Below, piece by piece: positions 1 to 47,940 of a stretch of 47,940 nucleotides of DNA (position 1 is the stretch's first letter; every line of letters begins with the position of its first letter). The DNA lies in contig JAPOST010000096.1 of the NCBI GenBank assembly GCA_026709535.1, positions 1 to 47,940 on the forward strand, given 5' to 3'. The notes below the pieces were generated by a model, which saw nothing but the letters and a program-made list of their open reading frames with translations, was not told where the DNA came from and searched no databases. Source of the DNA: Rhodospirillaceae bacterium. Its GTDB lineage: Bacteria > Pseudomonadota > Alphaproteobacteria > Bin65. The position numbers and the translations under genes were made by a program.

Positions 1-30
1 GTGATTCAGACACTTATACCTTTTCCAAGT

Positions 31-1557
31 TCATACTTTGCGTAGTTCGCGTTTCAAGATTTTTCCGGCCGCATTGCGTGGCAGGGCCGACATGAACTCG
101 AAGCTTTTCGGAATCTTGTATGGTGCCAAGTTATCGCGGCAGAATGCCTTGAGCGAAGCAGCATCCGTCGAGGCGTCAGATCTAAGGACTATAAAACTCT
201 TGAGCTCCTCGCCCCACTTTTCGTTCGGAATTCCGACCACCGCGGCGTCGGCGACCGCGGAATGGCGAAACAGGACCTCCTCGATCTCGCGAGGATAGAT
301 ATTGATGCCGCCGGAAATTACCATGTCCTTCTTGCGGTCGACCAAATAGACGAAGCCGTCTTCGTCCTTGATCGCCATGTCGCCGGCGCTGAACCACCCG
401 CCGCGAAAACAGTCGGCAGTTTCCTTGGGCTTTCCCCAATATCCGTTGTAGATGTAGGGTGAACTGCTGTAGAGTTCGCCGACCTTGCCCTGTGCAACCT
501 CTTTTCCTGCCTCGTCGAGCAATCGAACTTGCGTCGCGATGAAGGGTTGGCCGACACAGCGCTGTCTGGTCAATTGGTCGGCTGGCCGGAGGTTGGTGAC
601 GATGCCGGCTTCGGTCGACCCGTAGGTCTCATGCAAGACCCCATCGCCGAAGTAGTCGATGATCAGTTCCTTGGTTGCTTGGGCGAGCGGCGCTGCGTTG
701 GATACGATTGCGGACAGGGTATCGAATTTGCGGTGGCGGTTGAGGATGGAGCGTTCCAGAGCGAAGATCGCGTGGAAATGAGTCGGCACCAGGAAGGTCC
801 CGCCTAGGGTCTCGCCCGCCAGCTTGGCAATCACCTGCTCGGGCTCAAAGGCCGACAGGATCTCGCAATAACCGCCAAAATAGATGGCAGCTACGGCGAA
901 GGCGAACCCTGCGCCGTGAAAGAGTGGCGCCGTAGCGAGATAGCGATCGTCAGGTCCATAGCAACCATATTCGGAGGCCATGCCGTAAAAGGTCAAAACT
1001 CGGGACCTATGCGGCAGGACGACTCCCTTCGGTTCGCCAGTGGTACCCGACGTGTAGGGTATGGAAAAAGCCGACCATTCTGGGAGCGGCGGCGGCTCGG
1101 TCGGCGTTGAAGCCGCCAGCAGGGCTTCATAGCCTTCACCGAACGCGATGACCCGCTCCACGCTTGCCAGGTCAATAGATCGCACCAAATCCTCGACCGA
1201 GGGATGGACGAAGAGCACGCGTGCGCCACAATCGTCGCAAATGTACCGGATCTCTCTCGCGACCATGTTTGGGTTAAGTGTGGCGACTGCCACGCCGACG
1301 CAAGACGCGCCAGCAACCACTTCGACATACTCAAGGCAATTGGGCGACATGATCGCCGCATTGTCGCCAAACGACAAACCCAGACCTTCGCTCACCAGCG
1401 TGCTCACTCGGTCGATCCGTTCGACCAATGTTCTATATTCGATGGTCCGGTTGTCTTCCCTCAAGGCAACTTTCCGAGGTGTGCGGCTAGCCGATGCCCG
1501 CATGCCAGTGGCGATCGTCAGTGGCCGATAGGTTGCCGGGGGGTGCGTGTTCATCAT
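31..1557 (-). CDS. Class I adenylate-forming acyl-CoA synthetase
   Basis: This 508-residue protein should activate a carboxylic acid to its CoA thioester through an acyl-adenylate in the cytoplasm. The family core motifs are all present: the phosphate-binding loop YTSGTTGEPKG (about 168-178), YGSTE (312-316), the hinge segment DRKKDMVISGG (about 407-417), and the C-terminal catalytic lysine in NAAGKILKREL (K499). Length is normal for the family. Two ATG codons stand in tandem at the start, and no strong ribosome site precedes them. It is the last gene of a minus-strand pair, 31 bases after the amidohydrolase-like gene, so the two products probably act in one catabolic route. Substrate specificity cannot be deduced. 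It is distinct from the second ligase at 2809-4422, which suggests two different acids are activated. Confidence 0.9.
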   Translation of the reverse strand: MMNTHPPATYRPLTIATGMRASASRTPRKVALREDNRTIEYRTLVERIDRVSTLVSEGLGLSFGDNAAIMSPNCLEYVEVVAGASCVGVAVATLNPNMVAREIRYICDDCGARVLFVHPSVEDLVRSIDLASVERVIAFGEGYEALLAASTPTEPPPLPEWSAFSIPYTSGTTGEPKGVVLPHRSRVLTFYGMASEYGCYGPDDRYLATAPLFHGAGFAFAVAAIYFGGYCEILSAFEPEQVIAKLAGETLGGTFLVPTHFHAIFALERSILNRHRKFDTLSAIVSNAAPLAQATKELIIDYFGDGVLHETYGSTEAGIVTNLRPADQLTRQRCVGQPFIATQVRLLDEAGKEVAQGKVGELYSSSPYIYNGYWGKPKETADCFRGGWFSAGDMAIKDEDGFVYLVDRKKDMVISGGINIYPREIEEVLFRHSAVADAAVVGIPNEKWGEELKSFIVLRSDASTDAASLKAFCRDNLAPYKIPKSFEFMSALPRNAAGKILKRELRKV

Positions 1558-1570
1558 TACGTGGCTCGGA

Positions 1571-1588
1571 ACCAGAGCAAGCTCTGGT
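1571..1588 (-). repeat. Perfect intercistronic hairpin (CUUG loop)
   Basis: Between the amidohydrolase-like gene and the downstream ligase lies a perfect inverted repeat, ACCAGAGC-AA-GCTCTGGT on the plus strand. In the minus-strand transcript it folds as a 7-bp stem closed by a CUUG tetraloop, a loop type known to be very stable. No T-run follows it, so it is unlikely to be a strong intrinsic terminator. It may set relative expression of the two genes or protect a transcript end. Confidence 0.5.
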
Positions 1589-2476
1589 CTAATTCGCCTC
1601 CTCTAATGAGACCTGCGCTGGCGACTCCGGGAGCCTGAAAACTCGGAGCGCATTCTCGCGCATGAGCGCGCGCAAACTTTCCTGGCGCAGGCCGAGCGTG
1701 TCGATTTCGGTCACAGCGCGCTCGGGATCAATCACCGGCCAGTCAGTGCCGAACAGTACCTTCCGACGACCGTAACTGTCGAGATAGCGCACGAGTTCAG
1801 GCGGCCAGTGCTTGGGCGCATAAGCGTCGACTCCGATGAAGACATTTTCGTGCTTCCAGGCCATTGAAATCATCTCCTGGGTCAAGGGCACGCCTATGTG
1901 GATGCCGAGCAATTTCAGTTCTGGGAAATCAATCGCCACTTGGTCGAGACAGATCGGCCGACCCACGCTCGGCAAGCGGCGCTCTCGGGAATAAACCAGA
2001 TTTTGCCCAACCTGCATCATGATTGGGATATCCATCTCGCAACACTTGGCATAGTAAGGGTAGTATTTAGCGTGGTCTGGAGGCAGGCCGAACCAATGGG
2101 GATAGAGATGTGCGCCGACGAAGCGATTCTCCCGGACGGCCGTCTCCAAGTCTCTCAGTCCCTGCATGCCACGAAAGGGATCAATGCCAGCTAGCCCCGA
2201 GAAGCGGTCCGGGTGGATGGCGCAAATTTCAGCGACACGGGCGTAGGGAATCTCGAAGGAGCCTTTGACGTTCAGATCGCCTGCCCGCACTGCGACCAGC
2301 AACGAGCGTGCGAGGCTGGCACGGTCCATTTTTGCCAGGTAGTCGTCAATCGTCACGCCGCCGCGCACCTCCAGTGGCATGCGAACCTGCGCCTTGAATG
2401 TTTCGTCGAGTCCGGTCTGACCGAGCTTGACTTCCTGAGGGGTGAAGACGTTGCAGACAATGTCAATGGCGTCCAT
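1589..2476 (-). CDS. Amidohydrolase-2-like TIM-barrel protein lacking the N-terminal HxH
   Basis: This 295-residue protein resembles the amidohydrolase_2 family of TIM-barrel hydrolases and decarboxylases. Family-like segments are HLYPHWFGLP (mid-protein), the LLGIHIGVP strand, and FGTDWPVIDPE near the C-terminus, whose Asp is the usual metal or catalytic aspartate. The N-terminal strand reads DIVCNVFTP where metal-dependent members carry His-x-His, so two standard metal ligands are missing. Members with this altered start exist beside catabolic operons, and their chemistry may be metal-independent or use one metal. The start has GAGG about 5 bases upstream. It is followed closely by an acyl-CoA ligase on the same strand. 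A role in hydrolysing or decarboxylating a catabolic intermediate is an inference. Confidence 0.75.
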   Translation of the reverse strand: MDAIDIVCNVFTPQEVKLGQTGLDETFKAQVRMPLEVRGGVTIDDYLAKMDRASLARSLLVAVRAGDLNVKGSFEIPYARVAEICAIHPDRFSGLAGIDPFRGMQGLRDLETAVRENRFVGAHLYPHWFGLPPDHAKYYPYYAKCCEMDIPIMMQVGQNLVYSRERRLPSVGRPICLDQVAIDFPELKLLGIHIGVPLTQEMISMAWKHENVFIGVDAYAPKHWPPELVRYLDSYGRRKVLFGTDWPVIDPERAVTEIDTLGLRQESLRALMRENALRVFRLPESPAQVSLEEAN

Positions 2477-2808
2477 GAGGCCTCACACTTCAATTTTCGT
2501 CGCCTACAAGCCCCGAGATCGGGACAAAATCCTGATATTTCGTCGCGTTATCAGTCGGCCAAGGAGTTCAGGCAGCCGCGACGAGCAACCTGGTGGCCGG
2601 ATCATGGCTCACGGGAGCAGCGGCTTCCAGCATCACGTATCTCGCTTTCTCTCGAATAGCCCTTCCTTTTCTCCAGCACCATTCCGTCATCAAGTGCGTC
2701 CTGGTCTTCGGCGGGCTGGACGAGTTGGTAGCCGAGGGTCTGAACTCTGTGGTGCAGTCATCGAGTTTCAGAATGCCATTGAGGATGCACCCTCTCGGAG
2801 CATAGCCC
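2477..2808. other. 332-base gap, no recognised gene
   Basis: This spacer separates two minus-strand genes. A plus-strand open frame of 70 codons (2593-2805) has no recognisable domain and no convincing start site. No terminator, repeat or tRNA was seen. It should contain the promoter of the amidohydrolase/ligase pair, but no clear -35/-10 pair could be assigned. Confidence 0.4.
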
Positions 2809-4422
2809 TTATCCTATCAGCTTCGCCAATTTGCCTTTCTGGATTTTCCTGGTTGGCGTCATCGGCATTTCTTCGATGATCTCAAGCCGCTCAGGCCATC
2901 GCATCTTGGCGACGCCTTTGTTGCTGAGGTAAGCCGTCACGTCGTCGAACGTCAGGCAGGCACCGGGTGCCAAGGTTACAAACAAGCACATGCGCTCGCC
3001 CAGCACGTCGTCTGGCATGGGCACGATGGCTGCCAGAACGATAGCCGGATGAGCTTGCAACAGATTCTCCGTATCTGTCGGATTGATCTTGATCCCGCCG
3101 CGGTTGATGATGTCCTTGACCCGACCGGTGATGACAACGTTGCCGTATGCATCCATAGTCGCAAGATCGCCTGTCCGGAAGTAGCCATCGTCGGTGAATG
3201 CTCCTGCGTTAGCCTCTTCATTGTTCAGGTATCCGGGAAAGATCGAATACCCGGCCAACTGGAGTTCGCCTTCCTCCCCCACAGGCATTTCTGAGTCGTT
3301 AGCAGTATTAGCGATGCGAACCTTGATCCCGTCTGTCTCTCGTCCAGTACTGGTATGTCGGATTTCCGGCGGTCCGTCGATCGGCGTCTGCATGACAAGG
3401 ATCGTCTCGGTCATGCCGAATAGTTGTCCAACCCGGCCATTGGGCAAGCGTTTCTCAAAATCGGCCGCGACTTGCGGCGGGCAGACGGACCCGGCGACCA
3501 CCACCTCGCGAATCGACGTCAGATCGACATCGTCCAGCAAGCCCGCTTTGATCGTTGCGGCAATATGGGCTGGTGCCGAGAAAACAACGGTCGGTCGACC
3601 GTTGATCAACCGGTCAGCATAGAGTTCGGGGGAGAACAGCGACATCAGAACATTCGCTCCGCCGGTCATCATGGCCTGAATTCCACAGGTAAGTCCAAAA
3701 ACATGAGTGAATGGTGGCGCAACTAGCACTCGGTCTTCGGCTGTCTGGTTGATCGTACGAGGGTATATCCTGCCGTTTGCCGTGAATGTCTCATGCGTCC
3801 GGACCACGCCCTTTGGCGCTGCGGAGGTGCCTGACGTGAAGCACAGGATACATGGATCGGACGCTACCGGGGGATCGGCGATGGGCATATCCGTCCCGTT
3901 GGCGATCATATCTTCCAAGGCGCGATGGCCAGAGCCGACATCACCGGCTACGATGATATGTTCCAACGTGGGTACTTTGGCCTTCAATCTCTCCATCGTT
4001 TCTGGCGCGTCATACTTGTTGTCACTCCGCACGCAGATTATGGCCCGGGCGCCCCCGTGATTCAGCAATGGTGCCATCTCGCCTGCGCGGTAGGGCATGT
4101 GCAACGTACAAAGCACGCCGCCCATCATTGCCACGCCAAGAAAGGCGATCAGAAACTCGGGGTGGTTCGGGTATTGGATGGCGACGACATCACCACGCTC
4201 AAGCCCCAGATCCAGTAGCGCGTTGGCGAAGCGGCGGGATTGATCGCGCCATTCGACGTAGCTGATCTCCCGCTCGGGTGCTACCAAGGCCGTAGCGTTC
4301 GGCGTCTCCGCTGCCCACTTCTCCAGATAACCCGAAAGCGTATCGTCGTTCCAGAAACCTGCATCCCGGAATTTCTTTGCGAGCGCCGCGTCATGGCGCG
4401 GGAAATCGATGAGTTTTGTCAT
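2809..4422 (-). CDS. AMP-dependent acyl-CoA synthetase (second ligase)
   Basis: This 537-residue acyl-CoA ligase activates a free acid with ATP and CoA. Core motifs are CFTSGTSAAPKG (about 194-205), FGMTET (335-340), the hinge GRVKDIINRGG, and the C-terminal catalytic lysine region TPTRKIQK (about K526). The N-terminal layout and length resemble cyclohexanecarboxylate- and 2,3-dihydroxybenzoate-ligase-like members, though that is not enough to name a substrate. The ATG at 4422 is chosen over the TTG at 4434 because GGAG sits 6 bases before it. The gene is divergent from the GntR regulator with only 71 bases between starts, so it is probably under that regulator's control. It most likely serves the same pathway as the neighbouring hydroxylase and HyuAB genes. 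Confidence 0.9.
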   Translation of the reverse strand: MTKLIDFPRHDAALAKKFRDAGFWNDDTLSGYLEKWAAETPNATALVAPEREISYVEWRDQSRRFANALLDLGLERGDVVAIQYPNHPEFLIAFLGVAMMGGVLCTLHMPYRAGEMAPLLNHGGARAIICVRSDNKYDAPETMERLKAKVPTLEHIIVAGDVGSGHRALEDMIANGTDMPIADPPVASDPCILCFTSGTSAAPKGVVRTHETFTANGRIYPRTINQTAEDRVLVAPPFTHVFGLTCGIQAMMTGGANVLMSLFSPELYADRLINGRPTVVFSAPAHIAATIKAGLLDDVDLTSIREVVVAGSVCPPQVAADFEKRLPNGRVGQLFGMTETILVMQTPIDGPPEIRHTSTGRETDGIKVRIANTANDSEMPVGEEGELQLAGYSIFPGYLNNEEANAGAFTDDGYFRTGDLATMDAYGNVVITGRVKDIINRGGIKINPTDTENLLQAHPAIVLAAIVPMPDDVLGERMCLFVTLAPGACLTFDDVTAYLSNKGVAKMRWPERLEIIEEMPMTPTRKIQKGKLAKLIG

Positions 4423-4493
4423 GCTGCGCTCCAACGCCGCTCCTGGACTCGATTAACGCGTGGAATATTTTTCCGGCACGAGGAGAGGAAACC

Positions 4494-5231
4494 GTGAGTG
4501 CCACCAACCCAACTGCGCCCTCGCTGCGTACCAAAGGTCGTCCGAAGGGAACTGGCGCACAACGCGTTTTCGACGGCTTGCGGGAAGACATCCTGCACTT
4601 GAGATTGCCGCCTGGTGCGCCGATTGACGAAGGAACTCTGGAGCGGCAATTTCGGGTGTCGCGCACGCCGGTGCGCGAGGCACTGATCCGCTTGGCAGGG
4701 GAAGGCCTGATCGCCTTGCTGCCGAACCGCGGTGCGCAAGTCAGCAAGATCGACTTTGCTGAAATACCACAATTCTTCGAAGCGATGGATGTTTGCCAGC
4801 GACTGATCTTGCGCTTGGCCGCCACGCGTCGAAGCGATAACCAGATCGCTGAACTGCGCCAGTTGAACCAGGCGTTTCGCATTGCTGCAGAAGCCCATAA
4901 ACCCGTGGCCATGAGTGAAACCAACAAGGCCTTTCATTCGGTGATTGCCACAGCAGGTGGCAATCGCCATGTCGAAGACTGGTACGAAGACCTTCTGAAG
5001 ACAGGCCTTCGTCTTACGCTGTCGGCGTTCGGGACTGCTTTCGTGACAGGAGATGTGGACGAGGACTACTATCAAACAGTTGTTGACCAGCATGACGCCA
5101 TGATTGGAGCGCTGGCCGCTAAGGACGCCGCGACAGCCGAGGCTTTGGGTCGGGCCCATACTGACCTGTTTCGTCATCGATTGGTCCAGGCGCTCAAGCA
5201 AGGCGGCGCTCACGGCTTCTCGCTGGACTGA
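4494..5231 (+). CDS. GntR-family (FCD) transcriptional regulator
   Basis: This 245-residue regulator has an N-terminal winged helix-turn-helix (about residues 22-85), seen in the segments FRVSRTPVREALIRLAGEGL and PNRGAQVSKID. A C-terminal all-helical FCD effector domain follows. The FCD domain keeps the spaced histidines that usually bind metal (FHSVIATAGGN, DQHDAMIGAL, RAHTDLFRHR). Such proteins are usually repressors released by a small carboxylate. The GTG at 4494 is preferred because AGGAGAGGAA precedes it. An upstream in-frame ATG at 4416 would overlap the divergent ligase. The gene sits between the ligase and hyuB and overlaps the hyuB 3' end by 22 bases on opposite strands. A plausible target is the palindrome at 9015-9037. 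Confidence 0.9.
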   Translation: MSATNPTAPSLRTKGRPKGTGAQRVFDGLREDILHLRLPPGAPIDEGTLERQFRVSRTPVREALIRLAGEGLIALLPNRGAQVSKIDFAEIPQFFEAMDVCQRLILRLAATRRSDNQIAELRQLNQAFRIAAEAHKPVAMSETNKAFHSVIATAGGNRHVEDWYEDLLKTGLRLTLSAFGTAFVTGDVDEDYYQTVVDQHDAMIGALAAKDAATAEALGRAHTDLFRHRLVQALKQGGAHGFSLD

Positions 5232-6913
5232 CCAAATTGTGGATAGTGTGCAGCGAGGTAAGCCTCGTCAAACTTTTCGCTGGTCAGGTCGACTTCCAGA
5301 TTGCCTAACGATCTCTCGGCCGGGTCGCCATAACCGCCCGCACCAGGAGAATAAATCTCCAGCGCTTCTCCGGGGTGTATCGCTACGCCGGTGGGTTTGT
5401 TCGGCAGCCGTCGGGAGACGCCTTCTCTGTCGACGTGACGAAACTCGCCAGTCGCCCCGTAATGACCCCCAAAGACACCCCAAGGCTGATGTGTGAAGCG
5501 TTCACCAGCGCCATTGAAGGAACAGGAGTGTCCTACCGGTTCGACTACGCGTTTCAGACCCATGCCGCCCCGATATCGCCCGGCGCCGCCGGAATTCGGA
5601 ATCAGGCCATATGACCGGACACGCAGCGGATATTCCATCTCGATCGCTTCGACCGGCAGGTTGGACGTATTGGTGATGTGAACCTGCACGCCGTCCTTTC
5701 CATCGTTGTCCGATCGGCCGCCGAAGCCTCCCCCCAAAGTCTCAAGATACACATAGTCTTCACCGGAGTGCGGATCGACGCCCGAGAAGACAGCCGTGGT
5801 ATTGGCGCCGTTGGCCGCTCCAACTGCCGCTTCCGGCATCGCCGGGGCCAGTGCGCCCAGAATCACGTCGATGATCCGTTGGCAGGTGTTCGCCCGCGCG
5901 GCGACCGGAGCGGGAAAGGTCGCGTCCAGCAAGGTTCCTTTCTGGGTGATAAGCTCTGGTAGGTCGAGGACGCCCTGGTTGTTTGGTGCATCCGGATCAA
6001 GCAGGGCTTTCAAGGTGTAGCATACGGATGCTTGCGTGGCGTTGCGCGTGACATTGATGTTGCCATTCACCTGTTGTGCCGTGCCTGTGAAATCGAAACA
6101 GATGTCGCCGCGGTTGACGGTAACGGTCAGTTTGATCGGAATATCGAACGCGCCCACGCCGTCATCGTCCATGACGTCTTCGAATCTGTAGACGCCATCG
6201 GGAAGCCGCTTGATCTCTTCCCGGATCCTGTTGGATGTCCGGGTCACGATCTGGTCAAAACCTTCATGCATGGCCGACACGCCATATTGGGCTATCATGG
6301 CTGCCAGCCGATCATGGCCCAGACGGCAGGCGGCGATTTGGGCATGATAGTCGCCGCAGCGCTCGGCCGGCACACGAACGTTGAGCAGGATCATGTCCAT
6401 GATGTCTTCCTGCAATACGCCTTCGCGGAACAGTCGAATGACCGGGATTCGAAGTCCTTCCTGATAGATTTCTGTCAGCCCCCCTGCCATGCTGCCGGGC
6501 ACCGCGCCGCCGACGTCGGCGTGATGCGCGATGTTGCACATGAACGCTACCGGCGCGCCGTCGGCAAACACCGGCACAGCCATGTTGATATCCGGCAGAT
6601 GCGTGCCGCCTGCCACATAGGGATCGTTGGCGACGAACAGGTCTCCGTCGCGAACGTCATCGCCAAACCGGGTCAGCAGGCTTTCCATCAGCCCTTTCAT
6701 TGAGGCCAGATGAACTGGCAGCGAGGCGTCGGCCTGGACAATCAGCCGGCCATCGGCATCCATGATCGCCGTCGAGTGGTCACGCCGCTCCTTGATGTTG
6801 GTGGAATAGGCGCTTTTCATCAGGGAAACGAACGATTCATCCGCCACCGAGCGGAGCCCGTTCATCAGAATTTCGAGCGATACGGGGTCGAGTTGGGAAT
6901 GCAGGGTTTTCAC
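5210..6913 (-). CDS. hyuB: Hydantoinase B / oxoprolinase-family subunit
   Basis: This 567-residue protein matches the HyuB family (COG0146), the partner of HyuA in ATP-dependent lactam, hydantoin and 5-oxoproline hydrolases and in acetone-carboxylase relatives. Recognisable segments are VSLEILMNGLRSVADE at the N-terminus, FVANDPYVAGGTHLPD, IAHHADVGG, and the glycine-rich C-terminal run TLGGGFGGRSDNDG. It starts with GTG, and its first bases overlap the hyuA stop codon by 4 bases, indicating translational coupling. Its 3' end overlaps the convergent gntR end. With HyuA it likely opens a cyclic amide or related ring, or carboxylates a ketone. Context with a molybdenum hydroxylase and CoA ligases favours catabolism of a ring compound. 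The exact substrate is unknown. Confidence 0.9.
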   Translation of the reverse strand: MKTLHSQLDPVSLEILMNGLRSVADESFVSLMKSAYSTNIKERRDHSTAIMDADGRLIVQADASLPVHLASMKGLMESLLTRFGDDVRDGDLFVANDPYVAGGTHLPDINMAVPVFADGAPVAFMCNIAHHADVGGAVPGSMAGGLTEIYQEGLRIPVIRLFREGVLQEDIMDMILLNVRVPAERCGDYHAQIAACRLGHDRLAAMIAQYGVSAMHEGFDQIVTRTSNRIREEIKRLPDGVYRFEDVMDDDGVGAFDIPIKLTVTVNRGDICFDFTGTAQQVNGNINVTRNATQASVCYTLKALLDPDAPNNQGVLDLPELITQKGTLLDATFPAPVAARANTCQRIIDVILGALAPAMPEAAVGAANGANTTAVFSGVDPHSGEDYVYLETLGGGFGGRSDNDGKDGVQVHITNTSNLPVEAIEMEYPLRVRSYGLIPNSGGAGRYRGGMGLKRVVEPVGHSCSFNGAGERFTHQPWGVFGGHYGATGEFRHVDREGVSRRLPNKPTGVAIHPGEALEIYSPGAGGYGDPAERSLGNLEVDLTSEKFDEAYLAAHYPQFGQSSEKP

Positions 6914-8997
6914 GCAGCCTGTCTCCCGGCAAGGTGATTGGATTTTACGGAGATCGCAATATTACCGGCGTCATCAACGGTCAACTTGTCATCCGGAAAT
7001 ACGATGGTGGTCGAATCGAATTGGTCAATCACTGCCGGGCCGATGAAGGATGCGCCCGAAGCAAGATCGGCGCGCTGATAGACAGGCGTATCGACCGGAG
7101 CATCATCCTGGAACCACACCGGACGACGAGCGATGGGTGTGGCAGTCTCGGTCGAATCCGGCAAGTGTTCCGAACCTGCTGCGCCTCTTTCCACGCTCCC
7201 GACGGCAGTGATCCGAATATTGACGATTTCGATCGGTTCGCTGGCATTGTGAAAGCCGTAACGTTTCTCGTGCTCAGCATGAAAGGCCTGCTCGACTTCG
7301 GCGATGGCGGCGGGCCGCGGCAGTTCTTCGGGATTCGCTGCCGTCAGCACGACCGGCAGTTCGAAATTCTGGCCGACATAGCGCGCGTCAAGACTGACCG
7401 ATAGTGATTGGCTGTCTGGAACTACATCTTCCCCTTCGAACCATGCTCGCGCATCGCGCTCCAGATCTTCCAGCACCTCGTTGATCGCCGCCCAATTCGC
7501 CGCGTCGAGGGCAAGGCGCCCGCTGCGAACGAATTCCTCCTTGAAGTCCGATACGATCAGGCCCTGCGCACACAGGATTCCCGGCGTGTCCGGAACGACG
7601 ACATCGGACATGCCCAGGGCGCGGGCCACTTCGACGGCGTGCAGCGGGCCGGCGCCGCCGAAGGGCATCAGGGCATAGTCCTTCGGATCAAGGCCGCGCT
7701 TGACGGAGATGGTACGCACTGCGCGCACCATGTTCGCCACGACGATCCCGAGGATGCCTTGAGCGGCCTTTTCGGCCGAAACACCCAATTGCGTTGCGAT
7801 CGGCGTGATCGCGGCACGAGCTTTCGCTTCGTCCAAGGCCATCGCGCCGCCGACGAGGCCGCCACCCGACAACCGGCCGAGCACTAGGTTGGCGTCGGTG
7901 ACGGTCGGCTCTGTTCCGCCGCACCCGTAACAGGCCGGCCCCGGATCGGACCCTGCGCTGCGCGGCCCGACCTTGAGAAGACCGTCCCGCTCGAACCAGG
8001 CGATCGACCCTCCGCCGGCACCGACAGTATGTATGTGCACCATCGGCAAACGAACGGGAAACCCCGCAACATTGCCGCCCAGACTGACGCCTGGATCGTA
8101 GTTGCGAATCAGAGCCACATCGGCGCTGGTACCGCCCATGTCAAGCGTGATGACGTCGGGTTTTTTGGCCAGCCGAGCATTATGTACCGCTCCCACCGCA
8201 CCGGCAGCCGGGCCGGAAAGCGCCGTCCGGACCGGATAGGTCCTGGCGGTTTCGACGGACATCAAGCCTCCGCCGGATTGGTAGATCCGGATGGGTGCGT
8301 CTGGTGCAACGGCTTTCATCTCCGTGTCAAGATAATCGATGTAATCTCCGATCACCGGTTGCAGATAGGCATTTAGCACGGTGGTTGAGAATCGCTCATA
8401 TTCCCGGAACTCCGGCCACACTTCCGATGACAGCGACACCGGCATGTCCGGCCGACGGGCACGCAGCGCTGCTGCAATCTTGCGTTCGTGGGCAGGATCG
8501 ACAAACGAGAACAGGCAGCAGATGGCGCAGGCGTCTGGCTCACTGGCAACAACGGCGTCGGCCGCGGCGGCAAGACTGTTTTCGTCCAGGGCGATGATGA
8601 CGCCGCCCGGCCCGATACGCTCAATCACCTCGTAGCGCCGCTCGCGGGGGACAAGAGGCGCTGGATGATCCTTCTGCAATGAATACATGTGAGGCCGGGT
8701 TTGCCGGCCGATTTCTAGCAGATCGCGGAAGCCGTCCGTGGTCACCATGGCGACCTTGCCGCCGCGACGCTGGATCAGCGCATTGGTTGCGATCGTCGTG
8801 CCGTGGCACAGACGGGTGATATCAGCAGAATCGATCGCGAGCGCGGCGCACATCTCCCGCAGCCCTAAAACAATAGCCTCGCCCGGATTGCGGGGTGTTG
8901 ATGGTCGTTTGAAGACGCGCACCGCGCCGTCTTCCCTGCGGCAGGCATAGAAATCTGTAAACGTGCCGCCTACGTCGACGCCTACGAACCAGGCCAC
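6910..8997 (-). CDS. hyuA: Hydantoinase A / oxoprolinase-family subunit
   Basis: This 695-residue protein matches HyuA (COG0145), the ATP-binding subunit of hydantoinase/oxoprolinase-type enzymes. The N-terminal sugar-kinase-like phosphate loop FVGVDVGGTFTDF begins at residue 4. CHGTTIATNALIQRRGG follows, and the second nucleotide-site strand is LDMGGTSADVALI. The GTG at 8997 is chosen because GGAGG lies 7 bases upstream and it places the phosphate loop at the normal distance from the N-terminus. The same frame stays open upstream to 9582 but runs into the divergent gene. The gene begins the hyuAB operon and is divergent from the molybdenum-hydroxylase operon across about 108 bases that contain a strong palindrome. 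Confidence 0.93.
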   Translation of the reverse strand: MAWFVGVDVGGTFTDFYACRREDGAVRVFKRPSTPRNPGEAIVLGLREMCAALAIDSADITRLCHGTTIATNALIQRRGGKVAMVTTDGFRDLLEIGRQTRPHMYSLQKDHPAPLVPRERRYEVIERIGPGGVIIALDENSLAAAADAVVASEPDACAICCLFSFVDPAHERKIAAALRARRPDMPVSLSSEVWPEFREYERFSTTVLNAYLQPVIGDYIDYLDTEMKAVAPDAPIRIYQSGGGLMSVETARTYPVRTALSGPAAGAVGAVHNARLAKKPDVITLDMGGTSADVALIRNYDPGVSLGGNVAGFPVRLPMVHIHTVGAGGGSIAWFERDGLLKVGPRSAGSDPGPACYGCGGTEPTVTDANLVLGRLSGGGLVGGAMALDEAKARAAITPIATQLGVSAEKAAQGILGIVVANMVRAVRTISVKRGLDPKDYALMPFGGAGPLHAVEVARALGMSDVVVPDTPGILCAQGLIVSDFKEEFVRSGRLALDAANWAAINEVLEDLERDARAWFEGEDVVPDSQSLSVSLDARYVGQNFELPVVLTAANPEELPRPAAIAEVEQAFHAEHEKRYGFHNASEPIEIVNIRITAVGSVERGAAGSEHLPDSTETATPIARRPVWFQDDAPVDTPVYQRADLASGASFIGPAVIDQFDSTTIVFPDDKLTVDDAGNIAISVKSNHLAGRQAA

Positions 8998-9014
8998 GGC
9001 ATATCCTCCATGAT

Positions 9015-9037
9015 TATTTATACATATTGTATAAATA
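9015..9037. promoter_or_regulatory. Candidate operator palindrome, hyuA/molybdenum operon divergent promoter
   Basis: A perfect 10-3-10 inverted repeat, TATTTATACA-TAT-TGTATAAATA, lies in an AT-rich island between the divergent hyuA and molybdenum-subunit genes. Its position overlaps the -35 of the plus-strand promoter candidate and lies about 18 bases before the hyuA start. This is where a repressor could control both directions. The nearest regulator gene is the GntR/FCD protein at 4494-5231. Palindromes with ATACA/TGTAT half-sites fit that family in general terms. The protein-operator link is inferred. Confidence 0.6.
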
Positions 9038-9056
9038 TTGGGATCGTGTCTATAAG
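9028..9056 (+). promoter_or_regulatory. Candidate sigma-70 promoter for the molybdenum hydroxylase operon
   Basis: TTGTAT (9028-9033) and TATAAG (9051-9056) are separated by exactly 17 bases and match the -35 and -10 consensus at four and five of six positions. Transcription would begin near 9063, about 43 bases before the chosen ATG at 9106. The -35 hexamer is part of the right arm of the palindrome at 9015-9037, so repressor binding would block RNA polymerase. Confidence 0.5.
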
Positions 9057-9105
9057 GATTGAGATACCCTGTGCCGTGCGCAGTTGCCCGAAGCTTGGAG
9101 CCCTG

Positions 9106-12100
9106 ATGCCGGACTTCTCGATCCCGGAAGAAATTCGCCCCGAAGCGCGCCATGTCGGCCGGCGCATGCTGCGGATTGAGGATCGCACCCTGCTGCGCGG
9201 CGCAGGGGCGTTTGTGGATGACGCGCCGGTCAAGAAGGGGACGCTGCACGCCGCCTTTGTGCGATCGCCCCACGCGCATGCCGAGATCGTCAGCATCGAT
9301 GTGACGGAAGCTTTGGCCATGCCGGGAGTCTTCGCCGTGGTCACCGGCGAAGAGATGGCGGAGCAGACCGACCCCATGATCGTTGGGTTCGAGAACCCGA
9401 TCGATTATTATGGCCTGGCGGTCGGCAAGGTCCGCTATGTCGGAGAGCCCGTTGTCGTGGTGGCGGCGACCGACCGCTACAAGGCCGAAGACGCTGCCGA
9501 CCTGATTGCGGTCGCCTACAATGTCCTCCCCGCCACGATCGATCCGATAGAGGCATCGGAGCCTGATGCGCCGAAGCTGCATTGGCGGTCAGACTCGAAC
9601 TGTGTCTCGAAGCGACACTTTGTTCACGGCGAACCCGGCAAGGTCTTCGCCGAGACCGAAAATACGATTGCGATGACTATCCGCTACCCGCGCAACTCCA
9701 TCACGCCGATGGAGACTTACGCGATCATTGCGGAGGCCAACGGCGAGAGCGGCGGGTTCGATGTCCTGTCGAATTTCCAGGGGCCGTTTTCTGTCCATAC
9801 CGTCATGGCCCTAGCCCTGCGCATCCGGACCGCCGCTCTGCGTCACCGCAGCCCCAGGAATTCCGGCGGAAGCTTCGGGTCGAAGCTGGTGATCTTCCCT
9901 TATATCGTCGTGATGTGCGTGCTGGCCCGAAAGGCGCAGCGGCCCGTCAAGTGGATCGAGGACAGACTGGAGCATCTGTCCGCCTCCAGCGTTGCGCCCA
10001 ATCGGATCACAAAAATAGAGGCTGCTTACACGAATGACGGGATTGTCAAGGCGCTACGGCTGACCCATTGGGATGACCACGGTGCCTATTTGCGTGCACC
10101 CATGCCAGCGCCCATCTATAGAATGCACGGTGTTTCGACCAACGGATACGCAATCCGGCATCTGGAAGTCACGAACCATATCGTCGTGACCAACAAATGT
10201 CCGACCGGTGCGGTGCGCGGATTTGGCGGACCACAGCTGTATTTTGCCGTCGAGCGCATCATGCAGCGGATCTCCGTCCTGACAGGGCAGGATCAGCTTG
10301 ACGTGATGCGCAAGAACCTGATTGATGAGAATCAGTTTCCCTACAGGACCATCGCCGGGGCGTTGCTGGATAGCGGCGACTATCAGAAGACTATTGATGA
10401 AACGATCAAGGCAGGTGGCCTCGCACAACTCAAGGAACGGCAGGTCAAGGCGCGCAAGGAGGGTCACCTATATGGCATCGGCTATGCCTCCTGTGTCGAG
10501 CCGAGCCAGTCAAACATGGGTTACATCTCGACGCTCAAGACAGGTTTGGAGCGTGAACGGGCAGGTCCGAAGGATGGTGCCGTCGCGTCTGTGACCGTTT
10601 CTGTCGATGCGCTTGGATCAGTGAACGTCATTGGCGATTCGGTGCCACAAGGCCAAGGTCACCAGACGGCGCTTGCCCAGATTGTAGCCGATCAATTGGG
10701 CCTTGATACCGAAGATATCGTAGTATCCCTGGATACAGATACGGCCAAGGATGGCTGGTCGATCGCCGCCGGCAACTATTCGTGTCGGTTTGCGCCGGCC
10801 TCAGCGAGCGCGGCCCATCAGGCCGCCGTACGCGTACGGCAGAAGATGGCACGAATTGCAGCATCCCGGCTCAACGTAGCAGTTGAAGATATCGCGTTTA
10901 CCGAGGGCAAGATTCACGCCGTCAATAATCCGGACAACGCGATCCCGTTCTATCGGGTAGGAGGGTTGGCGCATTGGTCGCCGTCCAGTCTCCCCGATGA
11001 TGTGGAGCCGGGTATCCGCGAGACGTCAATGTGGAATGCTCCGGAGCTGACGCCCACGACGGCCAACGACGAAATCAATACGTCGCTGGCATACGGCTTC
11101 GGATTTGATTTCTGCGGCGTGGAAATCGATGCGTCCACCGGCATTGTCAACGTCGACAAGTATGTTTCGGCTCACGATTGTGGCACTGTTCTGAATCCGG
11201 GACTTGCTGAAGGACAAATTCGTGGATCTTGGGCCTCGGCCTATGGCGCGACGTTTCTGGAAGAGTTCTGCTACGATGCTGACGGCGCTTTCCGGTCTGG
11301 CACCTTTGCCGAATACCTGGTGCCGACGGCGGCCGACCTGCCAGACTTGACACTGGTCCATCCCACACCCCATCCGTCGCCCTATACCCGACTGGGCGCG
11401 AAGGGAATTGCCGAAGGCAACCAATACAGCACACCTGTTTGCATCGCAAACGCCGTCGCCGACGCGCTGGGTATCGATGACGTACAACTGCCATTGAAAC
11501 CGGCCAAAGTTCTCGAATGGCTGGCTCCCGAAGAGCCTCCGCCGTCGTCGAATGCCATCCTTGGATCCGCAGCGCGCCTCGAACCGGCGACACTAGGCCA
11601 ACCGACGATCAGCGGAAGCGACGAGATGCAAATGCCAGCAACCCCGGCGCAGATTTGGGATATGCTGCTAGACCCGAACCGTCTGGCGCGGATCGTACCT
11701 GGTTGCGAGAAACTTGAGGCCTCGGGCGACAAAGGCTTTACCGGTACCGTGATTCTGGGTGTTGGGCCTGTGAAAGGTCGTTTTGATGCGCGAATCGACT
11801 TGATCGATCTGGAGAAACCGCACAAGGCTACGCTTGTGGGGTCGGCACATGGTGCGCTGGGCGCCTCGCGCGGAACCGGAGCGTTCGAGTTGATCGGCAA
11901 TGATGGCGGCACTCTGGTGCGATACAGCTATTCTGTTGAGTTGTCGGGGAAGGTAGTCGCTGTTGGCGGACGCATGATTCGCGGGGCGGCCAAACAGTTG
12001 ATCGACCGATTCATGCACGCCTTGGTGCAGCAGGCTAGCCGCGACGATGGACCGCGCGATCCTTCGGGCGGTCTTGCCGGCCGTCTGAAACGCTTGGTGC

Positions 12101-12114
12101 GAAGCGATCGATGA
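9106..12114 (+). CDS. Molybdenum hydroxylase large subunit fused to a CoxG-like domain
   Basis: This 1002-residue protein has an xanthine dehydrogenase-family molybdopterin subunit (about 1-805) followed by a SRPBCC/CoxG-like domain (about 835-980). The first part shows GRRMLRIEDRTLLRGAGAF, the substrate-pocket segment GAVRGFGGPQ, and GAKGIAEGNQ with the catalytic glutamate near its C-terminus. GAVRGFGGPQ is of hydroxylase type, and the CO dehydrogenase AYxCSFR loop is absent, so it should hydroxylate a carbon in a ring or aldehyde. The C-terminal part reads like CoxG: MPATPAQIWDMLLDPNRLA and IVPGCEKLE. CoxG is normally a separate membrane-recruitment protein. The ATG at 9106 has GGAG 5 bases upstream, and the longer in-frame start at 9010 lies inside the divergent promoter. 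The gene overlaps the next by 4 bases. Confidence 0.88.
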   Translation: MPDFSIPEEIRPEARHVGRRMLRIEDRTLLRGAGAFVDDAPVKKGTLHAAFVRSPHAHAEIVSIDVTEALAMPGVFAVVTGEEMAEQTDPMIVGFENPIDYYGLAVGKVRYVGEPVVVVAATDRYKAEDAADLIAVAYNVLPATIDPIEASEPDAPKLHWRSDSNCVSKRHFVHGEPGKVFAETENTIAMTIRYPRNSITPMETYAIIAEANGESGGFDVLSNFQGPFSVHTVMALALRIRTAALRHRSPRNSGGSFGSKLVIFPYIVVMCVLARKAQRPVKWIEDRLEHLSASSVAPNRITKIEAAYTNDGIVKALRLTHWDDHGAYLRAPMPAPIYRMHGVSTNGYAIRHLEVTNHIVVTNKCPTGAVRGFGGPQLYFAVERIMQRISVLTGQDQLDVMRKNLIDENQFPYRTIAGALLDSGDYQKTIDETIKAGGLAQLKERQVKARKEGHLYGIGYASCVEPSQSNMGYISTLKTGLERERAGPKDGAVASVTVSVDALGSVNVIGDSVPQGQGHQTALAQIVADQLGLDTEDIVVSLDTDTAKDGWSIAAGNYSCRFAPASASAAHQAAVRVRQKMARIAASRLNVAVEDIAFTEGKIHAVNNPDNAIPFYRVGGLAHWSPSSLPDDVEPGIRETSMWNAPELTPTTANDEINTSLAYGFGFDFCGVEIDASTGIVNVDKYVSAHDCGTVLNPGLAEGQIRGSWASAYGATFLEEFCYDADGAFRSGTFAEYLVPTAADLPDLTLVHPTPHPSPYTRLGAKGIAEGNQYSTPVCIANAVADALGIDDVQLPLKPAKVLEWLAPEEPPPSSNAILGSAARLEPATLGQPTISGSDEMQMPATPAQIWDMLLDPNRLARIVPGCEKLEASGDKGFTGTVILGVGPVKGRFDARIDLIDLEKPHKATLVGSAHGALGASRGTGAFELIGNDGGTLVRYSYSVELSGKVVAVGGRMIRGAAKQLIDRFMHALVQQASRDDGPRDPSGGLAGRLKRLVRSDR

Positions 12115-12944
12115 AGCCAGCGCCTTTCGACTACGTCCAGCCAGACAGTGTTGACGAGGCAGTTGAGGTACTGGCGCAATACGGCGACGATGCACGAGTG
12201 ATCGCGGGCGGCCAGTCGCTGATGCCCATGCTGAACATGCGTCTGGTGCGGCCGCACGTTTTGGTAGATATCAGTCGCTTGCCGGCCCTGAGCAGTACGG
12301 TGGACGAAGATGGTGTGCTCGCTGTCGGCGCGGCTGTAACCCAGGGCACGTTGGCCGCGTGGCCGAATCTGGGGATGACCTTGCCACTGTTGGCCCAAGC
12401 CTTGCCCTACGTTGGCCACTTCCAGACGCGCAACCGCGGCACGGTTTGCGGCTCGCTGTGTCATGCCGATCCGTCTTCCGAGTTGCCATTATGCTTGGCG
12501 TTGCTGGGCGGCGAGATGGATTTGCACAGCAGCCGTGGCGTTCGAACCATTGCGGCAGAGAATTTCCAGCGCGGTGTCCTGACTACCGCGAAGGCGCCGG
12601 ACGAACTGGCTGTCCGGGTGCGCTTCCCAAAAGCGCCTGCGGGCGACAGTTTCGCCTTCCGCGAGTTCTGTCATCGGCATGGCGACTTTGCGGTGGTCGC
12701 CATCGCGGCACGGCGGTCGGGTACAGCAATCAGCCTCGCCGTTGGCGGCGTTGCCGATCGTCCCGAGGTATGTCATTGGAACAGTTTGCCGGACGATTCT
12801 GTCGAAGATGCTTTGAATGACTTGGCTTGGGTGCTGGGAGGCAACGACGACATTCACGCTACCGCCAGACATCGGCGCCAGTTGGTTCGTCATCTTGGCT
12901 GCCAGGTGATCGACGCCACACGACCAGACGACGGCACCGAATGA
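12111..12944 (+). CDS. Molybdenum hydroxylase FAD-binding medium subunit (CoxM-like)
   Basis: This 277-residue subunit carries FAD and passes electrons from the iron-sulfur subunit to an acceptor. It shows the FAD pyrophosphate-binding segment IAGGQSLMPMLNMRL (about 28-42) and the second family signature RNRGTVCGSLCHADPSSELP (about 108-127), typical of CoxM/XDHB medium subunits. Length is typical. Its ATG overlaps the large-subunit stop in an ATGA junction, and its own stop overlaps the small-subunit start in the same way. The three subunits are therefore translationally coupled and probably form a stable (LMS) complex in the cytoplasm. Confidence 0.92.
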   Translation: MKPAPFDYVQPDSVDEAVEVLAQYGDDARVIAGGQSLMPMLNMRLVRPHVLVDISRLPALSSTVDEDGVLAVGAAVTQGTLAAWPNLGMTLPLLAQALPYVGHFQTRNRGTVCGSLCHADPSSELPLCLALLGGEMDLHSSRGVRTIAAENFQRGVLTTAKAPDELAVRVRFPKAPAGDSFAFREFCHRHGDFAVVAIAARRSGTAISLAVGGVADRPEVCHWNSLPDDSVEDALNDLAWVLGGNDDIHATARHRRQLVRHLGCQVIDATRPDDGTE

Positions 12945-13453
12945 AGACCTTGGACCGCCATGGGCGTTTCCTTGTGCGCCTGACCCTGAACGGCATCCCG
13001 GAGGAGGGCTTTGCCGAACCACGGATGTTGCTGGCTGATTTCCTACGCCACGAAATCGGCGCCACGGGCACCCATGTCGGTTGTGAGCACGGCATTTGCG
13101 GTGCCTGTACGATCAGGGTCGACGGCAAGGCGACTCGAGCTTGTCTTGTTCTGGCCGTCCAGGTCGATGGCGCGGCGATAGAAACCGTTGAAGGGCTGAG
13201 TGAGCCCGACGGGTCGTTCGGGCCTCTGCAGCAGGCCTTTCACGAGAATTTTGCGCTGCAATGTGGTTTCTGTACGCCTGGGTTCATGATGTCCTTGAGC
13301 GAGTTCCTGGAAATCAACCCGGACCCGACGGCCAACGAGATCAAGGTTGCCCTGTCCGGCAATATTTGCCGCTGCACCGGGTACCATGAAATCGTCAACG
13401 CCAGTCTCGACGCCGCCAAGGCGCTGCGACGGCGGGCATCTCAAACAAGCTAG
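12941..13453 (+). CDS. Molybdenum hydroxylase 2Fe-2S small subunit (CoxS-like)
   Basis: This 170-residue subunit carries two [2Fe-2S] clusters. The plant-ferredoxin-type cluster is bound by cysteines in VGCEHGICGACTIRVDG, with a further Cys in RACLV. The second cluster lies in the four-helix domain, with QCGFCTPG and the paired CRCTGY motif. The ATG at 12941 overlaps the medium-subunit stop (ATGA). An upstream in-frame GTG is rejected because it would add about 38 basic residues unlike the family. The subunit relays electrons from the molybdenum site to FAD. No MoCo insertion chaperone (XdhC/CoxD/CoxF-like) is found beside it, so maturation must rely on genes elsewhere. Confidence 0.93.
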   Translation: MKTLDRHGRFLVRLTLNGIPEEGFAEPRMLLADFLRHEIGATGTHVGCEHGICGACTIRVDGKATRACLVLAVQVDGAAIETVEGLSEPDGSFGPLQQAFHENFALQCGFCTPGFMMSLSEFLEINPDPTANEIKVALSGNICRCTGYHEIVNASLDAAKALRRRASQTS

Positions 13454-13462
13454 GGAGGCAAG

Positions 13463-14470
13463 ATGCGCGCCATCGTGATTAACGAATTCGGGCCCATCGA
13501 CAGCCATATGGTAATGGATGTTCCGGACCCGGAAATCGGCCCCGGCGAGGTACTGATCGAAAACCATGCCATCGGCATCAATTTCCCGGATGTCCTGATG
13601 ATGCAGGGCAGATATCAGAAGCGACCGAACCGACCTTTCGTTCCTGGCCGGGACTGCGCCGGCTACGTCAAGGCAGTTGGCGAGGGCGTTACCCGGTGCA
13701 AACCGGGCGACCGCATTGTCGCACAAGTCTTCAAGGGCGGATTTGGTCAGATGGTACCGGCGCCAGAGAGACGATGCTTCCAACTGCCCGATTCGGTCTC
13801 GTTCGAAGATGCAGCCGCGATGATAACAGTCTTCAATACCGCCTGGGTGGCCGTCAGTCTGCGGGCGCAGGTCCAGCCTGGCGATACGGTCATGGTCACG
13901 GGGGCCGCCGGCGGCGTCGGCAGCGCCGCGGTTCAGTTGTGCAAGGCGCGTGGAGCGATTGTCCTAGCTGCAGTCTCGAGCGCCAAGAAGGGCGATTTTT
14001 CCAGAAACTGCGGCGCTGATGGTCTGGTCGATTCCAATGCAGCTGACGCCACGGCGCTCAAAACCCACCTGAAACAGCAGGTGACCAGGTTGACCGGCGC
14101 TGCCGAAGGGCGCGGTTGCGACGTCGTGATCGACATGGTCGGAGGCGATCTTTTCGAAGCATCGCTGCGGGTTCTGCGCTTCGGGGGGAAGCTCGTCATA
14201 GTCGGTTTTGCGGATGGGGCCATTCCGGCGGCCAAGACCAACTACCTGCTGTACAACAACCTGACCATCATGGGCGCGCCGCTTGATATCCAGTTCGACA
14301 ACGTCTATGCCGATATGGAGAAGGGCGTGAATACCTGGCTGGGCTTGATGGCTGCGGGCAAGTTGAAGTCGAATATTTCCGCCTTTTATGACTTGGACGA
14401 GTTTGTCGCCGCCTTCAGTCAAATCACTGAACGCAAGGTCAAGGGCAAGATCTTGCTTCTGCCTCGTTGA
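13463..14470 (+). CDS. Zinc-independent MDR-family NAD(P)H:quinone oxidoreductase-like protein
   Basis: This 335-residue medium-chain dehydrogenase/reductase resembles quinone oxidoreductases and enoyl reductases. The N-terminal GroES-like domain carries NFPDVLMMQGRYQ and PGRDCAGYVKAVG, and lacks the zinc-binding Cys/His set of alcohol dehydrogenases. The Rossmann domain has the nucleotide loop VTGAAGGVGSAAVQLCKARG (about 148-167). The gene follows the small hydroxylase subunit by 9 bases with GGGAGGC upstream, so it is the fourth gene of the operon. It may reduce a double bond formed in the pathway or handle electrons from it. The exact substrate is unknown. Confidence 0.88.
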   Translation: MRAIVINEFGPIDSHMVMDVPDPEIGPGEVLIENHAIGINFPDVLMMQGRYQKRPNRPFVPGRDCAGYVKAVGEGVTRCKPGDRIVAQVFKGGFGQMVPAPERRCFQLPDSVSFEDAAAMITVFNTAWVAVSLRAQVQPGDTVMVTGAAGGVGSAAVQLCKARGAIVLAAVSSAKKGDFSRNCGADGLVDSNAADATALKTHLKQQVTRLTGAAEGRGCDVVIDMVGGDLFEASLRVLRFGGKLVIVGFADGAIPAAKTNYLLYNNLTIMGAPLDIQFDNVYADMEKGVNTWLGLMAAGKLKSNISAFYDLDEFVAAFSQITERKVKGKILLLPR

Positions 14471-15152
14471 CTGCGCAGGGCTGCACTTGGCGTCGCTCGG
14501 CGTTATTGATTTCGAACGAGCTCTCGAAATGTATCCATCGGCGCCGGGGCTGTTGGAAAAGTTCATCGGGAGCGCGATATCGGCCTGATCCTGCATCTGC
14601 CGGACGGCGTGAGAGGACTGTGTAGGCCGCGGAGAAGGAACATTGATGGCAGAACGGTGAATCGTTGCTGGAAGCGACGTGATGTTCCAGACACTCAAAT
14701 TTTTGTGTTGGTAATTGAACTGATCGAGTATAGGTCTTCGGACCCGCCGGTCCGACGGTATCGCAGCGGTCGGACTGGGGCTGTATTCGGGAAGGTGGCA
14801 AATCCATTGGATGGTGAAGCACAAGGTCATGATGGTGATGGTGCGGCATCAAGCCGACATGTGATATGTCAGAAAAAGCTCTTTTTTGATGGCGATCGCG
14901 ACCGCGCCGAGGAGGAGCCGCCCGAGCAAAGTCAAGTCGACCTTGGTCAGTGGCTTCCGCCAGCGCGAGAACGCACAAGGTGACGAATGCGGTAATCAGG
15001 ATGGCGTTCTCCGCTGCACTCGACTGCCGGAGCGCCGGCGATGACATTGCCGCGGGCTGGGAACCGCTCGTCCGGACTTTCTGAAATGAGACAATACACA
15101 CCTCGACAACATCAAGAGCGCCATCGCCAGATGAACTTCAAGGGCAGCTAGG
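14471..15152. other. 682-base gap, no recognised gene
   Basis: No protein family is recognisable on either strand. A perfect 7-4-7 inverted repeat, TCGGACC-CGCC-GGTCCGA, lies at 14738-14755 but is not followed by a T-run. Open frames here are short or contain low-complexity strings. The 3' portion should carry the promoter for the ATP-grasp operon, but no convincing -35/-10 pair was found. Confidence 0.4.
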
Positions 15153-16343
15153 GTGAAAGTTGTTCATGATGAACCGTCCGCTCATGCGCATGACGGGCCG
15201 GATCTGACCAAAATTCTACCGTCGCTGAAAGAATCGCTGCGGCTGGTTGTCATCTACAATGGCGACAAGTCACAGCCCGGCTCGGTCATTCAGGAAACCA
15301 CGAACCCTCGGGCGTCGAAATCCTACCGACCAGTGGCGGAGGACATCGCCGACTGCCTGGAGAAGGCCGGTTTTCGCCATGTCACGCTGCTGCCCGACGA
15401 CATCAGCTTGCCAGCGCAAATCATCCGGCATGACCTGCAGTTTGCATGGATCAACTCTGCAGGGATCCAAGGCTACGACTCAGCCGGCCATACGTCGAGT
15501 ATGCTGGAGATGATGGGGATTCCCTATGTAGGACACTCTCCCGCCGCCGCGCTGATTCTGGACAACAAACATCTGTTCAAGCAGGCCGCGACAGGGCTGG
15601 GAATTGCCACCGCGCCCTTCACCATCTGGAACCCCGTCACCCATGGGAGTGCGCATCGGGACGCTGTCTTTTGGGAGCGTGCCTTCAACGCCTACCAAGG
15701 ACCGTTTATCGTCAAGCCGGTATCTGGCCGGGCGTCGTTGCATGTTCACTTTATCGACGACCGTTCCGGCCTTGCTCAAGTCGTCGAGAAAGTCTACGCT
15801 GACACGCACAATACGGTGTTGATTGAGACCTTCCTGTCCGGGCGGGAATTTACGATCGCGGTGGCGGGGCCGACGCGGTATCGCAAAGGCGTCGTCGATC
15901 GCCTTGATCAACCCTTTGTCATCTCGGTCGCCGAGCGCATCCTGACGCACGGCGAACGTATCTTCACATCCATGGACATCAGCCCCATCACGACCAAACG
16001 GGCCAGTATCTTGGACCCCGCTGCCGAACCGGATATTTACGACGAACTGGTCAGGATTGGCCGGAACGTATTCATGCAACACCAATTGGGTGCCTTGATC
16101 CGGGTGGACGTTCGGGCAGATGTGACCGGTCGGCTTTGTGTACTGGAGGTCAACCCGAAGCCCGACCTGACGCGTCCCCGGAAAGACAAGACGCCGTTGG
16201 TGGCTATGGGCCTGCCCGCACTGGACATGTCCTACGAGGACCTGTTGTTGAGCTTGCTGCTGGATCGCCTGCAGTTCTATTGCGATCACCGGCCCGGCGC
16301 GATCCGGCACATCGCGGATCTGGCCATGTTGCTCGAAACTTAG
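15153..16343 (+). CDS. ATP-grasp enzyme, D-alanine-D-alanine ligase-like
   Basis: This 396-residue protein has the ATP-grasp fold of D-Ala-D-Ala ligases, which join two substrates through an acyl-phosphate. It shows the N-terminal segment YVGHSPAAALILDNKHLFK, the ATP-binding strand FIVKPVSGRAS, the LIETFLSGREFTIAVAG strand, and the metal-binding end motif LEVNPKPDLTRP, equivalent to EVNTLPG in true ligases. Divergence at that motif and the lack of cell-wall genes nearby argue against a peptidoglycan role. The GTG start at 15153 has a weak ribosome site, but no better in-frame start is near. The gene is 2 bases from the sensor-MFS gene, so the two form an operon. It may ligate an amino acid or peptide moved or sensed by its neighbours. 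Confidence 0.82.
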   Translation: MKVVHDEPSAHAHDGPDLTKILPSLKESLRLVVIYNGDKSQPGSVIQETTNPRASKSYRPVAEDIADCLEKAGFRHVTLLPDDISLPAQIIRHDLQFAWINSAGIQGYDSAGHTSSMLEMMGIPYVGHSPAAALILDNKHLFKQAATGLGIATAPFTIWNPVTHGSAHRDAVFWERAFNAYQGPFIVKPVSGRASLHVHFIDDRSGLAQVVEKVYADTHNTVLIETFLSGREFTIAVAGPTRYRKGVVDRLDQPFVISVAERILTHGERIFTSMDISPITTKRASILDPAAEPDIYDELVRIGRNVFMQHQLGALIRVDVRADVTGRLCVLEVNPKPDLTRPRKDKTPLVAMGLPALDMSYEDLLLSLLLDRLQFYCDHRPGAIRHIADLAMLLET

Positions 16344-16345
16344 AG

Positions 16346-18754
16346 ATGTCCGGGAACATGACGTCCGCAACCGCTGAACCGCCGCAAACCAGCACGCCGA
16401 AGGCCCGCGCGAGCCTTTTGTACGGGCTGATCATGCTGATCGTCGCCTTGGCGTCGCTCTGGCTGCTGATCTATGTCGGTTATGCCGAGGGTCGGCGAAC
16501 CTATCAGAATCTTGTTGTCGACAAGATGATCGCGCAGGCCGAAATAGTGCAGACCCCTCTGAACACCTATCTGCGTGCCGGTTTGCCGCTAGAACACTTT
16601 CCGGGGTTTGCGCAGATCGGCAGGCGCGTGTTGTCTTCGGACCCGTCGATCCTTTCCATCACGGTGACCGACAGCAGCGGGAAACCGATTTTCCGCGAAG
16701 CGCGAGAGGGTGTCGAAGACTTCGGAAACCTGCCTCTTCCGCCCGACGGTGAGCGGATGCTGGCGCCAGATGATCCGACAACGATCCGGGCTCTGCTCCG
16801 CCTGCGCGACCGGTTTGAAACGGTCGGCGCGGTTGTGGTCGCGACGCCGCGTAGCGCTGTGGACTCGGTGGCGCGCAGGTATTTTTTGCTTGTGGTTCTG
16901 GTGGCCAGCGGCCTGGCAATTCTGTTTGCCTTGGGTGCCGTGTTGTTCAAGCGGCGTCTGGACGGCGCTCGATTCCCATGGCTTTACATCAGCTTCGGTG
17001 CGGCATTCGCTGCCGTCGCCGCCGCAGTGGTGTTGAACTTGGTCTCCCTCTATACCGGCGGCCTGCAGGGCAGGGCGCAAGCGCTGGCCGAATCCCTGCG
17101 ACAGCGCGTGGCTCCCGTGGTGGAATTCGAACTGGATATGAAGGACCTGGGCGGTTTGCGCGAGACGTTCCAGCAGTACAGGCATCTGAACAGCGATATC
17201 CAGGCCATCGGCATGATGCGGGGTGACCAAGTTCAGATCCACACTGACAGTGCGCGCGAAGGCACCACATGGCAGCCTCGTGCTGAAACCTACGAATTCG
17301 CTTCGACGATCGGCGCCACCAACTTGCGAATCGCGGTAACCCTGCCAACCAGCGTGGTCTGGCGCGCCGTTGCCAAGAACATCAGGAATTTCATTGCATT
17401 GTTCCTTGCAACTGTACTGTTCGCCGGTGTTCTCCTGCGTCTTGGTCACGTCTTGAGCGATAACCGAGAGGCGGCGAAAGATGCGCACGGGTCAACAGTG
17501 TCCGCGAATGCGACGAGAGCCATTGAATGGCTCAAGCTTCTGTTCTTTCTGGCAGTCTTTTTTGAACACCTGCCGGTGAGCTTTCTGCCGCAAATGCTGC
17601 GCGACGCTGCTGCCGCTGGCGGTTATGGCGCTGCAGCCGCCTCGTGGGCTTTCACTACCTATTTCCTGTGTTTCCTCATCGTACTGGTACCGGCTACCAA
17701 GATCGCCGACCTTCATGGTCCGCGCGCCTTGTTGTGGACCGGTGCGCTACTGGCAGGCAGCGGCGCACTGCTGCTCGCGCTTTCGGACTGGTTCCCGGCG
17801 CTTGCGGCCGCCCGGGGCCTTTCAGGGCTGGGTCAGGGGGCGCTGCTGATCGGCACTCAGACTTATATTGTGACTCACGCACCTAGGAACATGCGCACCC
17901 GCGCTGCAGCGGTGATCGTCTTCGGCTTCAACGGCGGCATGATCTCCGGCACCGCGATCGGCTCGCTGCTGGTAAATTACATCACCGCCCAAGGCGTATT
18001 CCTGTTGGGCGCTGCGACCGCCGCTGTGATCGCGTTCGCTGCGCTGACGATGATGCCGCGCATTGCGGGCGCCGCTGCGAGCAGCGTTGCACTGAATGCC
18101 AGCTTCTTCCAGGCCAGCAGGCGGGTGCTGACGAATCTCAAGTTCTTGCGGGTCATATGCCTGATAGGTCTGCCGTCCAAGGCCGTCCTCACAGGCATCG
18201 TCGTCTTCGCCATGCCGCTCGTGTTAAACGGAATGGGTTATCCGCCGGAAGATATCGGCCAGCTGATCATGATCTATCCATGTGGCGTGTTGCTGGCGAG
18301 CGGCTGGATTTCGCGTCGTGTGGACAATTTTGGCGGGGCGTTGAAAGCCCTGGCTGCTGGCGCCCTGATCGCTGGCGGCGGCATGATGACCGTCGGCCTG
18401 ACCGGGTGGGCCGACACACCATCGATTTTGACGTCTGGTAATCTGGAGCCGGTGATCATAGGCGTCGGGATCTTCCTGCTGGGTCTGGCCCATGGATTAA
18501 TCAATGCGCCGATCATCTCTTACGTGGCGAGTATGCCTCTGGCGCAGGAAATGGGTGCCAATCAGGTCACGTCGCTGTATCGCGTACTGGAACGCGCGGG
18601 CCATGTGGCGGGGCCGATACTGGCGGGACAATTGTTGCTGATGACTGGTGGTGGACCGATCTCGGTCGGGTGGGCCGGTATCGTCGCCATATTGCTGGGC
18701 ATTCTGTTCCTGCTGACCATGCTCGGCCGTCACTGGCAAGTAAACACAAGATAG
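16346..18754 (+). CDS. MFS permease with two N-terminal membrane sensor modules
   Basis: This 802-residue membrane protein combines three parts. The first sensor has a TM at about 24-47, a periplasmic Cache-like domain to about 178, and a TM at about 178-201. The second has a TM at about 211-238, another extracytoplasmic domain, and a TM at about 348-368. From about 396 to 795 follows a complete 12-TM major facilitator permease, with the loop segment VPATKIADLHGPRALLW matching the conserved MFS 2-3 loop. MFS carriers rarely carry such sensors. The architecture suggests a carrier gated by, or signalling about, an external ligand. The ATG at 16346 is 3 bases after the ATP-grasp stop (a second ATG is at 16358), and the binding-protein gene follows directly. 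Function is inferred. Confidence 0.8.
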   Translation: MSGNMTSATAEPPQTSTPKARASLLYGLIMLIVALASLWLLIYVGYAEGRRTYQNLVVDKMIAQAEIVQTPLNTYLRAGLPLEHFPGFAQIGRRVLSSDPSILSITVTDSSGKPIFREAREGVEDFGNLPLPPDGERMLAPDDPTTIRALLRLRDRFETVGAVVVATPRSAVDSVARRYFLLVVLVASGLAILFALGAVLFKRRLDGARFPWLYISFGAAFAAVAAAVVLNLVSLYTGGLQGRAQALAESLRQRVAPVVEFELDMKDLGGLRETFQQYRHLNSDIQAIGMMRGDQVQIHTDSAREGTTWQPRAETYEFASTIGATNLRIAVTLPTSVVWRAVAKNIRNFIALFLATVLFAGVLLRLGHVLSDNREAAKDAHGSTVSANATRAIEWLKLLFFLAVFFEHLPVSFLPQMLRDAAAAGGYGAAAASWAFTTYFLCFLIVLVPATKIADLHGPRALLWTGALLAGSGALLLALSDWFPALAAARGLSGLGQGALLIGTQTYIVTHAPRNMRTRAAAVIVFGFNGGMISGTAIGSLLVNYITAQGVFLLGAATAAVIAFAALTMMPRIAGAAASSVALNASFFQASRRVLTNLKFLRVICLIGLPSKAVLTGIVVFAMPLVLNGMGYPPEDIGQLIMIYPCGVLLASGWISRRVDNFGGALKALAAGALIAGGGMMTVGLTGWADTPSILTSGNLEPVIIGVGIFLLGLAHGLINAPIISYVASMPLAQEMGANQVTSLYRVLERAGHVAGPILAGQLLLMTGGGPISVGWAGIVAILLGILFLLTMLGRHWQVNTR

Positions 18755-18766
18755 TAGAGATTGGAC

Positions 18767-19963
18767 GTGGACAAGCGGAACTCAACCATCGCCGTAATTG
18801 GCGCCTGCCTGATGCTGTTCCTGACCGCGGGCGAGATCGTCGCCCAGGATCGGATGGCGCGGGTCGGCAAGTGGTTCAAGATTGGCCCCCTGGCCTTGAA
18901 ACACTGGAAGGTGGCCGTCCATCCGGATGATCCGCTTCGTGTCACGTTGAAGGCCAAGCCTGGCGTCTACAGCGGCGCCACCGGCTTCAAGAAAGTCATG
19001 GTGATATATCCACGCAAGTCGACGGCCTACGACATCGCGATGACCGAAATTGCTGCCACTTACGCCAACAAGGGCATCCGCGCGCAATTCGAGGTAGTGA
19101 ATTTTGACCGGAAGGCGGCGCGTGGCCATGCGCTGGTTGATGAAGCGGCCGGCAAAGGCTATTCGCTGATTTACTCCATGGGTTCTCAGACCACCGCCTG
19201 GCTGTGGAAAAACCGGCGCGACGGCAAAGTACCTATCGTGACGGTTTGCTCCAAGGACCCAGTTCTGCTGGGCCAGGTCAAGGACTATAAATCCAGCAGC
19301 GGAGTCAACTTCGCGTTCACGTCGTTGAACGTTCCGGTCGACGTCCAGATCGTCTATCTGAGGCAGTTGAAGCCCAAATTGAAGAACGTTGTCATCATGG
19401 TCGACGAGAATAATGTCAGCGCGGTGAAAACACAGGCCATCCCGATGGAAAAGGCGCTCGAAGCGGAAGGGATCAATGTCTTCCGTGTCTCCGTTACCGA
19501 TCCCAAAGTCGCTGGGGCTCAACTGGAAGTCATGGTGCCTGCTGCGGTGGCGCGCCTGCGCGAGACGGATCCGGATCTCAAGAACAGCCTGTTCTGGATC
19601 ACAGGCAGCACATCGGTTTTTGCGGAAATCAGGACGATCAACGAGCACTCCGACAGGGTGCCCGTCCTGAGCGTGGTGCCGGATATCGTCCAGAAGGGAC
19701 CTGATAGCGCGACGCTGGGCATTGGCGTAAGTTTCCAGAGTAACGCGCAGTTGGCGGCCAAAATTGGATCCGACATCCTAGAGGGGAAGGTAGAAGCAAA
19801 GGACCTCAAGGTGGCCATCGTGTCGCCGCCAAATATTGCCATCAGCTTCCTGCGCGCCCGCAAAATAGGCATGAAAATCCCGTTTAGCCTGTTCGAGGCG
19901 GCAGATGACATTTACGGTTATGGCGGTCAACCGCTGCGCCGCCGCGGCAAGACTGTGAACTGA
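18767..19963 (+). CDS. Orphan ABC_sub_bind-family periplasmic binding protein
   Basis: This 398-residue protein has an N-terminal signal peptide (charged DKRN, then a hydrophobic stretch ending near AGEIVAQD). The two-lobed fold is that of the ABC_sub_bind family (COG2984), whose members bind tryptophan, tyrosine and related compounds or act as sensor inputs. Family-like strands include KVMVIYPRKSTAYDIA, GYSLIYSMGSQTTAW, VVIMVDENNVSAVKTQA and VLSVVPDIVQKG. The GTG at 18767 is chosen because AGAGA lies 6 bases upstream. An in-frame TTG at 18761 has no room for a ribosome site. No ABC permease or ATPase gene is present, so it probably serves the neighbouring sensor-MFS protein or the Cache kinase rather than an ABC importer. 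Confidence 0.85.
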   Translation: MDKRNSTIAVIGACLMLFLTAGEIVAQDRMARVGKWFKIGPLALKHWKVAVHPDDPLRVTLKAKPGVYSGATGFKKVMVIYPRKSTAYDIAMTEIAATYANKGIRAQFEVVNFDRKAARGHALVDEAAGKGYSLIYSMGSQTTAWLWKNRRDGKVPIVTVCSKDPVLLGQVKDYKSSSGVNFAFTSLNVPVDVQIVYLRQLKPKLKNVVIMVDENNVSAVKTQAIPMEKALEAEGINVFRVSVTDPKVAGAQLEVMVPAAVARLRETDPDLKNSLFWITGSTSVFAEIRTINEHSDRVPVLSVVPDIVQKGPDSATLGIGVSFQSNAQLAAKIGSDILEGKVEAKDLKVAIVSPPNIAISFLRARKIGMKIPFSLFEAADDIYGYGGQPLRRRGKTVN

Positions 19964-19982
19964 GGCTCGCTGGCGTGCCTCA
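19961..19982 (+). terminator. Weak hairpin after the binding-protein gene
   Basis: A 6-bp inverted repeat, TGAGGC and GCCTCA with a 10-base loop, begins at the stop codon of the ABC_sub_bind gene. There is no T-run after it. It could mark the operon end, but this is a weak call. Confidence 0.25.
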
Positions 19983-20048
19983 ATGCTGTCCTTTGACCAA
20001 GAGGTGATCTGCCTGACTAAGAGGACTGGCATTATCGGATAACATCGG

Positions 20049-20476
20049 GGGAAAGCCGATTCGGGCTTCTGCCCCCAGAGATCAAGGCACCGGCGGATGT
20101 GCTGGTACGAGCGTCACGATGTCAACGACATTCTCGGCCGGGCACGCACCTGCGATGGCCTTGGCCGAGGCGGACTTTATTGATCTCGGCTACGGCGCCC
20201 GCTGCCGGGATCGGTGATCGCCCGCCTCGCGCACTTCCAACCTGACAGACGACGCTCAGGCACTCTACAAAGGTCTCGCCTGTACCCTGCTCAAAGCGAT
20301 CGGCCGGTGCTGCCTCAAGGGCACCCGGATGGTGCGTGCCCCGTGCAACACCCTCCCTCCCGAAGATCGGTGCCGCGATCACCGGCAATACCCGGTGGAT
20401 ACGCTTCCACCTGTCATCGGCCTGTCCCGAGCAGGACATCTTCCGTCTGGTCGCCGCACGGCCCAAACCCGGATAG
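20049..20476 (+). pseudogene. Decayed IS1380-family transposase
   Basis: Two parts of an IS1380-type DDE transposase can be read in different frames. The first, at about 20049-20183, reads KADSGFCPQ and then MCWYERHDVNDILGRART before a stop. This matches the family's catalytic ADSGF strand and the following region. The second, at about 20350-20476, reads LPKIGAAITGNTRWIRFHL and then SSACPEQDIFRLVAARPKPG before a stop. This matches the C-terminal LKIGA...RI.L.SA.P...LF region. Most of the protein between and before these parts is missing or scrambled. No terminal inverted repeats could be defined. It lies where the plus-strand ATP-grasp operon and the minus-strand kinase converge, so it disrupts no gene. 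Confidence 0.65.
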
Positions 20477-20534
20477 CACCCGGACCACAAGCAGCCCCAA
20501 TCCACCAAACCGGGCACTTCATGAAATAGCCGGG

Positions 20535-22685
20535 CTAGGTGTCTGATGATTTCGGCAGTTCGATAATCATTTCGGTGAATTCACCGGTTTTCGTCTCGAC
20601 GCGGATAGTACCCCCATGCCGCCGTATGATATCATTGGAAAGCGCAAGGCCGAGCCCAGTGCCTTCGTTGGTCGGCTTGGTTGTGAAGAAGGGGAGAAAG
20701 ATTTTCTCGACCACCTCATCCGGGATGCCGTTGCCATTGTCTCTAACACGGATTTCCACGCTACCGCCCAGGTTTCGTGTCATCAGCTGCAACAACGGCT
20801 TGTAGTCGACGTCGCCTTCCTTCATCTCGACTGCGTCCGGGTCGATCTTCTTTAACGCCGTCTGCTTTTCGTGGGTCGCGTAACAGGCGTTGGTCACCAT
20901 GTTCAGGAATACTCGGCTGAGGTCTTGAGGAATTACCTCGATTTCGCCGATCTCTGAGTCGAAATCCTCCTGAATCTCAATGTTGAAATCTGAATCATCG
21001 GCCCGCGCGCTATGATAGGCCAGGTTGGCGTGTTCCGATAGCAATACATTGATATTGGCCGGAAGGCGCTGGCTTGAACCGCGGCCCATCTGCAGCATGC
21101 TCTGGACGATATTGTTCGCGCGTTGGGCGTGCTCCTGAATTGTCTCAAGGTTGCCGGTCAGGTCTCCGGCGATCTCTTCGATCAGTTCAACGGTGTCGTC
21201 TTTCTCCTGACCATCCACGTCATCCTTGTTATTGGCTGCAGTCTTTCGCTCTTCGGCAAGACGGCTGATTTCTTCCAACATTTCATTCAGCAGTTCTCCC
21301 GAGACTTCGGAGAAATTCTTGATGAAATTCAATGGGTTCTTGATCTCGTGGGCGACGCCGGCGGTCAATTCGCCGAGGGCGGCCAGTTTCTCTCTTGTGA
21401 TGATCTGATCCTGGGCCTTTTCCAAGTCACTCAGCGTGCTTTCGAGAGATGCATTCTTGGATTTGAGTTCTTCGGCCAGGCTCTCGACCAGATTCGTCTC
21501 ATCAATAACCTGATGCAAGGGCCGAATGAACAAGCGACGCGAGAACCAGATTGCGAAAAACGCAATAAATAGAAGTACGACACCCAATGCAGCCACCAGC
21601 CTGACATAGTTGTCGTCAAGGGCTGCGGTGAAATCCGCTTCGGGAATCACTGTTCCAATGAACCAATCCTGCTTGGCCAACGGAGTCAGATTGACAAAGT
21701 AACGCTTGCCGCTGTCGGGCTCGGTATAAAGGCGAAACTGTTTCTTGTTGGCCGCGAGGTTCTTGGTATCCAATGCTGCGCTCGCGATCTTCAATATCGG
21801 GTTCTTGGTCTGGTTGAGTGGCGTCAACTCCAATCGGGAACTGCCTGTCTGAGTGCGGGTCACTTCCGACTTGTTCTTGAAGGCGATCATCCGCCCCTCG
21901 CGGTTGATGATGAAAGCTGCACCGGACCGCACGGATTTGATGGTGCCAAGATATCTGGAGATACGTTCCAGTTCGATGGCAATACTGACGACGCCGACCA
22001 ATTCACTGTCCTTGCGGAAGGTGATCGCTGAGTTCAGACCAGGAATGCCGCTGGTGGCGAAAATGTAAACGCTGGTCCAGACATGGGAATCTGGTTGGGC
22101 GATAGCGCGCTTGTACCACTGACGTTGTGTGGCGTTGTAGATGTTTTGCCGTTCTTCCGCACCGATTGGCAGTATATCGTCTTTGCTGTCGACCTTCAGG
22201 GACATTATCTGTCGGCTGGCGGTGCGTGTGTCTGGGTTCCAGATGCTTTCGACCAAGCGGTAATTCTTGCCATCAAGCCGCTGTGCACCGTAGAAATCGC
22301 CATCAGGCTTACCGAAGCTGACCCACGAGAAATGCCTGTTGGCCAGCAGGAAGGACATGAATACGGGCTCGCGCTTGGCCCGGTCTTTGATATCGAACGC
22401 CCCTTCAGTCAGCATCCTTCGGATCGCGCCTTGCGCCGCAATAGCCGAGGAAAAGACCTTGTTGGCCTCAAGGGAGACGCTGGCGACGATTTCGTCGGTC
22501 AGCTGCCTGATCATCTCCTCCGTATTGTCCCGGGACGCGAAATGCCAAGGCCCGTAAACCGCTGCGGCCGTGATAATCACAAGGATCAAGGCGAAAAAAA
22601 TATTACCAACGCTCAGCCCGACACGCAGTTTTTCCTGCCCGGCTTGAACAGTCTTCAGTGACGACTGGTTTTCTATTTCCGACAA
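20535..22685 (-). CDS. Cache-domain sensor histidine kinase
   Basis: This 716-residue kinase starts with a cytoplasmic tail, a TM at about 27-48 and a long periplasmic Cache-type sensor (about 50-355). A second TM (about 358-382) and a HAMP/coiled-coil linker follow. The phosphoacceptor segment is GVAHEIKNPLNF (His at 446). The ATP-binding domain shows DNGNGIPDE, FFTTKPTNEGTGLGLALSND and a C-terminal ELPKSSDT. It should autophosphorylate in response to an external small molecule. The start is TTG with GGG 7 bases upstream, and no other start gives the first TM a normal context. No response regulator gene lies in the window, so its partner is elsewhere. It faces the ATP-grasp/sensor-MFS/binding-protein operon, which suggests a shared ligand. 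Confidence 0.9.
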   Translation of the reverse strand: MSEIENQSSLKTVQAGQEKLRVGLSVGNIFFALILVIITAAAVYGPWHFASRDNTEEMIRQLTDEIVASVSLEANKVFSSAIAAQGAIRRMLTEGAFDIKDRAKREPVFMSFLLANRHFSWVSFGKPDGDFYGAQRLDGKNYRLVESIWNPDTRTASRQIMSLKVDSKDDILPIGAEERQNIYNATQRQWYKRAIAQPDSHVWTSVYIFATSGIPGLNSAITFRKDSELVGVVSIAIELERISRYLGTIKSVRSGAAFIINREGRMIAFKNKSEVTRTQTGSSRLELTPLNQTKNPILKIASAALDTKNLAANKKQFRLYTEPDSGKRYFVNLTPLAKQDWFIGTVIPEADFTAALDDNYVRLVAALGVVLLFIAFFAIWFSRRLFIRPLHQVIDETNLVESLAEELKSKNASLESTLSDLEKAQDQIITREKLAALGELTAGVAHEIKNPLNFIKNFSEVSGELLNEMLEEISRLAEERKTAANNKDDVDGQEKDDTVELIEEIAGDLTGNLETIQEHAQRANNIVQSMLQMGRGSSQRLPANINVLLSEHANLAYHSARADDSDFNIEIQEDFDSEIGEIEVIPQDLSRVFLNMVTNACYATHEKQTALKKIDPDAVEMKEGDVDYKPLLQLMTRNLGGSVEIRVRDNGNGIPDEVVEKIFLPFFTTKPTNEGTGLGLALSNDIIRRHGGTIRVETKTGEFTEMIIELPKSSDT

Positions 22686-23698
22686 GTCGGATCCCTTTCT
22701 ACCGAATTACTTCGAGATGACGGCAGACCGTATTGTATCATACCGCCGAAAAATGTCTAAGTCAGTCGCGAACCGTTTCAGGCCGCCAGATCCGACAGAA
22801 AGCTGTCATCAGTGAGGGAATGACATCGCAAGCGAACGAAAACCGCAAGCCCCCGGTTCTGGAGATTTTTGCCTAGTTTGTACTGTCGTCGATCTTCACT
22901 CTTGCAGGTCGCGATCTGCTATCAGTTTGTTCCAACGCAAGGCCATATGGTCCTTCTTCGGTTGTCTTGTGACAGGACGGTTCGCCCCACGCAGGCGCGA
23001 CCGGATTCAGCAATGATCAGCATCCTTTCGGTTGTCGCGCCCTCGGCGAGGCGTGACGCGAACGAATAATCCCGCGCCGAATGCGCCGGCTATCACCAAC
23101 GGCATGGCACACATGCGAGTGATACTTTCCGGCTTGTTCCCAGTGACGCTCTCTTCCGTACTTTCCTGGCAACCATGGAGAGGCGTGACCGGTTTGACCT
23201 AGTCAGAGGAACGATGGCGCCCGGCAAATCTCCGCGTCCTCGGCAGGGCCGTGAAACCACGATCTCTTGGCATCCGGCACAAGCCGTTAACTCGGGTCAT
23301 TGAACACTTCTTTCCCGTTGGGAAAGTCATGTGCATCCTGTCGCGTTCCTCTCATGGCCGAAAACGGCGAGGAAGCAGCTCACAGGGGAATCGACTGGCT
23401 TGCCGGAGCCTTTATGAAATCGTATAAAACAAGGTTGTCGGGATGCAGTACGAATGGGGGCCGATCCCAACTGGCAACGCGCGATCGCCCTGGGGTTCAT
23501 CTGGTCGGGGTCCGAAAGAGCACCGACCGTTAGATTAACGCCTTTCCGGAGGCCCTGATCATAACTGATGAAGTGCTATCCGTTTTGGGTCAGACAGGGA
23601 ACAGGGATATGTGTCTCCAGATCGCGGAACCCCGAACGGCTAGGCACACCGAAAATATTGCCACAAGACGGTGACGACCATCGGGAATATCGAGTCCA
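22686..23698. other. 1013-base gap, no recognised gene
   Basis: No family could be recognised on either strand. Plus-strand open frames at 22869-23069 and 23300-23533 have no domain signature and poor start sites. An imperfect palindrome, CCGTATTGTATCATACCG-like (about 22727-22746), lies upstream of the kinase and could be part of its control region. The rest looks like decayed DNA, but no ancestor could be named. Confidence 0.35.
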
Positions 23699-24364
23699 TT
23701 GCTGACGCGGGATAATATCAAGAACGGCGTGCTTCAGGACATGATCAGGTCAGGAGGCGCCTCGCTGCAGATTTTGTCCGACGCTGAGTTGGAACAATCC
23801 TGGACAAAAACGCTTGCCGACCATCCCGAACCTGGCGCAGACATCTGGATCTTCGGTTACGGATCGCTGATCTGGAATCCGGCCTTCCGTTTTGCCGAAA
23901 AGCGGATCGGGCGCCTGTGCGGCTATCACCGGCGGTTTTGCCTGTGGACACATCTGGGGCGTGGTACGCCTGACCAGCCCGGTATGGTCCTAGGCCTGGA
24001 GCGTGGCGGCTCCTGCCGGGGGCTTGTGTTCCGGATTGCAGCCCAGGATGTCGCGGACGAGATCGAGATAATTTGGCGTCGCGAAATGGTCAGCGGTGCC
24101 TACCGGCCGCGCTGGACGAAAGTGGAAGCCGAGGAGGGCGCCGTGACAGCGATCTCCTTCATCATCAACCCGGTGCATCCGCGCTATGCGTGCAAGCCAC
24201 CCGAAGCCGACATCGTGAAGTCTCTTGCACATGCCAGAGGACCGTTGGGGGCAGCACGAGAGTATCTCGACAACACTGTCGAGCACTTGGAGGCGCTGGG
24301 CATTTGCGACAGGAACCTGCGCCGCCTTCGTCGCTTGGTATCCCGGGAAGCTGGCCCTGCCTGA
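23699..24364 (+). CDS. chaC: ChaC-like glutathione-specific gamma-glutamylcyclotransferase
   Basis: This 221-residue protein matches the ChaC family, which cleaves glutathione to 5-oxoproline and Cys-Gly in the cytoplasm. The family hallmark IWIFGYGSLIWNPAFR (about 49-64) forms the gamma-glutamyl pocket. It is followed by YHRRFCLWTHLGRGTPDQPG and LERGGSCRGLVFRI, also typical. The TTG at 23699 gives the usual N-terminus LTRDNIKNGVLQ. An ATG at 23741 would remove this conserved part. The gene stands alone between two long gaps. Its 5-oxoproline product links loosely to the oxoprolinase-like HyuAB pair at 5210-8997, but the pairing may be chance. Confidence 0.88.
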   Translation: MLTRDNIKNGVLQDMIRSGGASLQILSDAELEQSWTKTLADHPEPGADIWIFGYGSLIWNPAFRFAEKRIGRLCGYHRRFCLWTHLGRGTPDQPGMVLGLERGGSCRGLVFRIAAQDVADEIEIIWRREMVSGAYRPRWTKVEAEEGAVTAISFIINPVHPRYACKPPEADIVKSLAHARGPLGAAREYLDNTVEHLEALGICDRNLRRLRRLVSREAGPA

Positions 24365-25233
24365 CAGAATTACTCAGCAGCCGCAGCGCGCCAGACAGGC
24401 CCGCACATGCGCCGCGCATGCCGCCCAGCTGCCCCGGCAACTGCGCCGAACGGCTCGACAACGGGACCGGCAAGATGATGCGCAGGCCTGTTGACGCAGG
24501 ATCCGATAGGCGCTTGGAGTCGGGACCCGCTTGAAATGGCTACCTTGCCCTACATTCACGCACATTCGGGGCTCAGGCTGACAGTGGTGCGATGCGGCCA
24601 GAACCGCAGAGCCGTCGTTTGTCGCGAGCAGAATGGCGACCAGACAAAGGAAATGGTGAGCTTCACATGGAGCTCGGCAGGCAGAAAATATCGTATCAGT
24701 CAGCAGAACGCTATCATGGTCCACCTGAATGTCGAATGAAGCAGCCTGTCACGCGAACCACGACTTTCGCCCGCTTCAAACGAATGCCCGCCGGAGCCCA
24801 AAATGAACTAGGAAGCGATTTGTCCTGCCTGTACCGGCCGAAGGTCGCGGCTGGCCTCACTAAACTGTTGGCTGCAGATGGCGGTCTTGACCAGACAAAC
24901 ACGCTGGCAAGCGGCAAGTTGCATTTCGTCCGGCGAGACCGGTCTTGAACTTCACAGTAAATCCGAAACACTAGGGGATTGATGTCAGAAGTTGAGCCGC
25001 AAGCCAACTGGAGAGGAACTGAAGGTGCTTCCCAAGCAGGCCGAATCGGCCTTGGTGATGATCGTGGGCCGCCGAATCGGGCGTCTTGACCCGCATTGCG
25101 AATCGGCGTCGACAGCCAGTCAATCGAGTATAATTCCCGGAGAGCCGGGCGCGCTGCTCTCGAATAGAGCATTGAGCTTCCGGTTAGAGGCTGCCAAATT
25201 GACGTCGGACCTGAATTTGAGGGAATTTTTGTC
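24365..25233. other. 869-base gap, no recognised gene
   Basis: No recognisable protein family was found. Short plus-strand frames (for example 24491-24739) lack domains, and a long minus-strand frame runs into the CoA-transferase gene and is its shadow. A consensus -10 hexamer TATAAT occurs at 25129-25134, about 100 bases before the CoA-transferase start, but no -35 at proper spacing accompanies it. Confidence 0.35.
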
Positions 25234-26070
25234 ATGAAGGACCCGTTCTTGCCGAATGTCGACCAGCTTGCCGCGGAAGTGCCGGACGGCGCCAAGATCG
25301 TGGTTTTCAAGGCCGAGGGCGGGACAGCTGCGATGGCGGCCACCCGCGCGCTGATCCGACGCGCCGTCAAGGGCTTGCACGTTGTTACCGCGCCGACAAG
25401 TGGCCTGCAGACCGACATCCTGGTCGGCGCCGGCTGCGTCGCCACAGTGGAGACCAGCGGTGTCACGATGGGCGAGTACGGGCAGGCGCCCTGCTTTAAC
25501 CGAGCGGTCCGCGCGGGAACCATTCGCGTGATCGACAGTACCTGCCCGGCAGTCTATGCTGGCCTCCAAGCGGGCGAAAAAGGTATTCCCTTCATGCCGC
25601 TGCGCGGCCTGATCGGTTCCGATATTGTGAAATATCGCGACGACTACCGCATCATCGACAATCCGTTTGCGGAAGATGATCCGATCGTGGCCCTGCCGGC
25701 GATCGTACCGGACATTGCGCTGTTCCACGTGTCGATGGCTGACAGGCTTGGGAACGTTTACGTTGGCCGAAACAGGGAGTTGCTGATCATGGCCCACGCC
25801 GCCCGCAAGACGCTGGTGACGTATGAGCGACTGTATGACGGCAATCTTCTGGCCAACGACGAATTGGCAGCGGCAACCCTGTCCGACATGTATGTCGACG
25901 GCTTGGCGGCGGCACCGCAGGGCGCCCGGCCATATGGCGTGCTCGGGTTTTATGATGATGACGTCGATCAGTTTGCCGCCTACATGACGATGGCCCGGAC
26001 GGAGGAGGGGCTTCGCGCCTATCTGGACCGGTTTGTCAATGAGGCCGTCCCAGCAGTCGCCGCGGAGTAA
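25234..26070 (+). CDS. CoA-transferase family I, subunit A-like
   Basis: This 278-residue protein resembles the alpha subunit of two-subunit CoA-transferases and CoA-ester hydrolases (GctA/IpdA type). Recognisable segments are KIVVFKAEGGTAAMAATRA, the glycine-rich GAGCVATVETSGVTMGEYG, CPAVYAGLQAGEKGIPFMPL, and GLIGSDIVKY. The start is ATG with GAGGGAA upstream. The next gene encodes the beta-like partner 12 bases downstream, so the two form a heteromer. Placement directly before a TRAP transporter operon suggests a role in processing an imported carboxylate as its CoA ester. Whether it transfers CoA or hydrolyses a CoA thioester is uncertain. Confidence 0.82.
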   Translation: MKDPFLPNVDQLAAEVPDGAKIVVFKAEGGTAAMAATRALIRRAVKGLHVVTAPTSGLQTDILVGAGCVATVETSGVTMGEYGQAPCFNRAVRAGTIRVIDSTCPAVYAGLQAGEKGIPFMPLRGLIGSDIVKYRDDYRIIDNPFAEDDPIVALPAIVPDIALFHVSMADRLGNVYVGRNRELLIMAHAARKTLVTYERLYDGNLLANDELAAATLSDMYVDGLAAAPQGARPYGVLGFYDDDVDQFAAYMTMARTEEGLRAYLDRFVNEAVPAVAAE

Positions 26071-26082
26071 GATGGAGCGCCA

Positions 26083-26847
26083 TTGGTGACATTGTCGACG
26101 GACTGGACGCTTGAAGAACTGCTGATCACCACGATCACGAACCTGCTTGCCGGCTGTGGTCATATTGCCGTCGGCGTTTCGTCCCCGATTCCGGGCTCTG
26201 CGGCATTACTGCGCCGGCACCGCGACCTGTCGGTTGGCAAGCGGACGCGGGTCTCCATCATTGGCGGCGCGCTCCCGGACTTCCGGACCGACGGCGGGGT
26301 GGACCTGTTCGACCAGGCCGGTCAAGGCCGCATTGATGCATTTTTCCTGTCGGGCGGCCAGATTGACGGCAAGGCGAACATCAACCTGGTGGGCGTCGGC
26401 AACGGGTATCCCCGACAGAAGGTTCGATGGTCTGGCTCGTTCGGCAGTGCTTATCTCTATTTCATGGTGCCGAAGGTCGTCCTGTTCCGGCTGGAACATT
26501 CGCCGCGCACGATGGTGGAGGCGGTAGATTTCATCAGCGCGCCCGGCGTAAGCCCGGCAAATGTCCATCGCCCCGGCGGTCCCTACGCGCTGGTGACCGA
26601 CCTGTGCCTCTTTCACTTCGCTCGTGACCGCGAACGTTTCTCTCTGAAAAGCGTTCATCCCGGTCATTCGGTAGAAGAAGTGCGGGACAGCACAGGCTTC
26701 GATTTCGATTTGCCAGACCAGGTTCCCCTGACGCCCGCCCCGAGTCCGGATACCTTGACCATCCTGCGCAAGACAGTGGCGCCGGATATCGCTGACCCTT
26801 ATCCTAAGTTCGCCCGGCGCGTTTGGGGCGTTTCCGCCGCTGCATAG
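26083..26847 (+). CDS. CoA-transferase family I, subunit B-like, without an evident catalytic Glu
   Basis: This 254-residue protein is the beta-like partner of the preceding gene. It shows CGHIAVGVSSPIPGSAALL, GRIDAFFLSGGQIDGKANIN, and PKVVLFRLEHSPRTMVEAVDF, all in the family order. In true family I CoA-transferases this subunit carries a catalytic Glu in a SENG- or EsG-like motif near residue 50. Here that stretch reads VSIIGGALPD, with no Glu. Loss of that Glu is known in IpdAB, a CoA-ester ring-cleaving hydrolase, so this pair may also be a hydrolase. GGAG at 26074-26077 could serve either the TTG at 26083 or the GTG at 26086. Confidence 0.8.
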   Translation: MVTLSTDWTLEELLITTITNLLAGCGHIAVGVSSPIPGSAALLRRHRDLSVGKRTRVSIIGGALPDFRTDGGVDLFDQAGQGRIDAFFLSGGQIDGKANINLVGVGNGYPRQKVRWSGSFGSAYLYFMVPKVVLFRLEHSPRTMVEAVDFISAPGVSPANVHRPGGPYALVTDLCLFHFARDRERFSLKSVHPGHSVEEVRDSTGFDFDLPDQVPLTPAPSPDTLTILRKTVAPDIADPYPKFARRVWGVSAAA

Positions 26848-26977
26848 GTTTCGGCCCTACGGACCCGTCCCTGTACTCGCCAAATTTGTGGTTGACGCCT
26901 GCGGTCGGTTGGATTGCATTCGGCTGGCTTGAGACGACGACTGTCCGAGTGCAGGCTGTAGAAGCGGGGGAGAACGA

Positions 26978-28927
26978 TTGACGCTGGACCGGCTTGGCTT
27001 GGCAAGCACGAAGGTAGGCCGCGCGCTGGCCTTGGCACTCGCAGTGCTCACCCTCTATCTCGTGGTCATTGCGCTGATTGACGAAAACATCCTGCGTCTC
27101 GGCGTGATCGCAATTTCCGCGTTGATCGTGTTGTTCATCGAGCCGCTGGCGATCAAATACCCGACGTCATCCCCCCTGCGACGGCTGTTCAGCTGGATTA
27201 TCGACGGGATATTGCTGATCGGTTTTCTGATCACGGTCTACTGGTTCTGGATCACTGCTGATGAGCTGTGGGAGGGCGTCTTCGATTTCGAGACCTCCCA
27301 CATCGTCACCGGTTACTTCGGTTTGATCGTCATTCTGGAACTCACCCGGCGGACGTTTGGCCCACCGCTGATGCTGGTGACTCTGCTGTTCATCGTTTAT
27401 GCTGTATTAGGGCGCGATCTGCCCTGGATTCTCCAACACGCCGGGATCGATTGGACAGAGATTATCAGGACGACCTGGTACAGCCAGGACGGCGTCTTCG
27501 GCAGACCGGCCAGTATCGTCGCCAACCTGGTGCTGATCTTCATCATCTTCGGCGCGATTCTTGAAGCCAGTGGCGCCGGCGCGATTCTTTTGAAGATGTC
27601 CTTTGCCGCCACAGCAGCGATTCGTGGCGGTCCGGCTCACGCCGCGATCATGGCGAGCGCCCTGTTCGGAACGATGTCCGGCAGTGCGATGGCCAACGTA
27701 GTAGGAACCGGCGTCTTCACCATCCCAATGATCAAGAAACGCGGCTTCAAGCCACCCTTCGCCGGCGCGGTGGAAGCGGCCGCAAGCTGTTCCGGCCAGG
27801 TGACGCCGCCGATTATGGCCGCGGCTGCTTTCTTCGTCGCCGACTATACGGGCACACCGTACCTGATCCTGATCGTGGCAGCGTTGATGCCAGCCTTTTT
27901 CAAGTACATCAGCATCTTTGCTCAGGTGTATGCCGAGGCCATCCGGCTGGATATCAAGCCAATACCCAAGGCGGAACGCGAGAGGCTGACCCGGTATGAC
28001 TGGTTGCAGTCGCTGCGGTTCTTCCTGCCTGTCGCCGCTCTGATTGTCGTGCTGATTGAAGGTCGGTCACCGGCGATGGCGGCCGCGATCGCGATGGCGC
28101 TGGCGCTGGTCATGTCCTTTGCCTTGGACCTGATGGGGCGGGCGAGAGGCCTGAAGGCCCTGGGCGGTGACCCTCTCCGATATGTGAAAGCGATTGCTGA
28201 ATCCGGGTATCAGTGTGCGCGGATCATGGTGGCGGTCGGCGCGATCGGCATCATCATCGGCGTGGTGAACGAAACCGGAGTTGGCATTCGGTTCGCCCAA
28301 CTCCTCTCGGTTGGCAACGGCAGCCTGTTCTTGGCGTTTGTCTTCGCGATGCTGGGGTCCCTCGTGCTGGGCATGGGCTTGCCGACACTGCCTGCCTACC
28401 TGATCATCGTCCTCATTCTGGGTCCGGCTATCGTTCAGTTGGGCGAGGATGCCGGGGTCACGTTACTGGCTGTCCACTTGTTCGTTTTCTATTTCGCCGC
28501 GCTGTCGTCGCTGACGCCGCCTGTTGCGCTGGCCGCCTACGCGGCCGCCCCGATCGCGGGCGCCAAGCCATTCGAAACAGCCATACAGTCGGTGCGTATC
28601 TCCCTGGTCAGCTTCATCATTCCGTTCGTTTTCGTCTTCAATCCGTCGCTACTGCTGATCGACAAGTTCGACATCATCGATTTTGTTTGGGTAAGCGCGC
28701 GATTGCTTCTGGCGATCTGGATGGTTGCCACCGGGTTTGCCGGCTACGACTCGACCGGCAGATTGTCGCTGCCTATCCGTATTCTGCGCCTTGGCGCCGG
28801 ATTCGTCATGCTCTACCCGTCACTCGTTTTTGAAGCTGCAGCGTTCGCGGTGGGCTCTATCTTGTATATAATGGGCTGGATTGTCCGACCGCGGACACGA
28901 AAACCGGCTGATGCCCCATCCGCCTGA
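26978..28927 (+). CDS. TRAP transporter fused permease (DctQM, TAXI type)
   Basis: This 649-residue membrane protein fuses the small 4-TM DctQ-like and the large 12-TM DctM-like parts of a TRAP carrier, as is usual for TAXI systems. It should import a carboxylate or related solute with sodium or protons. Recognisable DctM segments are SGAGAILLKMSFAATAAIRG, GPAHAAIMASALFGTMSGSA, AASCSGQVTPPIMAAAAFFV, and GMGLPTLPAYLIIVLILGPA. The start is TTG, supported by GGGGGAG 5 bases upstream. The solute-binding gene follows 54 bases later, and the CoA-transferase pair precedes it on the same strand. Confidence 0.93.
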   Translation: MTLDRLGLASTKVGRALALALAVLTLYLVVIALIDENILRLGVIAISALIVLFIEPLAIKYPTSSPLRRLFSWIIDGILLIGFLITVYWFWITADELWEGVFDFETSHIVTGYFGLIVILELTRRTFGPPLMLVTLLFIVYAVLGRDLPWILQHAGIDWTEIIRTTWYSQDGVFGRPASIVANLVLIFIIFGAILEASGAGAILLKMSFAATAAIRGGPAHAAIMASALFGTMSGSAMANVVGTGVFTIPMIKKRGFKPPFAGAVEAAASCSGQVTPPIMAAAAFFVADYTGTPYLILIVAALMPAFFKYISIFAQVYAEAIRLDIKPIPKAERERLTRYDWLQSLRFFLPVAALIVVLIEGRSPAMAAAIAMALALVMSFALDLMGRARGLKALGGDPLRYVKAIAESGYQCARIMVAVGAIGIIIGVVNETGVGIRFAQLLSVGNGSLFLAFVFAMLGSLVLGMGLPTLPAYLIIVLILGPAIVQLGEDAGVTLLAVHLFVFYFAALSSLTPPVALAAYAAAPIAGAKPFETAIQSVRISLVSFIIPFVFVFNPSLLLIDKFDIIDFVWVSARLLLAIWMVATGFAGYDSTGRLSLPIRILRLGAGFVMLYPSLVFEAAAFAVGSILYIMGWIVRPRTRKPADAPSA

Positions 28928-28981
28928 CTTGTCAGGCAGCCAAATCCGGGAATTGGGACCAGAGAGCGAGAGAGAAATAAC

Positions 28982-30022
28982 ATGATATACAGAATCGTAA
29001 TTGCCGTCGCGATGACCCTTTCCCTCGGCGGCGCAGTGGCGCAGGCCAAGGATTTCTACAAGATGGGCAGCCTCGCCCCAGGCATGTCGCCCTTCACGAT
29101 CAATACAGCCTTCGCCACCATCGTGAACAAGCATGTCAAAGACGTGCAGATACAGGTGTCGGCGACTGGGTCCGGCATGCGCCACCAGCTTCTGGTTTCG
29201 AAAGGCAAGATGGATTTCTACATGTCCTCGCCCGTCGGTCAGTGGTTGATGGAAAGCCAGAACGGCCCGTTCAAGAAACTCAAGAACGGCCAGGAACTTT
29301 CCAGCAGGCTGCGCCACATTTTCACCTATGAGATCGGGCCTTATCATTACGTGACCTACGCCGGATCCGGCATCAAGACGATCGCCGACCTCAAGGGAAA
29401 GAAGGTATTCATCGGCCCGCCCGGCGGTGCTGCGACCCGAGTTGTCGCCATCATGATCAAGGCGCAGTCCGGTCTTGAGGCAGGCAAGGACTATACCAAG
29501 ATCAATATGGGGTGGGGCGCGGCCATTCAGGCCTTCCAGGACAAGAAATTCGATGTTCTGATCTTCCCGACCAATGCGCCGAGTCCGGCTATCCAGCAGA
29601 TCGCGCTGAACAACAAATTGCGTCTGCTGTCAGTGGACGTATCCAAACAAGGCGGCTTGCTGCGAACCCCTGGCCGGACGATCCGGACTATCGATCCGAC
29701 GGTTTACGGCAAGAACATGGTCAACACCGAACCGGTTTCGACTCTGGGCGCCCTCGTAGGCGTCGGCGTACGCGCCGACATGCCAGAGGATGTGGTCTAC
29801 AGGATCACCAGGGCTTTCTGGGAGAACGTGAGCGAGGCGCACGCTACGGCAGTGTGGATGAAGAACGCAGTCAATCTGAGAGTGGCTCTTGTCGTTGTGC
29901 CTCACGGCTTGCATCCGGGCGCGGCACGCTACTATATGGAGAAGGGGCTGAATATCCCGGCTGCCTACCGGCTTGGCCAGAAGTGGGACGCCAAATCAAT
30001 GACCTTCAAGAGCAAGCAATAG
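28982..30022 (+). CDS. TAXI-family TRAP solute-binding protein
   Basis: This 346-residue periplasmic protein delivers ligand to the fused TRAP permease just upstream. It has a clear signal peptide (MIYRIVIAVAMTLSLGGAVA then QAK). TAXI-family features follow: YKMGSLAPGMSPF, VQVSATGSGMRHQLLVSKGKMDF (split across lobe 1), the KGKKVFIGPPGGAATRVV segment, and AAIQAFQDKKFDVLIFP. Ligands of the family include glutamate and other carboxylates, and the ligand here is unknown. A purine-rich ribosome site precedes the ATG. Confidence 0.92.
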   Translation: MIYRIVIAVAMTLSLGGAVAQAKDFYKMGSLAPGMSPFTINTAFATIVNKHVKDVQIQVSATGSGMRHQLLVSKGKMDFYMSSPVGQWLMESQNGPFKKLKNGQELSSRLRHIFTYEIGPYHYVTYAGSGIKTIADLKGKKVFIGPPGGAATRVVAIMIKAQSGLEAGKDYTKINMGWGAAIQAFQDKKFDVLIFPTNAPSPAIQQIALNNKLRLLSVDVSKQGGLLRTPGRTIRTIDPTVYGKNMVNTEPVSTLGALVGVGVRADMPEDVVYRITRAFWENVSEAHATAVWMKNAVNLRVALVVVPHGLHPGAARYYMEKGLNIPAAYRLGQKWDAKSMTFKSKQ

Positions 30023-30169
30023 ACCGCCCTGAAAGCTTTACAGGATGTTGTTCCTGAAGTCGCGGGGGGCCTCGAGCGAGGGTACTCTGTCGGGAGAAGT
30101 TTGACACCGACTATGAAGGATGCCATGGCTTGGAGTGATGCTACCCGGCCCATCCCAAGCAAATGAATG

Positions 30170-30480
30170 GCGCGCTGGTGACGAGAAGCTGATCGCCACC
30201 TGCACAGATTAAGCGCTTCGCTGCGGCAGCTTGTGAACACCAGCAATTGGATCGCGGAGACAGCTTGGGACCATTGTGCTTCGCGGGCGTCAAGGACGGT
30301 AGCTATATCCGGGGCATGGTGGACCGGATGCACTCCTGCGCGCCGCACACGCCTTGTATCCATGCGGCTTCGGTCAGCTTCGAGATGTGCGCGGTGGTCC
30401 GGGATGATCTATTTGCCGCTGTCGACTTCAGGGACAGCCTTCGGGGTCTGACGCCAGGCGGGGTAATCACGACATTTAGA
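30170..30480 (-). pseudogene. Decayed tyrosine recombinase (integrase)
   Basis: Minus-strand fragments in two frames match a phage-type integrase. The first, at about 30310-30450, reads RRLSLKSTAANRSS and TAHISKLTEAAW, like the core-binding region (LHRSLKATPYAANR...LLSKMFNLAEAW). The second, at about 30170-30300, reads QAVSAIQLLVFTSCRSEALN, like the catalytic start AIRLLLLTGCRRGEIL, with the first catalytic Arg retained. A frameshift near 30310 and missing N- and C-terminal parts show it is dead. The HxLRH and final Tyr motifs were not found. It sits in the 711-base gap after the TAXI gene. The rest of that gap (30023-30169 and 30481-30733) holds nothing recognisable, including no tRNA or attachment repeat. 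Confidence 0.6.
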
Positions 30481-30733
30481 AACCGTTGTGTTTCGGGCGC
30501 CGCTTGTCCCAAGTAGGCGCGTCTGGATCCGCCTGCCAAGCTTTTTGCTCCATCTTTGCGACCGGATCACCTCGGGCTGCAAATTCGACGACCGGTGCAT
30601 TCGTACAGGCAGTCTTGCCATCAACTATTCATGTACGCCTACAATATCTCGTCACCAGATATCGCGTGTTCTTCTCGGACACAGGCAATGTTGAGAGTTG
30701 TTGGATGGATTATTGCGCCAGAGGCCAGCAGCC

Positions 30734-31435
30734 TCATTCTGACCAAGCCCGACCGCGAACCGATAGGAACCGAGGGACAGCCTGCATGTATCGGGCATAG
30801 TCCTCACCGTAGATACGCAACAGTTTACGCTCTTCGTAGCGGGTGCCGATAACCAGATAGAGCGAACTCCAAAAGGCGGTCATCAGAGCCGTCTCGTCAA
30901 ATGCTCGTCCCCATAGTACAAGGAACAGCGCAGCATACATGGGATGGCGAACATAACGGTGGATGCCATGGGTAACCAAGGGCTCCGCTACAGCTTGCGG
31001 AAGATCAGCCGTCGATTCTTGATACTGCATTGGCGCGGCGCGAAAACCACCATGATTGTAATGATATCCCAGTTGCTTATCCTCATTGTTCCGACGATGG
31101 ACGATGACCTTCGCCTGTGTCAGACCACCGAACCGGCCGACATCATATTGAATGATCGCAACGAACAGCAGGAACCACCCGACGACCTGGATGGTTACCA
31201 TCAATATTGTCGGCGCCAGCGGTATCTCGAATACAGTTTTCCCTGGAAACCCTCTCCACTCCAGAATCAGGATCACTGCCAGATGGGTCGCGGCGATAAG
31301 GTTATAGAGAATACGGGAGAAGCCGCCGACCAAAGAGTCGAAGAGGTCGTTTGCTTTTTCCCGCGCCAACAGCGAGTGAACGACTCCGAAGCTGATCCAA
31401 GCCAGTGCGAACAGAATGTGATCAAATATCGTCAC
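30734..31435 (-). CDS. Membrane methyltransferase-like protein (ICMT/NnrU superfamily)
   Basis: This protein of 233 residues has about five TM segments and ends with the phospholipid/isoprenylcysteine methyltransferase-like signature: HRYVRHPMYAALFLVLWG, then GTRYEERKLLRIYGEDYARY. In the family these bind S-adenosylmethionine and methylate a lipid-like or isoprenyl substrate. The substrate here is unknown. The GTG at 31435 is preferred because it lies 19 bases after the hldE stop. An in-frame start at 31501 would overlap the hldE 3' end by 47 bases. It is the third gene of the gmhA-hldE operon, so a role in envelope lipid modification is possible. Confidence 0.75.
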   Translation of the reverse strand: MTIFDHILFALAWISFGVVHSLLAREKANDLFDSLVGGFSRILYNLIAATHLAVILILEWRGFPGKTVFEIPLAPTILMVTIQVVGWFLLFVAIIQYDVGRFGGLTQAKVIVHRRNNEDKQLGYHYNHGGFRAAPMQYQESTADLPQAVAEPLVTHGIHRYVRHPMYAALFLVLWGRAFDETALMTAFWSSLYLVIGTRYEERKLLRIYGEDYARYMQAVPRFLSVRGRAWSE

Positions 31436-31454
31436 GGTACTGCACCAGCCAGAA

Positions 31455-32906
31455 TCATGATTTCTGCAATCGGAAAAGCGTACCTGTCGTACTGTAGCCA
31501 TCCATCAGGTCCGCAATCACCACCCTTCCGCCATATGACTGGATGAACGCTGCGCCGACCACTTGGTCGATCGTATAGTCCGCCCCCTTGACTAAGACGT
31601 CCGGCTGGATTGCCTCAATCAACTCTTTCGGTGTGTCCTCTGCAAAGGAAACCACCAAGTCGACCATGGCGAGTGCTGAAAGGACAGACGCTCGCGACGC
31701 TTCGTCCTGCACCGGCCGTGAAGGCCCTTTCAGCCTGACCACGGAGGCATCCGTGTTGATCGCGACAATCAAGCGGTCACATTCATCCCGCGCCTGTCGT
31801 AGCAGAGCGATATGACCCGGGTGAAGGAGGTCGAAACAGCCATTGGTGAAGCCAACGCGCAGCCCGCGGTCTCGCCAGGCCGCCGCGTGGCCTGCAGCCT
31901 CCTCACGGTTGACAATGGCGCCTCGTGTAGCGCCGTCCACCGCTGCAGCGAGCTCGGCAGACCGGACAACTGCAGTGCCCGACTTGGAAACAACGACACC
32001 TGCCGCAGCGTTAGCCAACTGGATAGCGATCGGTAGATCGGCGCCGACTGCGACCGCTGCCGCCGACACGGCAACGACTGTATCGCCGGCGCCGGAAACG
32101 TCGAACACTTCGCGAGCCTGGGCGGCAAAATGTTGGGTCGTGTCGCCGCTGACCAAGGTCATGCCTTTCGCGCCCCGTGTCACCAGAATACGCTTGATTC
32201 CACATGTCTTGATTACATGTCGTGCAGCAGTGACAATATCGTCATCACCGTCGCTCAGCATGCCGGTCGCCTCAGCCAATTCCTTTTGGTTGGGCGTGAT
32301 GACGTCGGCGCCAGCATAGAGAGAGAAATCACGACCCTTGGGATCAACCAGAACCGGAACGCCAGAATCCTGCGCCAGACCGATCAGCTTCCTGGTCAAT
32401 CCTGATGTCAGAACGCCTTTGCCGTAGTCTGACAAGATCAAGCTACCGATGGCGCCTTCTTGGCCAAGCAGCATATTGCGGACGGCGGCGATTACCTGCT
32501 CTTCCGCAACCGGGCTCAAAGGTTGGATCGCCTCGTCGTCCGCCCTCAGCAGTTGCTGTCCGCCAGCTATATACCGGGTCTTCAGGGCGGTTTGACCATC
32601 AGCAGCATCAATGAATGTCGCCCTTGCCGTTAATTGCCCACACAGCAGCTTCACTTCGCGGCCAATGGAATCGTTGCCGACGACAGTCACGAAACAGGGT
32701 GTCGCCTGAAGCGCCACCAGACTCCGCACTACATTGCCCGCACCACCAAGCATCGACCGCTCGCGCGCCACCTGCAGAACCGGCACCGGAGCTTCCGGTG
32801 ATAGGCGTTCGACATCGCCATAGACAAACCGGTCAAGCATTACGTCGCCGACGACAAGCACCCGGCTTTCCGCCAGACCCGATACCCAGGATGACAACCG
32901 GGTCAT
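31455..32906 (-). CDS. hldE: Bifunctional heptose-7-phosphate kinase / ADP-heptose synthase
   Basis: This 483-residue enzyme makes ADP-heptose for the LPS inner core. The N-terminal ribokinase-like domain phosphorylates heptose-7-phosphate at C1 and shows VLVVGDVMLDRFVYGDVERL and the catalytic GAGDTVVAVSAAAVA. The C-terminal cytidylyltransferase domain shows FTNGCFDLLHPGHIALLRQA, with the HxGH nucleotide-binding motif. The chosen ATG at 32906 overlaps the gmhA stop as ATGA. An earlier in-frame start at 32948 lies inside gmhA and adds residues with no family match. Gene order gmhA-hldE matches substrate flow from sedoheptulose-7-phosphate. Confidence 0.95.
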   Translation of the reverse strand: MTRLSSWVSGLAESRVLVVGDVMLDRFVYGDVERLSPEAPVPVLQVARERSMLGGAGNVVRSLVALQATPCFVTVVGNDSIGREVKLLCGQLTARATFIDAADGQTALKTRYIAGGQQLLRADDEAIQPLSPVAEEQVIAAVRNMLLGQEGAIGSLILSDYGKGVLTSGLTRKLIGLAQDSGVPVLVDPKGRDFSLYAGADVITPNQKELAEATGMLSDGDDDIVTAARHVIKTCGIKRILVTRGAKGMTLVSGDTTQHFAAQAREVFDVSGAGDTVVAVSAAAVAVGADLPIAIQLANAAAGVVVSKSGTAVVRSAELAAAVDGATRGAIVNREEAAGHAAAWRDRGLRVGFTNGCFDLLHPGHIALLRQARDECDRLIVAINTDASVVRLKGPSRPVQDEASRASVLSALAMVDLVVSFAEDTPKELIEAIQPDVLVKGADYTIDQVVGAAFIQSYGGRVVIADLMDGYSTTGTLFRLQKS

Positions 32907-33496
32907 GGCCCCGACACCAAGCCCAGGCGAATTTCCAGCGCACCACACAACATCTGGCCCAGCAAGATGTGCATCTCTTGAATACGGGCTGTGGTTTGTG
33001 AGGGCACGACCAACAGCAGATCAGCCAAGGCAGACATTGCGCTTCCGTCCCGACCTGTCAATCCGACGGTCTTGAGCCTCATGGACCGGGCGGTTTCCAG
33101 CCCCTGCAGTACATTGGGGCTTTGGCCGCTGGTGGAGATACCGATGGCGACGTCGCCCGGTCGGCTCAGCGCTTCAATTTGCCGGGAAAACAGATGGTCG
33201 AAGCCGTAATCGTTGCCGATGGCGGTCAGTGCCGATGTGTCTGTGGTCAAGGCAATCGCCGCGATTGCCGGACGATCAGTTTTGTAACGGACCGTCAGTT
33301 CGGTAGCAATATGCTGGGCATCAGCCGCACTGCCACCATTACCAAAGAATAGCAACTTGTTTCCTGCAACAAGTGCTTCTTGGCATGTGTCGACCAAGGC
33401 CACAAACGGGGCGCGCAATACTTGTCGAGTCGCTTCAGTAACGGTAGCATGCTCGGCAAACTCAGTATTGTAAAAGGCAGTCAGATCAAATATCAT
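32903..33496 (-). CDS. gmhA: Sedoheptulose-7-phosphate isomerase
   Basis: This 197-residue SIS-domain enzyme converts sedoheptulose-7-phosphate to D-glycero-D-manno-heptose-7-phosphate, the first step of LPS heptose synthesis. It shows LLFFGNGGSAADAQHIATEL (about 48-67) and the phosphosugar-binding segment GISTSGQSPNVLQGLETAR, both typical of GmhA. The length is normal. It is translationally coupled to hldE by an ATGA overlap. A 559-base gap separates it from dnaJ, so it likely has its own promoter. Confidence 0.94.
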   Translation of the reverse strand: MIFDLTAFYNTEFAEHATVTEATRQVLRAPFVALVDTCQEALVAGNKLLFFGNGGSAADAQHIATELTVRYKTDRPAIAAIALTTDTSALTAIGNDYGFDHLFSRQIEALSRPGDVAIGISTSGQSPNVLQGLETARSMRLKTVGLTGRDGSAMSALADLLLVVPSQTTARIQEMHILLGQMLCGALEIRLGLVSGP

Positions 33497-34055
33497 GAAA
33501 TTTCATGTACTGTCAGGGACCGGTTAGGCTATTGGGTGCCTGCTCTCTCGCACATCAGAATCCTTGCTCCATCAAGATACCGAAGATGACCAGTTCCTTC
33601 ATGATCGATAGGGACGACTGACGCGAGCTTTGCGCCCCGGCACCAGAGTTACAATACCATCGTGCCTTTCCAGTGGAATATCCTTAGTCATCGTGAATTC
33701 AATCGACAATATCCTGTTTCAGCTACCCATCACTTCACGGGTATCCTGACAAGCCATCCAGAATAAACTACCTGCTTCGTCCGTATGTGAGCCCCGGTTG
33801 CTATATGCCACAGCGCGTTTCATCAGGAATGTCTTGCAAACAATTGCCCGACCTTCTCCCCAACCGACGCTTGCGGCGCGGGCCGACGCGACGGTCGGGC
33901 GAATGATGTTTTGGCAAACACGAGTGCCTCTCTCGCTTTACCGGAAATGAAATAAGCCGATAAAGTCTTGATCTGTCATGAAGTCATCAGCCATCAATCA
34001 AGCAGCCGGAATTTTGCAGCATTCCCCGCCTGCAGCATCAAGATACCCGAAATCT
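33497..34055. other. 559-base gap with a short repeated motif
   Basis: No gene is recognisable in this gap between dnaJ and gmhA. It holds two copies of a short motif, CATCAAGATACCGAA (33570-33584) and CATCAAGATACCCGAAA (34036-34052). A third, diverged copy lies in the dnaK-dnaJ spacer (35263-35277). No intrinsic terminator could be seen after dnaJ. Confidence 0.4.
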
Positions 34056-35204
34056 CTAATTCTTTAGACCTTCCCAAAGTTCTTTCATCTTCTCCAGGAA
34101 GCGGGACGCCTTGGGGCTGTTATCGCTGTCACCGGCCTCATGAAACTGTTTCAGGATTTCCTTCTGCCCGGCTGTCAGGTTCTTGGGCGTTTCCACTTCG
34201 ATTTCGATATACATGTCACCCCGCGCCTTGGAACGCAGATGCGTCATGCCCTTGCTGCGTAGCCTGAACTGGTCACCGGTCTGCGTGCCTTCCGGAATCG
34301 TCACCTTGGCACGAACGCCTTCGACCGTCGGCACCTCGACCGCACCACCTAGCGCGGCTGTCGTCATGGGCAACGGAACCTGACAATAGATGTTCCCGCC
34401 GTCGCGGTGGAAGACATCGTGGGGCGCGATCGAGACGAAGATATAGAGGTCGCCGTTCGGCGTGCCTCGCAAACCCGGCTCGCCTTCGCCAGCCAAGCGG
34501 ATGCGAGTGCCGTCGTCGACCCCGGCAGGAATGTTCACTGACAATGTCTTTTCCCGCTGAACCCGACCGGAACCGTGGCAGGTTTTGCAGGGGTTTTCGA
34601 TAATTTCGCCTTCGCCTTGGCATTGAGGGCAGGTGCGCTCGACCGTAAAGAAGCCTTGGCTAGCGCGAACACGGCCCCGGCCTCCGCAAGTGGGACAGGT
34701 AATGCGTGCTGCGCCGTCTTCAGATCCGGTGCCGCCACACGAGGGACATTCCGCGGCGCTGGGCACCCGGATGTTCGACTGCTTGCCGGTGAACGCCTCC
34801 TCCAAGGTCACTTCCATGTTGTAGCGCAGATCTTGGCCGCGGGTGGCCTGCGGCCGTCGGCCGCCGCGCCCGGTAATGTCGCCGAAGATATCTTCGAAGA
34901 TGTCGCCGAAGGAATTTCCGCCGAAATTGAATTCAAAGTCGCCGCCGCCGCCAAAACCTCCCGCACCGGAACCGCCCTGTTGAAACGCGGCGTGGCCAAA
35001 CCGGTCATATGCGGCGCGCTTATCGGCGTCTTTGAGAATTTCGTAAGCTTCATTCACCTGCTTGAAGCTCTTTTCTGCCCCTTCGTCTCCGGGATTGCGA
35101 TCAGGATGAAATTTCATCGCCTTCTTGCGGAAGGCGGATTTTATCTGCGCGTCGTCGGCGTCACGGCTGACGCCGAGCGCGTCATAGAGGTCTTTTTGCG
35201 TCAT
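34056..35204 (-). CDS. dnaJ: Chaperone DnaJ (Hsp40)
   Basis: This 382-residue co-chaperone stimulates DnaK ATPase and delivers unfolded clients. Domains in order are the J-domain with [10 protein letters not shown] (HPD motif), a Gly/Phe-rich linker, and the zinc-finger region with four CxxCxGxG repeats ([32 protein letters not shown]). C-terminal beta-sandwich domains complete it. The ATG at 35204 places the J-domain at the N-terminus ([11 protein letters not shown]). A TTG at 35246 would add 14 residues. It lies 102 bases after dnaK and is probably cotranscribed. Confidence 0.97.
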
Positions 35205-35249
35205 GATAGGTGGTCCCGAGGGCGGCGTCTGATCGACGGATTGCAAACG

Positions 35250-35284
35250 CCGGAAGCCTGAACATCAAGGTATCCGGCTTCCGG
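35250..35284 (-). repeat. Inverted repeat in the dnaK-dnaJ spacer
   Basis: Nine-base arms CCGGAAGCC (35250-35258) and GGCTTCCGG (35276-35284) flank a 17-base loop in the spacer between dnaK and dnaJ. No T-run follows on the minus strand, so it is more likely an RNA-stability or attenuation hairpin that sets the DnaK to DnaJ ratio than a full terminator. The loop contains a copy of the short CATCAAG repeat also seen downstream of dnaJ. Confidence 0.45.
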
Positions 35285-35306
35285 CTTCCCATCTTCGGCG
35301 ACCGGA

Positions 35307-37238
35307 CTAAACCGATTTCTTCTTCGGCTTGTCGTCGCCGTCGTCGACTTCTTCGAAATCAGCATCAACAACGCCGCTCTCTGCTTGCGCATCGGTTGCT
35401 TCTGAGCCATCCTGTGCCCCTTCGGCTTCCGCTTGCTGGGCGGCATACATGGCTTCTCCCAGCTTCATGGAGACCTGCAGCAGCGCTTGCGTCTTCTCCT
35501 GAATGGCGCTTAGGTCGTCCTCATCCTTTACCGCCTTCAGGTCATTGATCGCCTTTTCGATGGCGTCTTTTTCTTCAGACGAGATCTTGTCGCCGTGTTC
35601 AGTCAGAGAGGTTTCGGTTTGATGGATCATGGCGTCGGCTGCGTTGCGGGCATCGACCAATTCACGCCGCTTCTTGTCTTCCTCGGCGTTGGCTTCCGCC
35701 TCTCTCACCATCCGGTCGATCTCGTCATCGCTGAGTCCGCCCGAGGCCTGGATGCGGATTTGTTGTTCCTTGCCCGTAGCCTTGTCCTTGGCTGTGACGT
35801 TCACGATGCCGTTGGCATCAATGTCGAAGGTAACCTCGATCTGTGGCACCCCCCGCGGTGCCGAGGGAATGCCAACCAGGTCAAACTGGCCGAGCAGTTT
35901 GTTGTCTGCTGCCATTTCGCGTTCGCCTTGGCTGACGCGGATCGTCACCGCGCCCTGGTTGTCTTCGGCTGTCGAGAACACCTGGCTCTTCTTCGTTGGG
36001 ATTGTGGTGTTACGGTCGATCAGCCGGGTAAACACGCCGCCCAACGTCTCGATACCGAGTGAAAGCGGCGTTACATCAAGCAAGAGAACGTCTTTCACGT
36101 CCTTGGTCAGGACGCCACCCTGGATTGCTGCACCCAAGGCCACGACTTCGTCCGGGTTTACGCCCTTGTGCGGCTCCTTGCCGAAAGTCTCCTGAACGAT
36201 CTGCTGTACCTTCGGCATGCGCGTCATGCCACCGACCAGGATCACTTCATCGATTTCGCTGGCTTTCAGGCCGGCGTCCTTGATGGCCGCCTTGCAGGGG
36301 CCAACGGTGCGCTTGACCAAACCCTCGACCAGCGTTTCCAGCTTCGCGCGAGTAAGCTTGACGTTGAGATGCTTGGGTCCGCTCGAATCGGCTGTGATGA
36401 ACGGCAGGTTGATGTCGGTCTGCGTGGAACTGGACAATTCGATCTTGGCCTTCTCTGCGGCTTCTTTCAGGCGCTGCAACGCCAGCTTGTCATTGCGCAG
36501 GTCAATGCCTTGCTCCTTCTTGAACTCGTCCGCCAGATAATCGATGATTTTGGCGTCAAAGTCTTCGCCACCCAGGAAGGTGTCGCCGTTGGTGGACTTC
36601 ACCTCGAAGACGCCATCGCCGATTTCCAAAATCGAGACATCGAATGTACCACCGCCCAGATCGTAGACAGCAATCGTACCGCTTTCCTTCTTCTCGAGCC
36701 CGTAGGCCAACGCAGCAGCGGTTGGTTCGTTAATGATGCGCTTGACGTCCAGGCCAGCGATCTTGCCGGCGTCTTTTGTCGCCTGGCGCTGGGAATCGTC
36801 AAAATAGGCCGGCACCGTGATCACGGCCTCGGTTACCGCCTCGCCCAGATAGGACTCGGCAGTTTCTTTCATCTTTTGCAGAATGAAAGCGCTGATCTGG
36901 CTGGGGCTATATTTTTCGCCCCGCGCGCCGACCCAGGCATCGTTGCCGTCGGACTTGACGATATCGTAGGGAACCAGGTCGATATCTTTCTTCGTCATCG
37001 GGTCGTCAAAGCGCCGACCGATCAGGCGCTTGACCGCGAAGATCGTGTTTTCGGGATTGGTAACTGCCTGACGCTTCGCGGACTGGCCGACCAGTCGCTC
37101 GCCATCTTCCGTAAAAGCAACCATTGAGGGCGTTGTCCGCCCGCCTTCCGAATTCTCAATGACCTTGGCATTCCCGCCGTCCATGACTGCAACACACGAG
37201 TTGGTGGTGCCCAAGTCAATGCCGATAATCTTGGCCAT
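35307..37238 (-). CDS. dnaK: Chaperone DnaK (Hsp70)
   Basis: This 643-residue Hsp70 has an N-terminal nucleotide-binding domain ([19 protein letters not shown], then [19 protein letters not shown], and [13 protein letters not shown]). The substrate-binding domain and helical lid follow, and the protein ends in an acidic tail with [14 protein letters not shown]. Length and motifs are those of a functional proteobacterial DnaK. GGAG lies upstream of the ATG. A good RpoH-type promoter lies at 37393-37421, giving a 5' leader of about 150 bases with two hairpins. It heads the dnaK-dnaJ operon. Confidence 0.98.
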
Positions 37239-37316
37239 GATTAAGCTCTCTCCTCTTTCAGCAGATCCGCACAGCCCTGTCAGGCGCTAGTGCAAGACAC
37301 CCGCTTGATCGTTCAC

Positions 37317-37383
37317 GGCTGGCGCAAAGCAAGCGAGCAATCCGCCAGCCATCGATTGTAGGATGTCGGGCTGAAGCCCCGAC
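37317..37383 (-). promoter_or_regulatory. Structured dnaK 5' leader (two hairpins)
   Basis: In the predicted dnaK leader, the minus strand holds two inverted repeats. One (37365-37383) reads GTCGGGGC-TTCA-GCCCGAC with one bulged G and starts within a few bases of the predicted transcript end. The other has 8-base perfect arms GGCTGGCG/CGCCAGCC (37343-37350 and 37317-37324) with an 18-base loop. They lie well upstream of the ribosome site, so a role in transcript stability is more likely than a simple RNA thermometer. Confidence 0.45.
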
Positions 37384-37392
37384 TCTTGATGC

Positions 37393-37421
37393 ATATAGGG
37401 GCCGCTCTCGGGGCTCGCAAG
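37393..37421 (-). promoter_or_regulatory. RpoH (sigma-32) type promoter of dnaK
   Basis: On the minus strand the sequence reads CTTG-N18-CCTATAT. This matches the alphaproteobacterial heat-shock consensus of CTTG, a 17-18 base spacer and CYTATNT. Transcription would start near 37386, about 150 bases before dnaK. No CIRCE element (TTAGCACTC-N9-GAGTGCTAA) was seen here, so dnaKJ is probably driven by RpoH rather than repressed by HrcA. Confidence 0.65.
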
Positions 37422-37494
37422 ATGCTGCGCCACGTCTGCAGAGGAACAATGCCCAAGGCGCATTCGACATCAAATCTAGTGCTAAAGTCCAGCC

Positions 37495-38400
37495 ATGATC
37501 ATCTCCGCATCATATCGGACAGACATTCCTGCTTTCTACGGCGACTGGTTTCTGCGGCGCGTGGCGGCGGGCGCGGCGCGGTTCCGAAATCCCTTCGGCG
37601 GCGCGATGGTGGAGGTGTCTCTTCGCCCTGAGCATGTTGACGGAATCGTCTTCTGGACCCGTAACTTCGGGCCCCTGATGGACCATCTCGCACCAATCCA
37701 GAACCGCAACTGGCCTTTCATCATCCAATATACCTTGACCGGTTACCCTCGCATACTGGAGCCATCGGTGATTGACGAGGAAACCGCAACGGCGCAGGTC
37801 CGAGCGCTGGCGGACAAGTTTGGGAAACGGGTGGTAGTCTGGCGTTACGACCCCATCGTCATCACGGACTATACCGACGAACAGTGGCATCGGCAGACAT
37901 TCGGACGATTGGCACGATGCCTGCAAAGCTGCGTGGACGAGGTGGTGGTGTCGTTCGTCGAGCCGTATCGCAAGACGCGCCGCAATCTGAACCGGATGAC
38001 GGCGGCAACCGGTGTCGTCTGGCGGCAGTTGCCGGATGACAAGAAACTGGCATTGCTTCGGAACCTGGCGCCCATTGCGGCCGAGAACGGCATGACTCTG
38101 ACATTATGCGCGCAACCGGGCCTTGTAAGAGCACCGCGGACCAGAGCCGATTCAACCGAGCGGCACAACAGGCCGGCCCGTTGCATTGATGTATATCGCC
38201 TGAGCGATGTGGCCGGGCGGCCAATCACTGCGAAGCAGAAGGGAAATCGTCCGGGCTGTCTGTGCGCGCAATCCAGGGACATCGGCGTTTACGACACCTG
38301 TCCGCACGGCTGCGTCTATTGTTATGCGGTTCAGGATCGGGAGCGCGCAAAGGCCGCTTTCTCACGCCATGACCCCAGTTCCTTGACGCTGGCGTCCTGA
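37495..38400 (+). CDS. DUF1848-family protein with C-terminal cysteine cluster
   Basis: This 301-residue protein matches DUF1848, a family of unknown function with radical-SAM-like features. The N-terminus ISASYRTDIPAFYGDWF and the segment GIVFWTRNFGPLMDHL are typical. The C-terminal region carries clustered cysteines in GCLCAQSRDIGVYDTCPHGC and VYCYAVQD, a likely iron-sulfur or metal site. The ATG at 37495 starts at the family's usual N-terminus. It lies divergently from dnaK and converges with grpE, 15 bases from its end. No partner gene is evident. Its function, possibly in metal- or radical-based chemistry, cannot be named from this window. Confidence 0.85.
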   Translation: MIISASYRTDIPAFYGDWFLRRVAAGAARFRNPFGGAMVEVSLRPEHVDGIVFWTRNFGPLMDHLAPIQNRNWPFIIQYTLTGYPRILEPSVIDEETATAQVRALADKFGKRVVVWRYDPIVITDYTDEQWHRQTFGRLARCLQSCVDEVVVSFVEPYRKTRRNLNRMTAATGVVWRQLPDDKKLALLRNLAPIAAENGMTLTLCAQPGLVRAPRTRADSTERHNRPARCIDVYRLSDVAGRPITAKQKGNRPGCLCAQSRDIGVYDTCPHGCVYCYAVQDRERAKAAFSRHDPSSLTLAS

Positions 38401-38415
38401 ACGGCCCTCAGGCGG

Positions 38416-39159
38416 TCAGGCAGCATTGCTGTCTTCGCCGCCACTGTCGGCGTCGGATTTTGCTGCTTCTTCCGGCGGTTTCTTTGAAACACCTACCATG
38501 GCGGGGCGCAACAGCCGGTCATGCAAGACGTAACCGTCCTGGACGACCTCCGCGATGAGGCCGGGCGCCAGATCGTGGGTCGGCACCTCGAACATCGCCT
38601 GATGCCGGTTGTGATCGAAGCGTTCACCCGCTTCTGGCGTCACCTTCTGGACGCCGCTTCGTTCAAGCGCCTGAAGCAATTCACTCAGCGTCATGTCAAC
38701 ACCGGCGCGCAAGTTGTAGAGGTTCTGGTCTTTGTCCTGCGATACTTCCGGGACGGCCTGCAGAGCCCGCCCCAGATTGTCCGCCACTGTCAGAACGTCG
38801 CGCGCCAGGCTGGCGGCGCCGTATTTGCGGCTGTCACCAACCTCGCGAGCGGCCCTTTTCCGAGCATTGTCAGCATCGGCCATGGCGCGCAGGGCGCGGT
38901 CCTTGAGTTCGGCAGCCTCCTCTTCCAGTTCTGCAATGCGTTTCTCTTCATCGGTGAGCGCCAACGCATCTTCGTCGTCCGGCGGTTCTTGATCGTTTGC
39001 CGTCTCGCTCAGAATCGATGGATCAGCATGGGCTTGGGACACTGCCGCACTGTTGTCGTCCGATTTGGCGCTTTCATCTTGAGGCGCATCGGGCGTCTGG
39101 TGGTCAGCGGGTTCGTCCTCCCCGCCGGTCTTCCTAGGTTCATCCATCATGTGTATCAC
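38416..39159 (-). CDS. grpE: Nucleotide exchange factor GrpE
   Basis: This 247-residue protein releases ADP from DnaK. An acidic, low-complexity N-terminus (about 1-70) precedes a long helix with ERIAELEEEAAELKDRALRA-like heptads. The core contains ADADNARKRAAREV, LARDVLTVADNLGRAL, and the C-terminal beta part FDHNRHQAMFEVP and VQDGYVLHDRLLRPAMVGVS, all typical. The exact start is uncertain among three ATG codons within 5 residues. It lies 19 bases after hrcA on the same strand, so hrcA-grpE is an operon. Confidence 0.95.
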   Translation of the reverse strand: MIHMMDEPRKTGGEDEPADHQTPDAPQDESAKSDDNSAAVSQAHADPSILSETANDQEPPDDEDALALTDEEKRIAELEEEAAELKDRALRAMADADNARKRAAREVGDSRKYGAASLARDVLTVADNLGRALQAVPEVSQDKDQNLYNLRAGVDMTLSELLQALERSGVQKVTPEAGERFDHNRHQAMFEVPTHDLAPGLIAEVVQDGYVLHDRLLRPAMVGVSKKPPEEAAKSDADSGGEDSNAA

Positions 39160-39178
39160 TCAAATACCTTCATTCGAT

Positions 39179-40273
39179 TTACCCGATAAGTCGACTGACG
39201 ACGCTGGCTGTATAGTCCACCATGGGAATGATCCGGGCGTAATTCATTCTGGTGGGCCCAATGACGCCGATGGCGCCGACGATCTGTTCATCGGTGTTCT
39301 TGTAGGGCGTGATGATCATCGAACATCCGGTATTCTGGAAAAGTTCATTTTCAGCGCCGATGAAGATCTGCACGCCTTGCGCGTCGCTGGACAAGTCCAG
39401 CAATCGAAGCAGGGTTTCCTTGGTTTCAAGGGCCGAGAATAACCGCCTTACCTTCTCCAATTCGTCCATGGCGGTGACGTCTTCAAGAAGCTTTGACTGT
39501 CCCCGGACAATTAGCGCACCCTCGCTGCCCGCCATACCGGTTGGCCCTGTCCAAGTGGCCAGACCGCGCTTCACAAGATCGCTGGTCAGCGCATCCAACT
39601 GTGCCCGGTCGCTGGTCAGTTCATCAATGATGGCGCGCTGCGCCTCGGCCAGCGACTTGCCGACCAGCCGCGCCGTCAAATAGTTTGACGCCTCGACCAA
39701 TGAAGACGACGGCATCCCTACCGGCACGTCGATGATGCGGTTTTCGATGAGACCGTTCTTCAGCACCATCACCACAAGTGCCCGGCCCGGTCCCAGACTG
39801 ACGAATTCGATATGTTGCAATTCGGCATCCGATTTTGGCGCGATGACCAAGCCGACCTGTTGAGACAGGCCTGCCAGCGATTGGCTGGCCTGGGTCAGGA
39901 TTTGGTCAACATTACGGCCGTTGGAAGCGCATTGCGCCTCGATTTGCTCGCGCTCGCTTTCCGTCAGCCGCCCGAGTTCCAGCAATCCGTCCACGAACAG
40001 ACGCAATCCAGCGTCGGTCGGCAGGCGTCCAGCAGATGTGTGTTTGGCGTAGAGCAACCCGGCATCTTCCAGATCTGCCATGACATTGCGAATCGTTGCC
40101 GGCGACAAATCTATGTCTTGCCGACGCGACAGCGTGCGGCTGCCCACGGCCTCGCCAGATGTGACATAGGCTTCGACGATGCGGCGCAGGATATCCCGCG
40201 CACGGTCGTTCATCTCCTGTACAGTGGAACCCTGCGCTGTTGGCAGGATGCCGCCTGAGTCCGGGGTTGTCAT
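39179..40273 (-). CDS. hrcA: Heat-inducible transcription repressor HrcA
   Basis: This 364-residue protein matches HrcA, which represses chaperone genes by binding CIRCE operators. The N-terminal winged helix shows AVGSRTLSRRQDIDLSPATI and RNVMADLEDAGLL with HTSAGRLPTDAGLRLFVD. The GAF-like middle and C-terminal domain includes TPYKNTDEQIVGAIGVIGPT. Length is normal. It is followed by grpE and is divergent from rph with about 170 bases between. No CIRCE was found in this window, so its operator (for example groESL) should lie elsewhere. Confidence 0.96.
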   Translation of the reverse strand: MTTPDSGGILPTAQGSTVQEMNDRARDILRRIVEAYVTSGEAVGSRTLSRRQDIDLSPATIRNVMADLEDAGLLYAKHTSAGRLPTDAGLRLFVDGLLELGRLTESEREQIEAQCASNGRNVDQILTQASQSLAGLSQQVGLVIAPKSDAELQHIEFVSLGPGRALVVMVLKNGLIENRIIDVPVGMPSSSLVEASNYLTARLVGKSLAEAQRAIIDELTSDRAQLDALTSDLVKRGLATWTGPTGMAGSEGALIVRGQSKLLEDVTAMDELEKVRRLFSALETKETLLRLLDLSSDAQGVQIFIGAENELFQNTGCSMIITPYKNTDEQIVGAIGVIGPTRMNYARIIPMVDYTASVVSRLIG

Positions 40274-40445
40274 GGCACCTGATCTCAGTCTGATGCATCG
40301 ATTCTGCTTGGTTCAAATCGTCGGAGAGCTAGGGAAGACAAAAATGCCGGTCAATCTAGCGCGGCAGGACAACGCGCAAGGCGTTGCCAATTCCGACGCC
40401 AGTCCTTTAAGTTGACAAAATATCCGACCGCTAACAGGAGTGCTT

Positions 40446-41159
40446 ATGAGACCGTCCGGCCGCGCTCGCGACGCCTTGCGGGATGTTAACCTTGAGCCTG
40501 GTTTCGCCGCGCATGCTGAAGGATCATGTCTGATAAAATTCGGCGAAACCCATGTTCTCTGCACGGCATCGATAATCGAACGCGTGCCGCCATTCCTGCG
40601 TAATACGGGCCGTGGCTGGGTAACCGGCGAATACGGGATGCTGCCGCGTTCGACCCACACTCGCATCGACCGCGAAGCCGCTCGAGGCAAGCTGAGTGGT
40701 CGAACGCAAGAAATCCAGCGCCTGATTGGCCGGTCACTGCGGGCAGTAACCGACTTGGAAGGCTTCGGCGAGCGGCAGATCACCCTCGATTGCGATGTCC
40801 TGCAGGCGGATGGCGGCACGCGCACGGCATCGATCACCGGGGCTTGGGTGGCCTTGGCCCAAGCGTTCCAATGGCTGATCGATCAAGGCAAGATCGACCG
40901 GACGCCCTTGCACAGTCAGGTCGCCGCTGTTTCATGTGGGATATACAAAGGTGAAACGTTGCTGGATCTGGACTATGCCGAAGACAGCAGTTGTCAGGCT
41001 GACGCCAACTTCGTTTTGTCCGGCGATGGCGGCATCATAGAGATTCAGGGCACGGCTGAGGACAAGCCATTTTCCGAAACCGAGTTCGGCGAGTTGATGA
41101 TACTGGCCAGAAAGGGCGTCAACGAACTATACGCCTTGCAGCAACGGGCGATCGGCTGA
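40446..41159 (+). CDS. rph: Ribonuclease PH
   Basis: This 237-residue enzyme is a phosphate-dependent 3'-5' exoribonuclease that trims tRNA 3' ends. Signature segments are [40 protein letters not shown], the active-site region [13 protein letters not shown], and [20 protein letters not shown] with DLDYAEDS. The ATG at 40446 is preferred because AGGAG lies 5 bases upstream. A GTG at 40440 is part of that site. In many alphaproteobacteria hrcA and rph are divergent neighbours as here, and rdgB and hemW follow rph. Here they are absent and an ankyrin gene follows on the other strand. Confidence 0.96.
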
Positions 41160-41278
41160 TCGTTTTCCTGCTTCGGGACAGATCCGGATGCTTTGCATGA
41201 GCCCGACTGGCCCAGGAGAAAAATGCGCTTGCTTTTCTGTCGATCTGATCGGAGCGTGCCAATTCGACCGCAGAAGAA

Positions 41279-41923
41279 TCAACCATCGGTTTCCGAGCGC
41301 CCGCCCACCCGGTTGAAGTAGGTCGCAATGGCGGTGTCGAGTTCTCTGTAAAGGTCACCTCCGCATCGACTTGCCCAGATCAGCCCCTGGAGGCGCAATT
41401 CTCGATTGGAGAAATCAATTGCACCGGTTCTCAGCAAATATATCGCTATGTCGACATGATTGTTCTTGATTGCCTCGATGAGTGCAGTGCTCCTGCCGGT
41501 CTTGTCCGAAACGTTGACGTTCGCGCCGTAGCTGACCAGACACCTTGCAACGTGGGCATGGCCCTTGACAGCCGTCTCTATCAGCGCGGTACGGCCATAG
41601 TAGTCTGCCTGAAGATCAACCAAGATCATGGGATGGCGTAGCAGCGCCTCGACAATGTCGATGTTTCCGCTGTTGGCAGCCATCATGAGCGGCGTGCTCC
41701 GCCATTTGTTTCTGGCATTGACGTCGATGTCTGGATGCTCAAGGAGCAGCCTGATCAGGTCGCGGTTTTGTCGATGCGCGGCGATATGAAGTGCCGTCCA
41801 GCCATCATCGTCGGCAACATTGACATCCGTGGTTTCCAGAACCGACCTGATCGCTTGAATGTCGCCTGCAATTGCTGCCTGGATCAGATCAACTTCACAG
41901 ACAGTCTGTTCGTCTTCAACCAT
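41279..41923 (-). CDS. Ankyrin-repeat protein
   Basis: This 214-residue protein is made of about five ankyrin repeats. The clearest start at DDGWTALHIAAHRQNRDLIR, STPLMMAANSGNIDIVEALL, GRTALIETAVKGHAHVARCL and GRSTALIEAIKNNHVDIAIY. There is no signal peptide or TM segment, so it is likely a cytoplasmic protein-binding adaptor. The ATG at 41923 is chosen because AGGAG lies 4 bases upstream. An in-frame start at 41965 is possible. Repeats two and three vary at the usual loop positions. It faces rph and lies between rph and the urease operon, with no partner gene to suggest a target. Confidence 0.85.
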   Translation of the reverse strand: MVEDEQTVCEVDLIQAAIAGDIQAIRSVLETTDVNVADDDGWTALHIAAHRQNRDLIRLLLEHPDIDVNARNKWRSTPLMMAANSGNIDIVEALLRHPMILVDLQADYYGRTALIETAVKGHAHVARCLVSYGANVNVSDKTGRSTALIEAIKNNHVDIAIYLLRTGAIDFSNRELRLQGLIWASRCGGDLYRELDTAIATYFNRVGGRSETDG

Positions 41924-42489
41924 GATGCTCCTGAACCTTCTTTCACGGGCATTCAGAGTCTTCAAAAACCCCGAGCTTCCAATTGCTTGGTGCTGGCGTC
42001 AGTCTACAATATCTCAGTTTATCGTGGATGCCATCCCGCGCGTAATTCATTCCGGCCAAGCGTCAAAGGCAGCCGAGGAACTGCGGATTGAGTCGGCAAT
42101 CCTGTCCAGGCACTAATATCTGATCCGAACGTCTACAGAAAGGCGCCTTCATGCCATCTGGAAAACCGGGGCCGCATCAGACAGTATACCTTGACAGGAC
42201 GATAGAGAACAGGCCTCCCTTGACCTTGGCATGGCGTTCCATCCTTTCTTGCAACGAATCGGACCATACGCATACCTGCGCCTACCTCATTTCCTCATCA
42301 CCGCCGCCGATCGTGATTGGACCAACTTCAGTTCTAGGCTAATTCCCGAAATGGCATGATGACTCATGTGACGCGCGAATTGCTGGTTGCAAGCTCGACG
42401 AAGGTTACGACTGCCGTCTGAAAGGACGAAAACGATATTCAGGTCAAAACGGGCCAAATGTTTGGCTGGCCTTTCGATGACAGGCTGGC
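41924..42489. other. 566-base gap upstream of the urease operon
   Basis: No gene is recognisable. This stretch must contain the promoters of the ankyrin gene and the urease operon. No sigma-54 (GG-N10-GC) pair at proper spacing and no clear sigma-70 pair was found near ureD, so the urease control region cannot be assigned. Confidence 0.4.
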
Positions 42490-43353
42490 ATGATGACGAT
42501 GATCACCAGCACTGCCGGATCATACGACTTGGCGCTCCAGCGGAGCCATGGCACGGCCATGATACGCTTCGACGTGCAGGAAGGTCGAAGCGCTCTCGTC
42601 CAGCGCTATTCCAGCGCTCCGATGCGAATCCTGGCGCCACGCCCGACGAAGGGTGTGCCGGAGGCGGTGCTGGCAAACCTGGCGGGCGGCATAGCCGGTG
42701 GGGACCGGTGTGAAATCGGAGTCGCGGCTGGACCCGGCGCTAAAGCCGTCGTGTCGACCCAGGCAGCTGAAAAGGTGTACCGCGCCATTGACGCGCCGGC
42801 TGAGTGGATGACTAGGCTTACCCTTGCACCTGGGGCGGCGCTGGAATGGATGCCCCAGGAAACGATTCTGTTCGACGGTGCCAGACTCAAGCGTCGGACC
42901 GAGGTTGATCTGGCAGACGACGCACAGTTTCTGGCCGTCGAGACGCTCGTGTTCGGCCGCGCTGCCCATGGCGAGCGCATTGTGAATTGTGACCTCGCAG
43001 AGCGCTGGCAGATCGACCGGAATGGTCGACCGGTCTGGCGGGACGTGCTTCGAATCAAGGATGGCGCCTTCGAATCCGCCATAATGGCGGGCGCAGGTCT
43101 TCGCGGTTCTTCCGTGTCTGCTACTCTCATCTATATTGCGCCTGATGCGCCAGAACATCTGGACGAAATTCGAATGCTGTTGTCGAATGTGTCGGCTTTC
43201 TCGGGCGCGAGCACAGTTCGCGGGTTGGTAGCAGCGCGCTTCCTCGCTCCCGAGGCTGGAAAGTTCAAGCGTGAACTGACGGAGCTTCTGGGCCGGTTTC
43301 GCGCGATGGTGTTCGGCCGCCCGGCCCTTCCGCCCCGTGTCTGGCTTTGTTGA
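42490..43353 (+). CDS. ureD: Urease accessory protein UreD
   Basis: This 287-residue scaffold binds the apo-urease and, with UreF and UreG, delivers nickel. Conserved segments are RILAPRPTKGVPEAVLANLA, GGIAGGDRCEIGVAAGPGAK, VVSTQAAEKVYRA, and LEWMPQETILFDGARLKRRT. It starts with two close ATG codons (42490 and 42496). It is the first gene of a seven-gene urease operon and ends 16 bases before ureA. Confidence 0.94.
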   Translation: MMTMITSTAGSYDLALQRSHGTAMIRFDVQEGRSALVQRYSSAPMRILAPRPTKGVPEAVLANLAGGIAGGDRCEIGVAAGPGAKAVVSTQAAEKVYRAIDAPAEWMTRLTLAPGAALEWMPQETILFDGARLKRRTEVDLADDAQFLAVETLVFGRAAHGERIVNCDLAERWQIDRNGRPVWRDVLRIKDGAFESAIMAGAGLRGSSVSATLIYIAPDAPEHLDEIRMLLSNVSAFSGASTVRGLVAARFLAPEAGKFKRELTELLGRFRAMVFGRPALPPRVWLC

Positions 43354-43369
43354 GGGAGATTGAACTGAT

Positions 43370-43672
43370 ATGCGTCTTACACCACGAGAAAAAGACAAGC
43401 TTCTGGTTGCCATGGCGGCTATCGTCGCGCGGCGGCGGCTGGAGCGTGGCGTCCGGCTCAATCATCCGGAAGCCGTGGCGCTAATTTCCGATTTCGTGGT
43501 AGAGGGCGCACGCGACGGGCGACGCGTGGCTGACCTTATGGAGGCAGGCGCGCATGTTGTGTCGCGTTCTCAGGTCATGGAGGGAGTAGCGGAAATCATC
43601 CATGACGTGCAGGTCGAGGCGACCTTCCCCGACGGCGTCAAGCTGGTAACCGTCCATAACCCGATCCGATGA
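43370..43672 (+). CDS. ureA: Urease gamma subunit
   Basis: This 100-residue subunit assembles with UreB and UreC in the (alpha-beta-gamma) urease trimer. It begins with the hallmark [17 protein letters not shown] and contains [20 protein letters not shown] and [20 protein letters not shown], at full length. GGGAGA lies upstream of the ATG. Its stop overlaps the ureB start as ATGA. Confidence 0.97.
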
Positions 43673-44001
43673 GTGGAGAGGCGATGATTCCGGGCGAAAT
43701 ACTGACTGCCGAGAGCGATATCCGGCTCAACGAAGGGTTGGACACCATGGAAATCGAGGTCGCGAACAGCGGTGATCGGCCTATACAGGTGGGCAGCCAC
43801 TTCCATTTCTTCGAGGTCAATCCAGCGCTTCAATTCGAGCGCGAAAGAGTACGTGGATGGCGTCTCGACATCCCTGCCGGCACTGCGACTCGCTTCGAGC
43901 CCGGCCAGACTCGCCTGGTGGCGTTGGTTCCCTATGTCGGCGCCCGGAGGGTCGTCGGGTTCAACGGTCGAGTCATGGGCAAGCTCGATAGGGAAGGGTA
44001 A
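43669..44001 (+). CDS. ureB: Urease beta subunit
   Basis: This 110-residue subunit packs on UreC in the urease core. It has [18 protein letters not shown] near the start, the typical [20 protein letters not shown], and the C-terminal [12 protein letters not shown]. The ATG at 43669 overlaps the ureA stop, and a second ATG at 43684 would match the usual short N-terminus. The ureC start is 1 base after its stop codon. Confidence 0.97.
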
Positions 44002-44002
44002 C

Positions 44003-45700
44003 ATGGCGTATGCAATTCCGCGCCCGGACTATGCAGACATGTTTGGCCCAACCGTTGGCGATCGGATCCGCCTCGCCGACACCGAGTTATTTATCGAGGT
44101 AGAGCGCGATTTCACCACGTATGGCAATGAAGTGACATTCGGCGGTGGCAAGGTCATCCGCGACGGTATGGGCCAGTCCCAGGCCACGCGGGCAGAGGGC
44201 GCAGCCGACACGGTCGTGACGAACGCGCTCATCCTTGATCACTGGGGGGTGGTCAAGGCGGATATCGGCATCCGCGACGGACGTATCCTTGCAATCGGCA
44301 AGGCGGGAAACCCGGATATCCAGGATGACGTGGAAATTGTCATCGGCCCCGGTACTGAAATCATTGCCGGCGAAGGCAAGATCGTGACCGCCGGCGGCTT
44401 CGACTGCCATATCCACTTCATCTGCCCGCAGCAGATCGATGAGGCGCTGGCCTCGGGCATAACGACCATGATGGGAGGGGGTACCGGCCCGGCGACTGGC
44501 ACCAACGCCACCACCTGCACGCCAGGTCCCTGGCACCTGCAGCGGATGATTGAGGCTGCGGACGGATTTGCGATGAATCTGGGCTTCGCCGGCAAAGGCA
44601 ACGCCAGCCTCCCGGCCGCTCTGGAGGAGCAGGTCAGGTCAGGCGCCTGCGCGCTCAAGCTTCACGAAGACTGGGGAACGACGCCAACCGCCATCGACAC
44701 CTGCCTGGGCGTAGCGGACGCGATGGACATTCAGGTGATGATCCATACCGACACGCTAAACGAATCCGGCTTCGTCGAGCACACCATCGCCGCATTCAAG
44801 AACCGTACGATCCACGCCTTCCATACTGAAGGAGCAGGAGGTGGCCACGCCCCGGACATCATCAAGGTCTGCGGTCTCGCCAATGTGCTGCCGTCCTCGA
44901 CCAACCCCACGCGACCCTACACGGTCAATACGATCGATGAGCATCTCGACATGCTTATGGTTTGCCATCATCTGAATCCGCGCATCGCTGAGGACGTTGC
45001 TTTTGCCGAAAGTCGCATACGCAAGGAAACTATCGCTGCCGAAGACATTCTGCACGATATGGGTGCGTTCTCGATCATCGCTTCCGACAGCCAAGCGATG
45101 GGTCGGGTGGGCGAAGTGGCGATTCGAACTTGGCAGACCGCTGACAAGATGAAGCGTCAGTTCGGGCGGATGGCATGCGAACGCGGGGACAACGACAATC
45201 TACGCGCCCGGCGCTATATCGCCAAATATACAGTCAACCCGGCCATTGCTCACGGTATGGCAGAGCACATCGGCTCTGTCGAGGCCGGCAAGCTCGCGGA
45301 TTTGGTCGTTTGGTCGCCGCCGTTCTTCGGAGTGAAGCCGGACTTGGTGCTTAAGGGAGGCATGATCGCAACTGCCGTCATGGGAGACCCCAATGCTTCG
45401 ATTCCGACCCCGCAGCCTGAGCATTTCCGTCCGATGTTCGCCAACTTCGGACGGGCGCGGCCCGCGACCTCTCTCACCTTTGTGAGCGAAGCGAGCCTTG
45501 ACGCGGGTTTCAAATCTGCCCGTGGGTTTGAGGCCGTTCGGCGCACGCGGACCATTGGAAAACAAGATATGGTGCTGAATGATCTCACGCCCGACATGGA
45601 AGTCGATCCGGAGACCTACGAGGTGCGGGCGGACGGGGCGCTGCTGACTTGCGAGCCGGCAGAGGTACTGTCCATGGCGCAGCGCTATTTTCTGTTCTAG
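44003..45700 (+). CDS. ureC: Urease alpha (catalytic) subunit
   Basis: This 565-residue subunit hydrolyses urea to ammonia and carbamate at a two-nickel site. All catalytic residues appear to be present: HxH in [10 protein letters not shown] (H136, H138), the carbamylated Lys in [10 protein letters not shown] (K219, with H221), nickel His residues in [11 protein letters not shown] and [12 protein letters not shown], the flap His in MVCHHLNP, and the Asp in ASDSQAMGR. The ATG at 44003 gives the normal N-terminus [20 protein letters not shown] frame open since 43772 overlaps ureB and is not used. Length is standard. Confidence 0.98.
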
Positions 45701-45704
45701 TGCG

Positions 45705-46181
45705 ATGCGCCGCGCCATTGAGCATCGCCTGCAGGGGTATTGGCCAGAAGAGGCGGCAGTTGGAAGCGTGAGTCTGACTTTCGATGACCGACACCGTCGG
45801 CGTCTCAGGCTGATTACAACCGCTGGCGAGTCTGTGTTGCTCGACCTACCCAAGGCCGTGGCCATGGCCGAGGGGGACGGTCTGCGCTGCGTCGACAACG
45901 CGTGGATCTGGGTTGCTGCCCGACCGGAGCCCGTCTTGCGAATAACCGCAGCAACGCCGGAACTCGCCGCGCGCCTCGCCTGGCATCTCGGAAACCGGCA
46001 TACGCCAGCAGACATTCGCGCAGATGCGATTCTGATCCGCCCGGACCATGTCCTGGCGCAGATGCTGCGCGGTCAGGGCGGTTGCGTGACCGAGACGACG
46101 GAGCCCTTCCAGCCCGAGGGTGGGGCCTATTCCGGTCGTCGCCACCGGCAGGACCACAGCGATGGACATCGATACGCTTGA
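45705..46181 (+). CDS. ureE: Urease accessory protein UreE
   Basis: This 158-residue nickel metallochaperone hands Ni(II) to the UreDFG complex. The N-terminal part shows SLTFDDRHRRRLRLITTAGE and VLLDLPKAVAMAEGDGLR. The C-terminal domain has WHLGNRHTPADI, DHVLAQMLRGQGG, and a short His-rich tail (GRRHRQDHSDGHRYA) that would bind nickel. It starts 5 bases after ureC and its stop overlaps the ureF start by one base (TGATG). Confidence 0.93.
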   Translation: MRRAIEHRLQGYWPEEAAVGSVSLTFDDRHRRRLRLITTAGESVLLDLPKAVAMAEGDGLRCVDNAWIWVAARPEPVLRITAATPELAARLAWHLGNRHTPADIRADAILIRPDHVLAQMLRGQGGCVTETTEPFQPEGGAYSGRRHRQDHSDGHRYA

Positions 46182-46855
46182 TGGACCTCGGCAACCTCTT
46201 TCGGCTCCAAGCATGGTTCTCGCCCGCTTTCCCGATCGGCGGCTATGCTTACAGCCATGGCTTGGAAGCGGCTGTCGAGACGCGCGCCGTCCACGATCCG
46301 GCCAGTCTGGCTGGTTGGACCGAGTGGATATTGCGGCATGGGTCTGGCCAGGTAGACGGCGGGTTTCTTGCTGCCGCCTACCGGGTGGCGCCCGACGCCG
46401 GCGCGGCTGTGGCGCTTGCGGATGAGGCGCGTGCATGGACCAGCACCGCCGAGATGGCGCTGGAGTCCGAACGACAGGGCGAGGCGTTTTTGAGTGCCCT
46501 GCAGGCCGCCTGGCCGCATCCGTCTATCGAAAGCCTGACCGGCCTTGTGAAAGGCCGTACACCGCTTGCCGTTGCGTCCGGTTTTTCCGCTGCCGCCCAC
46601 GGCATCGACCTGGAGCCTGCATTGGCCTGTTATCTTCAGTCCCTCGCCGCGATGATCGTTTCAGCGGGCGTTCGGCTTGTGCCGCTTGGCCAAACCGACG
46701 GGCAAAAGATCATGGCCGGGTTGGAATCCTCTGTCGCAGATGCCACGCTTGCATGCATTGAGACACCGCTGGAAGAACTGAGTACAGCAGCCCTTGCCGC
46801 AGACATCTTCTCCATGCGTCACGAGAGTCAGTACTGCAGGATTTTCCGCTCATGA
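46181..46855 (+). CDS. ureF: Urease accessory protein UreF
   Basis: This 224-residue protein acts as a GTPase modulator for UreG in urease maturation. It begins with the family pattern [20 protein letters not shown] followed by [15 protein letters not shown], and contains [20 protein letters not shown] and [18 protein letters not shown]. The ATG at 46181 is chosen because it puts this pattern at the N-terminus. The same frame stays open back to 45902 inside ureE and is not used. Its stop overlaps ureG (ATGA). Confidence 0.95.
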
Positions 46856-47475
46856 CACAAACTTCGGCTCACGGGCCGCTCCGAGTCGGCATCGGCGGTC
46901 CGGTGGGCAGCGGCAAGACTGCCCTTGCGGAAGCGCTCTGCAAGAGCCTGCGCGACCAGCATGAACTATTTGTCATCACTAACGATATCTACACCAAGGA
47001 AGATCAACGCATACTGACCAAGGCAGGCGCGCTGCCAGCGGCGCGGATTGAGGGCGTCGAGACTGGCGGCTGCCCGCATACCGCCATTCGTGAGGACGCT
47101 TCGATAAACCTCTTGGCGATTGCGGACATGTGCAGCCGTTTCCCGTCGGCGGAGATCTGCCTGATCGAATCGGGCGGCGACAATCTCGCGGCCACCTTCA
47201 GCCCGGAACTTGCCGACCTTACAATCTATATGATCGACGTGGCGGCCGGCGAGAAGATCCCGCGCAAGGGGGGCCCGGGCATCACTCGCTCCGATCTGCT
47301 GGTCATCAACAAGGTCGACCTCGCTCCGTTTGTCGGTGCGAATCTTGATGTCATGCGCGCAGACACCGAACGCATGCGCGGCGACCGTCCCTTCGTCTTC
47401 ACCAACATGAAAACTGGGGAAGGACTTTCCGATGTGATCAGGTTCATTACTTCTGCTGGCGGCCTCGTTCGATAG
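46852..47475 (+). CDS. ureG: Urease accessory GTPase UreG
   Basis: This 207-residue SIMIBI GTPase drives nickel insertion. It shows the P-loop [13 protein letters not shown] (about 14-26), the switch segment [15 protein letters not shown], the nickel-binding CPH motif in [32 protein letters not shown], and the guanine-specificity motif NKVDLAPF. It is the last gene of the urease operon. Directly after its stop the reading frame continues into a transposase remnant. Confidence 0.97.
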
Positions 47476-47940
47476 CGCACCCTTGCAACCTGTCGGCAAT
47501 CGGGGTTGCTCTGGCGGGTTCACTACAGCATGCGCGTTCCTTCGCTGGTCTGCGGCCATTTCCTCGTCACGAAGACAGGGGGCGCGGGTACCGGCGCGTC
47601 GTTTCGGCGGTTCCCGGTCGTCGCCGGCGACCACCTGATCGGGGACCGTGGCTACGCGACGGCCTCCGGCGGCCCTGTGATGGTGCGGGTCAACACCGGC
47701 ACCCTCCGTTGCGGAATGCAGTTTGCGTACTGGACCGCCGGGGATCGGTCGCCTCCCGGGATGTTGCGCGCGACGGGAACGGATCGGCCCTCTCCGTGCC
47801 GGAAGGCGGCCTTGGCCGGCAGGACTCTAAAGCCGACGTCGCTGGCGTTCGCGCAATACGCGATCGTCTTCACCACCTTCCCCGAATCCGGGTTCACCCC
47901 GGAGGCGATCCTCGACCGGTACCGGGGTGCTCCTTCTTGC
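47476..47940 (+). pseudogene. Truncated IS4-type transposase, open at the window edge
   Basis: From about 47512 a continuous frame reads like the central and C-terminal part of an IS4-group DDE transposase: WRVHYSMRVPSLVCGHFLVT, GAGTGASFRRFPVVAGDHLI, GDRGYATASGGPVMVRVNTG, and then FAQYAIVFTTFPESGFTPEA. GDRGY holds the second catalytic Asp. The N-terminal half with the first Asp is missing, since ureG ends just upstream. The expected WQIE-type third motif is not reached within the window. The family match is clear for the central part, but the element's ends and activity cannot be judged. It is most likely a dead fragment. Confidence 0.7.

Follow-up and report, generated by a model that had tools for sequence, protein, structure and literature searches.

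An operon encoding an ATP-grasp ligase, a sensor-bearing MFS protein and an orphan binding protein, accompanied by an exchangeable signalling protein: a candidate system for sensing and moving a small molecule

The window, by which is meant the whole stretch of DNA analysed (47,940 nucleotides), is one contig of the 3.67-Mb genome assembly of a Rhodospirillaceae bacterium, which comprises 203 contigs in all. The four genes described in an earlier note on this DNA were all found in place: an ATP-grasp ligase resembling D-alanine--D-alanine ligase (Ddl), the first gene of the operon (396 aa; 15153–16343, plus strand); a sensor-MFS protein (802 aa; 16346–18754, plus strand); a substrate-binding protein of the ABC_sub_bind/TrpX fold (400 aa; 18761–19963, plus strand); and a dCache histidine kinase (716 aa; 20535–22685, minus strand) convergent with the preceding three. 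The description of those three genes, hereafter the trio, as a tight operon was borne out by gaps of 2 nt between the ligase and MFS genes and 6 nt between the MFS and binding-protein genes, and both Pfam and NCBIfam supported the original assignments of the Ddl-like ATP-grasp enzyme, the MFS protein and the dCache histidine kinase.

The ligase matched PF07478 (Pfam; E = 2.6e-12) and has the ATP and Mg residues K139, K188, E225, E232, R317, D319, E332 and N334, the equivalents of which (Lys, Glu, Arg, Asp, Glu and Asn) were likewise intact in the operon members aligned. With D-alanine--D-alanine ligase it therefore shares an ATP-grasp core complete with ATP and Mg residues, but the substrate loops of Ddl are replaced by the family-specific motifs FTSMD.PIT and NPKPDL, the former standing in the omega-loop Tyr region and the sequence PKPDLKxP being found where Ddl has SPGMTxHS. 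Its best score against a curated Ddl model (NCBIfam) was 80.4 bits against a cut-off of 243, and its scores fell far under the cut-offs of every named family. A true Ddl or vancomycin-type ligase was ruled out by these scores together with the loop residues.

The second protein matched MFS_1 (Pfam; E = 4.9e-30, residues 399–757), and an MFS fold with 12 transmembrane (TM) helices was found by Pfam, predicted model and fold search alike. The earlier claim that it carries two extracytoplasmic modules was confirmed by the model (pLDDT 85, pTM 0.83), in which two copies of a helix, helix, 4–5-stranded sheet, helix arrangement are followed by the MFS core. The first module (residues 17–205; 16394–16960, plus strand) is modelled as a long helix extending from a TM segment into the periplasm, a PAS-like sheet and a TM helix; the second (residues 212–379; 16979–17482, plus strand) has the same layout and is homologous to the first, as indicated by a profile-profile match (92% probability, E = 5e-7). 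Neither module matched any Pfam family, and a fold search with the whole model returned nothing but MFS-domain structures among the 50 matches listed, so that their description as PAS/Cache-like is drawn from the secondary-structure layout of the model. Within the core (residues 384–799; 17495–18742, plus strand), motif B (R490, GxGQG) and a YRxxERxGHxxGP helix are conserved, and the Asp of motif A is missing in many members.

The retention of motif B and of the conserved charged helix residues, together with a weak NCBIfam match of the MFS protein to aromatic acid/H+ symporters, speaks for a reading of the locus as a means of nutrient uptake and trapping, in which the binding protein would feed an importing MFS, the ligase would conjugate what is imported and the output protein would do no more than regulate use of that nutrient. 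Binding-protein-dependent secondary transport is known from the TRAP and TTT systems, which provide a general precedent. Uptake and trapping was nevertheless considered unlikely: the swappable global outputs described below (cyclase, GGDEF-EAL, kinase and T6SS control) fit signalling better, and no catabolic genes are common to the loci. Detoxification, whereby the ligase would modify and the MFS expel a toxic amino-acid analogue detected by the binding protein and kinase, finds some encouragement in the presence of the multidrug exporters MdfA and NorA among the fold neighbours of the MFS protein and of vancomycin-resistance ligases among the relatives of the ligase. Such fold neighbours are, however, to be expected of any MFS, as are such ligase relatives of any Ddl-like protein, and with the ligase scoring so far below all named-family cut-offs this explanation was judged very improbable.

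The third protein, when searched singly, gave no Pfam match to ABC_sub_bind and only a weak NCBIfam match to TrpX (6.6e-11; 41.9 bits against a cut-off of 390). The earlier assignment to ABC_sub_bind was secured instead through its relatives, 18 of 23 aligned sequences matching PF04392 (best 3.1e-18), and through its fold, the top structure matches of the model (pLDDT 92.7) being the ABC_sub_bind proteins 6hnj and 6hni (both CD0873), 3lkv and 3lft. Among solved relatives with a named ligand the nearest, 3lft, contains L-Trp, which would fit an amino-acid ligase. Although the fold and sequence family are those of the TrpX tryptophan importer, TrpX is accompanied by a permease and an ATPase, as in the Clostridia locus L011, and no such partners were found here. 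BLAST searches of 31 loci with the TrpY/TrpZ-like permease and the ATPase from L011 yielded no permease match, and the closest ATPase match, at a distance of 3.4 kb, fell in what seems to be an unrelated transport locus; an ABC importer concealed next door was on these grounds ruled out. The earlier statement that the binding protein lacks ABC permease and ATPase partners accordingly held for the 31 loci and for four Vibrio loci. A contig scan with the single binding protein matched only Curvivirga and one Clostridia TrpX.

The trio, in one order, was found in 18 alphaproteobacterial genomes of many families, the window's included, so that the adjacency on which the proposal of a single system depended recurs in 17 further alphaproteobacterial genomes, as well as on Vibrio plasmids. 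Order and strand are the same in fifteen of these genomes, named below by the signalling protein that each carries, and in Curvivirga aplysinae (L010), whose locus is also that of G843 (L069); in the nearest relative found (G007) the trio is divided between two contigs. Of 385 alphaproteobacterial genomes in a class sample, 9 had the ligase and 10 the binding protein, with both present in 8 (hypergeometric 4e-14, a statistic that ignores kinship), and wherever the two shared a contig they flanked the MFS gene in constant order. Ligase and binding protein occurred in the same 4 genomes of a 398-genome phylum sample, and matched the same 6 of 72,556 plasmids, all from Vibrio. The distribution is patchy, the hosts being scattered marine and environmental bacteria and none of six congeners of the window carrying the operon. 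Each family is common by itself, as would be the case were the genes unrelated neighbours, but the order is kept across two bacterial classes at roughly 30–55% identity and the co-occurrence lies far above chance; for the trio that explanation is refuted, and it was accorded next to no credence. That the trio constitutes one conserved unit is regarded as almost certain.

Two related arrangements retain the binding protein (32–38% identity) and the double-sensor module. The first comprises a TauD dioxygenase, the binding protein, usually a TPR protein, the sensor-MFS, a homocitrate-synthase-like enzyme and often a P-loop protein, the TauD/homocitrate-synthase-like pair taking the place of the ATP-grasp enzyme. 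The second has no MFS: its double-sensor protein stands alone, with the binding protein and a SpoIIE-type phosphatase encoded next to it; one locus (L046) combines both arrangements. The four MFS-less loci yielded no ligase, TauD or homocitrate-synthase-like gene, and every MFS-bearing locus of this family has at least one of them, from which it appears that enzyme and MFS are gained or lost together and that the enzymes are tied to the transporter. The binding protein and sensors stay where enzyme and MFS vary.

A changing enzyme alongside a constant binding protein and sensors is what would be expected if the chemistry of a signal had changed, and is therefore in keeping with a self-made signal loop akin to that of LuxS with LuxP/LuxQ, in which the ligase would make an autoinducer, the MFS would export it, and the binding protein with the kinase or cyclase would report cell density. 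That a single locus unites the enzyme and transporter with the binding protein and receptor is likewise in its favour, and LuxP figures among the fold matches of the binding protein, though only at rank 47. This similarity to LuxP is, however, generic, the data hold no sign of export or secretion, and congeners are without the whole system, for which reasons a loop of this kind was considered rather unlikely.

The kinase that converges on the operon contains dCache_1 (Pfam; 46.2 bits against a cut-off of 45; residues 79–343; 21657–22451, minus strand) and a HisKA-HATPase_c output (residues 437–712; 20550–21377, minus strand); no response-regulator ORF was found beside it on the upstream side. 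As in LuxPQ-type systems, the binding-protein gene is conserved beside a receptor gene, a signalling gene accompanying the trio in 17 of the 18 alphaproteobacterial loci, counting L064, where a Cache cyclase lies ~3.7 kb from the binding-protein gene and does not adjoin it. Output domains, called with Pfam for representatives and for the others by BLAST to those representatives, proved variable. The dCache-histidine kinase combination was confined to the window; seven loci have a dCache-adenylate/guanylate cyclase (G007, G211, G830, G834, G836, G840 and G841), mostly convergent with and adjacent to the operon like the window kinase; five have a GAF-PAS-histidine kinase (G102, G089, G157, G376 and G203, where a contig end cuts it), accompanied by response regulators in G089 and G157; and four have a GAF-PAS-GGDEF-EAL protein (G079, G439, G658 and G787). 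The GAF-PAS(-PAS) part is common to these last kinases and the GGDEF-EAL proteins, and only cytoplasmic-type sensor domains were detected in them by Pfam, so that the binding protein probably cannot contact the output directly at those loci.

Compared with the Cache domains of the operon-side cyclases, that of the window kinase shows 56% identity in the case of G007 and 41–46% in the others, which indicates that the sensor was retained and the output exchanged. Strong Cache matches, defined as E < 1e-40 to the window Cache, were recorded in 12 of 18 genomes with the operon and 1 of 18 without it (Fisher 3e-4), in 7 of 7 and 1 of 9, respectively, inside one family (f93; 1.4e-3), and in 2 of 2 and 0 of 9 inside the window's own family (0.018); the six congeners of the window have neither Cache protein nor operon. 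Pairwise identity of the Cache domain tracks that of the binding protein (r = 0.91) and of the ligase (r = 0.93; Mantel p = 2e-4). All of these co-variation figures are inflated by shared ancestry. The linkage of sensor and operon is looser in some genomes: the Cache cyclase is located away from the operon in G102, G376, G089 and G843, it occurs in G839 though the operon is absent, and in Curvivirga no output gene adjoins the trio, a Cache cyclase being encoded at another genomic position.

These profiles divide the earlier attachment of the kinase to the operon into two parts. The Cache sensor, which occupies the same convergent place on cyclases and co-varies with the operon, is upheld as a linked component, but the histidine kinase output is one of several exchangeable outputs, an exception among the 18 loci rather than the rule, and a kinase was ruled out as a constant component. 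The trio itself is conserved with and without the kinase, and in the window the Cache kinase very probably belongs to the unit.

A further setting was evident on four inspected Vibrio plasmids (V. tubiashii, V. crassostreae, V. europaeus and V. gigantis), where the trio is situated within a type VI secretion (T6SS) cluster and is flanked on one side by tssH and on the other by a second small binding-protein gene, FHA and tssJ. On the three plasmids with open frames, identity to the window proteins was 45–46% for the ligase, 28–29% for the MFS protein and 35–36% for the binding protein, and the V. crassostreae and V. gigantis plasmids have a protein-kinase gene after tssM. In P. aeruginosa, the TagQRST periplasmic sensing complex activates the T6SS kinase PpkA (PMC6082577). 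What the Vibrio trio has in common with the TagQRST-PpkA-Fha pathway is its T6SS context, with FHA as a neighbour and, on two of the four plasmids, a protein-kinase gene downstream; it could represent an analogous input. The window is without such a T6SS link, and the likeness is one of gene setting.

The explanation that best accommodates these data as a whole, and in which we place roughly even confidence, is that the trio and receptor sense and handle a small extracytoplasmic compound. In the periplasm, the binding protein would capture the compound, which is probably similar to an amino acid, and present it to the two PAS-like modules of the MFS protein; transport through the inner membrane, of the compound itself or of a derivative, would fall to the MFS core, with the modules acting as a gate; and the ligase would make or modify the compound in the cytoplasm. 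Ligand occupancy would be reported to the exchangeable output protein encoded alongside, namely the dCache kinase in the window, a dCache cyclase, GAF-PAS kinase or GAF-PAS-GGDEF-EAL protein in relatives, and the FHA/protein-kinase branch of T6SS control in Vibrio. Docking of the binding protein on the MFS modules is slightly favoured, and a role for the ligase in acting on the MFS cargo appears marginally probable; the fuller proposition, that the MFS protein is a transporter gated by the binding protein via its modules and also a receptor, the ATP-grasp enzyme making its cargo or signal, is advanced as a tentative and somewhat doubtful one. The interpretation offered in the earlier note, that of a sense-synthesise-transport module including the kinase, is partly supported, namely in the conserved unit, the lack of ABC partners and the Cache link; that note overlooked that the histidine kinase is one of several exchangeable outputs.

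In possessing a periplasmic binding protein that has no ABC transporter of its own and is encoded beside a receptor kinase, the window locus is comparable with LuxP-LuxQ, TorT-TorS and XylFII-LytS, and both XylFII-LytS and LuxP structures appear among the fold matches of the binding protein; it differs from these systems in that the constant partner is a double-module MFS protein with an ATP-grasp enzyme, and in that the output of the receptor can be exchanged and is in some cases cytoplasmic. An MFS-fold protein associated with a histidine kinase is familiar from UhpC-UhpB, although UhpC is not known to have extracytoplasmic sensor modules or an accompanying binding protein or ligase. Adjacency of binding-protein and kinase genes need not mean contact between their products, as the neighbouring pairs AgtB/AgtS and PA4985/AruS of P. 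aeruginosa were shown not to interact (PMC11113362).

Each of the parts is known singly, as is binding-protein-coupled signalling as such. A search of the accessible literature, which lies largely outside the subscription journals, returned no description of the gene set, of fusions of sensor modules to an MFS or of the trio as embedded in T6SS clusters; relative to the searchable literature, the gene set, the duplicated family-less sensor modules on an MFS protein and the plug-in outputs were thus not found described, and the trio with its exchangeable signalling protein looks like one undescribed system that both senses and moves a small molecule, probably one resembling an amino acid. Binding proteins without an ABC partner are frequent and mostly lack an explanation, and here one falls within a conserved cassette whose core is fixed and whose plug-in outputs extend from kinase, cyclase and c-di-GMP enzymes to T6SS control in Vibrio and, more distantly, a SpoIIE-type phosphatase. 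The cassette offers testable partners, a natural series of output swaps and a connection between an unassigned ATP-grasp enzyme and the ligand that probably goes with it, and may reveal a small-molecule signal common to alphaproteobacteria and marine Vibrio.

Two more distant sensor-MFS/ABC_sub_bind pairs (L016 and L018) showed no obvious enzyme, and at both a second small sensor-like membrane protein adjoins the pair. In G133, two paralogues of the ligase are situated at contig ends, with no MFS or binding protein seen beside them, and unlike the aligned operon members they have lost some otherwise invariant residues.

At the loci L047, L081, L085 and L091, the binding protein was adjoined by a SpoIIE-type phosphatase and by a stand-alone protein carrying two sensor modules but no MFS carrier, the phosphatase being a further type of signalling output. 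In Curvivirga aplysinae (L010, 4810–12727), the trio of ATP-grasp ligase, sensor-MFS and ABC_sub_bind binding-protein genes was followed by large polyketide-synthase-type genes in place of the signalling gene.

A sister arrangement was recorded at loci L046, L048, L082, L083 and L087–L089, where the binding protein and sensor-MFS were grouped with a TauD dioxygenase and a homocitrate-synthase-like enzyme, often together with a P-loop protein that belongs to no recognised family; this arrangement is possibly an undescribed biosynthetic cluster. At the more distant loci L016 (5887–10554) and L018 (658–4641), consecutive genes encoded a sensor-like membrane protein, a single-sensor MFS and an ABC_sub_bind protein; L016 contained an extra NMT1/TAXI-like binding protein.

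The trio was also located within plasmid-borne type VI secretion clusters of Vibrio (L101–L104), flanked by tssH on one side and by a small PBPb-type protein plus FHA on the other; in the plasmids of V. crassostreae and V. gigantis, tssM was followed by a protein-kinase gene. In V. europaeus NPI-1 (L103), the reading frames for the ligase and the binding protein (8506–9815 and 12010–13145) were broken in the record, with no gene annotated; the copies in its sister Vibrio plasmids were intact. Genome G133 contained two ligase paralogues (L044 and L045), each at a contig end with neither MFS nor binding protein in view, and both had lost several residues invariant elsewhere.

Beyond the kinase, as seen from the trio, the window contained a ChaC-like gamma-glutamylcyclotransferase gene (23699–24364), and a large membrane-protein gene followed by a second binding-protein-like gene (26978–30022), a pair that, judged by reading alone, looks like a fused TRAP permease and a TAXI-type binding protein. 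The window also gave a match to the 5_ureB sRNA (Rfam RF02514, 105.7 bits; 44158–44444, minus strand), lying antisense to the beginning of the urease gene; conservation of the ureB coding sequence, and not a genuine RNA, may account for this match.

Follow-up and report, generated by a model that had tools for sequence, protein, structure and literature searches.

An 802-residue protein, encoded in a stretch of 47,940 nucleotides (the whole of which is called the window here), joins two extracytoplasmic Cache/PAS-like sensor modules to a complete MFS permease. It belongs to a conserved gene set, which an earlier note on the protein does not mention, formed by an enzyme, the carrier, a solute-binding protein (SBP) and often a Cache signalling protein; this set, rather than the protein by itself, is the unit. 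The preferred reading, to which a probability of about 0.45 is given, is that of an exporter-type MFS carrier whose Cache pair regulates it from outside; the SBP would act as co-receptor, and the enzyme encoded next to it would make the cargo. There is a real chance that the fusion and its partners represent a new class of regulated carrier.

Architecture of the fusion protein

The features of the fusion gene and its product are as follows.

16346..18754, + strand: fusion protein, two TM-Cache-TM modules and MFS; ORF of 802 aa, ATG to stop
16415..16471, + strand: TM1, residues 24-42, by hydropathy
16487..16849, + strand: sensor 1, extracytoplasmic, Cache/PAS-like, about residues 48-168, from models
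16886..16942, + strand: TM2, residues 181-199, by hydropathy
16988..17044, + strand: TM3, residues 215-233, by hydropathy
17048..17365, + strand: sensor 2, extracytoplasmic, Cache/PAS-like, about residues 235-340, from the model
17390..17446, + strand: TM4, residues 349-367, by hydropathy and the full-length model
17507..18730, + strand: MFS permease domain of 12 helices, residues 388-795, by Pfam MFS_1 and the model

The ATG sits just past the stop of the preceding gene, and on the opposite strand the in-register reading is interrupted by stops. The layout claimed in the earlier note, TM-sensor-TM twice and then 12 MFS helices in 802 residues, is confirmed by the ORF, hydropathy, Pfam and structure models. 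That note had also proposed to look for folded extracytoplasmic domains in residues 1-380, and an AlphaFold2 model of this half, built on a 7-row alignment, shows two (mean pLDDT 81.2, pTM 0.74). The full-length model (pLDDT 75.4, pTM 0.67) adds 12 long helices. After TM4 the hydropathy peaks are those of the MFS helices, and between TM4 and MFS helix 1 there is only a short linker, in which hydropathy, model and Pfam reveal no HAMP domain. A sequencing or assembly error joining two genes was rejected, because the same frame is open throughout in all 16 other full-length relatives that were aligned.

In Pfam scans of the protein, MFS_1 alone scores above its cut-off (residues 399-757, E 4.9e-30) and residues 1-387 match no family at that level, so that databases probably annotate such fusions merely as plain MFS transporters. 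No kinase, SLC5 or STAC domain reaches the Pfam cut-off in the chain; by Pfam and model, the MFS domain alone follows the sensors, and no output signalling domain is present.

Distribution

A search of related loci returned six relatives, five of them alphaproteobacterial and the sixth from Pseudobacteroides cellulosolvens, the latter with 25% identity over residues 38-773. Any match was found in 15 of 385 genomes of the class sample and the whole fusion in 10. The phylum sample gave matches in 5 of 398 genomes, all belonging to the same class: four fusions, including that of the window's own genome, and one single-sensor cousin. The order sample gave 2/11, again including the window's genome, and the order of genome G386 gave 9/36. 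Since none of six congeners carries it, the distribution of the fusion is patchy. The single hit among 245 genomes of the clostridial class sample was the query's own genome, and tblastn against plasmids gave no match at E 1e-30. Both sensor regions, with their invariant residues, are retained from alphaproteobacteria to a clostridium.

The two sensor domains

Each sensor occupies the whole extracytoplasmic stretch bounded by its two TM helices, as judged by hydropathy and the model. In the model of the sensor half the same order occurs twice: one long and one short helix, then a small beta sheet, then another long helix. Model and structure alignment agree on a PAS-like antiparallel sheet that comes after a long N-terminal helix. 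The comparison with Cache/PAS-like folds, also suggested in the earlier note, was made with VIA-align, and solved extracytoplasmic PAS/Cache domains match both sensors. Sensor 1 matches WalK (4ywz; Z 11.5, rmsd 3.0, 130 residues), CitA (8biy; Z 10.6, rmsd 2.8, 110 residues) and DcuS (3by8; Z 9.8, rmsd 3.3, 121 residues), and sensor 2 matches citrate-bound CitA (8bgb; Z 10.5, rmsd 2.3, 102 residues). As modelled, then, both are Cache/PAS-like extracytoplasmic folds. They are called so by fold and not as Pfam members, because no Pfam Cache model matches the window's own sensors above cut-off; among 16 relatives one weak match was obtained (E 0.017).

The similar layouts of the two halves had led the earlier note to suggest a duplication. 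Profile-profile comparison of modules 1 and 2 gives E 2.9e-6 with a probability of 88%, against E 0.032 and 1.6% for a reversed-profile control; by this measure the modules are homologous to each other. The underlying alignment excludes the partial L009 and L004, along with 150 residues upstream in L045. From these data a duplication within the gene is no likelier than a fusion of two older single-sensor genes. In a tree of 84 sensor domains (quick search, SH-aLRT support only), the first modules, whether or not an MFS domain follows, group together (support 98), as do the second modules (support 98), so that the sensor pair probably arose once. Each of the four sensor classes falls in one group, the branching between classes not being settled by this tree. 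It was computed without the r-labelled rows, many of which are single-sensor proteins matched twice, and without s_L092_2, s_L094_1 and both L038 double-sensor rows.

Residues R51 and G79 of the sensor half and Y236, R254 and N282 of sensor 2 are invariant in 17/17 full-length rows. The sensors are more variable than the MFS part, with a mean column identity of 42% versus 50%.

The carrier domain and the direction of transport

Structure alignment of residues 388-795 retrieves complete MFS carriers at Z about 40: VMAT2 (9kq8; Z 40.7, rmsd 2.7, 366 residues), YajR (3wdo; Z 39.0, rmsd 3.2, 383 residues) and NorA (9b3k; Z 38.3, rmsd 3.0, 369 residues). The fold matches include importers. The window's MFS part alone gave no match in the PDB up to E 1, for which reason a 16-row profile was used; its best matches were NorA, YajR, QacA-type proteins and VMAT. 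Symporter models (aromatic acid/H+, lactate) also score on the domain. By profile and fold the domain is thus closest to proteins of the drug:H+ antiporter type, from which export would be the likely direction.

MFS carriers are known by a motif A with an Asp and a motif B arginine, and exporters of the drug:H+ antiporter type also by a motif C, GPxxGG, in TM5. In the fusion family R490, the motif B arginine, is invariant in 17/17 full-length rows, together with Q497, K612, E749, R750 and H753, and the invariant charges among these residues of the MFS helices suggest a working carrier. The motif A Asp is not conserved. The TM5 motif reads G-x-A-I-G-S in the window and its close kin and G-P/T-A/S-I-G-G in five cousins, a motif-C-like GxxIGG; since the fusion family's own version is altered, export cannot be read directly from it.

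Neighbouring genes

Three further genes of the window enter the argument.

15153..16343, + strand: ATP-grasp ligase, Ddl-like, 396 aa; Pfam Dala_Dala_lig_C, E 2.6e-12
18761..19963, + strand: SBP of ABC_sub_bind/TrpX type, 400 aa; NCBIfam TrpX, E 6.6e-11, which falls below the model cut-off
20535..22685, - strand: dCache sensor histidine kinase, transcribed towards the operon; Pfam dCache_1, HisKA, HATPase_c

The ligase gene ends 2 bases upstream of the fusion gene and the SBP gene begins 6 bases downstream of it. Neighbours were counted by profile searches over all ORFs of each locus, considering those loci in which the flank is present, and Pfam scans were limited to chosen neighbour genes. 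All 16 relatives with an upstream flank have a Ddl-like ATP-grasp gene immediately before the fusion, and all 14 with a downstream flank have an SBP gene immediately after it, frequently with an overlap of a few bases. The ligase residues R317, D319, E332 and N334, which have a catalytic role in Ddl, are invariant in 5/5. A role as the housekeeping D-Ala-D-Ala ligase was considered and rejected, since a far stronger Ddl (E 1.6e-36) is encoded on another contig. Orthologues of the SBP match PF04392 (L006, 4.6e-14; L010, 2.5e-16). Scans of window genes near the SBP showed no ABC permease or ATPase, and searches for RNA families around the operon gave none at threshold.

A dCache membrane protein is frequently found near the set of ligase, fusion and SBP. 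The window's dCache kinase, behind whose start no ORF of response-regulator size occurs within a kilobase, shares a blastp cluster with five neighbours in L005-L008 and L030, which carry Guanylate_cyc and are class III adenylate cyclases; related input halves are thus combined with swapped outputs, a histidine kinase in the window and an adenylate cyclase in the other five loci. Elsewhere the signalling neighbours are of other kinds: a dCache-GGDEF-EAL protein upstream in L036, PAS/GAF kinases in L031 and L032, and a SpoIIE-type PP2C in L038.

In a more distant clade of seven fusions the ATP-grasp gene is missing (0/7), and five of the seven carry instead, within 2.8 kb upstream, genes for a TauD-family oxygenase and for an SBP; of the remainder, L099 has just 473 bases upstream and L100 has neither gene. 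A run of TauD, SBP, a protein of about 400 aa, the fusion and a convergent 385-/386-aa gene is kept in L096 (5063-12140), L097 and L098. In L096, the one member of this clade for which these genes were scanned, the last-named gene and the one for the protein of about 400 aa encode, between them, a TPR and a homocitrate-synthase-like protein, and such a run is possibly a biosynthetic set for the cargo. The association of the carrier with two unrelated sorts of cytosolic enzyme, ATP-grasp and TauD, fits the export of a product.

The same neighbourhood could be read in the opposite direction. The SBP would take a solute and pass it to the MFS domain, with the Cache pair as a docking platform, and the ATP-grasp enzyme would modify the imported solute. 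The strict and often overlapping placement of the SBP gene behind the carrier gene and the lack of ABC partners among the genes scanned near it would fit such an importer, and a similar argument has been made for TAXI-GltS (PMC12344293). It is nevertheless held to be rather unlikely: the SBP gene also stands beside sensor pairs that lack an MFS domain (L039, L083-L085), the nearest MFS relatives by profile and fold are mainly exporters, and no SBP-fed MFS was found in those parts of the open-access literature that were searched.

Cousins with separate or missing parts

A profile built from five cousin proteins was searched against 289 genomes of the class, and cousin sensor-MFS proteins were found in 16 of them, the first five being sCache-HAMP-MFS proteins. 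In Pfam scans of five cousins, HAMP lies between sensor and MFS in four and sCache_3_2 is seen in three, the best match (3.5e-5) reaching 24.3 bits where the cut-off is 28.4. All 16 loci have a separate TM-sensor-TM gene next to the cousin carrier. An SBP of ABC_sub_bind type is near it in 15/16, the contig ending at the remaining one, and 11/16 have a PP2C (9) or a cyclase alone (2) within about 4 kb. HAMP domains are signal-relay elements. Their presence in the cousins suggests control of the carrier by the sensor and not the other way round.

The sensor pair also occurs by itself. Double-sensor ORFs of about 400-470 aa, in which neither MFS nor any output is recognised, are divergent from SBP and PP2C genes in L039, L083, L084 and L085, so that an MFS-less double sensor stands beside both SBP and PP2C in four of five loci (L082-L085, L039). 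The fifth, L082, has the sensor pair and the PP2C, and the SBP was not found at that locus; the 1,072-aa ORF that contains the pair there overlaps the PP2C gene of the opposite strand, and its first 700 residues were treated as spurious. It is with the sensor pair, therefore, and not with the MFS domain that the SBP appears to be associated, which suggests that SBP and Cache pair form a sensing unit, coupled here to an MFS domain and elsewhere to a phosphatase.

Other cousins bear on the possibility that the MFS domain is no longer a bulk carrier, and that together with the Cache pair it senses and signals in trans to the neighbouring kinase, cyclase or phosphatase. Signalling genes are near the set in most loci. 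Furthermore, L041-L043 and L094 encode a second sensor protein with a degenerate MFS-like domain (profile E 2.6e-4, probability 42%, 319 columns; reversed, 0.43), and in L092 a 971-aa protein (6634-9549, - strand), adjoining a single-sensor gene, is composed of sCache-HAMP, a second TM-flanked region and a SpoIIE-type PP2C, the sCache-HAMP being in this case fused directly to the phosphatase. On the other hand, the charged MFS residues are invariant in 17/17 fusions and the enzyme gene is tightly linked in 16/16, and such a pure transceptor is considered unlikely. That the protein is an ordinary MFS carrier whose Cache pair has a structural role or is a vestige, as the lack of Pfam Cache matches and the greater variability of the sensors would permit, is very improbable given the retention of both sensors and their invariant residues from alphaproteobacteria to a clostridium and the HAMP domains of the cousins.

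Divergent twin pairs of sensor genes are found in L042 (6448-9095 and 9378-12232) and, likewise, in L043 (6187-9026 and 9314-11973). One pair encodes a single-sensor protein and a sensor-HAMP-MFS protein, the other a single-sensor protein and a sensor protein in which the MFS-like domain is degenerate, an arrangement that looks like joint work of paralogues with and without a carrier function.

Proposed mechanism

In the regulated exporter preferred here, a secondary carrier of a drug:H+ antiporter-like MFS branch would have its activity set from outside by a built-in Cache pair. The ATP-grasp ligase, or the TauD-type oxygenase in the other clade, would produce a small molecule in the cytosol, and the MFS domain would export it. 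A periplasmic SBP may capture this product or a related cue outside and dock on the Cache pair, which could relay the event through its four helices to the MFS domain, for gating or feedback. A dCache kinase or cyclase encoded nearby may pick up this signal too and use it to control genes. The direction of export, the identity of the cargo, the docking of the SBP and the gating are all inferred. Against this reading count the symporter scores, the importers among the fold matches, the altered TM5 motif and the lack of conservation of the motif A Asp, the fact that SBPs usually serve uptake, and the absence of a Pfam Cache match and of HAMP from the window's protein. The earlier suggestion of a ligand-gated carrier or transceptor is a fair one, and it is strengthened by the HAMP between sensor and MFS in the cousins.

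A more ambitious and distinctly doubtful version of the regulated exporter is a chemical feedback loop, in which a Cache-gated, SBP-assisted MFS is exporter and receptor at once, in an autocrine or quorum-type circuit. The ligase product would be exported, the SBP and Cache pair would measure it outside and throttle its export, and the Cache kinase, cyclase or phosphatase would report it to the cell. On this reading evolution would have linked one sensor-SBP core variously with MFS carriers, PP2C phosphatases and cyclases.

Relation to known systems

Several known systems share single elements with the set. BacD and BacE of the bacilysin system are a ligase and an MFS exporter, as here, but they are unfused and BacE is not known to have a Cache domain. 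LuxP and LuxQ likewise pair an SBP with a membrane receptor of Cache type; they are unfused too, and LuxQ is not known to carry a transporter. In UhpC/UhpB, DcuB-DcuS and LysP-CadC the sensors are separate proteins and the carriers are not known to have fused extracytoplasmic receptor domains. As in the fusion, a carrier is linked to a signalling partner in these three; UhpC, for example, transports glucose-6-phosphate and has a histidine kinase as its interaction partner (PMC7096432).

The SLC5/STAC kinases CbrA, CrbS and RpuS contain a whole transporter and signalling parts in one chain (PMC7096432, PMC9100948), and the Kuenenia ammonium transporter-kinase also joins a transporter to signalling parts (PMC5764959). 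In both the transporter stands at the input end (PMC7096432, PMC5764959) and a cytoplasmic kinase supplies the output, whereas in the fusion extracytoplasmic receptors are the input and the transporter is the sole recognisable output. Transporters that drive kinases are thus known; if the preferred reading is true the arrow is reversed, and a receptor sets a carrier, in the cousins through a HAMP relay.

With the Cache receptors DcuS, CitA, WalK and the dCache chemoreceptors the fusion shares both the TM-Cache-TM layout and the fold. In those receptors the output is a kinase, a methyl-accepting domain, a cyclase or something similar, and in the fusion an MFS domain follows instead; carriers would, if the reading holds, join the known outputs of Cache domains. 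According to a 2016 census, Cache domains were identified exclusively in proteins bearing output signalling domains, and its main text has none of the words 'transporter', 'MFS' and 'permease' (PMC4822843). A transporter-fused Cache domain could escape that census, because its models came from proteins with signalling outputs.

An SBP gene is linked to a secondary carrier in TRAP, TTT and TAXI-GltS as well, the last of which was claimed as a new SBP-dependent secondary transporter from gene neighbourhoods, with fusions, in a paper whose main text does not mention MFS (PMC12344293). The fusion differs from all three in that the carrier is an MFS with receptor domains, that the SBP is of the ABC_sub_bind type, and that this SBP also adjoins a receptor pair without a carrier. 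If the reading is true, MFS becomes a candidate partner of solute-binding proteins. No description of a Cache-MFS or SBP-MFS system was found in searches of open-access literature, subscription papers being mostly outside this coverage. The combination of enzyme, carrier, SBP and Cache kinase or cyclase offers a compact genetic system in which a small molecule could be sought.

Other features of the loci

In the Pseudobacteroides locus (L010, 5856-8722) the gene set follows immediately after genes for a winged-helix AAA ATPase and an eCIS_core-domain protein that are read from the same strand, neighbours that recall contractile injection loci. In the window itself, a DctM-type TRAP permease is followed by an NMT1_3/TAXI-type binding protein at 26978-30022, an ordinary-looking TAXI-TRAP pair, and genes for hydantoinase/oxoprolinase A and B are adjacent at 5210-9582 on the - strand.
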